DNA of 53,898 nt from Dechloromonas sp. (GTDB lineage: Bacteria; Pseudomonadota; Gammaproteobacteria; Burkholderiales; Rhodocyclaceae): assembly GCA_008933675.1 (NCBI GenBank), contig WBUO01000004.1:1-53898 (forward strand), in the 5' to 3' direction. Below, piece by piece: positions 1 through 53,898 of the stretch; positions within the stretch are counted from its first letter, which is position 1, and each line of letters starts with the position of its first letter. Made by a program: the position numbers and the translations under genes. The notes under the pieces are model-generated. The model saw only the letters and a list, made by a program, of their open reading frames with translations, searched no databases and was not told where the DNA came from.

Positions 1-1165
1 CATGTTCTACAACACCGGCATCGCCACCTATGTCTGGGTGCTCTCCAACAAGAAAACCGCCGAGCGCAAGGGCAAGGTGCAGCTGATCAACGGCGTGAAC
101 CTCTGCGGCAAGATGCGCAAATCCCTGGGCAGCAAGCGCAACGTGATGGACGAAAGCGACATCGCCACCATCACCCGCTGCTTCGGCAACTTCGAGGTTG
201 TCGACGCGCGCACGGTCAACAAACCCAGCGAGCCAAAAAGCAACCGCGGCCGCCAGTCAGCCAACCCGAAGGCCGAAACGCCCAAGACCTTCGCCGCCAA
301 GATTTTCGCCACCCACGAATTCGGCTATCGCCGCATCACCGTCGAACGGCCGCTGCGCCTCTCCTGGCAGTTCAGCGACGAGCGCATCGCCGCGCTGCGC
401 TTCCCGTCCGGCGCGCTCAATGCCGCCATGCAGTGGATCTACGCCGAGTATGGCCGTGACTACTGGCGCGACGACGCCGACTGCGAGGACTACGGCCAGC
501 TCGCCGACTACGCGCAGGAAATCCGCGCCCACTTCAAGCGCCACTTCGCCGACCTCAAGGAAAAGCAGATCAAGGACCTGCTCGATGCCGACACCTGGCT
601 CGTCCAGAAGCGCGTCCTGCTCAAGGCCCGGCAACTGCAGCAGGTGATCGGCACCGTGCAGCACGACGACTTCAACACCTGGGATGACGCCCTCAAGGCC
701 GCCGCCAAGGAAGCCGGCATCAGCCTCGACGCCAAGGAGAAAAAACAGATTGCCGACGCCGTCAGCTGGAAGAACCCGGCCGCAGAAAAGGTCGTCAAGA
801 AGCTGCACAAGGGCAAGCCGGCGCCGCTCTACGGCCTCTTCCCGGTCGGCAAGGAAATCGTCGAATACCAGGCCGACGGCGACCTGCGCGACTTCGAGAA
901 CATCGCCCTCAATCCGGCTTTGACGGTCAACGCCCAAAACGAGGCATATTTCATCAAGGAAGTGCAGCCGCACGTGCCCGATGCCTGGATAGCCGCCGAC
1001 AAGCGCGACGCCAGGGACGGCGAAATCGGCATCGTCGGCTACGAAATCCCCTTCAACCGCCACTTCTACCAATACCAGCCGCCGCGCCCGCTGGCAGAAA
1101 TCGACGCCGACCTCGACGCCGTCAGCGCCGAGATCATGGCCCTGCTGCGCGAGGTGCACTCATAG
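1..1165 (+). CDS. hsdM: Type I restriction-modification methyltransferase subunit HsdM, C-terminal part (5' truncated by window edge)
   Basis: This is the C-terminal ~387 residues of a type I N6-adenine methyltransferase; the frame is open at the first base, so the real start and the SAM-binding and NPPY/F motifs lie outside the window. The first visible residues ([18 protein letters not shown]) match the segment just after the catalytic core in HsdM. The end carries the family signature [18 protein letters not shown] and [12 protein letters not shown], leading to the helical tail that contacts HsdS. HsdM with HsdS forms the sequence-specific methylase, and with HsdR the restriction complex. 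hsdS and hsdR lie 3.9 kb downstream on the same strand, separated by toxin-antitoxin-like genes. The assignment is firm; only the missing N-terminus limits it. Confidence 0.93.
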
Positions 1166-1169
1166 AAAC

Positions 1170-1226
1170 GGATGTTTTTGCATCCATTTAAGTGTATTGT
1201 CTTGTTATTGGACTTAATTAAATCCA
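1170..1226 (+). promoter_or_regulatory. Candidate hipBA promoter/operator region
   Basis: The 64-base gap before hipB is AT-rich, unlike the surroundings. It holds an inverted repeat GGATG-N6-CATCC (1170-1185) and a near-perfect palindrome TGGACTTAATTAAATCCA (1209-1226, one mismatched pair) that ends four bases before the hipB ATG. HipB-family antitoxins bind palindromic operators over their own promoter, so these are the likely autoregulatory sites. Binding is an inference. Confidence 0.45.
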
Positions 1227-1229
1227 TTA

Positions 1230-1550
1230 ATGGAAAACACAAAGACCGTCGATGAATGGGCGTTCGAACTGGGTGAGCAAATGCGCGCCTTGCGCCTGCG
1301 TGCCGATCTCGACCAGATTTCCCTGGCCGAACGGGCCGGCGTCGGCCTGAGCGCCGTCAAGAACATCGAGTCCGGCAAAGGCGCCACGCTCAAGACGCTG
1401 ATCAAGATACTGCGGGCGCTCGACCGGGCCGACTGGCTTGCCAGCCTGGCGCCGCCGGTCAGCATCAGCCCCCTGCAGATGCTCAAGGCCAAGCCGGTAC
1501 GCCAGCGCGCCTCGCGCAAGCGCCAACAGGGGAAGCCGGACAATGCATAA
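1230..1550 (+). CDS. hipB: HipB-like XRE-family antitoxin/regulator
   Basis: A 106-residue protein with a Cro/CI-type helix-turn-helix at about residues 11-68 (LGEQMRALRLRADLDQISLA followed by ERAGVGLSAVKNIESGKG). In HipBA modules the HTH protein is both the antitoxin that sequesters the HipA kinase and the autorepressor. The C-terminus is basic and proline/arginine-rich. The gene overlaps the following hipA by 8 bases (hipA ATG at 1543), the usual translational coupling. An AT-rich, palindrome-bearing gap precedes it. It might also influence the flanking restriction genes, but nothing in the sequence shows that. Confidence 0.85.
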   Translation: MENTKTVDEWAFELGEQMRALRLRADLDQISLAERAGVGLSAVKNIESGKGATLKTLIKILRALDRADWLASLAPPVSISPLQMLKAKPVRQRASRKRQQGKPDNA

Positions 1551-2844
1551 ACCCGTCACCGCCGTCGAGATTCGCCTGTGGGGCCGGCGTGTCGGCGCCG
1601 TGGCGCTTGATCCGCGCCTTGGCTATTACGCTTTCGAATACGACCCGGCTTTCGTCAGGCAAGGCATCGAAGTCGCGCCGCTCACCCTGCCGCTGACCCA
1701 GGCCGGCCAGCCCTTCGTTTTTGCCGACCTGCCGACCGCCACCTTCAAACGCTTGCCGGCGCTGCTTGCCGATGCCTTGCCCGACGATTTCGGCAACGCC
1801 CTGATCGACGCCTGGATGGCCAACAAGGGCATCGCCAAGGAGGCCATCACCCCCCTCGACCGCCTGGCCTACATGGGCAAGCGCGGCATGGGGGCGCTGG
1901 AGTTCCGGCCGGCGCGCGGTCCCAACGTTGCCAGTCATACCGCGATCAAGCTCAACCGCCTGGTCGATAGCGCCCGTCTGGCGGTGCACGGGCAACTCGA
2001 CAGCGATCCCCATGCCCAGGCGGCGCTGGCCCAGATCATCCAGGTCGGCACCAGTGCCGGGGGCGCCCGGGCCAAGGCCGCCATCGTCTGGAACCCGCAA
2101 ACGGATGAAATCCGCGCCGGCCAGTTCGACGCCGATCCCGGCTTCGAACACTGGTTGCTCAAATTCGACGGCATGGGCGCCGACCGCGAACTCGGCACCT
2201 CGCAGGACTACGGCCGCATCGAATACGCCTATTCCCTGATGGCACAGGCCGCTGGCATCGACATGGCCCCCTGCCGGCTGCTCGAAGAAGGTGGCCGCGC
2301 CCACTTCATGACGCGGCGCTTCGATCGCGCGCCCGGCGCCGACGGCAAAACCGTCAAGCACCACATGCAAAGCCTGTGCGCCATGGCGCATCTCGACTAC
2401 AAGCAGAAGGCCACGCACGACTACGCCCAGTTCTTCCAGACCATCCAGCGCCTCAAACTGGGCCACGATGCCATGGCCGAAGCCTTCCGCCGCATGGTCT
2501 TCAACGTGCTGGCCGCCAACTGCGACGATCACAGCAAGAACTTCGGCTTCCTGCTCCCTGCTGGCAGCCGGCAATGGCAGCTTGCCCCGGCCTACGACAT
2601 CACCCACGCCTACAACCCCAAAGGCGAATGGACCTACCAGCACCTGCTGGGCGTCAATGGAAAATTCGGCAACATCAGCCGCGCCGACCTGTTACGACTC
2701 GCCGACCGCTACGCCATCGGCCCGGCACCGAAGATCATCGACACGACCCGCGAAGTCATCGCCCAGTGGCCCGAATTCGCCCGCCAGGCGGGGCTGTCCG
2801 AAGCGACCACGCAGTCGGTGGCGGAGGACTTCGGACGGCTGTGA
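1543..2844 (+). CDS. hipA: HipA-family Ser/Thr kinase toxin
   Basis: A 433-residue HipA-like kinase. The start chosen is ATG 1543, overlapping hipB. An upstream in-frame extension exists from 1438 but lies wholly inside hipB in another frame. HipA kinases phosphorylate translation targets such as glutamyl-tRNA synthetase and are neutralised by HipB. Visible: an N-terminal barrel-like domain, the LAYMGKRGMGALEF block, a glycine-rich loop GTSAGGARAKA (about 168-178), the catalytic segment CDDHSKNFGFLL (about 327-338; D328/D329 the candidate catalytic Asp) and the metal-binding Asp in YDIT (D352). All kinase elements look intact. It closes a two-gene hipBA operon inside a restriction locus; a separate palindrome-bearing gap follows. 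Confidence 0.9.
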   Translation: MHKPVTAVEIRLWGRRVGAVALDPRLGYYAFEYDPAFVRQGIEVAPLTLPLTQAGQPFVFADLPTATFKRLPALLADALPDDFGNALIDAWMANKGIAKEAITPLDRLAYMGKRGMGALEFRPARGPNVASHTAIKLNRLVDSARLAVHGQLDSDPHAQAALAQIIQVGTSAGGARAKAAIVWNPQTDEIRAGQFDADPGFEHWLLKFDGMGADRELGTSQDYGRIEYAYSLMAQAAGIDMAPCRLLEEGGRAHFMTRRFDRAPGADGKTVKHHMQSLCAMAHLDYKQKATHDYAQFFQTIQRLKLGHDAMAEAFRRMVFNVLAANCDDHSKNFGFLLPAGSRQWQLAPAYDITHAYNPKGEWTYQHLLGVNGKFGNISRADLLRLADRYAIGPAPKIIDTTREVIAQWPEFARQAGLSEATTQSVAEDFGRL

Positions 2845-2857
2845 CCCTGAATTAAAT

Positions 2858-2906
2858 TTGCCTCATGATGCAATTTTATATTTTTAATAATTGCTGCATG
2901 ATGCAA
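2858..2906 (+). promoter_or_regulatory. Tandem palindromic operators upstream of the mobile mystery A/B pair
   Basis: In the AT-rich 99-base gap after hipA are two related 16-base palindromes, TTGCCTCATGATGCAA (2858-2873) and TTGCTGCATGATGCAA (2891-2906), 33 bases apart centre to centre (about three helical turns). They differ at only two positions. A degenerate half site GTGCAA lies just before the next ATG. The layout suits autoregulation by the HTH protein encoded immediately downstream. Confidence 0.5.
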
Positions 2907-2943
2907 TAATTCAAACTTCGAGTGTGCATTAAGGTGCAATAAA

Positions 2944-3411
2944 ATGACATCGAATTTCGCCGAACTCAGGCTTCGCCAACTCGACACCATGCTCAGCCGC
3001 TGGCGTGCCGCCAGCTTGCCGGCACGCCCCGCTGCCGGCTGGCTCAAGGCGATCCGCGAAGCGCTCGGCATGACCGCCACCCACCAGGCCCGGACCCTGG
3101 GGGTGAACACCTCCACCGTCACCCGTCTCGAACAGTCGGAGGCCGACGACACCATCAGCCTGGGCAGCCTGCGCCGTGCCGCCGAGGCCCTGGGCTGCGA
3201 GTTGCAATATGCGCTGGTTCCGAAAAAGCCGCTCGCCGAAACCCTGGAAACACGTGCCATCGCCCTGGCGCGCCAGCAAATGGCTGCCATCAGCCACAGC
3301 ATGGCGCTGGAAGCCCAGGCCACCTCGCCCGAAATCGTCGAAGCGCAGACCCGGGCCCTGGCCGAAAGCCTGCTCAAGGGCTCGCGCCGCGCCCTGTGGC
3401 GGGAAGACTGA
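2944..3411 (+). CDS. Mobile mystery protein A (XRE-type regulator/antitoxin partner of Fic protein)
   Basis: A 155-residue protein resembling the 'mobile mystery protein A' family: an N-terminal helical segment (RLRQLDTMLSRW) followed by an XRE helix-turn-helix around residues 35-90 (ALGMTATHQARTLGVNTSTV, then LGSLRRAAEALGCEL). The family travels on mobile DNA always next to mobile mystery protein B, a Fic-domain protein, as here: B starts three bases after its stop. It is likely the autorepressor and perhaps the antitoxin of the pair. Twin palindromes upstream are the expected operators. Function beyond DNA binding is unproven for the family. Confidence 0.82.
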   Translation: MTSNFAELRLRQLDTMLSRWRAASLPARPAAGWLKAIREALGMTATHQARTLGVNTSTVTRLEQSEADDTISLGSLRRAAEALGCELQYALVPKKPLAETLETRAIALARQQMAAISHSMALEAQATSPEIVEAQTRALAESLLKGSRRALWRED

Positions 3412-3414
3412 GCG

Positions 3415-4026
3415 ATGGCCGGCCAGACCCGCGTCAATCTCGACTACCCGGCCGGCGCCACGCCGCTCGACGCCGACGAACTGGCCAGCCTGATTCCCGC
3501 GCACCTGACCACGCAGGGCGAACTCAACGAGTGGGAACAACTGAACATCGGCGAAGGCGACAAGTGGGCGCGCAAGCAGCGCAAGGACATCCTCGGCGAA
3601 GACTTCCTGCGCCAGCTCCACCGCCGGATGTTCGGCGAAACCTGGAAATGGGCCGGTGAATTCCGCAAGTCCGACAAGAACATCGGCGTCGATTGGCACT
3701 ACATCGGCGTCGAGTTGAAAAAACTGTTCGACGATGTGCGCTACCAGATCGAGCACGCCACCTTTCCCGCTGACGAAATCGCCGTCCGTTTCCATCACCG
3801 CCTCGTCGCCATCCATGCCTTTCCCAACGGCAACGGCCGCCATGCCCGGCTGATGGCCGACCTCCTCGCCGAACGCCTGGGGCAGCCGCGCTTCACCTGG
3901 GGCAGCCGTCGCCTGGTGAAGGACAGCCTCACTGACGCCAGCCCGATCCGGCGCGACTACATCGCCGCCCTGCAAGCCGCCGACGCCCGCGACATCGCCC
4001 CCCTGCTGGCCTTCGCCCGAAGCTGA
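3415..4026 (+). CDS. Mobile mystery protein B (Fic/Doc-family toxin-like protein)
   Basis: A 203-residue Fic-domain protein. Fic enzymes usually transfer AMP or another phosphate-containing group from a nucleotide to a target hydroxyl. The active-site loop is HAFPNGNGRHAR at residues 134-145. His134 is the catalytic base and the GNGR anion hole is intact, but the position that is Asp/Glu in canonical HxFx(D/E)GNGR motifs is Asn. The preceding beta-flap/helix region (FRKSDKNIGVDWHYI) and the N-terminal LTTQGELNEWEQLNI block match mobile mystery B proteins. It forms an operon with the upstream HTH gene (3-base gap) and is followed 14 bases later by a PD-(D/E)XK nuclease gene. Toxicity is inferred from the family. 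Confidence 0.85.
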   Translation: MAGQTRVNLDYPAGATPLDADELASLIPAHLTTQGELNEWEQLNIGEGDKWARKQRKDILGEDFLRQLHRRMFGETWKWAGEFRKSDKNIGVDWHYIGVELKKLFDDVRYQIEHATFPADEIAVRFHHRLVAIHAFPNGNGRHARLMADLLAERLGQPRFTWGSRRLVKDSLTDASPIRRDYIAALQAADARDIAPLLAFARS

Positions 4027-4040
4027 CAAGAAAGATCCCG

Positions 4041-5060
4041 ATGCCGGAAAACACGCCGCCCACCCAGAAAAATCCCGACTTCGCCGAAATCACCCGGCTC
4101 ATCGAAGCCGCCCGCCAGCGCGCCTACCTGGCCGTCAACACCGCGCTGATCGACCTCTACTGGCAGGTCGGCGCCTACCTCAGCGGCAAGATCAAGGCCG
4201 CCGAATGGGGCGAGGGCGTCGTCGAACAACTGGCGCAGCACCTGGCCAGCACGCAGCCGGGGCTGAAAGGCTTCACCCGCGCCAACTTGTTCCGCATGCG
4301 GCAGTTTTACGAGGCCTACCAGGCCCAGGAAAAAGTCGCACCACTGGTGCGACAATTGCCCTGGACCCATAACCTGATCATCCTCAGCCGCAGCAAGCGC
4401 CTGGAGGAACGCGCGTTCTACCTGAACATGGCGGCGCAGGAAAAATGGAGCAAGCGCGAGCTGGAGCGGCAGTTCGACACGGCGCTTTTCGAGCGCGTCG
4501 TCCTCAGCCCGGCAAAAGTGTCGCCACTGGTGACACAAATCCACCCCGACGCGGCCAGCGTGTTCAAGGACAGCTACCTGGTCGAATTCCTCGACCTGCC
4601 CGTCGCCCACCTCGAAAGCGAACTGCAGCGCGGCCTGTTGGCGCAACTGCGCCAATTCCTGCTCGAACTCGGCCGCGACTTCTGCTTCGTCGGCAGCGAA
4701 TATCCGCTGCAAGTCGGCCAGCAGGATTTTGCGCTCGACCTGCTCTTCTTCCATCGCGGCCTCAACTGTCTGGTCGCCATCGAACTGAAGACCACCCGCT
4801 TCTCGCCCGAACACCTCGGGCAACTCAACTTCTACCTGGAAGCCCTCGACCGCGACCACAAGAAGCCGCACGAAAACCCGGCCATCGGCTTGCTGCTCTG
4901 CGCCAGCAAGGACGACGAAGTGGCTGAATATGCGCTGAGCCGCAGCCTGTCGCCGGCCCTGGTGGCGCAATACCAGACCCAGTTGCCGGACAAGAAGCTG
5001 CTGCAGGCGAAACTGCATGAGTTCTACCTGGCGAATCTGGGCGAGGGGGACGCGGCATGA
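4041..5060 (+). CDS. DUF1016/YhcG-family PD-(D/E)XK nuclease
   Basis: A 339-residue two-domain protein. The N-terminal part (about 10-150; LIDLYWQVGAYLSGKI, WGEGVVEQLA, GFTRANLFRMRQFYE) is the DUF1016 N-terminal domain. The C-terminal part (about 190-335) is a PD-(D/E)XK nuclease fold with D233 (FALDLLFF) and the E248-L-K250 motif (VAIELKT). Members often sit inside type I restriction loci, as here: its stop overlaps the hsdS start by four bases (ATGA), so the two are translationally coupled. The intact catalytic triad suggests an active nuclease, plausibly part of the defence function. The substrate is unknown. Confidence 0.88.
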   Translation: MPENTPPTQKNPDFAEITRLIEAARQRAYLAVNTALIDLYWQVGAYLSGKIKAAEWGEGVVEQLAQHLASTQPGLKGFTRANLFRMRQFYEAYQAQEKVAPLVRQLPWTHNLIILSRSKRLEERAFYLNMAAQEKWSKRELERQFDTALFERVVLSPAKVSPLVTQIHPDAASVFKDSYLVEFLDLPVAHLESELQRGLLAQLRQFLLELGRDFCFVGSEYPLQVGQQDFALDLLFFHRGLNCLVAIELKTTRFSPEHLGQLNFYLEALDRDHKKPHENPAIGLLLCASKDDEVAEYALSRSLSPALVAQYQTQLPDKKLLQAKLHEFYLANLGEGDAA

Positions 5061-6400
5061 GTCGGTACAAGGCTTATCCGGCGTACAAGGATTCGGGGGT
5101 GGAGTGGGTTGGGGAAATTCCAGAGGATTGGGATATGTGGAAGATTTTTCATGCATGTCCTTCGATTGGAAGTGGAACAACTCCAAAATCGGATAGCGAT
5201 GACTACTATGGCGGAGATATTCCATGGATTACCACCGGTGAATTACGAGAAGGTATTGTTTTTCAAACCCAAAAGAAAGTTACTGAAAAGGCGTTAATTG
5301 ATATACCAACATTGCGGCTACACCCGAAAGGTTCTGTCGCTATTGCAATGTACGGAGCAACGATTGGACGCCTTGGCATATTGGGCAATGATGCGACGAC
5401 AAACCAAGCGTGCTGCGTAATGCCACCTTCCGAGGTGTTGCATGGAAAATATTTGTTTTATTGGCTGCACGCAAATCGCCAAGAAATAATAAATTTATCA
5501 TCTGGTGGCGGGCAGCCGAATGTAAGCCAAGAGAAGATTGCGTCATTAAAAGTCAGTGCGCCAAACAATCTTCTGCAGGAAAAAATCGCCGCCTTCCTCG
5601 ACCACGAAACCGCAAAGATCGACGCGCTGATCGAGAAGCAGCAGCGGTTGATTGAACTGCTCAAGGAAAAGCGTCAAGCGGTCATCAGCCATGCCGTGAC
5701 CAAAGGCCTCAACCCCAACGCCCCGATGAAGGATTCCGGGGTGGAATGGCTGGGTGAGGTGCCAGCGCATTGGGTGGTTCGTCGGTTAAAACACTCAGCC
5801 AGCCTGCAATCCGGAATTCCCAAGGGTAAGGACTTAACAGGCAAAGTTACGATTGAAGTGCCCATGTTGCGCGTGGCCAATGTTCAGGACGGCTACCTTG
5901 ATTTGTCTGAAGTTGACTCAATTCAAATAGAGCCATCGGAGCTTGGAAGATACGCTTTGAAATATGGCGATGTGCTGATGAACGAGGGTGGCGACAATGA
6001 CAAACTTGGTCGGGGAGCCGTCTGGAAGTCCGAAATAACTCCTTGCATCCACCAGAACCATGTTTTTTCAATTAGACCTGCTGACATTGAGCCGGATTGG
6101 CTTGATTTGGTAACTCGTGCCAGCTATGCCAAATATCATTTTTATCGAGTGGCAAAACAGAGCACAAACCTAGCTTCAATTTCCTCGACAAACATCAAGG
6201 AGACCCCGTTGGTAATTCCGCCAAAACAGGAACGAAAACAAATTTCCTCGCATATAAACGAGCAACTTCGGAAGTTTGATCTGCTTGAGAACAACGCAAA
6301 TGTGCAGATTGAGCTGCTTCAAGAGCGCCGCACCGCCCTAATCTCCGCCGCCGTCACCGGCAAGATCGACGTCCGCGACTGGCAGCCTGCCGCTGCCTGA
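5057..6400 (+). CDS. hsdS: Type I restriction specificity subunit HsdS
   Basis: A 447-residue specificity subunit with the typical circular two-half layout. Each half opens with the same motif (YKDSGVEWVGEIPEDW near residue 9; MKDSGVEWLGEVPAHW near 225), then a target recognition domain, then a long conserved helix (EKIAAFLDHETAKIDALIEK at the centre; a matching coiled coil ending in AAVTGKIDVRDW at the C-terminus). The two recognition domains (bases about 5130-5570 and 5790-6290) are visibly AT-richer than the conserved helices and flanking genes, as expected from recombinational swapping of specificity domains. It determines the bipartite DNA target for HsdM and HsdR and is coupled to the upstream nuclease gene. 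Confidence 0.94.
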   Translation: MSRYKAYPAYKDSGVEWVGEIPEDWDMWKIFHACPSIGSGTTPKSDSDDYYGGDIPWITTGELREGIVFQTQKKVTEKALIDIPTLRLHPKGSVAIAMYGATIGRLGILGNDATTNQACCVMPPSEVLHGKYLFYWLHANRQEIINLSSGGGQPNVSQEKIASLKVSAPNNLLQEKIAAFLDHETAKIDALIEKQQRLIELLKEKRQAVISHAVTKGLNPNAPMKDSGVEWLGEVPAHWVVRRLKHSASLQSGIPKGKDLTGKVTIEVPMLRVANVQDGYLDLSEVDSIQIEPSELGRYALKYGDVLMNEGGDNDKLGRGAVWKSEITPCIHQNHVFSIRPADIEPDWLDLVTRASYAKYHFYRVAKQSTNLASISSTNIKETPLVIPPKQERKQISSHINEQLRKFDLLENNANVQIELLQERRTALISAAVTGKIDVRDWQPAAA

Positions 6401-6430
6401 TTTCTTCCACTCTCCGACCCGAACCCAGCC

Positions 6431-9697
<3,267 letters not shown>

Positions 9698-9701
9698 GCC
9701 C

Positions 9702-9720
9702 GGCGTTTCGGCGAAATGCC
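9702..9720. terminator. Hairpin between convergent hsdR and cytochrome c gene
   Basis: GGCGTTTC-GGC-GAAATGCC forms an 8-bp stem (one G-U pair) in the 30-base gap between two convergent stop codons. There is no strong T-run on either strand, so it is a weak candidate for a bidirectional terminator. Confidence 0.4.
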
Positions 9721-9727
9721 GAAGCCC

Positions 9728-10057
9728 TTACTCTAGCGCCAGAATCCAGCCCACCGCTGCCTTCAGATCCTCATCACTGATCTTGTCGGCCGCGTGCGGC
9801 AGCATGGGTACGCTGCCCCAATTGCCTGAACCGCCGTGACGGACTTTCTCGAAGAGCATGGTGGGGGCCTTGCTGTCGCCCTTGTACTTGGCGGCGACGT
9901 CCTTGTAGGCGGGGCCGACGCGTTTGGCATCGACTGCGTGACAGGCGACGCAGCGGGCTTTCTTGACGATGGCTTCGCTGGCCTTGGCTGGCGTGGCGAC
10001 GGCGAGCAGGGTGACTGCCAGCAGCGGCAGGGTGAGGGCGAGAGGGTTTTGTTTCAT
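9728..10057 (-). CDS. Periplasmic class I cytochrome c (c551/c552-like)
   Basis: A 109-residue secreted monohaem cytochrome c. The signal peptide is residues 1 to about 26 (LTLPLLAVTLLAVATPAKAS); the haem site is C36-V-A-C39-H40; the distal ligand is likely Met85 in VPMLPH. Length and layout match small c551/c552 carriers. The start ATG (10057) is preceded by an AAGGAA-like ribosome site. It lies last in a minus-strand run with exaC and the DUF779 gene, in an island rich in PQQ alcohol dehydrogenases, so it likely carries electrons from a periplasmic quinoprotein toward a terminal oxidase. The precise partner is inferred. Confidence 0.88.
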   Translation of the reverse strand: MKQNPLALTLPLLAVTLLAVATPAKASEAIVKKARCVACHAVDAKRVGPAYKDVAAKYKGDSKAPTMLFEKVRHGGSGNWGSVPMLPHAADKISDEDLKAAVGWILALE

Positions 10058-10074
10058 GCGAGTTCCTTGCGGTG

Positions 10075-10446
10075 TCAGACGAGGCCGGCGGCCTGCAGTT
10101 CGGCCCATTCGCCGTCGGAGAAGAGGCGGGAGCGGGTATGGAAGGCTTTGCCGGTGTTGCCTTCGAGCGAGAAGGTGCCGCCCGAGCCGTCGATGACGTC
10201 GATGATCAGTTGCGTGTGCTTCCAGTATTCGTACTGGGAGGCACTGATGTAGAACGGGACGTCGCCGATGTCGCCGAGGTGCACATCGTAGGGGCCGATG
10301 GTCAGGTCGGTGGGGAGGTAGCAGTTGGCGGCGCTGTTGTCGCAACAGCCGCCGGACTGGTGGAACATCAGTTGCGGCCCGTAGCGCTCCTTGAGCTGGG
10401 CGATCAGCTCCAGCGCGGCCGGCGTGGCGGTGACGCGGTCGACCAT
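10075..10446 (-). CDS. DUF779-family protein associated with aldehyde dehydrogenase
   Basis: A 123-residue DUF779 protein, recognisable by LMFHQSGGCCDNSAANCY (about residues 26-43), by PFYISASQYEYWKHTQLIID and by FSLEGNTGKAFHTRSRLFS. The clustered cysteines could bind metal or form a disulfide. The biochemical role is unknown. The family is characteristically encoded beside exaC/acoD-type aldehyde dehydrogenases, as here. The start is ATG 10446 with GGGAGA upstream. A strong minus-strand terminator hairpin separates it from exaC, so it may be expressed at a reduced level from exaC or from its own promoter. The following cytochrome gene begins 17 bases after its stop. Confidence 0.85.
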   Translation of the reverse strand: MVDRVTATPAALELIAQLKERYGPQLMFHQSGGCCDNSAANCYLPTDLTIGPYDVHLGDIGDVPFYISASQYEYWKHTQLIIDVIDGSGGTFSLEGNTGKAFHTRSRLFSDGEWAELQAAGLV

Positions 10447-10472
10447 GGTGTTCTCCCGAATGAAGCCGGTTG

Positions 10473-10500
10473 AAAAAAATGGGGGCGGTCGCCCGCCCCC
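10473..10500 (-). terminator. Rho-independent terminator between exaC and the DUF779 gene
   Basis: Read on the minus strand, GGGGGCGG-GCGA-CCGCCCCC (plus positions 10481-10500) is a perfect 8-bp GC stem with a 4-base loop. It is followed after one A by seven T residues (10473-10479). This is a textbook intrinsic terminator located after the exaC stop (10581) and before the DUF779 start (10446). Confidence 0.8.
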
Positions 10501-10580
10501 TGAATGCCCGCAAATCTGGGCCAGTGGAGGGATGCAAGGGGTTGGCGCGGCGGGGGAGCAGGCCGCCGCACCGGGGCTGT

Positions 10581-12101
<1,521 letters not shown>

Positions 12102-12185
12102 GTTTGTCTCCTGGATATTCGGTTTGGGTTGCAGGCAGCAGGTCCGGCCGGTGGAAAGTCCGGCCGTTTCCTGTGAGCGATATGG

Positions 12186-12201
12186 CGCACGCCGCGTGCC
12201 A
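12186..12201 (-). promoter_or_regulatory. Candidate sigma-54 promoter for exaC
   Basis: On the minus strand, TGGCAC-GCGGC-GTGCG has a perfect -24 hexamer, the invariant GG-N10-GC spacing, and two mismatches in the -12 element (TTGCA expected). It lies about 85 bases before the exaC start. The core alone is moderate; support comes from the perfect palindrome about 130 bases upstream, which recurs at two better sigma-54 promoters in this window. Confidence 0.5.
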
Positions 12202-12318
12202 GTTCGGCCAATTTGCCCGGCATGTCTGGAAAAGCACGGTAATTCAGTAGCTTGGCTGAATATCCGGAAGGCGCCGGAGGCGAGCTGTCCGGTTGCTTGC
12301 TGAGCAAATGCACAAGCA

Positions 12319-12337
12319 CTGTTCATTTATGGAACAG
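12319..12337. promoter_or_regulatory. Candidate sigma-54 activator site (CTGTTC-N7-GAACAG)
   Basis: CTGTTCATTTATGGAACAG is a perfect 6-bp inverted repeat with a 7-base AT-rich centre. It sits about 130 bases upstream of the exaC -24 element, the usual distance for an enhancer-binding protein. The same motif with one change occurs at 23983-24001 between two perfect sigma-54 promoters. Confidence 0.55.
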
Positions 12338-12403
12338 GCGGGCCGAACAGCGTCGGAGGCAAGGGCGGCGCGCGATTGTCGCGGTCGCCGGAATTGGTTT
12401 ACG

Positions 12404-13237
12404 ATGGCCCGAAAACCGACAAGACAAACAAGGCGCAAATTGTCATCGACTCTTCCCCGGAAGCTGGGCGGCATGCTGCTCATCGTGCTGTCGCTCGCTG
12501 CGCCGGCGGTGCAGGCCGACCGCCTGCGCGCCATCCAGGCGAATGGCCAGTTGCGCGTCTGCATCTGGCCGGACTACTACGGCATTTCCTTCCGCAATCC
12601 GAAGACCCTGCAGCTGAGCGGCATCGACATCGACAATGCGCAGTCGCTGGCGCACGAGTTGAATGTCGACGTGAGCTTCGTCGACAGCTCATTTGCCACG
12701 CTGGCCGACGATCTCGCTGCCGACCGCTGCGACATCGCCATGTTCGCCATCGGCCGTACGCCGGCACGCGAGGCCAGGCTGCGTTTCACCCAGCCCTATC
12801 TGGCCAGCGACATCTACGGCATCACCACGCAGGCCAACCGGCGCATCCAGCAGTGGGCCGATATCGACCGCCAGGGGACGGTCGTCGTCGTCGCCCGCGG
12901 CACGCTGCACGAGACGGTGATGCGCGACAAGCTGGCAGCAGCCGAGCTGCGTGTCGTCGATACCCCGCATGCCCGCGAGCAGGAGGTGCTCTCCGGCCGG
13001 GCCGACGTCTTCATGACCGACTATCCGTACAGCCGGCGGCTGCTCGGCAGCAGCGACTGGGCACGCCTGGTGGCGCCGGGCCGGGCCTACCACGTCACGC
13101 CCTATGCCTGGGCGATGCTGCCCGGTGACGATGCCTTCCATGCCCGGGTCGAAGATTTCCTGGCGCGCCTCAAACGCGACGGGCGGCTGCACGAGCATGC
13201 CCGGCGTCACGGCCTCGAACCGATTGTCGCCCGCTAG
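12404..13237 (+). CDS. Periplasmic solute-binding protein (SBP_bac_3 family)
   Basis: A 277-residue binding protein of the amino-acid/polar-compound type. A basic N-terminus and hydrophobic stretch (LGGMLLIVLSLAAPAVQA) form a signal peptide; then come LRVCIWPDYYGISFRN, DIDNAQSLAHEL, RCDIAMFAIGRTPAREARLR and FTQPYL, the family blocks. I chose ATG 12404; an in-frame extension to 12293 precedes the signal peptide and looks non-coding, and ATG 12472 is an alternative. No transporter permease is nearby. It is 10 bases from a hybrid sensor kinase with a Cache-like periplasmic domain, so it probably presents a ligand to that kinase. Related binding proteins (MxaJ/XoxJ-like) occur in quinoprotein clusters, but this one reads as a general SBP_bac_3 protein. 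Confidence 0.85.
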   Translation: MARKPTRQTRRKLSSTLPRKLGGMLLIVLSLAAPAVQADRLRAIQANGQLRVCIWPDYYGISFRNPKTLQLSGIDIDNAQSLAHELNVDVSFVDSSFATLADDLAADRCDIAMFAIGRTPAREARLRFTQPYLASDIYGITTQANRRIQQWADIDRQGTVVVVARGTLHETVMRDKLAAAELRVVDTPHAREQEVLSGRADVFMTDYPYSRRLLGSSDWARLVAPGRAYHVTPYAWAMLPGDDAFHARVEDFLARLKRDGRLHEHARRHGLEPIVAR

Positions 13238-13247
13238 GAGGAGGGGG

Positions 13248-15788
13248 ATGTCGACAACGGTCAACCACCGGCGCGGCGCCACCCTCCTGGTCGTTACCCT
13301 GCTGGTCGTCGCCTGGCTGTCGGCCCTCGGGTTCACCGCCTGGCGCCTGCGCCAGGATGCCCTGGCCAATGCCGGCGTCAGTGCCAGCATGCATGCCCGT
13401 AATTTTGCCGAGCACCTGACGCAGACCCTGCAGGTCATCGACCTGACCGCGGCCAGCCTGGATCCGGTCGGCGAGCGTCTCGATCCGCAGGAGCTCAGCC
13501 GGCGTCTCGGCGTGGCCCTGCGCCCGGCGGCCTTTCTCCGCTCGATTTCGCTGATCGACGCCAGCGGCAGGGTGGTGGCCAGTTCCAATGCCGACAACGT
13601 CGGCGTCACCCTTTCCTTTTCCGGTTTCTACCCGCCGGCGCCGGCGGAGAGCACGCAGCTGCGCATCGGCATGCCGTGGGCCGGGCGCGATCTCGCCAAC
13701 GGGCAAAGCACCGCGCCGGCACAGACGCTCGCCCCCGACGCCGCCTTCTTCATTCCGGTCATGCGCCGCATCATCGGTGGCGAGCAGGCGTTGTGGGTGG
13801 TGGCGACGATCAACCCGGAATACTTCATCAACCACTTCGTGCAGCTCCTGCCGGCCGGTCAGGGGCATGCCCAGATCCTGCGCTACGACGATCGCCTGCT
13901 GGTTTCCTCGTCGCTGGACGAGGGGCCGGGTGCCAGCGGGCGCGCCGGCCGGGTGCCGGCCGAGCTCAGGGAGCAGGATTTCGGCCTGCTGGCCCAGACG
14001 GCCGATGACGGTCGCCAGGTGCTGACCGCCTATCGCGGCTCCAGCCAGTTCCCTGTGTTCGTCACCGTGCATCTCGACCGCCAGAACATCCTGGCTGGCT
14101 GGCGGGCCGACATCCGGCGCCTGTCGGCCATCATCCTGCCCATCCTGCTGGCGCTGACCGTTGCCGGCGTGCTGCTCTGGCGCCGCCAGCGGCGTTACGC
14201 GCGGCAGCAGGCGGAACTCAGCAATCAGCGGCGGATGGCGGCCAGCGTCTTCGAGGCGAGCACCAACGCGGTGATCCTGACCTCGCCGGACGGCGACATC
14301 ATCTCGGTCAACCCGGCCTTCGAGACGATCAACGGCTACCGGGCCGCCGAGGCGCTCGGGCGCAATCCGCGCCTGCTGTCGTCCGGCATGCATCCGCCCG
14401 GCTTCTATCGCGAACTCTGGGAAACGCTGATCGCCACCGGGCACTGGCAGGGTGAGATCATCAACCGGCGCAAGGACGGCGAGCTCTACACCGGCCTGCT
14501 GACGATCAGTGCCGTGCGCGATGAGGATGGCCAGCTGATGCACTACGTCTGCGTCACCACCGACATCACCGAACGCAAGCGTTACGAGTCGGAGCTGCTC
14601 GCTGCCAAGGAGCGGGCCGAAGCGGCGGTGCTGGCCAAGACCACCTTCCTGGCGACGATGAGCCACGAACTGCGGACGCCGATGAACGGCGTGCTCGGCA
14701 TGACCGAGCTGTTGCTGCGCAGCGAACTCAACGACAAGCAACGACGGCAGCTGGGCATCGTCAAGGGCTCTGCCGAGGCCTTGCTGACCCTGCTCAACGA
14801 GATTCTCGATTACTCGAAGATCGAGGCTCAGGGGGTGACCGTCGAGATCACGCCGTACGATCCGACGGTGCTGATCGGCGACATCGTCGGGCTGTTCGTG
14901 CCGCACGCCGAGGCCAAGGGGTTGAGCCTGGTCGAGGATATCTCGGCCGATCTGCCGCACCAGCTGCTGGGCGATGCCATCCATCTGCGCCAGATCCTGA
15001 CCAACCTGCTCAACAACGCCATCAAATTCACGCGCAGTGGCGGCATCACCGTCAGGGCCTGGGTCGAGCCGGCCGGCGCCGGCCGGCCGCAGTTCTGCCT
15101 GGCGGTCAGCGATACCGGCATCGGCATTCCGGCCGACAAGCAGGAGATCATCTTCACGGCCTTCACCCAGGCCGACGGCTCGCACTCGCGCAGCTATGGC
15201 GGTACCGGTCTGGGGCTGGCGATCTGCCGGCGGCTGGCGCAGGCGATGCAGGGAAGCCTGCAGGTGGTCAGCACGCCCGGCAGTGGCAGCTGTTTCACGC
15301 TGAAGCTGCCGCTGTGCGCGGGCGAATCGCCGGTCGATGGCATCACCGACGGATCGCCGGCGCTGCCGGGCGACGGCGAGCGAGGCCCGGCGGCCGGCCG
15401 TGGGCAGCGGCGGCGCATCCTGCTCGTCGAGGACAACCCGGGCAACCAGCTGGTCACTACCAGCATGCTGGAAAGCGAAGGTTATGACGTGACCCTCGCC
15501 GGTGACGGGGCGGCGGCCCTGGCCCAGCTCCGTCACCAGCGTTTCGACGCCATCCTGATGGACGTCCAGATGCCGAACATGGACGGACTGACGGCGACAC
15601 GGGCGATCCGCAACCAGGAGCGGGAAAGCGGCGAGCACGTATTGATCGTTGCGCTGACCGCCAATGCCTTCGCCGAAGACCGCGATATCTGCCTGGCTGC
15701 CGGGATGGACGACTTTCTCGCCAAGCCGGTCAGCTTTGCCGACCTCGAACGCGTGCTTGCACCGCTGGCCCGCGCTGTCGAGGACTGA
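13248..15788 (+). CDS. Hybrid sensor histidine kinase: Cache-like sensor, PAS, HisKA, HATPase, receiver
   Basis: An 846-residue inner-membrane hybrid kinase starting at ATG 13248 behind AGGAGGGGG. Order: TM1 (about 12-34), a periplasmic double-Cache-like domain (about 35-290), TM2 (about 291-312), PAS (about 327-440), HisKA with phospho-accepting H473 in MSHELRTPMNG, HATPase_c (DTGIGIP and GGTGLGLAI boxes, about 580-700), and a C-terminal receiver (about 722-840) with phospho-acceptor D772 in ILMDVQMPNMDG. It has no DNA-binding output, so it must relay to another protein, possibly a NarL-type regulator in this island. It is transcribed with the upstream binding protein, suggesting binding-protein-assisted ligand sensing. 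The ligand is unknown. Confidence 0.9.
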   Translation: MSTTVNHRRGATLLVVTLLVVAWLSALGFTAWRLRQDALANAGVSASMHARNFAEHLTQTLQVIDLTAASLDPVGERLDPQELSRRLGVALRPAAFLRSISLIDASGRVVASSNADNVGVTLSFSGFYPPAPAESTQLRIGMPWAGRDLANGQSTAPAQTLAPDAAFFIPVMRRIIGGEQALWVVATINPEYFINHFVQLLPAGQGHAQILRYDDRLLVSSSLDEGPGASGRAGRVPAELREQDFGLLAQTADDGRQVLTAYRGSSQFPVFVTVHLDRQNILAGWRADIRRLSAIILPILLALTVAGVLLWRRQRRYARQQAELSNQRRMAASVFEASTNAVILTSPDGDIISVNPAFETINGYRAAEALGRNPRLLSSGMHPPGFYRELWETLIATGHWQGEIINRRKDGELYTGLLTISAVRDEDGQLMHYVCVTTDITERKRYESELLAAKERAEAAVLAKTTFLATMSHELRTPMNGVLGMTELLLRSELNDKQRRQLGIVKGSAEALLTLLNEILDYSKIEAQGVTVEITPYDPTVLIGDIVGLFVPHAEAKGLSLVEDISADLPHQLLGDAIHLRQILTNLLNNAIKFTRSGGITVRAWVEPAGAGRPQFCLAVSDTGIGIPADKQEIIFTAFTQADGSHSRSYGGTGLGLAICRRLAQAMQGSLQVVSTPGSGSCFTLKLPLCAGESPVDGITDGSPALPGDGERGPAAGRGQRRRILLVEDNPGNQLVTTSMLESEGYDVTLAGDGAAALAQLRHQRFDAILMDVQMPNMDGLTATRAIRNQERESGEHVLIVALTANAFAEDRDICLAAGMDDFLAKPVSFADLERVLAPLARAVED

Positions 15789-15821
15789 ACGCCGCCCGTC
15801 GGTGATGACGAACGGCGGCGT
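15789..15821. terminator. Terminator-like hairpin between convergent genes
   Basis: ACGCCGCC and GGCGGCGT form a perfect 8-bp stem around a 17-base loop, directly after the hybrid kinase stop and just before the convergent Cache-protein stop. There is no T-run, so termination strength is uncertain. Confidence 0.4.
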
Positions 15822-15826
15822 CCGGA

Positions 15827-16678
15827 CTACTCGCTGTAGAAGCCGACGCCGATCAGGCTGCCGTTCTCGCGGCGAATGAAGGTGCGCTTCTTTTCCACGG
15901 CATTCGTCACCGGGTTGCGCCAGACGTAGTCGACCGTGCCTTCACCCTTGTTCCTGGCCAGCTCCAGCATTTCCCGGATCAGCGGGCGGCCTTCGACGTC
16001 GTGCAGCTCGCTGGCGTCGGTGCCGGTCCATTTCGGGTTCATGCCGTGGGCTTCGAACTTGCCGCTGGCGAGATTGACGGCGAAGACGTAGAGATCGTCG
16101 TGCACGAAGGGGCCGCGCGGATCGTTGAAGCTGGCCAGGGCACTGGCCAGCCCCTGGCTGCGGACCTGGGCGCTGGCCGCGTCGAGCAGCTTGCGGGCAT
16201 CGTCGGCGCTTGAGCGCACGGCGTAGTAGCCGACGCCGAGGATGTAGTCGCCTTCGCGGTGCAGCCAGGCATGCTTGGGTTCGACGCGGTTGCTCTTGCG
16301 GTTGAGCCAGACGTAGCGGATGCGTGCCTGCTGCTGCTTTTCGGTGACCGCGATCATCTCGCGGAACAGCGGGCTGCCGGCGGCATCGACACTGTCCAGC
16401 ACCTTCAGGCCGATCAGGCTGTCCGGCGCGGCGCCGTTGGCGACGTAGGTGCCCTGGCGGTCGATCACATAGACATAGAGATCCTTCTTCACAAAGGCGC
16501 CCTGGCGATCGTTGAAGGCGGCCCAGGCCCTGGCCGGGCCGTTGGCCTGCAGGTATCTGACCGCCTGCTCGAAGAGGGCGCGCGCCTCGCGCGGCGTGGC
16601 ATGCTCGGCGGCGCCGGCCAGTCCGCCGACAGCGAGCATGAGCAGGCCGGCCAGGCCGGATCTGAGGGTCTTGTTCAT
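15827..16678 (-). CDS. Secreted tandem-Cache (Cache_2-type) protein
   Basis: A 283-residue exported protein: a signal peptide (about 1-23, SGLAGLLMLAVGGLAGAAEH) and two copies of a Cache_2-like domain. Copy one contains FNDRQGAFVKKDLYVYVIDR, LFREMI, IRYVWLNR and ILGVGYY. Copy two contains FNDPRGPFVHDDLYVFAVN, LIREML, VDYVWRNP and LIGVGFYSE. There is no membrane anchor, kinase or chemotaxis domain, so it is a free periplasmic ligand-binding protein. It lies just downstream of a NarL-type regulator and its kinase on the same strand (37-base gap), suggesting it senses with that system. The start is ATG 16678 with GGAGA upstream. Ligand and partner are inferred. Confidence 0.85.
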   Translation of the reverse strand: MNKTLRSGLAGLLMLAVGGLAGAAEHATPREARALFEQAVRYLQANGPARAWAAFNDRQGAFVKKDLYVYVIDRQGTYVANGAAPDSLIGLKVLDSVDAAGSPLFREMIAVTEKQQQARIRYVWLNRKSNRVEPKHAWLHREGDYILGVGYYAVRSSADDARKLLDAASAQVRSQGLASALASFNDPRGPFVHDDLYVFAVNLASGKFEAHGMNPKWTGTDASELHDVEGRPLIREMLELARNKGEGTVDYVWRNPVTNAVEKKRTFIRRENGSLIGVGFYSE

Positions 16679-16715
16679 TGAGGGTCTCCAGTTGTCATTG
16701 AAAGGGCAGGGGCCG

Positions 16716-17363
16716 TCAGGCCCCCACCGCGTGGTTGATGTCCACCAGGCCATGCCGTGCCGCCAGGTGGAGCAGTTTGAAATCGTTGTCGGCATCGAGC
16801 TTCTGCCGGATCAGCGTCAGGTAGTTGAGCACCGTCTTCGGACTCAGGTGCATGGTGCTGGCGATGCCGTTCGTCGATTCGCCATGTACCAGCATGCGCA
16901 GCACCTCGAATTCGCGCGGCGTCAGATGCGACAGCGCGCCGTCGCCGTCCACCGCCTGCTCGGCCAGCACCTGGGCGATCTCCGGCGAGAAGACGCGCTT
17001 TCCGGCAGCGATCCGCCGGATGCCGCCGATCACGTCGGCCGGCTCGCAATACTTGGTCAGGTAGCCCATGGCGCCGCTGCGCAGCGCCTGGGTGATGTGG
17101 CCGGCACCTTCGTGCATGGAGAGCACCAGTATCTTCAGGTCCGGCTGGCGGGCGAGCATGCCGCGGATGGCTTCGATGCCGCTGCTGCCGCGCAGGCTGA
17201 GGTCGACCAGGGCGACATCGGCCGGGCAGCGCAACGCCAGGGCGTTGGCCTCGTCGGCGCTGGCGGCCTCGCCGACCACCTGCAGGCCGGGCTCGGCATC
17301 GAGCAGGCGACGGTAGCCGTTCCTGACGACCGCATGGTCGTCGATCAGAATGATGCGAATCAT
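16716..17363 (-). CDS. NarL/LuxR-family response regulator (first two-component system)
   Basis: A 215-residue response regulator: a receiver domain (about 1-120; acidic pocket D8/D9, phospho-acceptor D54 in ALVDLSL, K near 104 in YLTKY) and a LuxR-type helix-turn-helix (about 148-210; LTPREFEVLRMLVHGESTNG). Its start overlaps the stop of the upstream kinase by four bases, so they are a coupled pair. It lies divergent from the Ca-type PQQ dehydrogenase gene. In Pseudomonas, regulators of this class (AgmR/ErbR/PedR) activate quinoprotein ethanol dehydrogenase genes, so that role is the likely one. Confidence 0.9.
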   Translation of the reverse strand: MIRIILIDDHAVVRNGYRRLLDAEPGLQVVGEAASADEANALALRCPADVALVDLSLRGSSGIEAIRGMLARQPDLKILVLSMHEGAGHITQALRSGAMGYLTKYCEPADVIGGIRRIAAGKRVFSPEIAQVLAEQAVDGDGALSHLTPREFEVLRMLVHGESTNGIASTMHLSPKTVLNYLTLIRQKLDADNDFKLLHLAARHGLVDINHAVGA

Positions 17364-18667
17364 GGTCTCTCCTCCTCTTGTCGTTCGCCGGCCAGCGGCA
17401 GGTCGACCTGCAGGGTCAGCCCGTCCGCGCCGCTGGTGATGGCCAGGCTGCCACCCACCATCGCCACCCTTTCTTCCATGCCGAGCAGACCGCCGCGCCG
17501 GCGCGTGCCCTCTGCCGGCAGGCCGCCTCCGTCGTCGGCGACGCTCAGCTGCAGCGTCGTCGCCGTCACCGCGATGCCGACCTGGCAGTGCCGCGCCCCG
17601 CTGTGCCGCACGACATTGGTCAGTGCTTCCTGCACCACGCGATACAGCGTCAGGGCAGCTGCCTCGCCCAGCTCCGGCAACTCGCCCGGTGCGAGCAGGC
17701 GGAACTCGATGCCACCGGCCCGTTGCTGCCAGCCGGCGATCAACTCGCGCAAGGCGCCGACCAGGGCGACGGCATCCAGTCCATGCGGCCGCAGACGCTT
17801 GAGCATGGCGCGCAATTGCTCGCCGCTGGTGCGTACATCGCGCCGCAGGTCGGCACCACATTCACCGATCTGCCTGGCGTCAAGCCGGTCTGCATTGCGC
17901 TCCAGATAGGCGGCGGTGACGCCGATTGCCGTCAGCGTCTGTCCCATCTCGTCATGCAAATCCCTTGCCAGTACCCGGCGTTCTTCCTCCTGGACGGCGA
18001 TCAATTGCCGCGCCAGCTGGCTCTGGGCGTCTCTTGCCGCGCCCAGCGCGGCCGCCAGTTCGTCGATGGCGCCGGCCACCCGGCGAAATTCGCGCAAGGC
18101 GAAAGGTGGCAGCGTCGCCGCCGTTTCACCGCGGGCCAGCCGCTGCAGACCGGCTTCCAGTTCGCGCACCGGTGACAGCGCCCGGTCCGCTGCCCACCAG
18201 GCGACCAGCAGAGTTGCTCCAGAAAAGAGCAACAGGGTGATGCAAAGTCGAACAGTGTCGCCCAGGCGTTCCTCGATTTCGGAGGCAGGATTGGGGGCAA
18301 GGTGCAGGTTTTGTCCGCCGAGTTGCAGCACTTGCCGACGGTCCTCGCCGACGGCGACGCCGAACCAGGCTGCCAGACGTCCGGCAAGCGCCGGCGGTTC
18401 GGCTGGCGGCGCGTCGTCCAGCGTGATGCTCAGATGACGCAGTTCGCCGCCGGCGATCATGGCGCGCAGCTGCCGGGCCGCCGCTTCGGGGGGCGGTCCG
18501 GGGGGCGAGAGGCCGGCCGCCAGCAGCACGCGGACCAGGCGTTCGGAAGCGTCGACCTCTGCTTCGATGTCGGCGCGCAGCGAATACAGGTTGATCAGCA
18601 TGGCCATCAGCAGCAGCCCGCCGAGCAGGGCGCCGAGATAGCCGACCAGTCTTCTGCGGAGATCCAT
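17360..18667 (-). CDS. NarL-type sensor histidine kinase (HisKA_3) (first two-component system)
   Basis: A 435-residue membrane kinase. TM1 is about residues 10-30; a short periplasmic region (about 31-138) has a proline-rich stretch; TM2 is about 140-160; then a HAMP-like segment; HisKA_3 with phospho-acceptor H238 in RDLHDEMGQ; HATPase_c with DDGGGLP and a GLLGME G-box. It partners with the response regulator whose start overlaps its stop. Located divergently 209 bases from the Ca-type PQQ dehydrogenase, it is analogous in position to sensor kinases of Pseudomonas ped/exa clusters that respond to alcohols or lanthanides. Which signal it reads cannot be told from the sequence. Confidence 0.9.
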   Translation of the reverse strand: MDLRRRLVGYLGALLGGLLLMAMLINLYSLRADIEAEVDASERLVRVLLAAGLSPPGPPPEAAARQLRAMIAGGELRHLSITLDDAPPAEPPALAGRLAAWFGVAVGEDRRQVLQLGGQNLHLAPNPASEIEERLGDTVRLCITLLLFSGATLLVAWWAADRALSPVRELEAGLQRLARGETAATLPPFALREFRRVAGAIDELAAALGAARDAQSQLARQLIAVQEEERRVLARDLHDEMGQTLTAIGVTAAYLERNADRLDARQIGECGADLRRDVRTSGEQLRAMLKRLRPHGLDAVALVGALRELIAGWQQRAGGIEFRLLAPGELPELGEAAALTLYRVVQEALTNVVRHSGARHCQVGIAVTATTLQLSVADDGGGLPAEGTRRRGGLLGMEERVAMVGGSLAITSGADGLTLQVDLPLAGERQEEERP

Positions 18668-18731
18668 GGGTAGCCTCGTCGATCACGAATGGGCGATCCC
18701 CTGCAGGTTTCATACCGGCCTCGCCGCGACT

Positions 18732-18798
18732 CGGGAATTTTTCCCGGTTTTGCCGGGGCGATTGTCCCGAGACCGGCCGCCTCGCCGCTTCCTATACT
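18732..18798 (+). promoter_or_regulatory. Candidate pedE promoter: TATACT -10 with upstream palindrome
   Basis: In the 209-base divergent gap, TATACT at 18793-18798 resembles a sigma-70 -10 box; no good -35 lies 17 bases upstream, which suits an activator-dependent promoter. The perfect inverted repeat CGGGAA-TTT-TTCCCG (18732-18746) lies about 47-61 bases upstream, flanked by an outer TCGGGA...TCCCGA pair (18731-18736 and 18765-18770). It is a candidate operator for the adjacent NarL-type regulator. No GG-N10-GC sigma-54 core is present here. Confidence 0.45.
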
Positions 18799-18876
18799 CG
18801 GCTCGCCTGTCACCACGGATGGGCCGGCCCGGGCAATCGGGAAAGCAACGACACACTTCAGGAGACGAAATACAAC

Positions 18877-20748
18877 ATGGAATCGAACCGGTTCAATCCC
18901 CGCCAGACCCTTCTGGCCGCCTTCGTGGCCGCCACTTTCTGCACATCGGCCGCCGCTGCCAGCAAGGTCAGCTGGGAGGACATCCTCAACGACGACAAGA
19001 CGACGCAGGACGTGCTGTCCTACGGTCTCGGCCTGAAGGCGCAGCGCTTCAGCCCGCTGGCCAAGGTCAATACGAAGAACGTCGAGCATCTGGTGCCGGC
19101 CTGGAGCTTCTCCTTCGGCGGCGAGAAGCAGCGCGGCCAGGAAGCGCAGGCCCTGGTGCACGACGGGGTGATCTACGTCACCGCCTCGTATTCCCGCATC
19201 TTCGCCATCGATGCACGTAGCGGCAAGCGGCTCTGGGAATACGAGGCCCGCCTGCCCGACGACATCCGCCCGTGCTGCGACGTGATCAACCGCGGTGCTG
19301 CCATCTACGGCGACAAGGTTTACTTCGGTACCCTCGATGCGGCCATCGTCGCCCTCAACAAGGACACCGGCAAGGTCGTCTGGCGCAAGAAGTTCGGCGA
19401 CCACAAGATCGGCTACACGATGACCGGCGCCCCCTTCGTGGTCAAGGACGAGAAGAGCGGCAAGGTGCTGCTGGTGCATGGGTCCTCGGGCGACGAATTC
19501 GGCGTCGTCGGCTGGCTGTTCGCCCGCGACCCGGAGACCGGCGAGGAAGTCTGGGCCCGCCCGATGGTCGAGGGCCACATGGGCCGCCTGAACGGCAAGG
19601 AGAGCACGCCGACCGGCGACGCCAAGGCGCCGAGCTGGCCGGAGGGCCCGGACGGCAAGAAGGTCGAGGCCTGGAATCACGGCGGCGGCGCCCCGTGGCA
19701 GACGGCCAGTTACGACGTGGACAAGAACATGGTGGTGATCGGTACCGGCAACCCGGCGCCGTGGAACACCTGGCACCGGACCAAGGAAGGCGACGATCCG
19801 CGCAACTGGGACAGCCTGTTCACCTCCGGCCAGGCCTATGTCGATGCCAGCACCGGCGAGCTCAAGGGCTTCTTCCAGCACACCCCGAACGATGCCTGGG
19901 ACTTCTCCGGCAACAATTCGGTGGTGCTGTTCGAATACAAGGACCCGAAGACCGGCAAGCTGGTCAAGGCCTCGGCCCACGCCGACCGCAACGGCTATTT
20001 CTTCGTCACCGACCGCGAGAAGCTGACCAACGGCGCCGGCTACCCGAACAAGCCGACCTCGCTGATCGGCGCCTGGCCGTTCGTCGACGGCATCACCTGG
20101 GCAAAGAGCTGGAACCTGCAGACCGGCAAGCCGAACATCGTCGACGGCCAGCATCCGCCGAAGCCGAAGGAGGGTGCCGACAAGGGCGAATCGATCTTCG
20201 TCTCGCCGCCCTTCCTCGGCGGCACCAACTGGATGCCGATGAGCTACAGCCAGCAGACCGGCCTCTTCTACATCCCGGCCAACCACTGGGCGATGGATTA
20301 CTGGACCGAAAAGCTGACCTACAAGGCCGGCTCCGCCTACCTCGGCCAGGGTTTCCGCATCAAGCGCCTGTTCGACGACCACGTCGGCACCTTGCGCGCG
20401 CTGGACCCGAAGACCGGCAAGATCGTCTGGGAGCACAAGGAGAAGTTCCCGCTCTGGGCCGGCACCATGACCACCGCCGGCGGCCTGCTGTTCACCGGCA
20501 CCTCGGACGGCTACGTCAAGGCCTTCGACGCGAAGAACGGCAAGGAACTGTGGAAGTTCCAGACCGGCTCCGGCGTGGTTTCCGTGCCGATCACCTGGGA
20601 AATGGACGGCGAACAGTACATCGGCATCCAGTCCGGTTACGGCGGCGCCGTGCCGCTGTGGGGCGGCGACATGGCCGACCTGACCAAGCAGGTGACGCAG
20701 GGCGGCTCGATGTGGGTGTTCAAGCTGCCGAAGTCGCTGAAGCAGTAA
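18877..20748 (+). CDS. pedE: PQQ-dependent alcohol dehydrogenase, Ca-type (PedE/ExaA-like)
   Basis: A 623-residue periplasmic quinoprotein: a signal peptide (about 1-28) and an eight-bladed propeller with repeated tryptophan-docking motifs (e.g. SGKRLWEYEARLP, GKVVWRKKFG, GKIVWEHKEKFP). It has the vicinal disulfide Cys pair in [10 protein letters not shown] (133-134), which contacts PQQ, and the catalytic Asp342 in AWDFSGNN. The residue two after the catalytic Asp is Ser344. In lanthanide-dependent enzymes it is Asp, so this should be a Ca-dependent ethanol-type dehydrogenase. It oxidises alcohols to aldehydes and feeds electrons to a cytochrome c (a pedF-like gene lies downstream). The ATG 18877 follows AGGAGAC. 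Divergent from a NarL-type two-component system. Confidence 0.93.
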   Translation: MESNRFNPRQTLLAAFVAATFCTSAAAASKVSWEDILNDDKTTQDVLSYGLGLKAQRFSPLAKVNTKNVEHLVPAWSFSFGGEKQRGQEAQALVHDGVIYVTASYSRIFAIDARSGKRLWEYEARLPDDIRPCCDVINRGAAIYGDKVYFGTLDAAIVALNKDTGKVVWRKKFGDHKIGYTMTGAPFVVKDEKSGKVLLVHGSSGDEFGVVGWLFARDPETGEEVWARPMVEGHMGRLNGKESTPTGDAKAPSWPEGPDGKKVEAWNHGGGAPWQTASYDVDKNMVVIGTGNPAPWNTWHRTKEGDDPRNWDSLFTSGQAYVDASTGELKGFFQHTPNDAWDFSGNNSVVLFEYKDPKTGKLVKASAHADRNGYFFVTDREKLTNGAGYPNKPTSLIGAWPFVDGITWAKSWNLQTGKPNIVDGQHPPKPKEGADKGESIFVSPPFLGGTNWMPMSYSQQTGLFYIPANHWAMDYWTEKLTYKAGSAYLGQGFRIKRLFDDHVGTLRALDPKTGKIVWEHKEKFPLWAGTMTTAGGLLFTGTSDGYVKAFDAKNGKELWKFQTGSGVVSVPITWEMDGEQYIGIQSGYGGAVPLWGGDMADLTKQVTQGGSMWVFKLPKSLKQ

Positions 20749-20759
20749 ATCGGCAATGA

Positions 20760-20789
20760 CCGTCATCCCCGCCTGGGTGGGGATGACGG
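20760..20789. repeat. REP-like palindrome after pedE
   Basis: CCGTCATCCCC-N8-GGGGATGACGG is a perfect 11-bp inverted repeat 11 bases after the pedE stop. It resembles dispersed extragenic palindromes of the GTCATCCCCGC type found in many proteobacteria. It lacks a T-run, so it is more likely a REP-like element that stabilises or attenuates the pedE transcript than a standard terminator. Confidence 0.6.
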
Positions 20790-20812
20790 TACTTCTGGTG
20801 ATCGGAATCACG

Positions 20813-21382
20813 ATGCGTTTTCCCCTTCTGCTATCTGCCCTGTTGTGTCTGTCGAGCACCGCCCGTGCTGCCGAGACGATCGAGCCCCTGGTGATCAACG
20901 GTTGCGGCATCTGGCCGCATGCCCGCTGTCCGGGTGCCGATCTGCGCCATGCCAACCTGGCCGGCAAGAACCTCGCCGGCGCCGATCTGCGTGGCGCCCA
21001 ACTGCAGCGGGCCGACCTGCGCGGGGCCAATCTTGCGGCTGCCAATCTCGACGGCGCCGATCTGACCGGCGCTCGTCTGGGCAAGGCCAGCGCGCCAACG
21101 GCAACCTTTCGCGGGGCCCGGCTGATCGGCGCCGATCTCGAATTTGCCCGCCTGTTCCGTACTGATTTTTCCGGTGCCGATCTGAGCGCGGCCAATCTCG
21201 AAGCGGCCAGGGTCAATTTCGCCTGGTTCGCCGGTGCCCGGCTGAACAACGCCAACCTTCAGGAGACCAAGTTCTATACGGTCAATTTCCGCAATGCGGA
21301 TCTGTCCGGCACCTATCGCCGCTTCGCGGTGTTTCAGGATGCCGATTTCGAAGGCTGTACGGCCTGTCCGACCGATTGGTGA
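20813..21382 (+). CDS. Secreted pentapeptide-repeat protein
   Basis: A 189-residue exported protein. A signal peptide (about 1-19, FPLLLSALLCLSSTARA) is followed from about residue 35 by pentapeptide A(D/N)LXX repeats (GADLRHANLAGKNLAGADL and similar runs to about residue 170) that fold as a right-handed quadrilateral beta helix. The C-terminus has a Cys pair (EGCTACPTDW). I chose ATG 20813; an in-frame extension to 20756 runs through the REP-like palindrome and is unlikely coding. Pentapeptide-repeat genes also occur next to pedE in Pseudomonas putida, so this is conserved synteny of unknown function. The pedF-like gene starts five bases after its stop. Confidence 0.85.
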   Translation: MRFPLLLSALLCLSSTARAAETIEPLVINGCGIWPHARCPGADLRHANLAGKNLAGADLRGAQLQRADLRGANLAAANLDGADLTGARLGKASAPTATFRGARLIGADLEFARLFRTDFSGADLSAANLEAARVNFAWFAGARLNNANLQETKFYTVNFRNADLSGTYRRFAVFQDADFEGCTACPTDW

Positions 21383-21387
21383 GCGCC

Positions 21388-21849
21388 ATGTACAAAATGA
21401 TCCTCCTGCTGTTCACCGTGCTGCTGTCGGCCACTGCCATGGCCAACGAAGTCGCCGTTGCGCCGAGCGTCAAAGCGGACGGCCTGCCGCCACTCGGCGC
21501 CGAATGGCTGGAAAACAACCCCTATCGCGGCAATGCGCTGGCCGTCGACATCGGCCGCCAGGCCTACAACCAGGCCTGTGCCCGTTGTCATGGCGCCAAC
21601 GCCAGCACCAATGCGGCTCCTGCGCCCGATCTGCGCAATCTCAACCGCTATTGCCGACGGATCGGCGAAGCAGAGCTCCGCGCTGCCTGCATGCGCGACA
21701 ACGACGCCTATTTCGCCAATGTCGTGCGCAAAGGCAAGGTCATCGTCGGCATCACCCACATGCCACCCTGGGAGGGAGTGTTGCAGCAGGAGCTGGCCTG
21801 GGCTATCCAGACTTTCTTCGAAGCGCAGGCCGGCGGAGGCAGGGAGTGA
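21388..21849 (+). CDS. pedF: PQQ-dehydrogenase-associated cytochrome c (PedF/c550-like)
   Basis: A 153-residue secreted monohaem cytochrome. A signal peptide (about 1-19) precedes the haem motif C64-A-R-C67-H68, with a probable axial Met125 in THMPPWEG. A pair of further Cys (89, 101) flanks a loop typical of PedF-like cytochromes. It is the expected immediate electron acceptor for the periplasmic PQQ dehydrogenases: pedE lies upstream on the same strand and pedH converges from downstream, so it may serve both. A TTG 12 bases upstream is an alternative start, but it overlaps the previous stop and has no advantage. Confidence 0.88.
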   Translation: MYKMILLLFTVLLSATAMANEVAVAPSVKADGLPPLGAEWLENNPYRGNALAVDIGRQAYNQACARCHGANASTNAAPAPDLRNLNRYCRRIGEAELRAACMRDNDAYFANVVRKGKVIVGITHMPPWEGVLQQELAWAIQTFFEAQAGGGRE

Positions 21850-21885
21850 AATCCGCCTGCCTGGCGGCGCACCCCCAAACAATAC

Positions 21886-21942
21886 GGCGCGTGGGCCAAA
21901 GCCGACGCGCCGTTGCTGGCGGGCGCCGAGGCGCCCGGTTTT
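21886..21942 (+). terminator. Two hairpins between convergent pedF and pedH
   Basis: GGCGCGT/ACGCGCC (21886-21892 with 21905-21911) and GGGCGCC-GA-GGCGCCC (21921-21936) followed by GGTTTTC. The second is a terminator-like stem with a short T-run on the plus strand, suited to ending the pedE-pedF transcript and possibly the opposing one. Confidence 0.55.
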
Positions 21943-21950
21943 CACTACCT

Positions 21951-23729
21951 TCAGCTCTTGTGCAGCTTGAACACCCAGACCGAACCGCCCTGTTCGAGGA
22001 AGTTCACGCGTTTGGCGACATCGCCGCCCCACAGCGGCACGGCACCGCCCCAGCCGGTGGTGACGGCGATCATCTGCTCGCCGTCCTGTTCCCAGGTGAC
22101 CGGCGGGGCGACGATGCCGGTACCGGTCTGGAAGGACCACAGTTCCTTGCCGGTCTTCGCATCGACGCCCTTCAGGAAGCCTTCCGGGGTGCCGTAGAAA
22201 ATCAGCCCGCCGGCGGTGGTCAGCACGCCACCCCAGAGCGGGGCGTAGTTCTTGTTTTCCCAGACGATCTTGCCGGTCGCCGGATCGACGGCGCGCAGCA
22301 CGCCGATGTGGTCGTCGTGGATGGCCTTGATGGTGAAGCCGGCGCCCAGGTAGGCGGCGCCCTTCTTGTAGGAGACCGGCTCGTTCCAGATGTCCATCGA
22401 CCACTCGTTGGCCGGCACGTAGAAGAGGCCGGTCTGCGGGCTGTAGGCCATCTGCTGCTGGTTCTTGCCGCCGAGGAAGGAGGGCGCCGAGAAGACGACC
22501 TTGCCCTTCTTGCCATCGACGCCGGCTGCCGGATCGCCCGGCCGGCCTTCTTCGATGTAGTTCGGACGGCCGGTTTCCAGATTGATGCCGGTTGCCCAGG
22601 TGATCTTCTTGACGAAGGGGAAGGCATTCAGCAGCTTGCCGTTGGTCCGGTCATTGACGTAGAAGAAGCCGTTGCGATCGGCCTTGCCACCGGCCTTGAC
22701 GATCTTGCCGGTCTTCGGGTCCTTGTAGTCGAAGGAAACGAATTCGTTGACGCCGTCGAAGTCCCAGCCGTCGTGCGGGGTGTTCTGGTAATGCCAGGCG
22801 ATCTTGCCGGTGTCGGCGTCGATGGCGACGGTGGACGAGGAGAACAGGTTGTCGCCGGGGCGCAGGTGGCTGTTCCACGGCGCCGGGTTGCCGGTGCCGG
22901 CGAAGATCAGGTTGGTCTCCGGATCGTAGGTGGCGCCGTTCCAGGTGGCGGCGCCGCCGGTCTTCCACAGGTCGCCGGACCAGCTGGCGTTGAGCGTGCC
23001 GGAGATGCCGTTCTCGATCTCCTTGCCGTCTTCGTAGCGATAACCCATGTGGCCTTCGACGGTCGGCCGCGTCCACACCAGTTTGCCGGTCAGCGGGTCG
23101 CGTGCGTCGATGCGGCCGACGGCGCCGAATTCGCCACCGGAGACGCCGGTGATGACCTTGCCGCGGGCGATGATCGGCGCGGCGGTAGCCGAGTAGCCGG
23201 CGGCGTAGTCGCCGAGCTTTTCCTTCCAGACGACCTTGCCGGTGTCCTGGTTGAGGGCGACCAGCTGGGCATCGAGCGTGGCGAAGATGACCAGGTTGCC
23301 GTACAGCGCGGCGCCGCGGTTGATCACGTCGCAGCAGGGCATGATGCCGTCGGGCAGGCGGTGCTCGTACTTCCACAGCTTCTTGCCGGACTTGGCGTCG
23401 ATGGCGAACAGCCGGCTGTAGGAGGCGGTGACGAACATCTTGCCGTTGTGGATCACCGGCTGCGATTCCTGGCCGCGCTGCTTCTCGCCGCCGAAGGACA
23501 TCGACCAGGCCGGTACCAGGTTCTTCACCGTCCTGGTGTTGATCGCCGTCATCGGGCTGAAGCGCTGGCCCTGGGTGCCGAGGCCGAAGCTGACGACGTC
23601 ACCGGTGGTTTTCGCATCGTTGAGGATGTCGGCGTCGGTGACCTCGGCGCTGGCCGGACTGCCGGCGAAGGCCAGCGCGACGGCCAGGGCGAGGCCGAAG
23701 CGCCGCTGGGGAAGGATTTGACTATGCAT
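21951..23729 (-). CDS. pedH: PQQ-dependent alcohol dehydrogenase, lanthanide-type (PedH-like)
   Basis: A 592-residue secreted quinoprotein paralogous to the upstream pedE-like enzyme: a signal peptide (about 1-28), propeller tryptophan motifs, the vicinal Cys pair in [10 protein letters not shown] (132-133) and catalytic Asp323 in GWDFDGVNE. The residue two positions later is Asp325. An Asp there supplies the extra ligand that marks lanthanide-dependent XoxF/PedH enzymes, so this one should need La-Nd-range lanthanides. It lies convergent with pedE-pedF and divergent from the SoxYZ-led operon. A perfect sigma-54 promoter sits about 130 bases upstream of the start. The start ATG (23729) is preceded by AAGGAGAC. 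Confidence in lanthanide dependence rests on this residue signature. Confidence 0.93.
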
Positions 23730-23786
23730 GGATTGTCTCCTTGGTTATGCATGGATGCCGCGCCGGCCGGCGGTGGGCCGGCGCGG
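23723..23786 (-). promoter_or_regulatory. pedH leader: duplicated start-codon 11-mer and GC hairpin
   Basis: The sequence around the pedH start, ATCCATGCATA on the minus strand (plus 23723-23733), recurs exactly 23 bases upstream (23746-23756), so a decoy ATG in another frame precedes the ribosome site AAGGAGAC. Just upstream a perfect 11-bp GC stem with a 7-base loop (23758-23768 with 23776-23786) would sit in the mRNA leader if transcription starts at the sigma-54 promoter. No T-run follows, so it looks like leader structure rather than a terminator. Confidence 0.45.
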
Positions 23787-23857
23787 AGCGCGGGATACGG
23801 AACATCGCGGCGGCCGCCCTGCATTCCCTGAATCGGCCCCCGGCGAGCAAGGCGGTC

Positions 23858-23873
23858 TGCAAGGCCTGTGCCA
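23858..23873 (-). promoter_or_regulatory. Sigma-54 promoter for pedH
   Basis: Minus strand TGGCAC-AGGCC-TTGCA matches the -24/-12 consensus TGGCAC-N5-TTGCW with no mismatch and the GG-N10-GC spacing. It predicts a start about 117 bases before the pedH ATG. A palindrome at 23983-24001 lies about 120 bases upstream. Confidence 0.82.
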
Positions 23874-23982
23874 TCGCCCGGAAAAGTGCCGGCGGCCGCG
23901 CCATGTCCGGCAACTCGCCCGATTCGCTGCCGGCCGTGGTCTTCTGCCCGGGCGTTGCGGCGGCTGCTGCAAATGAAGACAG

Positions 23983-24001
23983 CTGTTCAAAAGTTGCACA
24001 G
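23983..24001. promoter_or_regulatory. Shared activator site between divergent sigma-54 promoters (CTGTTC-N7-GCACAG)
   Basis: CTGTTCAAAAGTTGCACAG has the same architecture as the exaC-side palindrome CTGTTC-N7-GAACAG, with one mismatched position. It sits about 122 bases upstream of the pedH -24 element and about 98 bases upstream of the SoxYZ-side -24 element, suitable for one activator serving both directions. Confidence 0.6.
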
Positions 24002-24086
24002 CGAAACTGTTGCGTCTGCCGGCCGGGTTTCGGCAAGCCGCCGCCATGCCCGGCAGGCAGCGGCTCGGCGCCTGATCGTCAGGTTG

Positions 24087-24102
24087 TGGCACGGGGTTTG
24101 CA
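24087..24102 (+). promoter_or_regulatory. Sigma-54 promoter for the SoxYZ/TonB/receptor operon
   Basis: TGGCAC-GGGGT-TTGCA is a perfect match to the sigma-54 consensus with correct GG-N10-GC spacing, 43 bases before the SoxYZ-like ATG. It is divergent to the equally perfect pedH promoter. Confidence 0.85.
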
Positions 24103-24144
24103 GACTTCCGGATAAACAGCCCGTTCGGGCACCTGGAGTGAGAC

Positions 24145-24915
24145 ATGAAGTTTCCGATGACCATCGCCGCCATCGCTCTTGCCGCCCTGATGCCGGCGCC
24201 CGAGGCGGCCGCCCTGCAGGAGGCCGGCGATCCGCTCGCCTCGGCGCGCTGGGTGGACATGCAGCGCACCGTCCTGGGCGGAGCGCCGATGCTGTTCGAT
24301 CCGCGGGTCAAGGTGATTGCCCCGGCGACGGCCGAGAATCCGCTGCAGGTGCCGGTCACCGTCGATGCCAGCGGCCTGGGCAAGGTGGTCGAGGTGATCG
24401 TCTTCGCCGACTTCAATCCGATCATCGAAGTGCTGCGCTTCTATCCCGAGGCGGTGCCCGCCTACCTCGGTTTCCGCGTCAAGCTGCAGCAGTCGACGCC
24501 GGTGCGGGCCGCGGCGCGCACGGCCGACGGCCTCTGGCATGTCGGCGGCACCTGGGTGAATACCGTCGGCGGCGGATGTTCGGCGCCGACAGCCGGCAGC
24601 GCCAGCAAGGACTGGCAGCGGCGGCTCAACCAGGTGAGCGGCCGGCAGTGGTCGGAAGGGGAGCTGGCCGGGCGTCTCCGTCTGCGCATCGAGCACCCGA
24701 TGGATACCGGGCTGGTCGCCGGCATTCCCGCCTTCCACCTCGAGGAAATCGAGTTCCGCGATGCTGCCGGTCAGCGTCTGATGCGTCTGCAGACCGCCGA
24801 ACCGGTCAGCGAGAATCCGGTGTTCACGCTGCAGCGCGGCGCCGTTGACGGTCCGGTCGAAGCCCGTGGCCGCGACAACAACGGCAACACCTTCTCGGCG
24901 CGGATCGCACCATGA
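24145..24915 (+). CDS. Quinoprotein dehydrogenase-associated SoxYZ-like carrier
   Basis: A 256-residue periplasmic fusion of a SoxY-like N-terminal half and a SoxZ-like C-terminal half, after a signal peptide (about 1-23). The SoxY carrier Cys is seen as C145 in VGGGCSAP; in true SoxY the sulfur-carrying Cys sits in a GGCGG tail. The SoxZ half has IEHPMDTGL and the beta strands through the C-terminus. This family occurs next to PQQ dehydrogenases rather than with thiosulfate oxidation, and its chemistry is not settled. Here it is the first gene after a perfect sigma-54 promoter and overlaps the metallohydrolase gene by four bases. Homologues accompany pedE/pedH in Pseudomonas putida. Confidence 0.88.
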   Translation: MKFPMTIAAIALAALMPAPEAAALQEAGDPLASARWVDMQRTVLGGAPMLFDPRVKVIAPATAENPLQVPVTVDASGLGKVVEVIVFADFNPIIEVLRFYPEAVPAYLGFRVKLQQSTPVRAAARTADGLWHVGGTWVNTVGGGCSAPTAGSASKDWQRRLNQVSGRQWSEGELAGRLRLRIEHPMDTGLVAGIPAFHLEEIEFRDAAGQRLMRLQTAEPVSENPVFTLQRGAVDGPVEARGRDNNGNTFSARIAP

Positions 24916-25946
24916 ACTGCATCCAGTTGACGCAGGCGCGCCGCGCGGCAGCAGACCGGGAAGTCCGGCAACGGCTGTCGGCCTCGTTGTCCCGGCATCT
25001 CGAGGTCAGCCTGGGCAGGTTGCTGATGCTGCTGGCCGCTGTCGTTCCCGGCGTCGCTGCCGCCGAGTTCGACTACGCCCTGCGTGCCCAGCGCGTCGCC
25101 GACGGCGTCTACGCCTTCATCGGCAAGACCGAGGATTTCACGCCGGCCAACGGCGGCAACATCGTCAATACCGGCTTCATCGTCGCCCCCGGCGGGGTCA
25201 TCGTCATCGACAGCGGTCCCTCGCGGCGTTACGGCGAGCAGATGCGCCGGGCCATCGCCGCCGTCAGCGAGCGGCCGCCGGTGCTGGTCATCAACACGCA
25301 TCACCATCCCGACCACTTTCTTGGCAACCAGGCATTCGGCGATGTGCCGCTGGCGGCGCTGCCGGCCACCATCGAAGGCATTGCCGGCGAAGGCAATGCC
25401 TTTGCCGAAAACCTGTTCCGCCTGACCGGCGACTGGATGAAGGGGACCGAGGTGCGCGTGCCGCAACGTCCGCTGGCGGCCGGCCGCACCGAGGTCGCCG
25501 GCCGCCGGTTGCGCCTGCTGGCGCTCGACGGCCATACCGGCGCCGACCTGGCGATCTACGACGAGGCCAGCGGCGTGCTGTTCGCCGGCGATCTGGCCTT
25601 CTTCCAGCGCGCGCCGACCACGCCGCATGCCGACATCGGCCGCTGGCTGGCCGCTCTCGATCAACTGGCGGCGATCACCCGCGAGCCGGGTTTCCATGCC
25701 CTGGTGCCGGGGCATGGCCCGCTGGCGCGCGATGCCGCACCACTGCTCCAGACGCGTGCCTGGCTGACCTGGCTGCAGGGAGCGCTGCGCCGGGCGGCCG
25801 CTGCGGGGCTGGACATGAACGAGGCGCTGGCCCGGCCGTTGCCGGCCGAGTTTGCCGAACTGCCGGTGGCCGCCAGCGAATACCGGCGCTCGGTCGGCCA
25901 TCTGTTTCCTGCCGTGGAGCAGGAAGTCCTCGGTGGCGGGCATTGA
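24912..25946 (+). CDS. Quinoprotein relay system zinc metallohydrolase (metallo-beta-lactamase fold)
   Basis: A 344-residue exported metallo-beta-lactamase-fold protein. An N-terminal extension and hydrophobic export segment (about 37-52, LLMLLAAVVPGVAAAEF) precede the domain, which starts at about 60 (VADGVYAFIGKTEDFTPANG). Metal ligands: the HxHxDH motif in NTHHHPDHFLGN, then His in DGHTGAD, Asp in FAGDLAFF and His in VPGHGPL; all are present. The family is named for co-occurrence with quinoprotein dehydrogenases and SoxYZ-like carriers and is SoxH-related. The substrate is unknown, possibly the carrier-bound group. Start ATG 24912 overlaps the SoxYZ stop; the next gene, tonB, starts one base after its stop. 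Confidence 0.87.
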   Translation: MNCIQLTQARRAAADREVRQRLSASLSRHLEVSLGRLLMLLAAVVPGVAAAEFDYALRAQRVADGVYAFIGKTEDFTPANGGNIVNTGFIVAPGGVIVIDSGPSRRYGEQMRRAIAAVSERPPVLVINTHHHPDHFLGNQAFGDVPLAALPATIEGIAGEGNAFAENLFRLTGDWMKGTEVRVPQRPLAAGRTEVAGRRLRLLALDGHTGADLAIYDEASGVLFAGDLAFFQRAPTTPHADIGRWLAALDQLAAITREPGFHALVPGHGPLARDAAPLLQTRAWLTWLQGALRRAAAAGLDMNEALARPLPAEFAELPVAASEYRRSVGHLFPAVEQEVLGGGH

Positions 25947-25947
25947 G

Positions 25948-26688
25948 ATGGCGCTGCAGCTGCGTCCTTACCGGCCGGCGGCGGCGATGGATCGCCGCCT
26001 GGCCGGCCTGGTGCTGCTCTCGCTGTTGCTGCATGGCGGCCTCTTCGTGCTGATGGCCGGGACGCGTCCGGCTGCCGCCCCGGCTTTGCCCAGGCTGCTG
26101 GCGACGCTGCACCTGGCGTCGCCTGTCCCATCCGGAACGCTGCCCACGGCCTCCCTGCCGGCAGCGCTCCCAGCGAAGGTCCGGCAGTCGCCGGCTGGCG
26201 CGGCGAACCGGCCGGTTCCGCGACAGCCTCGGACTGCCGGGCCGGCCAGCGTCGGCGGCTTGCCTGTGGCCGGGGAAGCGGTGGCGGCGAGTACGACCGC
26301 GGGCGAAAGGATGAGCGACGTCAGTCCTGCGGCGGCTGCCGCCGAACCTGTCGCCGCGCCGCCGGCCTCGGCTGCCAGCCTGACGGCCGATGCACTGGCT
26401 GCCTACCGTCAGCGCCTGAGCGAACTGCTTGCCGGCCAGCGGGACTATCCGCGGCTTGCCGCGCTGCGCGGCTGGCAGGGTGAAGTCCGCCTGCGTCTGC
26501 GTGTTGCCCGGCGCGGCAACCTGCTTGCCGTCGATCTCGAGCGTTCGAGCGGCTTTGCCGTGCTCGACCAGCATGCCCAGGCCGTACTGGCCGATCTCGG
26601 CGCCTTGCCGCCGCCACCCGATCTGCTCGAGGGCAGCGAAATCCAGGTTGTCGTGCCGATCACCTACAAACTCAATAAAACAACATGA
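25948..26688 (+). CDS. tonB: Dedicated TonB energy transducer
   Basis: A 246-residue TonB-family protein: a short cytoplasmic basic N-terminus, one TM (about 14-33, RLAGLVLLSLLLHGGLFVLM), an Ala/Pro-rich periplasmic linker (about 34-140), and a C-terminal TonB domain (about 150-240; GWQGEVRLRLRVARRGNLLA and VPITYKL). The His in the TM (LLLHGG) is the conserved SHLS-like position. It couples the ExbB/ExbD proton motor to an outer-membrane receptor; no exbBD lies nearby, so a shared motor is assumed. It is locked between the metallohydrolase gene and a TonB-dependent receptor (four-base overlap at the longer receptor start), so it is probably dedicated to that receptor. Confidence 0.9.
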   Translation: MALQLRPYRPAAAMDRRLAGLVLLSLLLHGGLFVLMAGTRPAAAPALPRLLATLHLASPVPSGTLPTASLPAALPAKVRQSPAGAANRPVPRQPRTAGPASVGGLPVAGEAVAASTTAGERMSDVSPAAAAAEPVAAPPASAASLTADALAAYRQRLSELLAGQRDYPRLAALRGWQGEVRLRLRVARRGNLLAVDLERSSGFAVLDQHAQAVLADLGALPPPPDLLEGSEIQVVVPITYKLNKTT

Positions 26689-26699
26689 GAGACAAAACC

Positions 26700-29012
26700 A
26701 TGCGCCACCGCCCGCCCCTGTCCCTGGCCGCCCTTGCCCTCGCTGCCGCCTTCGCCCCGGCCGGCGCCGAAGAGGGCGTGATCCGGATGGAGACCATCGA
26801 GGTGATCGGCAACTCACCGCTCGCCGGCATCGGCATTCCGCGCCAGCAGGTGCCGGCCAACGTCCAGGTTGCCGGCGAACGGCAACTTGCCGAATCGGCA
26901 ACGCTGAACCTGCCGGAGTTCATGGCCCGCCAGCTGCCCAGCGTCAATATCAACGAAGTGCAGGGCAACCCCTTCCAGCAGGACGTCAATTACCGCGGCT
27001 TCACCGCCTCGCCGCTGCTCGGCACGGCCCAGGGCCTGTCGGTGTATCTCGACGGGGTGCGCATCAATGAAGCTTTCGGCGATACCGTGAACTGGGATCT
27101 GCTGCCCCAGGCGGCGCTCGCCGGCGTCGAGCTGATGCCCGGTTCCAACCCGCTGTTCGGCCTGAACACGCTGGGCGGTGCGCTGGCGCTGCGCAGCCGG
27201 AACGGCTTCGACCATGCCGGCAGCGCCATCGAGCTGGCGGCCGGCAGTTTCGCCCGGCGCACGCTGGAACTCGAGCATGGCGGGCACAGCGGCAGCTTCG
27301 GCTGGTACGTCGCCGGCGAAGGCTTCGCCGAGGACGGCTGGCGCGACTACTCGAAGTCGGATGCCGGCCGCTTTTTCGCCAAGCTGTCGCACCGCAGCAC
27401 GACCGGCGAGGCCGATCTCAGCCTGCTGCGGGCGCGCAGCAAGATGACCGGGAACGGCCTGCTGCCGCAATCGATGTTCGCCGCCGACCACGAGCAGATC
27501 TTCACCCACCCCGACCAGACGCGTAACGACCTGACGCAGCTGGCCTTCTCCGGCCGCCTGTGGTTGAGCGACAGCCAGAGCCTGTCGGCCAGTGCCTACC
27601 ACCGGCGCAACACGACGCGGACGCTCAATGGCGATGCCAACGACGATTTCGAGGACGGCCCCTTCGATGGCGTGGCGAACGAGGAGTCCGGCGCCAACAA
27701 CCGTACCCGCACCGTGCAGCGTGGCAGCGGCGCGGCGCTGCAGTGGAACCTGGTTGCCGAGCGCCATCAATTGACGATCGGAGCATCCTACGACCGGGCC
27801 CGGATGCGCTTCCGCCAGACGCAACAGATCGGGGTGCTCGATGCCAGCCGCGGCGTCGCCGAAGTCGAGGAAGAAGAGATGGAAAATGCCATCCGCGGCA
27901 CCACGGACACCGCCAGCCTGTTCATCACCGATACCTTCGCCCTGGCACCGACGCTGCACCTGACCGCTTCGGCGCGCTACAACCGCAGCCACGTCACCAC
28001 TTTCGACATCCTCGAGCGCGAAGCACCCAATCTCGACGGCGACCACCATTACCGCAAGTTCAACCCGGCCCTCGGCCTGAGCTGGCAGATCGCCCCGGCA
28101 CTCAACGCCTATGCCGGCTTCAGTCAGGGCAGCCGGGTGCCGACGCCGATCGAACTGGGTTGCGCCGACCCGGCCAACCCCTGCACGCTGCCCAATGCCA
28201 TGGCCGCCGATCCCTACCTCAAGCAGGTCGTCGCCCGCACGCTGGAAGCCGGTCTGCGCGGCACGCTGGCCGGCGGCATCGGGTGGAATGCCGGGGTCTA
28301 CCGCACCGTCTCGCACGACGACATCCTCTTCGTCGGTACCTCGACCAGTGCCGGCTACTTCACCAACTTCGGCAAGACGCAGCGCCAGGGCCTCGAACTC
28401 GGCGTCAACGGCCGCCATCGCAGCCTCGACTGGTTTGCCGCCTACAGCTGGCTGCACGCCACCTTCCAGTCGGCAGCCTGCCTGCTGGCCGAGAACAACA
28501 GTTCGCGCGGTACCGCCGCCGCCTGCACGGCCAACGGTCAGGACGACGAAATCCTGGTGAAGAAGGGCAATCGTCTGCCCGGCCTGCCCGAGCACAGCCT
28601 GAAGCTCGGTCTTTCCTGGCGGGCCGTCGACTGGCTGCGCCTGGGCGGCGACCTGCAGGCCTTTTCCGGCCAGTACGCCCGCGGCAACGAGAACAATGCC
28701 CACCGCGCCGGCAGCGCTACCGATGCCTTCGGCAATCAGCGCACCTTCGACGGATCGGGCAAGACCGCCGGCTACGCCATCCTCAACCTCAACGCCGAGG
28801 CCGACCTGGGGCGCGGCTGGCAGGTCTTTGCCCGGGTGAACAATGTCTTCGACAAGCGCTACGCGACGGCGGCGGCGCTGGCCGAAAACCCGTTCGACGC
28901 CGGCGGCGCCTTCCAGATCGATTCCGGCGACTGGCGACGGGAAACCTTCGTGGCCCCGGGGGCGCCGCGTGCCGCCTGGCTCGGCGTGCGCTATCGCTTC
29001 GGCGGCAAGTAA
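26700..29012 (+). CDS. TonB-dependent outer-membrane receptor in the quinoprotein operon
   Basis: A 770-residue TonB-dependent receptor: a signal peptide (about 1-23, LSLAALALAAAFAPAGA), a plug domain (about 30-170; YLDGVRINEAFGDTVNWDLL and NPLFGLNTLGGALAL blocks) and a 22-strand barrel to the terminal aromatic RYRFGGK. Start: ATG 26700 follows GAGAG at a reasonable spacing; ATG 26685, overlapping the tonB stop, is an alternative giving five more residues. The substrate is unknown. Position behind a sigma-54 promoter with SoxYZ, metallohydrolase and its own TonB, divergent from a lanthanide-type dehydrogenase, makes a lanthanide chelate or PQQ plausible. A two-component system follows two bases after its stop. 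Confidence 0.88.
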   Translation: MRHRPPLSLAALALAAAFAPAGAEEGVIRMETIEVIGNSPLAGIGIPRQQVPANVQVAGERQLAESATLNLPEFMARQLPSVNINEVQGNPFQQDVNYRGFTASPLLGTAQGLSVYLDGVRINEAFGDTVNWDLLPQAALAGVELMPGSNPLFGLNTLGGALALRSRNGFDHAGSAIELAAGSFARRTLELEHGGHSGSFGWYVAGEGFAEDGWRDYSKSDAGRFFAKLSHRSTTGEADLSLLRARSKMTGNGLLPQSMFAADHEQIFTHPDQTRNDLTQLAFSGRLWLSDSQSLSASAYHRRNTTRTLNGDANDDFEDGPFDGVANEESGANNRTRTVQRGSGAALQWNLVAERHQLTIGASYDRARMRFRQTQQIGVLDASRGVAEVEEEEMENAIRGTTDTASLFITDTFALAPTLHLTASARYNRSHVTTFDILEREAPNLDGDHHYRKFNPALGLSWQIAPALNAYAGFSQGSRVPTPIELGCADPANPCTLPNAMAADPYLKQVVARTLEAGLRGTLAGGIGWNAGVYRTVSHDDILFVGTSTSAGYFTNFGKTQRQGLELGVNGRHRSLDWFAAYSWLHATFQSAACLLAENNSSRGTAAACTANGQDDEILVKKGNRLPGLPEHSLKLGLSWRAVDWLRLGGDLQAFSGQYARGNENNAHRAGSATDAFGNQRTFDGSGKTAGYAILNLNAEADLGRGWQVFARVNNVFDKRYATAAALAENPFDAGGAFQIDSGDWRRETFVAPGAPRAAWLGVRYRFGGK

Positions 29013-29014
29013 GC

Positions 29015-30463
29015 ATGCGCCCGCCTGCCGCCCGCCTTCCGTCCGCCCGCATCGCCTGGCGCCTGCCTGCCGGGGCCGCCGGCGTTGCGCAGCGCCACGC
29101 CAGCATCTTCCCGCGGCTTCGCCGCCTCCGCCTGCACACCCGCATCAGCCTCGTCCTCACCGGGCTGGCCGCCAGCCTGCTGCTGGTGCTTGCGGCGCTC
29201 TGGCTGCATGGCGCGCGGCAGGGCATCCACGAAGAGGTCGAGGCGGCGAGCCGGGTCTCCACGCAGTGGCTGACGGCGCTGGCCGGCGAACTGCAGGCGG
29301 CGCCGGCTGAACGCCTGCTTGCCGTCGTCCGCCCCTTGGGCCGCATCCGCGCCAACGAACTGCAGGTGCAGGCGGCGGCGAGCGATAAAGCAGACGGCCG
29401 TCCGCCGCCGAGCTACAAGGCCGGGCGCCGGGTGCCGGAATGGTTCGCCGGCCTGCTGCAGCCGGACTTCGTGCCGCGCAGCGTGGCCGTCGGCGAGTTG
29501 CGGCTGGTGCTCGTTCCCGACGCCTCGCGTGCCATCATCGATGCCTGGGACGATCTGCTGGCCATGGCCGGCTGGGCGCTGGCCCTGCTTGCTCTGCTTC
29601 ACCTGCTGACCGGCAAGGCGCTCGCCTGTGCCTTGCGCCCGCTGGAGCAGGTGATGCAGGCACTCGACCGTACCGGCCGCGGGCGCTTCGATACCCGTCT
29701 GCCGGTCTTCGCGACGCCGGAGCTGGGCCGCCTGTCGCGTGCCTTCAACGGCATGGCCGACCGCCTGGCGGCTGCCGTCGACGACAACGTCCGCCTGGAA
29801 ACCGAACGCGAGCTCGCCGACCGCCTGCAGGCCAGTCTGCAGCAGGAGCGCCGGCTGATCGCCCGCGAGCTGCACGACGAACTGGCTCAGGGCATTACCG
29901 CCGTGCGCGCGCTGGCCGGTGCCATTGTTCAGCGTACCGGCGAACAGCCGGCACTGCAGGGGCCGGCGCAGAGCATCGTCGCCGTCACCGGCGAGATGCA
30001 GCAGGGTGTCCGCGCCATCCTGCACCGTCTGCGTCCGCCGCCCGGCGACAAGCTGGGGGAGGACATGGCGCGCCTGCTGGCTGGCTGGCGCATGCAGCAC
30101 CCGGCCATCGTCCTGCATGCCGAGCTGGCGCTCGGCAGCCGGCCGCTGGCCGGCCAGGTGGCCCAGGCCGTCGTCCGCATCGTCCAGGAAGGGCTGACCA
30201 ATGTCGCCCGCCATGCCGCGGCCAGCCGAGTCGATCTGGTCGTTGCCCGGGCGGCCGGCCAGCTGCAGCTCTGTCTGCGCGACGACGGCCGCGGGGCGGC
30301 CGGCGGCCCTTCGGCCGAAGCCGGCTGCGGCCTCGGTCTGGCCGGCATGGCCGAGCGCGTCGCGGCGCTCGGCGGCCGCCTCGAATTCACCCGGCCGGCC
30401 GGCGGCGGCTTCGCGCTGCACGCCTGGCTGCCTGATCAAGCGCTCACGGAGGAAGTGTCATGA
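29015..30463 (+). CDS. NarL-type sensor histidine kinase (second two-component system)
   Basis: A 482-residue kinase with an unusually long Arg/Ala/Pro-rich cytoplasmic N-terminus (about 1-42), TM1 (about 44-66), a periplasmic sensor (about 67-180, including a lysine-rich loop), TM2 (about 181-200), HAMP (about 200-255), HisKA_3 with phospho-acceptor H287 in RELHDELAQG, and HATPase_c (DDGRGAAGG, GLGLAGMAE). Start ATG 29015 lies two bases after the receptor stop, and its stop overlaps the regulator start (ATGA). Being the cell's readout inside the SoxYZ-TonB-receptor unit, it may sense the transported ligand or the dehydrogenase state. Position and family resemble PedS2-like lanthanide-switch kinases, but the signal is not visible. 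Confidence 0.88.
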   Translation: MRPPAARLPSARIAWRLPAGAAGVAQRHASIFPRLRRLRLHTRISLVLTGLAASLLLVLAALWLHGARQGIHEEVEAASRVSTQWLTALAGELQAAPAERLLAVVRPLGRIRANELQVQAAASDKADGRPPPSYKAGRRVPEWFAGLLQPDFVPRSVAVGELRLVLVPDASRAIIDAWDDLLAMAGWALALLALLHLLTGKALACALRPLEQVMQALDRTGRGRFDTRLPVFATPELGRLSRAFNGMADRLAAAVDDNVRLETERELADRLQASLQQERRLIARELHDELAQGITAVRALAGAIVQRTGEQPALQGPAQSIVAVTGEMQQGVRAILHRLRPPPGDKLGEDMARLLAGWRMQHPAIVLHAELALGSRPLAGQVAQAVVRIVQEGLTNVARHAAASRVDLVVARAAGQLQLCLRDDGRGAAGGPSAEAGCGLGLAGMAERVAALGGRLEFTRPAGGGFALHAWLPDQALTEEVS

Positions 30464-31107
30464 ACCCGAAACTGCATGGTGTCCGCGTCCTGCTCGCCGA
30501 CGATCACGCCGTCGTCCGCCTCGGCTTTCGCCTGCTGCTGGAAGGCGCCGGCGCATGCGTCGTCGGCGAGGCGGACAGCGGCGAGAATGCCATCCGCGGC
30601 TATGCCGAGACGACGCCCGACCTGCTGGTCATGGATGTCTCGATGCCCGGCAGCGGCGGTCTTGCCGCCCTCGAACGCCTGCTGGTCTGGGAGCCGAAAG
30701 CCCGCGTGCTGATGCTCTCGGCGCATGATGACGACATCGTGCCGGTGCGCGCCCTGCGTCTCGGTGCCGCCGGCTACCTGTGCAAGCGCGCCGATCCCGG
30801 CGAATTCCTGCACGCCGTCGGCCAGATCGCCGCCGGCCGCCGCTACCTCGATCCGCAACTGGCGCAGACGGTGGCGCTTGCCCAGCTGTCCGGTTCGGCG
30901 GAACCGCTCGGGACGCTGACCGAAAAGGAGCTTGCCGTCTTCCTGAAGCTGGCGGTCGGCCGTTCGGTCAACGAGGTGGCTGCCGATTTCTGTCTGAGCC
31001 CGTCCACGGTCGGCACTCATCTCTATCACATCAAGCAGAAGCTCAACGTGCAGAACGCCGCCGAACTGACGCTGGTCGCCGTGCGCAACGGCCTGATCGA
31101 GGCGTGA
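30460..31107 (+). CDS. NarL/LuxR-family response regulator (second two-component system)
   Basis: A 215-residue response regulator paired by a four-base overlap with the upstream kinase. Receiver: D14/D15 acidic pair, phospho-acceptor D59 in LLVMDVSMPG, Lys near 108 (YLCKR). LuxR-type HTH (about 150-210): LTEKELAVFLKLAVGRSVNE then SPSTVGTHLYHIKQKL. It is a paralogue in architecture of the regulator at 16716-17363 but clearly divergent in sequence, so the island has two separate NarL-type outputs. It may control pedE, pedH, or the receptor and pqqU-like genes. The next gene begins immediately after its stop. Confidence 0.9.
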   Translation: MNPKLHGVRVLLADDHAVVRLGFRLLLEGAGACVVGEADSGENAIRGYAETTPDLLVMDVSMPGSGGLAALERLLVWEPKARVLMLSAHDDDIVPVRALRLGAAGYLCKRADPGEFLHAVGQIAAGRRYLDPQLAQTVALAQLSGSAEPLGTLTEKELAVFLKLAVGRSVNEVAADFCLSPSTVGTHLYHIKQKLNVQNAAELTLVAVRNGLIEA

Positions 31108-32049
31108 TTGGCGCCCGATCCCCTGTTTCCTCCGAGCCGGCCGCGCTACGCCCGGCAGATGGCGGTCGGTGACGGCCATCTCGTCTATGTCGAGGAATGC
31201 GGCACGGTACACGGCCTGCCGGTGCTCTTCCTGCATGGCGGGCCGGGTGGCGGATGCTCGGTCGAGCAACGCCGGCTGTTCGATCCGCAGCGCTTCCATG
31301 CGGTGCTCTTCGACCAGCGCGGCTGCGGACGCAGCCAGCCGCTCGGGCGTATCGAGGCGAATACCACGGCGCATCTGGTGGCCGATCTGGAGTATCTGCG
31401 CGAAGCGCTCGGCATCGCCAGCTGGATCGTCTTCGGTGCCGCCTGGGGCAGCCTGCTGGCGCTGGCTTATGCCGAGGCCTGCCCGGAGAACGTCCGCGGC
31501 CTGGTGCTGAACGGTGTCTTTCTCGGTTCGCCCGAGGAAATCGATACCTATGTCCAGGGCCGCCATGGTGCGGTGCCGGAGGCCTGGCAGACGTTTGCCG
31601 GTGCCGTGCCGGCCGGCGAACGCGACGATCTGCTGGCGGCCTACGCGCGGCGCATCCTGGCCGACGATCCGGCCGTCGCCACGGCCGCCGCCCATGCCTG
31701 GCTGAACTATGAACGGGCCGTGCACGGCGAGTTGCCGCTGGCCGTGGCGCCGGATGCCGGCCAGCTGGCTTCTGCCCGTATCCAGCTGCACTACCTGCTG
31801 CACCAGTGTTTTCTGCTGCCCGGGCAGCTGCTGGCCGGGCTCGATCGCCTGCGCCATATCCCGACCAGCATCGTCCAGCGTCTGGCCGATCCGCTCTGTC
31901 CCCCGCAGGTTGCCCGCCAGCTGCACCGGGCCTGGCCGGAGGCCATCTGGCTGCCGGTGAGCGGCGGCGGTCGCGGTGCCATGTCGCCGCATGTCGCCAG
32001 GGCCTGCATCAAGGCGCTGGGCTGGGTGGCGGAAGGCGTGCCGGTCTAG
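31108..32049 (+). CDS. Proline iminopeptidase-like alpha/beta-hydrolase, catalytic Ser and His lost (pseudoenzyme)
   Basis: A 313-residue protein plainly homologous to proline iminopeptidase (N-terminal VGDGHLVYVEECG, FLHGGPGGGCS oxyanion loop, FDQRGCGRSQP, WGSLLALAYA, LVLNGVFLGS, cap domain). The nucleophile elbow, GGSWGS in active enzymes, reads GAAWGS, so the catalytic Ser is Ala. The His segment, normally GAGHSA, reads GGGRGA, so the His is gone. The Asp (RLADPLCPP) is kept. It should be a catalytically dead fold, perhaps a binding or regulatory protein. Start: TTG 31108, directly after the regulator stop, keeps the family N-terminus; ATG 31159 is an alternative that would cut conserved residues. 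It is the last gene of the TonB/two-component run. Confidence 0.82.
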   Translation: MAPDPLFPPSRPRYARQMAVGDGHLVYVEECGTVHGLPVLFLHGGPGGGCSVEQRRLFDPQRFHAVLFDQRGCGRSQPLGRIEANTTAHLVADLEYLREALGIASWIVFGAAWGSLLALAYAEACPENVRGLVLNGVFLGSPEEIDTYVQGRHGAVPEAWQTFAGAVPAGERDDLLAAYARRILADDPAVATAAAHAWLNYERAVHGELPLAVAPDAGQLASARIQLHYLLHQCFLLPGQLLAGLDRLRHIPTSIVQRLADPLCPPQVARQLHRAWPEAIWLPVSGGGRGAMSPHVARACIKALGWVAEGVPV

Positions 32050-32241
32050 GGCGTGTTCGCGGCCTGCACGCACCGGGATGCCTCACGGCGAGCGTCGGAC
32101 AGCTCATGATTTTCTGGAGGCCTTGCTGGCGATGCCACGGAGGCCGGAAAAACCCGAACCGCCAATAATCGGTCACAGGAACGGCAACTGCCCGCGGGTG
32201 CTTGCCGGCGATCTGTCACCCCATTCATCATCGGGAACATC
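32050..32241 (+). other. Intergenic gap before pqqU
   Basis: This 192-base stretch has no credible ORF. I looked for a sigma-54 core, a B12-box riboswitch signature and the CTGTTC palindrome and saw none. A promoter for pqqU is presumed to lie here but cannot be placed. Confidence 0.4.
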
Positions 32242-34365
32242 ATGAACACTACGCCCAAGCGCCTCGTCATCCTGCTGGCTGCTGCCTTTCCCTGTCTCGC
32301 CATGGGCGAGGGTGCCCTGACCCTCGATCCTGTGGTTGTCACCGGCAGCCGTGTCGAGCACAGCAGTTTCGATCTGCCGGCGGCGGTCGATGTCGTCGAT
32401 GCCGATACCATCGGTGCCGCCCAGGCCAGGGTCAATGTCTCCGAGGCGCTGGCCGGCGTGCCCGGCATCAACGTGCAGAACCGCCAGAACTATGCGCAGG
32501 ATCTGCAGATATCGTCGCGCGGTTTCGGCGCCCGTTCCGCCTTCGGTGTTCGCGGCATCCGCCTGATCGCCGACGGCATTCCGGCCTCGATGCCGGATGG
32601 GCAGGGGCAGGCCGCCACCTTCAACCTCGACCGCGCCGAGCGTATCGAGGTCATGCGCGGTCCCTTGTCGGCCATTTACGGCAACCACGCCGGCGGGGTG
32701 ATCCAGATGTTCACGCCGGACGGCAAGGGGCGGCCGAGCGTCGAGGGCGCCTTCTCGGCCGGCAGCTACGGCAGCTGGAAGGCTGATGTCAGTGCCCAGG
32801 GCGAAGTCGCCGGCATGGGTTACCTGCTCGATGCCTCGCGCTTCGCCACCGACGGCTATCGCGACCACAGCAAGGCCGAGCGCGACCAGAGCATGGCCAA
32901 GCTGACTTTCCGGCCGAGCCAGGACGGCAAGTTGACGCTGCTTGCCAACACCTTCAAGCAGACGGCCGACGACCCGCAGGGCCTGACCTGGGACGAGTTC
33001 CGGAACAATCCCCGGGGTGTCGCCTACGACGCCGGCAGCGGCACCTATCCGGCGCTGGCCTTCAATACGCGCAAGACCATCGAGCACACGCAGGGCGGGG
33101 CGAGTTACGAGCACCGCTTCGGCGAGCATGCGGTGCACCTGTCCGTCTACGGCGGGCAGCGCTCGACCGTGCAGTACCAGTCGATTCCCGTCGGGCCGCA
33201 GGGCAATCCGCGGCATTCCGGCGGCGTCATCGATTTCGACCGCGAGTTCGCCGGTATCGCGGGCCGCTGGGTCGGGCGTCATCGCCTGGCCGGCGGCCAG
33301 CTGACGACGACCATCGGTTTCGATTACGAGGAATCCACCGACGATCGGCGCGGCTACGAGAATTTCATCGGCAGCACGCTCGGCGTCCGTGGCGACCTGC
33401 GGCGTCTGGAAGAGGATCGGGTGAACAGCTTCGATCAGTATGTCCAGGCCGAGTGGCAGGGCGAACGCTGGGCCTTCAGCGGCGGCCTGCGCCACAGCCG
33501 CGTCCGCTTCAAGGTGGATGACCGTTATCTGGGCAACGGTGACGACAGCGGCCATGTCGATTTCGAAAAAACCACGCCGACCGTCGCCGCCCTGTATCGC
33601 CTGAGCGACAGCGTCAATCTCTACGCCAGTGCCGCCCGCGGCTTCGAAACGCCGACCTTCAACGAGATGTTTTATTCCGGCGGGGGCGGTTCCTTCAATT
33701 TCGGTCTCGAACCTTCCTCCAGCACGCACTACGAAGCCGGTCTGAAAGCCATGCTGGGCCAGGCGACTCGCCTCGATGTGGCGCTCTTTCAGGTAAAGAC
33801 CGACAACGAGGTGGTGGTGCTCTCCAGCCTCGGCGGTCGTACCGCCTACCAGAATGCCGGTCCGACCACGCGGCGTGGCCTGGAGCTTGCCCTGGACAGT
33901 CGCTGGTCCGGCGACTTCTCGGCTCGTCTGGCGTACACCCTGCTCGATGCGCGCTATGCCGAATCCTTCACCTTCACCTCGGCCCCGCCCGCCCTGATCG
34001 TCAAGACCGTTGCCGCCGGCAATCGCCTGCCCGGTGTCGCTGCCCAGACCCTGTACGGCGAAGTGGCCTGGCGCCATCCGGCCAGCGGCTTCCATGCGGC
34101 GGTCGAGGGGATCGCCCGCAGCAAGGTCTATGTCGAGGATACCAACAGCGCGCAGAGTGCGCCCGGCTACGCCATCGCCAACCTGCGCCTGGGTATCGAC
34201 AGGCGCCTCGGCGACCTGAAACTGAGCGGCTTCTTCCGCCTGAACAACCTGTTCGACCGGGATTACGTCGGTTCGGTCATCGTCGGCGACGGCAACGGCC
34301 GCTATTACGAGTCGGCGCCGGGTCGCAACTGGCTGGCCGGCGTCAGTCTCCGTTACGCCTTCTGA
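32242..34365 (+). CDS. pqqU: TonB-dependent PQQ receptor, PqqU (YncD) homologue
   Basis: A 707-residue outer-membrane receptor matching E. coli PqqU/YncD along its length as I recall that sequence. Shared blocks include NRQNYAQDLQISSRGFG (E. coli has a nearly identical run), GIRLIADGIPASMPDGQGQ, TDGYRDHS, TRKTIEHTQGG, TVQYQSIP, RGFETPTFNE, YVGSVIVGDGNGRYYE and SPGRNW-like endings. Signal peptide about 1-22; plug about 25-150; barrel to C-terminal RYAF. PqqU imports the cofactor pyrroloquinoline quinone, so this protein probably scavenges PQQ for the neighbouring dehydrogenases. ATG 32242 is the only good start, with a weak GGGAA ribosome site. A strong terminator follows. No pqq biosynthesis gene is in the window. 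Confidence 0.85.
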   Translation: MNTTPKRLVILLAAAFPCLAMGEGALTLDPVVVTGSRVEHSSFDLPAAVDVVDADTIGAAQARVNVSEALAGVPGINVQNRQNYAQDLQISSRGFGARSAFGVRGIRLIADGIPASMPDGQGQAATFNLDRAERIEVMRGPLSAIYGNHAGGVIQMFTPDGKGRPSVEGAFSAGSYGSWKADVSAQGEVAGMGYLLDASRFATDGYRDHSKAERDQSMAKLTFRPSQDGKLTLLANTFKQTADDPQGLTWDEFRNNPRGVAYDAGSGTYPALAFNTRKTIEHTQGGASYEHRFGEHAVHLSVYGGQRSTVQYQSIPVGPQGNPRHSGGVIDFDREFAGIAGRWVGRHRLAGGQLTTTIGFDYEESTDDRRGYENFIGSTLGVRGDLRRLEEDRVNSFDQYVQAEWQGERWAFSGGLRHSRVRFKVDDRYLGNGDDSGHVDFEKTTPTVAALYRLSDSVNLYASAARGFETPTFNEMFYSGGGGSFNFGLEPSSSTHYEAGLKAMLGQATRLDVALFQVKTDNEVVVLSSLGGRTAYQNAGPTTRRGLELALDSRWSGDFSARLAYTLLDARYAESFTFTSAPPALIVKTVAAGNRLPGVAAQTLYGEVAWRHPASGFHAAVEGIARSKVYVEDTNSAQSAPGYAIANLRLGIDRRLGDLKLSGFFRLNNLFDRDYVGSVIVGDGNGRYYESAPGRNWLAGVSLRYAF

Positions 34366-34410
34366 TCGGCGGGTCGCCAGACAGCTTCCGATTACTTCGC
34401 TCCGCAAAGC

Positions 34411-34434
34411 AACGCCCGGCCCGACCGGGCGTTT
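34411..34434 (+). terminator. Rho-independent terminator after pqqU
   Basis: AACGCCCGG-CCCGA-CCGGGCGTT forms a perfect 9-bp stem with a 5-base loop, ending in GTTTCC. It is located 45 bases after the pqqU stop. Confidence 0.75.
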
Positions 34435-34721
34435 CCATCTGGCGTGGAGCAGTTGCTCCCGGCCGCTGTGCTCCGCGGTGCAACAGTTGTCCAGAAAATG
34501 AGCGCCGTGGAGCGCTTCGCCCGGTCCGGCCAGCGCTTGACGGAACGACGATAGATCCCTCTGGCACAAGCCATTCCGGGCGATTCCGGGGTGCCGGGCC
34601 GGGCTGGCGCATGCCTTGCGATGTTCCCGCATCGATGCCATCCGCGATGGCTGTCGGGGGAATCTGCCCGGATGGATTGTCCGGGCAGTGGAAATCAACG
34701 AGAAACGTATGGAGACATTCC
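34435..34721 (+). promoter_or_regulatory. Porin upstream region: sigma-54-like core and leader hairpins
   Basis: This 287-base non-coding stretch is rich in inverted repeats. TGGCGC-ATGCC-TTGCG (34605-34620) has the GG-N10-GC spacing of a sigma-54 promoter with imperfect ends. Downstream lie GCCATC-CGC-GATGGC (34637-34651) and a perfect 9-bp stem CTGCCCGGA...TCCGGGCAG (34664-34688) that would fold in the porin mRNA leader just before the GGAG ribosome site. No CTGTTC-N7-GAACAG site is seen here. Confidence 0.35.
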
Positions 34722-35861
34722 GTGAACAAGAAACTAATTGCCCTGGCCATGGCCGGCACCCTTTCCGGTGCGGTGTGCGCCCAAACCAATGTCACGATCT
34801 ACGGCAATATCGACATGGGCGTCATGCTGCGCAGCGGCAGCAGTGGCGGTGTGCATAGCCACAAGACGCAGACCGACTTCCAGAGCCTTGCTTCCGAGAG
34901 CCATCTCGGTTTCCGCGGCGTCGAGGACCTCGGCAACGGCCTGAAAGCCATCTTCGACCTGCAGTATGTGCTGACCCCGGACATGAACACCGGCCCGGGC
35001 AGCACCTATACGGCGGGAGCCGGCCTGGGCAGGGGGCATCAGTATCTCGGCCTGACCGGCGGCTTCGGCACCGTTGTCGCCGGTCAGCTCGACGGCATCC
35101 GCTACGGTCTGTTCGGCAAGTACAACCCGTTCGGCAACTCGTCCGTCGGCAACTTCTCGTCGATGACCACCCAGTATGACCGTGCCTCGAACGCCGTCGC
35201 CTACATCTCGCCAAGTCTCAACGGGTTCACGCTGATCCTCGCCCATGCCACCAACACCCAGGCGGCCGAGGGGGCACTCTGCGCGATCCATGCCGGACTC
35301 AGCTGCAAGGGCAACAACGGCGACGACCGCCTGTTCTCGATCGACCTGAACTACGCCAAGGGGCCTTTCAGCATCGATCTGAACTACGAGACGACGAAGG
35401 CCGTCGGTGTCTCCGACAGCCGCTTGTATGTCGCCGACCTCGGCGTTTCCTACGACTTCGGCGTGGTCAAGGTCGGTGCGCTGTACGACGTGATCAAGGG
35501 TGAAGCCGATTCGCTGATCGGTGGCAATGTTCTTGGTGGCGCCCTCGACCCCGGCCTCGGTGCCGGCCAGAAGTACGACAAGCGCAACTGGTTCATCGGC
35601 GCGACCGTACCGCTCGGCAAGGCGAAGCTGCTCGCCGCCTACGGGCATGTCAGCAACCGGACGCTGAGCAAGGCGGACGCCAGCAAATGGTCGGTCGGCG
35701 CCCGCTACGCGCTGTCCAAGCGCACCGAGTTCTACATGGATTACGCCGCCATCAGCAACGACGGCAACGCCCGCTATCTGATGAATCCCATGGGCAACAG
35801 CGACGGCATCCTGGGCGCCGGCGTGAAAGGCTTCGACATGGGGATCAAGCACTCCTTCTGA
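34722..35861 (+). CDS. Gram-negative general porin (trimeric, betaproteobacterial type)
   Basis: A 379-residue 16-strand porin. The start is GTG 34722, eight bases after GGAG and exactly at the signal peptide (NKKLIALAMAGTLSGAVCAQ); an in-frame extension to 34611 has no signal features. The mature protein begins QTNVTIYGNIDMG, and the family blocks LGFRGVEDLGNGLKAIF, VVAGQLDGIRYG, NWFIGATVPLGKAKLLAAYG and the terminal Phe (IKHSF) are present. It allows diffusion of small hydrophilic solutes through the outer membrane. A terminator follows. The preceding leader is structured and may respond to small-RNA or sigma-54 control. Substrate preference cannot be read; its place next to the alcohol-oxidation island may be incidental. 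Confidence 0.9.
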   Translation: MNKKLIALAMAGTLSGAVCAQTNVTIYGNIDMGVMLRSGSSGGVHSHKTQTDFQSLASESHLGFRGVEDLGNGLKAIFDLQYVLTPDMNTGPGSTYTAGAGLGRGHQYLGLTGGFGTVVAGQLDGIRYGLFGKYNPFGNSSVGNFSSMTTQYDRASNAVAYISPSLNGFTLILAHATNTQAAEGALCAIHAGLSCKGNNGDDRLFSIDLNYAKGPFSIDLNYETTKAVGVSDSRLYVADLGVSYDFGVVKVGALYDVIKGEADSLIGGNVLGGALDPGLGAGQKYDKRNWFIGATVPLGKAKLLAAYGHVSNRTLSKADASKWSVGARYALSKRTEFYMDYAAISNDGNARYLMNPMGNSDGILGAGVKGFDMGIKHSF

Positions 35862-35899
35862 GTGTCGCAGTCGATCGGCGACAGAAAACCGCGTGCGCG

Positions 35900-35925
35900 C
35901 CGACCGCCCGCCCGGCGGTCGGTTT
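35900..35925 (+). terminator. Rho-independent terminator after the porin gene
   Basis: CCGACCGCC-CGCCC-GGCGGTCGG is a perfect 9-bp stem followed by TTT, 38 bases after the porin stop. Confidence 0.7.
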
Positions 35926-36082
35926 CGGCGCCCTGCGGGGCGGTGCCGTTCAGTTGGTCATCATTGCTGCGGCAGCGGAGATCCGGGATCCTGTTTGTCC
36001 GGGGTCCCGCCGGTGCGGGAGCGACGAATGCGGGGCAATTCGCCCCAAGCGAGCGGCAAGGTCCTGCGGGGCGCTTTTTTTT
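35926..36082 (+). ncRNA. Structured intergenic segment, possible small RNA with own terminator
   Basis: Between the porin terminator and fnr lies non-coding sequence with serial hairpins: CCCGC-CGGT-GCGGG, GGGGC-AATTC-GCCCC, and a longer-range GCCCC/GGGGC pairing ending in GCGC followed by eight T residues (36075-36082). The T8 tract after GC-rich structure on the plus strand, with no gene feeding it after the porin's own terminator, suggests a separate short transcript. No known RNA family is recognised and the 5' end is not defined. Confidence 0.3.
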
Positions 36083-36152
36083 GGTTGAATCCGACGGCGT
36101 GAAGGTCCGGTCAGGCCGCTGTCGTCCGTGTTCCGGCCGGTAGCGCGCGAAA

Positions 36153-36896
36153 TCAGGCGCGATGGTTCATCAGCGCCTTCAGGCCATTCACGTCGAGAAT
36201 GCGGATGTGTTTCTGCTGGACGGCAATGTAGCCTTCTTCCTGAAAACGCGAGAAGGCACGCGACACGGTTTCCAGCTTCAGTCCGAGATAGGAACCGATT
36301 TCTTCGCGCGTCATGCGCAGGTAGAACTCGGCGTGCGAGAAGCCACGTGCCGTGAAACGCTGCGACAGGTTCAGCAGGAAGGCCGCCAGGCGCTCTTCGG
36401 CACGCATCGTGCCGAGCAGCATCATGACGCCATGGTCGCGGACGATCTCGCGGCTCATCACCTTGTGGAAATGGTGCTGCAGGGTGTGGATTTCCCGCGA
36501 CAGACCTTCCAGGCGCGAGAACGGGAACGAGCAGGTCTCGCTGTCCTCGAGCGCGATCGCGTTGCAGGTGTGGTGTTCGGTGCTGATGCCGTCCAGGCCG
36601 AGCAGTTCGCCGGCCATCTGGAAGCCGGTCACCTGGTCACGCCCATCCTCGAGCAACACATCAGTCTTGAAGAAGCCGCTACGGATGGCGTAAATCGAGT
36701 CGAACGGTTCGCCGGCACGGTAGAGATGGTCGCCGCGCTTGATTCTTCTGCGCGTGGAAACCAGATCGTCGAGTCGTTCCAGTTCTTCAAGATTCAGACC
36801 GAAGGGAAGGCACAACTCCCGCAGGTTGCAACTCGAGCAGGCCGTCTTGATGACGGACAGCGTAAGATCCTGATTCAGCGGCTGTGTTTGAGGCAT
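36153..36896 (-). CDS. fnr: FNR-type oxygen-sensing transcriptional regulator
   Basis: A 247-residue CRP/FNR-family protein. The N-terminal [4Fe-4S] ligands C20, C23 and C29 (in CSSCNLRELCLPFG) plus C111 (HHTCNAI) are all present. It has a cyclic-nucleotide-type beta roll (about 35-140), a dimer helix, and a winged HTH (about 170-235) with the FNR recognition signature ETVSR. When oxygen is absent, the intact cluster promotes dimerisation and binding to TTGAT-N4-ATCAA. I chose ATG 36896 rather than a TTG two codons earlier. It is divergent from hemN, with an FNR-like site 18-31 bases upstream, so autoregulation is likely. Family function is well established. Confidence 0.95.
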   Translation of the reverse strand: MPQTQPLNQDLTLSVIKTACSSCNLRELCLPFGLNLEELERLDDLVSTRRRIKRGDHLYRAGEPFDSIYAIRSGFFKTDVLLEDGRDQVTGFQMAGELLGLDGISTEHHTCNAIALEDSETCSFPFSRLEGLSREIHTLQHHFHKVMSREIVRDHGVMMLLGTMRAEERLAAFLLNLSQRFTARGFSHAEFYLRMTREEIGSYLGLKLETVSRAFSRFQEEGYIAVQQKHIRILDVNGLKALMNHRA

Positions 36897-36913
36897 TGGC
36901 AACCTACGTTGGG

Positions 36914-36927
36914 TTGATCCATGTCAA
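36914..36927. promoter_or_regulatory. FNR box between fnr and hemN
   Basis: TTGATCCATGTCAA matches the FNR consensus TTGAT-N4-ATCAA at 9 of 10 specified positions. It lies in the 85-base divergent gap, 18-31 bases before the fnr start and 55-68 bases before the hemN start. This fits FNR activation of hemN and repression or autoregulation of fnr. Confidence 0.8.
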
Positions 36928-36981
36928 CCGAAAAACAGTGCTGTCCGAACATAATCTGCACACCTTCAGGTGATATGCTCA

Positions 36982-38385
36982 ATGAATTTTTCAACCGAAA
37001 ACCTCGTCTTCGATCCACAGATCATTCGCCGTTTCGATGTGAACGGCCCTCGCTACACTTCCTATCCGACGGCAGATCGCTTCGTCGAGGCTTTCGACTC
37101 GGAGGCGGCCAAGCTCTGGCTTGGCAAGCGCAACATCGGCGGCATCAGTCGACCGCTCTCATTATACTTCCACATCCCGTTCTGTAACACCATCTGCTAT
37201 TACTGCGCCTGCAACAAGATCATTACCAAGGACCATGGCCGCAGCGCCAAGTACCTGAAGTATCTGGGCAAGGAACTGGCCCTGCAGAGTGCTTCCCTGG
37301 AAGGGCGTGACGGCGAACACGAGGTGATCCAGCTGCATTGGGGCGGCGGTACGCCGACCTTCCTGTCGCACGACGAGATGCGCCAGCTGATGGCCGAGAC
37401 GCGCAAGCATTTCAAGTTGCTCGACGGCGGCGAGTATTCGATCGAAGTCGATCCGCGTAAGGTCGATTACGCGACCGTGGCCCTGCTCGGCGAGCTCGGC
37501 TTCAACCGCATGAGCATCGGCGTGCAGGATTTCGACGAGCGCGTGCAGACGGCGGTGAACCGGATTCAGAGCGAGGAAGAAACCTTCGATGTGATCAAGG
37601 CGGCTCGGGCCAACGGCTTCAAGTCGATCTCCATCGACCTGATCTACGGCCTGCCGCACCAGTCGGTGATGGGTTTCAACCGGACGCTGGAACGCGTGCT
37701 GGCGATGGACCCGGATCGCCTGTCGATCTACAACTATGCACACATGCCCAGCCTGTTCAAGCCGCAGCGGCGGATTGCCGAACCGGATCTGCCGTCGGCG
37801 GACGCCAAGCTGCAGATCCTGGCACTGGCGATCAAGAAACTGACCGAGGCCGGTTATGTCTTCATCGGCATGGACCATTTTGCCAAACCGGATGACGAAC
37901 TGGCTGTCGCCCAGCGCCAGGGCCGCCTGCACCGCAACTTCCAGGGCTACTCGACCTACGCCGACTGCGACATGCTGTCCTTCGGCATCTCGTCGATCAG
38001 TAAGGTCGGACCGACCTACAGTCAGAACGTCAAGACGCTGGACGAATACTACGACCGTCTGGATACCCAGATGCTGCCTGTGTTCCGCGGTATCGAGCTG
38101 ACCGCCGACGACATTCTGCGCCGGTCGATCATCCAGGCGCTGATGTGCCATTTCGAGTTGTCCATCGAAAGCATCGAGAGTTCGCACCTGATCGATTTCC
38201 ACAAGTACTTTGCCGCCGAGCTCGAGGACATGAAGGAAATGGAGCGTGCCGGCCTGTTGCGCATCGACCGCGACTGGATCACCGTGCTGCCCCCGGGACG
38301 CATGCTGGTCCGTATCATTTCCATGGTCTTCGACCGCTACCTGCGTGCCGATCGTCAGCGCACCCGTTACTCCAAGGTGATCTAG
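36982..38385 (+). CDS. hemN: Oxygen-independent coproporphyrinogen III dehydrogenase (HemN)
   Basis: A 467-residue radical-SAM enzyme converting coproporphyrinogen III to protoporphyrinogen IX without oxygen, in haem biosynthesis. The N-terminus (RYTSYPTADRF), the CX3CX2C cluster motif C68-N-T-I-C72-Y-Y-C75 followed by Cys77, the GGGTP motif (HWGGGTPTFLS), the SIEVDPR block and the C-terminal HemN domain are present. Full length compared with the E. coli enzyme. Start: ATG 36982 with AGGTGA upstream; a GTG 12 bases earlier is a poorer choice. The FNR box in the divergent gap should make it anaerobically or microaerobically induced. The fnr-hemN-TauE/SafE-copper ATPase order often neighbours cbb3 oxidase genes in Betaproteobacteria. 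Confidence 0.96.
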   Translation: MNFSTENLVFDPQIIRRFDVNGPRYTSYPTADRFVEAFDSEAAKLWLGKRNIGGISRPLSLYFHIPFCNTICYYCACNKIITKDHGRSAKYLKYLGKELALQSASLEGRDGEHEVIQLHWGGGTPTFLSHDEMRQLMAETRKHFKLLDGGEYSIEVDPRKVDYATVALLGELGFNRMSIGVQDFDERVQTAVNRIQSEEETFDVIKAARANGFKSISIDLIYGLPHQSVMGFNRTLERVLAMDPDRLSIYNYAHMPSLFKPQRRIAEPDLPSADAKLQILALAIKKLTEAGYVFIGMDHFAKPDDELAVAQRQGRLHRNFQGYSTYADCDMLSFGISSISKVGPTYSQNVKTLDEYYDRLDTQMLPVFRGIELTADDILRRSIIQALMCHFELSIESIESSHLIDFHKYFAAELEDMKEMERAGLLRIDRDWITVLPPGRMLVRIISMVFDRYLRADRQRTRYSKVI

Positions 38386-38446
38386 GGCCGTGCAGGGTGG
38401 GGAAGTGCGGGTTAAACTCCGCGCTTTGCCTTGATGAAGTCTTGCC

Positions 38447-39106
38447 ATGCCTGATTCCGGCTACCTTGCCCTGTTCCTGGTCGGTCTGCTCGGCGGTACC
38501 CACTGTGTCGGCATGTGCGGTGGTATCGTCGGCGCCCTGTCGATGGGCGCGCCGGGGCGCTGGAGCATGCATCTCGCCTACAACGCCGGGCGCATTGCGT
38601 CCTATGTCATGGCCGGTGCCGCAGCCGGTGCGCTGGGTGCAGCGAGTCTGAGCCTGGAAGGCCAGATGCCGGTCCGGCTCGTACTCTATCTGCTTGCCAA
38701 CCTGATGCTGGTGGCGCTGGGCTTCTATCTGATCGGCGTGACGCGGGCGCTGGCTTTTACCGAAAGGGCGGGCCAGCACTTGTGGCGCCTGTTGCAACCG
38801 CTGACGCGGCGTTTCCTGCCGGCGCGCACGGTGGCCCAGGCATTGCCGCTGGGGTTGCTCTGGGGATGGTTGCCCTGCGGACTGGTCTACAGTGCGCTGG
38901 CCAGTTCGCTGACGGCCGGTTCGGCCGGGCGTGGCGCCTTGCTGATGCTGCTTTTCGGCTTGGGCACCCTGCCCAACCTGTTGCTCGCCGGCATCCTGTT
39001 TTCACGCCTGAATGAATTTGTCCGCCGGCCGGCGGTCAGGACGATATCCGGCCTGCTGGTGCTGGGCTTCGGATTGTATGGATTGCTTGCCCTGATACGC
39101 CAATAG
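38447..39106 (+). CDS. SafE/DsbD_2-like membrane protein (sulfite exporter TauE/SafE family)
   Basis: A 219-residue integral membrane protein with about six TM helices and almost no soluble part. The first helix carries the motif [14 protein letters not shown], whose His/Cys/Met/Cys set could bind copper or undergo thiol exchange; a second conserved block is [17 protein letters not shown]. Proteins of this group are annotated TauE/SafE or DsbD_2-like and are commonly encoded with hemN, fnr and the copper ATPase needed for cbb3 oxidase assembly. A role in copper delivery or redox maturation is therefore more likely here than sulfite export. It sits 13 bases before the ATPase start. Confidence 0.8.
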
Positions 39107-39119
39107 GACCGTGACCACC

Positions 39120-41327
39120 ATGAATCGCTCTCTTCCCGCCGACGAAGCGGCGCCGACCGCCGATCCGGAAAATGCCCGGGTCGTCGAGTTCGCCATTGGC
39201 GGCATGACCTGTGCCGCCTGTTCGACCCGTCTGGAGAAGGTGCTCAATCGCCAGCCGGGCATGCGTGCCAATGTCAATCTGGCCGCCGAGCGTGCCCGCG
39301 TCCGCCTGGTCGGCGATATCGGGGCCGAGGCGGTGATTGCCGCCGTGGCCAAGGCCGGTTTTTCCGCCAGCCCGGTCGATGCCGGCACGCGCGAGCGGGA
39401 AAAAAAGGCCAAACGGCAGGCCTACATCCGCGAAAGCCGGCGTTTCTGGATTTCCGTCGCGCTGACCGTGCCGCTGGTCGGCCAGATGTTCTTCATGTTC
39501 GGCGAGCACGGCCACCACAACGAATTGCCGCGCTGGCTGCAACTGCTGCTGGCGACGCCGGTGCAGTTCTGGATCGGCTGGCGGTTCTACGATGGTGCCT
39601 GGAAGACCTTGCGCGCCGGCGGTGCCAACATGGACGTGCTGGTGGCCCTCGGGACGAGCATGGCCTGGGGGTTCTCGACGGTCGTCACCCTGTTCGGACT
39701 GGATCAGCACGTCTATTTCGAGGGCGGTGCAGCGGTGATCACGCTGGTGTTGCTCGGCAAGCTGCTCGAAGCACGGGCCAAGGCGCGGACCTCTGAGGCG
39801 ATCGAGGCACTGATCCGCCTGCAGCCGAAGACGGCGCGCGTCGAGCGTGACGGGCAATGGGTCGAGATGGCGGTCGACAGCCTGATGCCGGGCGACATCT
39901 TTCTCGTCCGTCCGGGCGAGAGCGTGCCGGTAGACGGCGAGGTGGTCGAAGGGCAGTCGAGCATCGACGAAGCAATGCTCACCGGCGAGAGCATGCCGGT
40001 CGGCAAGGGGGCGGGCGACCGCGTCTTCGCGGCGACGGTCAATGCCCAGGGGGCGCTGCGCTGCCGGGCCACCGGTGTCGGCGAACAGACGTTGCTGGCC
40101 GGCATCATCCGCCTGGTCGGCGAGGCGCAGGGGTCGAAGGCTCCGGTACAACGCCTGGCGGACCGTATCTCGGGCATCTTCGTGCCGGTGGTCTGCGCCA
40201 TCGCACTGGCGACATTCCTCGGCTGGTGGTGGTGGCAGGGCGACTTCGCCGAGGCGCTGGTGAATGCCGTGGCGGTGCTGGTCATTGCCTGTCCCTGCGC
40301 CCTTGGTCTGGCGACGCCGACGGCGATCATGGTCGGTACCGGGCAGGGGGCGCGCGCCGGCATCCTGGTGCGCAACGCCGAGGCGCTCGAGCGGGCCGAG
40401 AAGATTTCCGTGCTGGCGCTGGACAAGACCGGCACGCTGACCCTCGGTGCGCCGGTGCTGACCGACCTCGTCGCCCGGGCGGCGCCATCCGGCGATGCCC
40501 TGCGTCTTGCCGCGGCGCTCGAGCATCATTCCGAACATCCGCTGGCGCGCGCCATCGTCGCTGCGGCCACCGATCTGCCTCTGGAGCCGGTGAGCGACTT
40601 CCGTGCCGAGCCCGGCCACGGTGTCAGCGGCATCGTGGCCGGCCGTGCCCTGCGCCTCGGTTCGCCGGACTGGCTGGGTATGGCCGCCGACACGGCGGTG
40701 CTCGCGTTGCAGCAGGCCGGCAAGACGGTTGTCGTGCTGGCGGAGGGGGCGACGGTGCTGGCCCTGATCGCCGTTGCCGACGCCTTGCGCCCGTCTTCGC
40801 GGGCGGCGGTGGAGCGCCTGCGCGAGCGCGGTATCCGCGTCGTCATGCTGACCGGCGACAACGCCGCAACGGCTGCGGCGATTGCCGCCGAGGCCGGTGT
40901 CGACGAATTCCGCGCCGGCATCCTGCCTGGCGACAAGGCGGCTGCCGTAGCCGAGTTGAAGCAAGGCGGAGCGGTGGTCGGCATGGTCGGCGACGGCATC
41001 AACGATGCGCCGGCCCTGGCCGCGGCCGATGTCGGTTTCGCGATCGGGGCGGGGTCCGATGCGGCGATCGAAGCGGCCGACCTGACGCTGATCCGCAACG
41101 ACCTGCTGGCCGTGGCGGACGCCATCGCACTCTCCGCGGCAACGCTCGGCAAGATCCGGCAGAACCTGTTCTTCGCCTTCATTTACAATGTTCTTGGCAT
41201 TCCGCTCGCCGCCCTGGGGTTTCTCAACCCGGTCGTGGCCGGTGCGGCAATGGCCCTGAGTTCCGTGTCGGTGGTTTCGAACTCGCTGCTGCTCAAGCGT
41301 TGGCAACCTCTCGGCAAGGTGCGCTGA
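39120..41327 (+). CDS. copA: Copper-translocating P1B-type ATPase (CopA/CtpA/CcoI-like)
   Basis: A 735-residue heavy-metal ATPase: one N-terminal HMA domain with GMTC31-AAC34, eight TM helices, the membrane metal site C391-P-C393 ([12 protein letters not shown]), actuator TGES, phosphorylation Asp435 in DKTGTLT, SEHPLA in the nucleotide domain, GDGIND, and the C-terminal TM signatures YN (FIYNVLGIP) and MALSS ([11 protein letters not shown]) of Cu(I) pumps. It exports Cu(I) across the inner membrane, for detoxification or for loading cbb3 oxidase; the neighbours fnr, hemN and SafE favour the latter, but both are possible. Start ATG 39120 is preferred over GTG 39111, which lies too close to the AGGA site. 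Confidence 0.94.
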
Positions 41328-41355
41328 GCGGGCACGGGGAAAAAAAGGGAGCGTG

Positions 41356-43110
41356 ATGAGCGGAGGGCTCGCAGCAGGACCGGCAGTGCAGACGGCAGGC
41401 GGGGAGACTGTGGCGAGCGCCGGGGTGCCGGCGACGGCTGTGCTTCCGGACGCCGGCTTCGTGGCGGCGATGGATGCCGCGCAGGTCGGCATCTATCTGC
41501 TGCACAACGGCCTCTTCCTGTACGTCAATCCGTTTCTCGCCGAGATGTTCGGCTATCGTGCCGACGAGCTGGTCGGGCAGCGCGGACCGCTCGACCTGCT
41601 GCTGGTCGAGCCGCAGGCCCTGTGCATCGGGGAACGCTGCAGCGGCGGGCAGCCCGTACCGCTCCGGGAATACTCCGCAACGCACAAGGATGGCAGCGTC
41701 TTCCCGGTCAGCATGGGCATGGCTCCCGCCAGCCCTGGCGGATGCGAGCTGATCGTCGGCACCGTCCTCGATCTCGGGGCGCAGAAGGCCGCCGAAGCAC
41801 GGATTCGCGAGCTGGCCGATTTCGATGCGCTGACCGGCCTGCCCAACCGCCGCCTGCTGCATGACCGGGTCCGCCAGCTGCTCGCCGGTGCCGAACGCGA
41901 CAATTCCTCCTTCGCCCTGCTTTTTTTCGATCTCGACCATTTCAAGCGGATCAACGACTCGCTCGGCCACAGCGTCGGTGACGAGCTGCTCTGTGCCGTC
42001 GCCCATCGTCTGGCCGGCTCGGTCCGGCGGATCGATACGCTGGCCCGGCTCGGCGGTGACGAATTCGTCCTTGCCATGCCGGGTATTCCGGCCGCCGCCG
42101 CCATCGATGTCGCCCGACGCCTGCTTGAGGAATGCAACACGCCGTTCACCGTCGCCGGCCACGACCTGACCGTGACGCCATCGATCGGCGTCGCCATCTG
42201 CCCGCAGGACGGGCGGGACATCGAAACCCTGCTGCGCAATGCCGATGCGGCGATGTACAAGGCCAAGGAACTGGGGCGCAACACCTTCCAGTTCTACACG
42301 GCGGAGATGAATACGGCGACGCTCGAACGCCTGATGATGGAAAGCGGACTGCGGCGGGCGGTCAAGCAGCAGGAATTTGCGTTGCACTACCAGCCGCTGG
42401 TCAGCCTGCAGAGCGGTCTGATCATCGGCGTCGAGGCGCTGGTGCGCTGGCAGCATCCGGAACTCGGACTGATCATGCCCGACCGCTTCATTCACGTCGC
42501 CGAAGAGGCCGGACTGATCAACGCGCTCGGCGACTGGGTGCTGTGCGAAGCCTGCCGACAGGCACAGGCCTGGATCGAGGCCGGCTTGCCGCCCTTGCTG
42601 ATGGCGGTCAATGTGGCTCCCGAACAGTTCCGCCAGGGCGGTTTCGTCGAAGCGGTCGCCGGGGCGCTGGCGGCCTCCGGTCTCGATCCGACGCTGCTCG
42701 AACTGGAAGTGACCGAACGGACCGTGATGCACGATGCCGACAGCAGCATCGGCACCCTGACCGCCCTGCATCGCATGGGTGTCGAACTGTCGCTCGACGA
42801 TTTCGGCACCGGCTATTCCTCGCTCGCCTATCTGAAGCGTTTCCCGGTCGGCAAGCTGAAGATCGACCGCTCGTTCATCCGCGACCTGGAAACCGATGCC
42901 GACGACCGGGCCATCGCCTCGACCATCGTCAGCATGGGCCGCAACCTGCGCCTCACCGTTCTCGCCGAGGGCGTCGAGAGTCGCGAACAACTGGCGCTGC
43001 TGCGCGGCATGGATTGCGACATGGCGCAGGGCTATCTGTTCAGCCGGGCCCTGCCCGCCGCCCAAATCACCGAATTGCTGCGTCAGCAGCCCTTTTTGCA
43101 CAAGGAGTGA
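41356..43110 (+). CDS. PAS-GGDEF-EAL cyclic-di-GMP signalling protein
   Basis: A 584-residue cytoplasmic protein: PAS domain (about 32-155; YLLHNGLFLYVNPFLAEMFG), GGDEF domain (about 165-325) with an intact G233-G-D-E-F237 and the inhibitory I-site RRID five residues upstream, and EAL domain (about 340-575) with E360-A-L, LDDFGTGYSSL and the terminal EGVES. Both the cyclase and phosphodiesterase motifs look catalytically complete, so it may be bifunctional or switched by the PAS ligand. No TM is seen. It is placed between the copper ATPase and a CopZ-like chaperone gene, starting 28 bases after the ATPase, hinting at co-transcription. Start ATG 41356 with GGGAG upstream. Confidence 0.92.
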   Translation: MSGGLAAGPAVQTAGGETVASAGVPATAVLPDAGFVAAMDAAQVGIYLLHNGLFLYVNPFLAEMFGYRADELVGQRGPLDLLLVEPQALCIGERCSGGQPVPLREYSATHKDGSVFPVSMGMAPASPGGCELIVGTVLDLGAQKAAEARIRELADFDALTGLPNRRLLHDRVRQLLAGAERDNSSFALLFFDLDHFKRINDSLGHSVGDELLCAVAHRLAGSVRRIDTLARLGGDEFVLAMPGIPAAAAIDVARRLLEECNTPFTVAGHDLTVTPSIGVAICPQDGRDIETLLRNADAAMYKAKELGRNTFQFYTAEMNTATLERLMMESGLRRAVKQQEFALHYQPLVSLQSGLIIGVEALVRWQHPELGLIMPDRFIHVAEEAGLINALGDWVLCEACRQAQAWIEAGLPPLLMAVNVAPEQFRQGGFVEAVAGALAASGLDPTLLELEVTERTVMHDADSSIGTLTALHRMGVELSLDDFGTGYSSLAYLKRFPVGKLKIDRSFIRDLETDADDRAIASTIVSMGRNLRLTVLAEGVESREQLALLRGMDCDMAQGYLFSRALPAAQITELLRQQPFLHKE

Positions 43111-43114
43111 ACAC

Positions 43115-43321
43115 ATGGAAGAAACCGTCATCAAGATCGGCGGCATGAGCTGCCAGGGTTGCGTCGGCAACATCTCGGGCGTGCTCGGCAGCATGGCCGG
43201 CGTCGCCTCGGCCGAGGTCTCGCTGGAGCAGGCGGAAGCCCGTGTCCGGTTCGATCCGGCCAGCGTCGATCGTGCCGCACTGGTTGCCGCCATCGAGGAC
43301 GCCGGCTTCGACGCCGCCTAG
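43115..43321 (+). CDS. copZ: CopZ-like heavy-metal-associated chaperone
   Basis: A 68-residue single HMA domain protein with the metal motif GGMSCQGC (Cys13 and Cys16) and the ferredoxin-like beta-alpha-beta pattern (VIKIGG, VASAEVSLEQAEARVRF, LVAAIEDAGFDA). It is full length for CopZ-type Cu(I) chaperones that hand copper to CopA. It begins four bases after the GGDEF/EAL stop with an AAGGAG site inside the previous gene's end, and 11 bases before selD. It is separated from copA only by the cyclic-di-GMP gene, so probably belongs to the same copper unit. Copper rather than another soft metal is inferred from context. Confidence 0.88.
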   Translation: MEETVIKIGGMSCQGCVGNISGVLGSMAGVASAEVSLEQAEARVRFDPASVDRAALVAAIEDAGFDAA

Positions 43322-43332
43322 AAAGGTTCGCG

Positions 43333-44385
43333 ATGAATGACAAGAAAGCCGTCCCGCGGCTGACCGAGCTCTCCCATGGCGGCGGTTGCGGCTGCAAGAT
43401 CGCGCCGGCGGTGCTCGAGAAAATCCTGGCCGGTGTCGCCCCGGGCATCGTGCCGGCGCAGTTGCTGGTCGGCACCGAGACCAGCGACGACGCCGCGGTC
43501 TACCAGATCAACGCGCAGCAGGCGATCGTCGCCACTACCGACTTCTTCATGCCCATCGTCGACGATCCGCATGATTTCGGCCGCATCGCCGCCACCAATG
43601 CCATCTCCGACGTCTATGCCATGGGCGGCACGCCGCTCTTCGCTCTGGCCCTGGTCGGCATGCCGGTCAATGTGCTGCCGGTGGACACCATCGCCGGCAT
43701 CCTCGAAGGCGGCGCCTCGGTCTGCCGCCAGGCCGGCATCCCCATCGCCGGCGGCCACACCATCGATTCGGTCGAGCCGATCTACGGGCTGGTCGTCATC
43801 GGCCTGGTCAATCCGGAGCATCTGAAGCGCAACTCCGCGGCCCGTCCGGGCGACAAGCTGATCCTCGGCAAGCAGGTCGGCGTCGGCGTCTACAGCGCGG
43901 CGCTGAAGAAGGGCAAGCTGCACGAGCGCGATTACGAGGCAATGGTTGCCACCACCACCCAGCTCAACACGCCGGGGCCGGTGCTCGCCTGCCTGGACGG
44001 TGTGCATGCCGTCACCGACGTCACCGGCTTCGGCGTCCTCGGCCATCTGGCGGAAATCTGCAAGGGCAGCGGCGCAGCCGCCCGGGTGAATTTTGCCGAC
44101 GTGCCGCTGCTGACGCGCGCCGCCGAACTGGTCGGCGAGGGCTTCATGACCGGCGCCTCGACCCGCAACTGGGCCAGCTACGGCCACCTGGTGCGCCTCG
44201 CTCCCGGTCTCGGCGAAGCGGCACGGACGCTGCTCACCGACCCGCAGACCTCCGGCGGCCTGCTCGTCTCCTGCGCCCCGGAGGCGGTGACCGACGTGCT
44301 GTCGATCTTCCTGCAGCAGGGCTTCACGCATGTTTCGGTGATCGGCGAAATCGTCGCCGGCGAGCCTGTCATAGACGTCCTCTGA
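43333..44385 (+). CDS. selD: Selenide, water dikinase (selenophosphate synthetase)
   Basis: A 350-residue SelD that makes selenophosphate from selenide and ATP for selenocysteine and selenouridine synthesis. The glycine-rich active loop GGGC19-G-C21-K22 has the catalytic Cys (not Sec) and the essential Lys. DDAAVY, TTDFF, NAISDVYAMGG and the C-terminal DPQTSGGLL block complete the AIRS-type ATP-binding fold. Start ATG 43333 with GAAAGG upstream. It ends the copper/c-di-GMP run and is followed by a hairpin. No selA, selB or selU/mnmH is in the window, so which selenium product is made is not shown. Confidence 0.96.
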   Translation: MNDKKAVPRLTELSHGGGCGCKIAPAVLEKILAGVAPGIVPAQLLVGTETSDDAAVYQINAQQAIVATTDFFMPIVDDPHDFGRIAATNAISDVYAMGGTPLFALALVGMPVNVLPVDTIAGILEGGASVCRQAGIPIAGGHTIDSVEPIYGLVVIGLVNPEHLKRNSAARPGDKLILGKQVGVGVYSAALKKGKLHERDYEAMVATTTQLNTPGPVLACLDGVHAVTDVTGFGVLGHLAEICKGSGAAARVNFADVPLLTRAAELVGEGFMTGASTRNWASYGHLVRLAPGLGEAARTLLTDPQTSGGLLVSCAPEAVTDVLSIFLQQGFTHVSVIGEIVAGEPVIDVL

Positions 44386-44390
44386 TACCC

Positions 44391-44418
44391 GGACCGCGCG
44401 ACAGCCAGCGCGCGGTCC
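44391..44418 (+). terminator. Hairpin after selD
   Basis: GGACCGCGCG-N8-CGCGCGGTCC is a perfect 10-bp stem with an 8-base loop starting five bases after the selD stop. There is no T-run, so it is a factor-dependent or structural terminator candidate. Confidence 0.5.
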
Positions 44419-44441
44419 GCCAGGCAGCGATCCGTTACGGC

Positions 44442-44476
44442 TTGTTACAATCGCGCTATTGAGATATATTCTCAAT
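44442..44476 (+). promoter_or_regulatory. Fur-regulated promoter of the siderophore receptor operon
   Basis: TTGTTA (44442-44447), a 17-base spacer and TATATT (44465-44470) make a good sigma-70 promoter. The palindrome ATTGAGATATATTCTCAAT (44458-44476) covers the -10 box and resembles a Fur box (AATGAGAAT-N-ATTCTCATT style). Iron-replete Fur would block this promoter, as expected for a siderophore receptor. Confidence 0.78.
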
Positions 44477-44546
44477 CGCATTGTCGGCAAGCCAGCCATT
44501 ACGCCAGCCAGCCAGCCCCCAACCTCGAGTAAAAGGACTGAGCGTA

Positions 44547-46934
44547 ATGAGCGCAGATCAAACCAGCCTGCTGGAGCAGGCACCCGCACGTCCCGGCAAG
44601 ACCCGCCTGCCGGGCAGTTTCCGCATCCAGAGCGGCCTGCCGGCAAGCATGAAGAAAACCGGCGTGGCCGTCGGCATCTCGACGGCGATGCTGATGCCGG
44701 CAGTCGCAGTGGCCGACACCGCCGCCGCTGCCGCAGGCGAAGTCGAAATGAAGGCAGTGACGGTTGTCGAGCGTGTCATCGACCACAATCCGTATGCCGA
44801 ACCGGACGCCCCCTACAAGGCCAAGTACTCCGGCGATGAGCGCCACAAGCGGCCGATTGCCGAAGTGCCGGCCAACATCTCGGTGCTGACCAAGACGCAG
44901 ATCGAAGATTCCGGCTACACCGACCTGCGCGAAATCCTCGACGCCCAGCCGGGCATCACGCTGGGTACCGGCGAAAACGGCAATGCCTTCGGCGACCGCT
45001 ACATCATCCGCGGCCAGGAAGCGCGCAGCGACGTCTTCGTCGACGGTCTGCGCGATCCCGGCATGAGCGTCCGCGAGAGCTTCGCCGTCGAACAGGTGGA
45101 AATCTCCAAGGGGCCGAACTCCAGCTTCGCCGGCCGGGGTACGGCCGGTGGCGCGATCAATTCGATCACCAAGCAGGCGACGCTCGACTACGATTTCACC
45201 AAGATTTCCGTGGCCGCCGGTACCGACCGGCACGTGCGGACGACGCTCGATCTCAATCACGTGCTGAACGACAGCGTCGCCCTGCGCGCCAACCTCCTCT
45301 ACGGCAACGAGGACGTTCCCGACCGCGATCCAGCCGCGCGTGAGCGCAAGGGTCTGGCCTTGTCCGGTCTCTTCCGTCTCAGCGACGACCTCGACATCGT
45401 CATCGACTATTACGGCCTGCGCGCCGAGGACAAACCCGACCTGGGCAGCTACCTGGCCGGTGCTTTGCCCAACCGCAAACCGGCGAAGCATGTCCCGGTC
45501 TATTTGCAGGATGAGGACTTCCTCAAATCCGACGTCGATACGCTGACCGCCCGCATCAAGTACAAGATCGCCCCGAACCTGCGGCTGACCAACGCCACCC
45601 GTCTGGGGCAGTCGGAAAACGGCTACGTGGCGACCGGCGCCGCCTTCGCCACCACCGGCGCCGCCAATCCGGGCGGCGTTTACAACACGGCCCGTCTGAG
45701 CACGCACCAGGGCTGGCAGGAAGTCGACTACCTGGCCAACCAGACCAATCTTTACTGGGACACGATGCTGGGCGGCCTGAAGCACGAATTCATCTTCGGC
45801 CTCGAACTGACCGACCACAAGGTGAAGAACGGCGTCTATCGCGTCACCAACAGCGGCCAGAACTGCATCACCGGTGGCGGTGGCACGCTCAACAACTGGT
45901 GTATCTTCGACGCGAACGGCGCCGTGATCAACGGCGTGAACAGCGTGATGAACCGGCAGATTGCCAAGGGTCTCTGGGATCAGGACTGGCGTGCCAGGGC
46001 CATCTCCGCCTCGGTGATGGACACCGTCGATCTGAGCGAACGGTGGACGGCCTTCGCCGGCCTGCGCTACGACCGGACGACCATCTCCCTGAAGACGCAG
46101 AACACCACCACGGGCGCGCTCACCGGTGACTACGACTACACCGAGGGCATGTGGAACGGTCACCTCGGCGTGACCTACAAGTTCCTGCCGAACGCCAATG
46201 TCTATGCCACCTACGCCACCGCCCAGGATCTCAACGGCGGTGAATCGGACGTCGGCACCAGTGCCGGCTACGGTGGCCTGATCTCCTCCAACGGTCAGGT
46301 CGCCAGCGGCAAACCGGAAAAGACCGAGAACATCGAACTGGGCACGAAGTGGAACGTTCTGGACGGCAAGCTGCTGCTGACCGCGGCCGTCTTCCGCATC
46401 GTCAAGTCGGATGTCATGGAAGGCGACGGCTATACCTCCACCGGCACGCTCAATACCGGCAAGAACCGCGTCCACGGCATCGAGTTCGGCATGGCCGGCA
46501 ACATCACCAGCAAGCTCAGCGCGCAGGCCGGGGTGACCTTCATGAAGGCCAAGGTCCTGGATGCCTTCAACGAGGCCAACGAAGGCAAGACCCTGAGCAA
46601 CTTCGCCGACCGGACGGCCTCTGCCCAGCTGCGCTACCAGGCGACGCCGAAGTTCGGCTTCGGTACGGCAGTCAAGTACGAGAGCAAGAAGTACGCGGGC
46701 CAGCCGGATACGGCGGCGGCCTTCGATGCCCTCGGCCGTTACTCGCAACCGGTGCCCGCCTACACGGTCTGGGATCTGTTTGCCGACTACCGGATCGACA
46801 AGCAGACCAAGCTGCGTCTGAACGTCGGCAACGTCTTCGACAAGGACTACTACCTGGCTGCCTATCGTTCGGGTTCCTTCCTCTACATGGGTGATGCACG
46901 CAATGCCCGCCTGACCCTCAACTACGAGTTCTAA
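44547..46934 (+). CDS. TonB-dependent siderophore receptor (catecholate/Fiu-BfrD-like)
   Basis: A 795-residue receptor. Start ATG 44547 follows AGGA; an in-frame extension to 44481 overlaps the Fur promoter region. The N-terminus is long (about 55 residues) before the hydrophobic export segment (GVAVGISTAMLMPAVAVADT). Plug (about 85-225): PANISVLTKTQIEDSGYTDL, GDRYIIRGQEARSDVFVDGL, GPNSSFAGRGTAGGAIN. Barrel ends with RNARLTLNYEF. It takes up ferric siderophores, probably catecholate monomers, judging from Fiu/BfrD resemblance and a downstream PiuC-type gene that commonly accompanies such receptors. A Fur-like box covers its promoter. The exact ligand is unknown. Confidence 0.92.
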   Translation: MSADQTSLLEQAPARPGKTRLPGSFRIQSGLPASMKKTGVAVGISTAMLMPAVAVADTAAAAAGEVEMKAVTVVERVIDHNPYAEPDAPYKAKYSGDERHKRPIAEVPANISVLTKTQIEDSGYTDLREILDAQPGITLGTGENGNAFGDRYIIRGQEARSDVFVDGLRDPGMSVRESFAVEQVEISKGPNSSFAGRGTAGGAINSITKQATLDYDFTKISVAAGTDRHVRTTLDLNHVLNDSVALRANLLYGNEDVPDRDPAARERKGLALSGLFRLSDDLDIVIDYYGLRAEDKPDLGSYLAGALPNRKPAKHVPVYLQDEDFLKSDVDTLTARIKYKIAPNLRLTNATRLGQSENGYVATGAAFATTGAANPGGVYNTARLSTHQGWQEVDYLANQTNLYWDTMLGGLKHEFIFGLELTDHKVKNGVYRVTNSGQNCITGGGGTLNNWCIFDANGAVINGVNSVMNRQIAKGLWDQDWRARAISASVMDTVDLSERWTAFAGLRYDRTTISLKTQNTTTGALTGDYDYTEGMWNGHLGVTYKFLPNANVYATYATAQDLNGGESDVGTSAGYGGLISSNGQVASGKPEKTENIELGTKWNVLDGKLLLTAAVFRIVKSDVMEGDGYTSTGTLNTGKNRVHGIEFGMAGNITSKLSAQAGVTFMKAKVLDAFNEANEGKTLSNFADRTASAQLRYQATPKFGFGTAVKYESKKYAGQPDTAAAFDALGRYSQPVPAYTVWDLFADYRIDKQTKLRLNVGNVFDKDYYLAAYRSGSFLYMGDARNARLTLNYEF

Positions 46935-46942
46935 GCCAGCGG

Positions 46943-46970
46943 GGCGGGCGGCCCGGCAGGGCCGTCCGCC
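46943..46970 (+). terminator. Hairpin between the receptor and the alpha-hydroxy-acid oxidase gene
   Basis: A 12-bp stem (one G-U pair) with GGCA loop, GGCGGGCGGCCC paired to GGGCCGTCCGCC, begins eight bases after the receptor stop and is followed by TTACG. With no T-run it may be a partial terminator or processing site that lowers expression of the downstream genes. Confidence 0.45.
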
Positions 46971-46988
46971 TTACGTCCAGCCACAGTC

Positions 46989-48119
46989 ATGAGCCAACAA
47001 CACAACGTCCTGCCCCCCCTCAAGCAGATACCGCGCGAGGTCTGCTGCGCGCAGGACTACGAGTGGCTCGCCCCGAATTTCATTGATGCCCCCGGTCACG
47101 CCTACGTCGCCGGCGGCTGCGGCCCGGAACAGACCCTGGCCGCCAACCGCGCCGCCTTCGAGCAGACGGCGATCCTGCCCAGAATGCTGGTGGACGTGAC
47201 GGCCGGCCACACCCGCCTGGAACTGTTCGGGCGCACGCTGCAGCATCCCGTCCTGCTGGCCCCGGTGGCTTACCAGACGCTGGTCCATCCGCTCGGCGAA
47301 GTCGAGACGGCGCGCGGTGCCGCGGCCACCGACAGCGGCCTGGTGGTCAGCACGCTGGCCGGCCGGACGCTGGAGGAGGTCGCCGCACAGGCCGGCGACG
47401 AGCGCTGGTTCCAGCTCTACTTCCAGCCGCGCCGCGCGCACACGGCCGATCTGCTCAGGCGTGCCGAAGCGGCCGGCTACAAGGCGCTGATGGTGACGCT
47501 CGACACGGCGATCAAGACGCCCAGCCTGCGCGCCCAGCGGGCCGCCTTCGTCATGCCGCCGCCGGTGGTCGCGGCCAGTCTGGCCGACTATCCGCTGCCG
47601 CCGCAACGCGTCCTCGAACGCGGGCAGAGCCTGGTCTTCCAGGGCGCGATGGGCGAAGCGCCAACCTGGGACGATCTCGCCTGGCTGCTCGGCGAGAGCC
47701 GCTTGCCGGTCATCGTCAAGGGTGTGCTGCGCCCGGCCGACGCCCAGCGCCTGAAGGCCATGGGCGTTGCCGGCCTGGTCGTCTCCAACCACGGTGGCCG
47801 GGCGCTCGACGGCGTGCCGGCCAGCCTGCGCGTCCTGCCCGCCATCCGCGCTGCCGTCGGCGCCGGCTATCCGCTGCTGCTCGACAGCGGCATCCGTTCC
47901 GGCAGCGACATCTTCAAGGCCCTGGCGCTCGGTGCCGACGCGGTCATGGTCGGTCGCCTGCAGGTCTATGCGCTGGCCGTTGCCGGGGCGCTCGGTGTCG
48001 CCCACCTGCTCAAGCTGCTGCGCGGCGAACTGGAGGTCTGCATGGCGCAGGCCGGCTGTGCAACCCTGGCCGACATCGGCCCGGACATGATTCATCACCC
48101 CGAGGCAACAACATGCTGA
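46989..48119 (+). CDS. FMN-dependent alpha-hydroxy-acid oxidase/dehydrogenase (LldD-like)
   Basis: A 376-residue flavoenzyme of the lactate dehydrogenase/glycolate oxidase family. FMN TIM barrel with N-terminal [35 protein letters not shown], the catalytic H268 and R271 in [10 protein letters not shown], and the phosphate-binding DSGIRSG...GADAVMVGR. It oxidises a 2-hydroxy acid such as lactate or glycolate to the 2-oxo acid, passing electrons to oxygen or quinone; substrate not determined. It is oddly placed in a Fur-type iron operon: it follows the siderophore receptor and overlaps piuC by seven bases. The coupling suggests an iron-linked role, perhaps on a hydroxy-acid chelator, but that is inference. 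Confidence 0.9.
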
Positions 48120-48796
48120 TTCCCATCGAAGGCGTCCTCAGCAAGGACGAAGTACGCGAATTCCGCCGCCTGCTCGACCAGGCTCCATGGCAGGACGGCC
48201 TGAAAACCGCCGGCACCCTGGCCCGTGCCGTCAAGCGCAACCAGCAGCTGGAGGATGGCTCGCCGCTGGCGGTCGAACTCGGCAACCGCATCCTGCGCAA
48301 GCTCGGCAACACGCCGCTGTTCATCTCGGCGGCGCTGCCCAGCCGCATCTACCCGCCCAAGTTCAACCGCTACAGCGACGGCGGCACCTACGGCGCGCAT
48401 GTGGACAGCGCCGTCATGCAGGTGCCCGGCACCAGCATCTCCGTGCGCAGCGACCTGTCGGCGACGCTCTTCCTGGCCGAGCCGGAGGAATACGAGGGCG
48501 GCGAACTGCAGGTCGAAGGGCCGTTCGGCATCCAGGCCGTCAAGCTGGCCGCCGGCGACATGGTGCTCTATCCATCGAGCAGCCTGCATCAGGTGACACC
48601 GGTCACCAGCGGGGCGCGCGTCGCCTCTTTCATGTGGATCCAGAGCATGGTGCAGAACGACAGCTCGCGTACCCTGCTGTTCGATCTCGACCAGGCCATC
48701 CAGGGCATGACCTCGGCGGTCGCCGCCGACGATCCGCGCCTGCTCAAGCTGACTGCCGTCTATCACAACCTGCTGCGCCAATGGGCGGTGACCTGA
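48113..48796 (+). CDS. piuC: PiuC/YbiX-type Fe(II)/2-oxoglutarate-dependent dioxygenase
   Basis: A 227-residue PKHD-type hydroxylase. The metal triad is H96-x-D98 (YGAHVDSAV) and H159 ([10 protein letters not shown]), with R169 (GARVASF) binding 2-oxoglutarate; all are intact. N-terminal [15 protein letters not shown] and C-terminal helices ([17 protein letters not shown]) match PiuC/YbiX. Genes of this type sit next to catecholate siderophore receptors (piuA, fiu) under iron control; the hydroxylated substrate is not known. Its start overlaps the hydroxy-acid oxidase gene and its stop is one base from the iron-binding protein gene, so the three are translationally linked. Confidence 0.93.
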
Positions 48797-48797
48797 G

Positions 48798-49823
48798 ATG
48801 AAGCCGATGTTCAAACTGCTGACCGGCGCACTCGCCGCCGCCTGTTGTGTTGCCTCGGCCACGGCCCAGGAGGCGGTCGTCAATCTCTACTCGGCCCGTC
48901 ACTACCAGACGGACGAGGCGCTCTACGCCAACTTCACGCGGCAGACCGGCATCCGCATCAACCGCATCGAAGGCAAGGCCAACGAACTGCTCGAGCGCAT
49001 CCGCAACGAGGGGGCGAACAGTCCGGCCGACATCTTCCTCACCGTCGATGCGGCGACGCTGGCGGTGGCCGATTCCTGGGGCATCCTGGCGCCGGTGCAA
49101 TCGACCGTGCTGGAAACGCGCATTCCCGCCCATCTGCGTTCGGCCAACTGGTTCGCCTTCACCACGCGGGCACGGATGATCGTCTACAACAAGCGCAAGC
49201 TGCAGGCGGGCGACGTGCCGACCTACGAATCACTGGCCGATGCGAAACTCAAGGGCCGGATCTGCAGCATTCCCGGCGGCCACATCTACAACCTGCTGCT
49301 GGTCGCTTCGCAGGTCGCCCACAACGGCGAGGCCGCCACCGAGACCTGGGCGCGCGGCGTCGCCGCCAACCTGGCGCATCCGCCGCGCGGCGGCGACACC
49401 GACCAGATCAAGTCGGTGGCCACCGGCGAATGCGCCGTCGCCGTCTCCAACAGCTACTACCTGGCCCGCCTGATGGGCTCCGAGAAAGTCGAGGAGCGCA
49501 ACCTCGTCAAGCAGCGCATCGGCATCGTCTGGCCGAACCAGGACGGCCACGGCGCGCACATCAACGTTTCCGGCGGCGGCCTGGTGAAGACGGCAAAGAA
49601 CCGGGCAGCGGCCATCAGGTTCCTCGAATACCTGGCCAGCGACGAAGCCCAGCGCCACTTCGCCGAGGCCAACAACGAATACCCGGCCGTGCCGACGGTG
49701 AAATTCGCCAACGAGGAGCTGACCGCCATGGGGGCCTTCAAGGCCGACCGCATCGCGCTGCCGGCCATTGCCCAGGAACTGGCCAAGGCGCAGAAGCTGC
49801 TCGACCGCGCCGGCTATCGCTGA
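48798..49823 (+). CDS. Periplasmic Fe(3+)-binding protein (FbpA/FutA-like)
   Basis: A 341-residue exported binding protein of the ferric-iron ABC class. Signal peptide about 1-23 (LLTGALAAACCVASATAQEA); then VVNLYSARHYQTDEALY (typical N-terminus with a ligand Tyr/His), LLERIRNEGANSPADIFLTV, and the conserved tandem tyrosines in SNSYYLARLM that coordinate Fe(III). No permease or ATPase gene lies beside it in the window, so the rest of the transporter must be elsewhere, or it serves as an orphan binding protein. It is the last gene of the Fur-linked unit and converges on the tautomerase gene. Confidence 0.92.
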   Translation: MKPMFKLLTGALAAACCVASATAQEAVVNLYSARHYQTDEALYANFTRQTGIRINRIEGKANELLERIRNEGANSPADIFLTVDAATLAVADSWGILAPVQSTVLETRIPAHLRSANWFAFTTRARMIVYNKRKLQAGDVPTYESLADAKLKGRICSIPGGHIYNLLLVASQVAHNGEAATETWARGVAANLAHPPRGGDTDQIKSVATGECAVAVSNSYYLARLMGSEKVEERNLVKQRIGIVWPNQDGHGAHINVSGGGLVKTAKNRAAAIRFLEYLASDEAQRHFAEANNEYPAVPTVKFANEELTAMGAFKADRIALPAIAQELAKAQKLLDRAGYR

Positions 49824-49839
49824 ATCCGGCGGCAGCCGC

Positions 49840-50274
49840 TCAGCCGCCCGCCTTGCGGGTTGCCAGTTCGGCCGCCCGGCGGATGCTGGCCGGCACGCCG
49901 CCGATGCCCCAGCGGTCGGGATGGGCATGTTCGATGTGCAGGCGGATGCGCTCCTGATCGACATCGAGCAGGCGGGCGGTGATCGCGCTCAGTTCGCCGA
50001 TGACGCGATGCAGCTGTTCGGTCGTCCGCCCCTCCATCAGGACCATCCGGATGAAGGGCATTTCCGCCTGATGACGGGGCGTCTTCGCGAGAACCTCGCT
50101 GGCCGGCACGCCGCTGATCCCCCAGAGATCCGGGTCGATCTCGGTGACCCAGACCTCCAGACGGTCCAGCGGGGCGGCGAGGATTTCCGACAGGGCGCGC
50201 GAGGTTTCGCGCACCCACTGCTTCAGGCTTTCGCGCGGATGACCGGCGAGGACATGCAGGTTGGCGACGGGCAT
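49840..50274 (-). CDS. Tandem 4-oxalocrotonate tautomerase-family protein
   Basis: A 144-residue protein made of two fused tautomerase-like repeats: residues 1-62 (MPVANLHVLAGHPRES ... DPDLWGISGVPASE) and about 71-132 (MPFIRMVLMEGRTTEQ ... HPDRWGIGGVPAS). The first has the N-terminal Pro2 that becomes the catalytic Pro1 after Met removal. The second also has a Pro after an internal Met, a fusion scar that cannot act as a free amino terminus. It would tautomerise 2-hydroxymuconate-type enols in a meta-cleavage pathway; catechol 2,3-dioxygenase and an HpcH/HpaI aldolase lie upstream on the same strand. It could act on a related substrate. Confidence 0.85.
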   Translation of the reverse strand: MPVANLHVLAGHPRESLKQWVRETSRALSEILAAPLDRLEVWVTEIDPDLWGISGVPASEVLAKTPRHQAEMPFIRMVLMEGRTTEQLHRVIGELSAITARLLDVDQERIRLHIEHAHPDRWGIGGVPASIRRAAELATRKAGG

Positions 50275-50342
50275 TTCTTCTTCTCCTTGAGTCGGGGCTG
50301 GTTGGTGCGCCGCCGTGTTGCCCGGCGCATGCTGGAAACGCG

Positions 50343-51107
50343 TCAGGGCAGGCCGCGCCGGCGGCCGGCATCGAGCATCAGGCTGGAACCGGTCATCGCG
50401 TCGGCTTCCGGGGCGAGCAGCAGGCTGACCGCCCAGGCGATCTGTTCCGGCGTGCTGAGCATGCCGAGCGACGACTCGGCGCGCATTTCATCGAGCACCT
50501 CGTCCGTGCTACAGCCGCGCTGTTCGGCGCGGGTGGCGGCAACGCGGCGCAGGCGTTCGGTATCGGCCGGGCCGGGGACGATGGTGTGGGCGGTGATGCC
50601 GCGCGGCCCGTAGGCCAGGCTCAACTGGCGCACGACATTGAGGATGGCGGCGTTGGCGACGCCGGCCGCCGCTGCGTAGGCCGTCGGCTCCAGCCCGTAA
50701 TGGCCGCCGATGGCGACGATGCGCGAACCGGCGGCAAGATGCTCGTCGGCGGCGCGGACCAGACGCAGCAGGCCGCCGACCTTGATGTTCACCGCATCGA
50801 CCATCGAAGCCGTCGCTGCCGTCAGGATGCCGCCGGCCACCGCGACGCCGGGGCCATGCACCAGCATGCGTACCGGCCTGTCGATGGCGGCGGCGATGGC
50901 GGCGATTGCCGTATCGTTGCCGATGTCGGCGGCGCAGGCCTTGATGCCGGGCTGGCTGGCGCTCAGGGCACGCAGGCTGTCGGTCGAGCGGGCAACGGCG
51001 ATGACGCCGAGACCGGCAGCCAGCAGGCGCCCGGCGATGGCCGTGCCGAAGGCGCCGGTGGCGCCGACCAGCACGGCGCAGGATTCACATTCGGCGTAGG
51101 TTTTCAT
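50343..51107 (-). CDS. SDR-family protein with degenerate catalytic site
   Basis: A 254-residue short-chain dehydrogenase fold: Rossmann loop VGATGAFGTAIAG near the N-terminus, ACAADIGN, the N of AVNIKVGG, and a C-terminal TGSSLMLDAG typical of classical SDRs. The catalytic Ser strand, usually xSS, reads IVAIGG, and the YxxxK motif reads Y-A-A-A-A, so both Ser and Lys are lost while Tyr remains. It may be inactive or use different chemistry. Its ATG overlaps the upstream dioxygenase stop by one base. A real semialdehyde dehydrogenase is not seen, so its place in the pathway is unclear. Confidence 0.82.
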   Translation of the reverse strand: MKTYAECESCAVLVGATGAFGTAIAGRLLAAGLGVIAVARSTDSLRALSASQPGIKACAADIGNDTAIAAIAAAIDRPVRMLVHGPGVAVAGGILTAATASMVDAVNIKVGGLLRLVRAADEHLAAGSRIVAIGGHYGLEPTAYAAAAGVANAAILNVVRQLSLAYGPRGITAHTIVPGPADTERLRRVAATRAEQRGCSTDEVLDEMRAESSLGMLSTPEQIAWAVSLLLAPEADAMTGSSLMLDAGRRRGLP

Positions 51108-52042
51108 CAGGTCACGACGGTCAGGAAGGTTTCGTGCAGCTTGCGCTGCGGATAATCCAGGCCGCCGCCGGCGCCCAGGCCGTCGAAGGTCCACGTCGTC
51201 GGCTCGTAGTCGGGGTAGGGCTGATAGCCGCCCATGAAGGTCTCGAAACGGTTGCCGGACGGGTCCCAGGCGTAGATCGTGCAGCCGCGGGTGATGCCGT
51301 GGCGGGTCGGGCCGATGTCGATGGGCACCTGGTTCATCGACAGGATGTCGCTGGCGCGCAGCACTTCCTCCCAGCTGTCGAGCAGGAAGGACAGGTGGTG
51401 CAGCTTGCCCGGCTCCGGATGCTCGACGAAGGCGATGTCATGCACCTTGTGCGAACAGGACAGCCAGATGGCGGCGCTGTTCTCGTTGTCCGGCGCCAGC
51501 ACATGCTCGACCAGGTAGAAACCGAGCACCTCGGTGAACAGCTTCTTGACGGCGGCGACGTTCGGCCCGTAGAGCAGGCAGTGGTCGAGGCGCACCGGCG
51601 CGATGCCGTTTTCCGAAGCCTTGGTCCACGGTGCCGGGTTCTGTACCTGCAGACCGTTGCCGACCGCCTGTTTCTCGGCATAGAGCTCGATCAGGTGGCC
51701 GGAAGGAATCTCGAAACGGACGCGCTCGCCGGTGCCCAGCATTTCGCCGGCCGGGATGCGCTCGGTGTTGACGCCGTAGGCGCGCAGGTCGGAATCGAGC
51801 TTGTCCAGCGTCGCCCGGTCGAGCACCTTGAAACCGAAGAAATCGATGCCGGCGCGGTCGGCCTGGCGCAGCACGACGCTGTTGTGGTCGCGCTCGTCCC
51901 AGCATTTCAGATACACCCGGCCCTGGGCGTCGCGGCCGGTTTCCACCAGGCCCATGATGTCGCGGTAGTGATGCACCGCCTCCTCCAGATCGAGCACACG
52001 GATCGCCCCGTGTCCCGGTCGTAAAACGCCTGTCATTGCCAT
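51107..52042 (-). CDS. Catechol 2,3-dioxygenase (extradiol, type I)
   Basis: A 311-residue two-domain extradiol dioxygenase. Fe(II) ligands: H154 (RLDHCLLYG), H216 (GKLHHLSF) and E267 (NRFETFMGGY), matching XylE H153/H214/E265 with small offsets. The N-terminal non-catalytic vicinal-oxygen-chelate domain (RVLDLEEAVHHYRDIMGL) is intact. It opens catechol between C2 and C3 to 2-hydroxymuconic semialdehyde. Start ATG 52042 with AAAGGAG upstream; a second ATG two codons in is possible. The stop overlaps the SDR start. The aldolase gene is 69 bases upstream on the same strand, so the four minus-strand genes are likely an operon. Confidence 0.93.
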   Translation of the reverse strand: MAMTGVLRPGHGAIRVLDLEEAVHHYRDIMGLVETGRDAQGRVYLKCWDERDHNSVVLRQADRAGIDFFGFKVLDRATLDKLDSDLRAYGVNTERIPAGEMLGTGERVRFEIPSGHLIELYAEKQAVGNGLQVQNPAPWTKASENGIAPVRLDHCLLYGPNVAAVKKLFTEVLGFYLVEHVLAPDNENSAAIWLSCSHKVHDIAFVEHPEPGKLHHLSFLLDSWEEVLRASDILSMNQVPIDIGPTRHGITRGCTIYAWDPSGNRFETFMGGYQPYPDYEPTTWTFDGLGAGGGLDYPQRKLHETFLTVVT

Positions 52043-52111
52043 TGTCTTCGCTCCTTTGGTTGTCTGCTGCTTGTCGCTGCGGCCATTCGTCGATGGCTTC
52101 GGTTGATGGAT

Positions 52112-52912
52112 TCAGTAAGACCCGGGCAGGCCGGCCGGGGCCGCCTGCGGCTTGTAGGTCTGGCACAGGGCCGTCGTCGCCGCGCTGAGCAGCAGCGCAT
52201 CGACGCCGACGGCAACGAAACTGGCGCCGGCCGCCAGATAGCGTCCGTTCAGCTGCCGGTCGCTGCACAGCACGCCGCCCGCCTTGCCGGCCGCCCGGGT
52301 ACGGCGCAGGCCGTCTTCGATGGCGGCGACGATCTCCGGGTGGGTGGACTGTCCCAGATAGCCATAGGAGGCGGCAAGATCGGCCGAGCCGAAAAACACG
52401 CCATCGACGCCGTCGACCGCCAGGATGCTGTCCAGCTGCTCATAGCCGGGCCGCGTCTCGACCTGCACGAGCAGGCACATCTGTTCATTGGCCCGGTGCG
52501 CGTAATCGGCGATCCGGCCCCAGCGCGAGGCACGGGCCAGGGCGCTGCCGACGCCGCGGATGCCGGCCGGCGGATAGCGCATCGCCTCGACCAGGCCGCG
52601 CGCCTGGGCAGCCGATTCGACCATCGGGATGAGCAGCGTCTGGACGCCGGTTTCCAGCAACTGCTTGATCAGCACATGGTCGCCCTGTGGCGGGCGGACC
52701 ACCGGCTGCGTCGGGTAGGGCGCCAGCGCCTGCAACTGGGCGAGGATGCTGCGCAGGTCGTTCGGCCCATGCTCGGCATCGATCAGCAACCAGTCGAAGC
52801 CGGCGCCGGCGCAGATCTCGGCGCTGAAGGTCTCGCCCAGGCCGAGCCACAGCCCGATCTGCTCGCGGCCGGCCTGCAGCGCCTGTTTGAACTGGTTGAC
52901 GGGCATGTCCAT
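52112..52912 (-). CDS. HpcH/HpaI-family class II aldolase
   Basis: A 266-residue pyruvate-type aldolase. Catalytic and metal residues: H48 (DAEHGPND), R73 (VVRPPQGD), E152 ([10 protein letters not shown]) and D178 ([12 protein letters not shown]), matching HpaI H45/R70/E149/D175 with a constant offset. Family members cleave 4-hydroxy-2-oxo acids to pyruvate and an aldehyde; as the last step of meta-cleavage it would act on 4-hydroxy-2-oxovalerate, though HpaI-type homologues have broad range. ATG 52912 has AGGTGA upstream; ATG 52906 is also possible. It is the first gene of the minus-strand catabolic run, divergent from the terminal membrane-sensor gene. Hydratase and decarboxylase steps are not in the window. 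Confidence 0.9.
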
Positions 52913-53247
52913 CGCAACTCACCTGAAATCGATTGCCCCGGCCGGAAAGGTCGGCCCGGGTGCTGCAATCCATTAAATGTGATGTGCGGAATACCGTCCA
53001 ATACCGTTGAAATCCACATTGGATACCGCAAAGGTATGTCTGCCGTCCGGCGTCCGCCGCCTGCCCGTGGTGCCTGCTGCCGGGCGTCGCCGCCGGCCCG
53101 CTGCCGCTGCCGGTCTAAACCAAAGTCTAATGGATCGTCCTCGTCCGCCGGGCTAGCCTCGCCCGCTCCGCGCTCTGTGTGCCCCTCTGCGTCTGCCTCG
53201 GCAGCCATGCGCGAGGTGCCCGGCATGAACCATCCCTGAGGAAGAAG
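52913..53247. promoter_or_regulatory. Divergent regulatory region with ATACCG repeats
   Basis: This 335-base gap between the aldolase and the sensor gene has no credible ORF. ATACCG occurs at 52991, 53001 and 53023; the first two are exactly 10 bases apart. The third opens an inverted repeat ATACC-N5-GGTAT (53023-53037). This spacing suits a regulator binding one face of the helix, probably controlling the catabolic run. No regulator gene is present in the window. Confidence 0.45.
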
Positions 53248-53898
53248 ATGACTTTCGAAAACCCCCGTTTTGGACACTGGACCCTGCGTCAGCGCTTTTC
53301 GCTGGCGCTCTGGACAATCGTCGCCGTCATTGCCGTCTCGATGTACGGCACCCGGCTGCTCGGCAAGGCGGCGACCTTCCATTTCCTCGAACGCAACCAC
53401 ATGGAGCTCGCCCTGCGCATCGATGCGGCGCTGGCCAGCGTCGAGCAAGGCGCCCGCAACGCCGGCGAAACGCGCATCGAGGACATCACCGGCATGCTGC
53501 ACGAGGCGCGCGATCTGGCGGTGCGCGCCGGCGAAGAAACCTTCGGCTTCGAAAAGATCCTGCTGTCGCTGCTCGGCTTCGGCCCGCTGATCGATCTGCC
53601 GGCCAAGGACATCGCCGATGTGGACGCGATGCTGGCGACCATCGCCGGCGGCCCGGACGGCAAGGGAGTGCTGTCGCCGGAACTGGCCGTCCGCCTGCGG
53701 CCGGGCATGGATGCGGTGATGAAGAACTCCCGCGATTTCGCCCCGCTGACTTTCGCCGCCTCCAGTTTCATCAAGATCAACGTCGCCGTGCTGTCGCTGC
53801 TCTGCGCCGTCGTGCTGATCCTGACGGCGACCGGCCTGCGGCGGCGCGGACCAGACGGCCGAGACTGGCGTTCATGTCGGCCAGCGCCTGCGTCAACT
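53248..53898 (+). CDS. Membrane sensor protein, N-terminal part (MCP-like), truncated by window end; possible frameshift
   Basis: An open frame from ATG 53248 (GAGGAAGAAG upstream) runs to the window edge, 217 codons without a stop. It shows a TM (about 17-36, LALWTIVAVIAVSMYGTRLL), a helical periplasmic region (about 37-175) and a second TM (about 177-197, VAVLSLLCAVVLILTATGL). This is the layout of a methyl-accepting chemotaxis protein or kinase sensor. After about residue 198 the frame reads an improbable RRRGPDGRDWRSCRPAPAST, whereas the +1 frame reads ADQTAETGVHVGQRLRQ, which looks more like an MCP-type helix. A frameshift, real or from assembly, near 53845 is therefore possible. Function downstream cannot be judged. 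Confidence 0.65.
   Translation, partial: MTFENPRFGHWTLRQRFSLALWTIVAVIAVSMYGTRLLGKAATFHFLERNHMELALRIDAALASVEQGARNAGETRIEDITGMLHEARDLAVRAGEETFGFEKILLSLLGFGPLIDLPAKDIADVDAMLATIAGGPDGKGVLSPELAVRLRPGMDAVMKNSRDFAPLTFAASSFIKINVAVLSLLCAVVLILTATGLRRRGPDGRDWRSCRPAPAST

Follow-up and report, generated by a model that had tools for sequence, protein, structure and literature searches.

We propose that sigma-54 and an AcoR-family activator act together at a bidirectional control region (23858-24102), where they very probably co-activate pedH, the gene of a lanthanide-type PQQ dehydrogenase, and the divergent SoxYZ/TonB run, with exaC and a cytochrome c550-like operon belonging to the same regulon. The region lies in a stretch of 53,898 nucleotides from Dechloromonas sp. 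(contig WBUO01000004.1), here called the window. The assembly that contains it comprises 530 contigs and 4.87 Mb; the named genomes closest to it are MAGs and strains of Dechloromonas and Azonexus, which we take to be Rhodocyclales. A preliminary description had assigned both promoters to one enhancer-binding protein, and this idea is strongly supported by the conservation of the cores and tandem sites in related sequences. Shared sigma-54 control of the two promoters is likewise supported, but a regulon confined to them appears too narrow, as exaC and the cytochrome c550-like operon would have to be added (Table 1).

Table 1. Genes and candidate regulatory elements of the window
Feature	Position	Strand	Basis
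exaC, acetaldehyde dehydrogenase	10581..12101	-	NF050026 945.4 bits, cut-off 900
sigma-54-like core TGGCACGCGGCGTGCG upstream of exaC	12186..12201	-	match, conserved in relatives
weaker enhancer-type site TGTGCATTTGCTCAGCA upstream of exaC	12298-12314	-	within 12298..12336 pair
enhancer-type site TGTTCCATAAATGAACA upstream of exaC	12320-12336	-	match, conserved in relatives
PQQ-dependent alcohol dehydrogenase, fits PedH/lanthanide type	21951..23729	-	TIGR03075 777 bits; WDFDG motif
sigma-54 (-24/-12) core TGGCACAGGCCTTGCA, putative promoter of the lanthanide-type PQQ dehydrogenase	23858..23873	-	exact match, conserved in relatives
candidate enhancer site A, 17-bp imperfect dyad TGCTGCAAATGAAGACA	23965..23981	.	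conserved block, 19 nt before site B
candidate enhancer site B, 17-bp dyad TGTTCAAAAGTTGCACA	23984..24000	.	conserved; palindrome CTGTTC-N7-GCACAG adds one base per side
sigma-54 (-24/-12) core TGGCACGGGGTTTGCA, putative promoter of the SoxYZ-like/metallohydrolase/TonB/TonB-receptor run	24087..24102	+	exact match, conserved
quinoprotein dehydrogenase-associated SoxYZ-like carrier	24145..24915	+	TIGR04557 above NCBIfam cut-off
quinoprotein relay system zinc metallohydrolase 1	24912..25946	+	TIGR04558 above NCBIfam cut-off
TonB-type protein	25852..26688	+	PF03544; mechanical ORF, true start probably further in
TonB-dependent receptor, in presumed operon	26685..29012	+	PF00593, PF07715
NarL-type response regulator, further down the plus-strand run	30460..31107	+	PF00072, PF00196

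Lanthanide-type PQQ alcohol dehydrogenases are distinguished by an aspartate two residues past the catalytic aspartate. The minus-strand dehydrogenase fits this type, because its WDFDG motif (at residue 322) provides that aspartate, whereas WDFSG stands at this place in the second PQQ enzyme of the window (18877-20748), which fits the calcium type. The SoxYZ-like, metallohydrolase, TonB and TonB-receptor genes presumably form a single transcript, and a second NarL-type regulator is encoded in the cluster at about 16716-17360. The left part of the window (1438-9697) carries a HipA-like gene together with genes for the specificity and restriction subunits of type I restriction-modification.

Both cores had been described as exact TGGCAC-N5-TTGCA matches, and they are indeed found at 23858-23873 (minus strand) and 24087-24102 (plus strand), where they are the sole exact matches of the window and show the GG at -24, the GC at -12 and the fixed spacing of the sigma-54 consensus. 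When one mismatch is allowed, the window holds four matches, compared with a shuffle mean of 1.04; a one-mismatch core at 17955-17970 on the minus strand, within a histidine kinase gene, is probably a chance match. TGGCACN5TTGCW occurs exactly 16 times in the whole assembly and the reversed control pattern once, and four of the 16 matches make two back-to-back pairs, the 23858/24087 pair and one on contig C236. RpoN is encoded in the same genome (PF04552, 222.9 bits).

The arrangement is conserved among relatives. Of 516 confirmed relatives, the best 80, all from named genomes, were scored with core weights set from the sigma-54 consensus. Among these, the back-to-back pair is present in 52 of the 63 loci with a divergent dehydrogenase, a count of loci that share descent and are not independent events. 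No locus among the 63 lacks both cores, and 11 lack one of the two at the threshold. The pair is found in none of the 11 loci without a dehydrogenase at the divergent position, one of which has a single core, and in four of six loci that were counted apart, their contigs ending less than 2 kb upstream without a dehydrogenase. Among 1,600 dinucleotide shuffles, none contained a core pair and 40 a single core. A relatives search gave a SoxYZ-like gene in 27 of 60 genomes and the back-to-back pair in 22 of 28 loci, with G021 scored as a miss even though L167, a contig whose match position is identical, shows the pair. Core-pair loci include Zoogloea, Thauera, Aromatoleum, Parazoarcus and Azoarcus. 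In 24 aligned loci of the genus, the mean top-base frequency is 0.88 and 0.85 for the two cores and 0.81 and 0.90 for the two candidate activator sites, compared with 0.50 for the remaining sequence between the cores.

These sites depart from the single shared palindrome that had originally been proposed. CTGTTC-N7-GCACAG is present at 23983-24001, one mismatch away from a perfect dyad, but the alignment of relatives shows the conserved element to consist of two tandem 17-bp dyads with a 19-nt period, and the palindrome covers only half of it. At up to three mismatches, the palindrome motif has 18 matches in the window where 17.3 are expected, that is, it occurs at chance level, and support for an activator site therefore comes from conservation; on both grounds the view of a single palindrome was abandoned. 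The tandem (score of at least 14, 19-nt period) is found in 54 of the 63 divergent-dehydrogenase loci and is missing at this period in nine, and it is present in none of the 11 loci without the dehydrogenase, in four of the six that are cut off and in none of the 1,600 shuffles. As the site profile was derived from the 24 genus loci, the scores of Dechloromonas and Azonexus tandems are not independent of it, whereas those of the Zoogloea, Thauera and Aromatoleum relatives are. On a Variovorax plasmid, a single sigma-54 core and a single site of this type accompany a PQQ dehydrogenase gene (L221, 6766-6870), hinting at a spread of this sequence arrangement beyond Rhodocyclales. A perfect CTGTTC-N7-GAACAG, which the preliminary description does not mention, is present upstream of exaC (12319-12337). 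The six other genomic occurrences of TGTTCN7GNACA were set aside, as nothing closer than a loose core-like match is found near them.

The exaC reading frame extends mechanically to 12326, but the ExaC model begins at its residue 79, and the start at 12101 was read from the sequence. Site TGTTCCATAAATGAACA lies 135 bases from the exaC core, start to start. At the exaC loci of relatives, 18 of 29 have a core scoring 13 bits or more, compared with 14 of 870 shuffles, and at looser thresholds for core and site the two occur together in 18 of 29 loci and in none of the 870 shuffles. The site lies at -133 to -135 from the core in 12 of the 29, one of the 12 (G018) being weak. With the 17-bp profile, the exaC pair (13.8) comes only third within the window, and one of ten mononucleotide shuffles reached 20.0; the claim for exaC therefore rests on conservation.

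PF00158 has 25 matches in the genome, about 18 of them strong. One, on contig C236 (L050), is a GAF-AAA+-HTH_8 protein encoded divergently from a cytochrome c gene that we name PedF/c550-like by its resemblance. An intact relative (L110, 658 aa) has GAF, PF00158, AAA lid and HTH_8 domains and no receiver match. The genome's own copy consists of two ORFs that carry AcoR-family domains in overlapping frames (L050 2018-2920 and 2832-3998, minus strand), a split that may be either an assembly error or a real frameshift. Between the activator and cytochrome c genes lies the second exact back-to-back core pair (L050 4104-4119, minus; 4191-4206, plus). Both of these cores are kept in 19 of 24 activator loci and one or both are missing in five; the 24 do not include L120, which has an incomplete frame at a contig end. 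In 21 aligned loci, a tandem TGCT...GGGCA-N2-TGYTACGTTATGRARCA is situated downstream of the activator's core and ahead of its start codon. The activator probably, or perhaps, activates its own gene, and since the tandem lies downstream of the core, it could also repress it.

The activator (at least 77% identity) and the SoxYZ-like gene are both present in 24 of 36 genus genomes, one SoxYZ match among them (G006) being a fragment at a contig end, and both are absent from 10. The two discordant genomes are G003 with SoxYZ only (76% complete) and G035 with the activator only (86% complete). Activator, exaC and SoxYZ genes share one contig, spread over about 17-35 kb, in nine genomes (G002, G005, G008, G010, G012, G016, G029, G031, G034). 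The recognition helix is SRNTL in all 25 proteins of this first AcoR class. Some genomes have further AcoR-type proteins (53-58% identity) adjoining exaC, and six of these (G008-C15, G011, G014, G020, G030, G058) carry SRQTL, in a comparison that omits the activators of G042 and G055. TGTGACA occurs upstream of exaC in all six cases with an SRQTL neighbour and in none of 19 other in-genus exaC promoters, a comparison that includes L092 (the exaC of G021), which is absent from the 29-locus count; the exaC promoter of G055 is without TGTGACA. G008 possesses two exaC copies (C11 and C15; L222 and L223); their neighbours belong to different AcoR classes, and each copy has the site type that goes with its own neighbour. 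The exaC-adjoining activator of G048 has SRNTL, and the exaC beside it has no TGTGACA upstream and a site, TGTCCCATTTTGGGACA, unlike that of the first class; the helix alone therefore does not set the site. Co-occurrence, linkage and the co-variation of helix and site suggest indirectly that an AcoR-type protein may bind the dyads, and the AcoR-family activator is the likely protein at the tandem.

We infer the following mechanism from sequence, including binding, looping, activation, autoregulation and the extent of the operon. The AcoR-family protein, with its GAF, AAA+ sigma-54 activator and Fis-type HTH domains, would bind both tandem 17-bp dyads between the promoters, and looping would bring it to RNA polymerase-sigma-54 at the two cores, which face outward and lie about 85-120 bp off on each side. 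The lanthanide-type PQQ dehydrogenase and the SoxYZ/metallohydrolase/TonB-receptor run would thereby be induced together, and exaC and the cytochrome c550-like operon would be driven by the same activator, as would, probably, the activator gene itself, resulting in one alcohol-to-acetate oxidation regulon. An alcohol or aldehyde may be the signal for the activator; the AcoR family is defined in part by a response to acetoin or acetaldehyde.

Other readings of the same sites have to be weighed. The sigma-54 promoters could be real and the tandem dyads be bound by one of the NarL/LuxR-type regulators of the cluster (30460-31107 or about 16716-17360), which we regard as improbable. Two such genes are at hand, and Azospirillum exaA is reportedly also preceded by a 17-bp dyad, but sigma-54 polymerase requires an AAA+ activator. 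Moreover, the tandem-like pair of L194 (18.1, period 20) is found where the retrieved DNA contains neither regulator, the tandems of L203 and L218 occur where no close relative of the 30460 regulator is found (a relative of the 16716 regulator is present), and the exaC site follows the class of the adjoining AcoR, even between two copies in one genome. A precedent for a LuxR-type protein is exaA of Azospirillum brasilense, for which sigma-54 and the LuxR-type EraR are named (J Bacteriol 2017, 199:e00035-17, as cited in excerpts of PMC6115532), and EraR with RpoN was used as a positive two-hybrid pair (excerpts of PMC12826043). However, the two Azospirillum plasmid loci that we read, from A. 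lipoferum and A. thermophilum, have no sigma-54 core or such site at the dehydrogenase. It is very unlikely that a different enhancer-binding protein acts at the tandem sites. Roughly 18 are encoded in the genome, sites alone name no protein, and the co-occurrence count covers the AcoR-type protein alone among them; yet it is the AcoR-type gene that has a similar tandem and a back-to-back core pair, that occurs together with the gene set and that is linked to it in the nine genomes. That the -24/-12 matches are due to chance, with sigma-70 promoters under NarL-type control as in Pseudomonas, whose ped genes are described under two-component control (excerpts of PMC12997753), is hardly credible in view of the conservation of cores and sites and the shuffle controls, even if consensus matches are no proof.

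Among 27 loci with relatives of the calcium-type gene at 18877-20748 (at least 75%), none has a sigma-54 core on the gene's own strand, and eight (L188, L189, L191, L207, L208, L211, L217, L218) have one upstream on the opposite strand, facing away. Each of these eight also carries, on the side that the core faces, a relative of the 16716 NarL-type regulator. Tentatively, the choice between calcium- and lanthanide-type dehydrogenase in Rhodocyclales might be split by sigma factor. The lanthanide-type enzyme and the relay and TonB-uptake genes could then be under sigma-54 and a self-activating AcoR-type protein with a shared tandem enhancer, which we consider possible but somewhat less likely than not, and, with the same reserve, the calcium-type enzyme could remain on other promoters.

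Coordination of rare-earth uptake with periplasmic alcohol oxidation is known mostly from Pseudomonas and methylotrophs. If true, the sigma-54/AcoR regulon in the Dechloromonas, Zoogloea, Thauera and Aromatoleum relatives would provide, for denitrifying and wastewater bacteria, a circuit open to genetic tests, and would assign a regulator and a target set to genes that are often annotated by family only. The sigma-54 layer had been expected to be new, a claim that has to be narrowed. No AcoR control of a lanthanide-type enzyme appears among the literature matches listed; no title among the full-text matches listed concerns a PedH-type gene controlled by AcoR or sigma-54, which does not imply absence from print. 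Sigma-54 at Azospirillum exaA and a link between AcoR, RpoN and ExaC in Ralstonia, however, are already in print.

We know of no shared divergent control region at Azospirillum exaA. That gene resembles the case described here in being a PQQ alcohol dehydrogenase gene on a sigma-54 promoter, but the reported regulator is of the LuxR type (excerpts of PMC6115532), compared with the AcoR family proposed here; full exaA induction also requires the ECF factor RpoE6 (excerpts of PMC12826043). PedS2/PedR2 of Pseudomonas putida is similar in governing calcium-type and lanthanide-type PQQ dehydrogenases (excerpts of PMC6115532 and PMC12997753). It differs in being a two-component system, for which the role of a specific sigma factor was called unknown in 2018 (excerpts of PMC6115532), whereas here sigma-54 cores are found at the lanthanide-type gene and on the own strand of none of the 27 calcium-type genes. 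In the excerpts of PMC12997753, the one sigma-54 passage found is on CbrB, and in those of PMC13390443 sigma-54 is mentioned only for a hydroxybutyrate gene. Another close parallel is Ralstonia solanacearum GMI1000, where an AcoR-type activator adjoins exaC and growth on ethanol depends on rpoN1 (excerpts of PMC4676750); activator, sigma-54, ExaC and ethanol growth are the features in common. There, control by AcoR is predicted, and exaC is the only target named in the excerpts (PMC4676750), whereas in the Dechloromonas genome the lanthanide-type dehydrogenase, the SoxYZ/TonB run and the cytochrome c gene carry similar sites as well.
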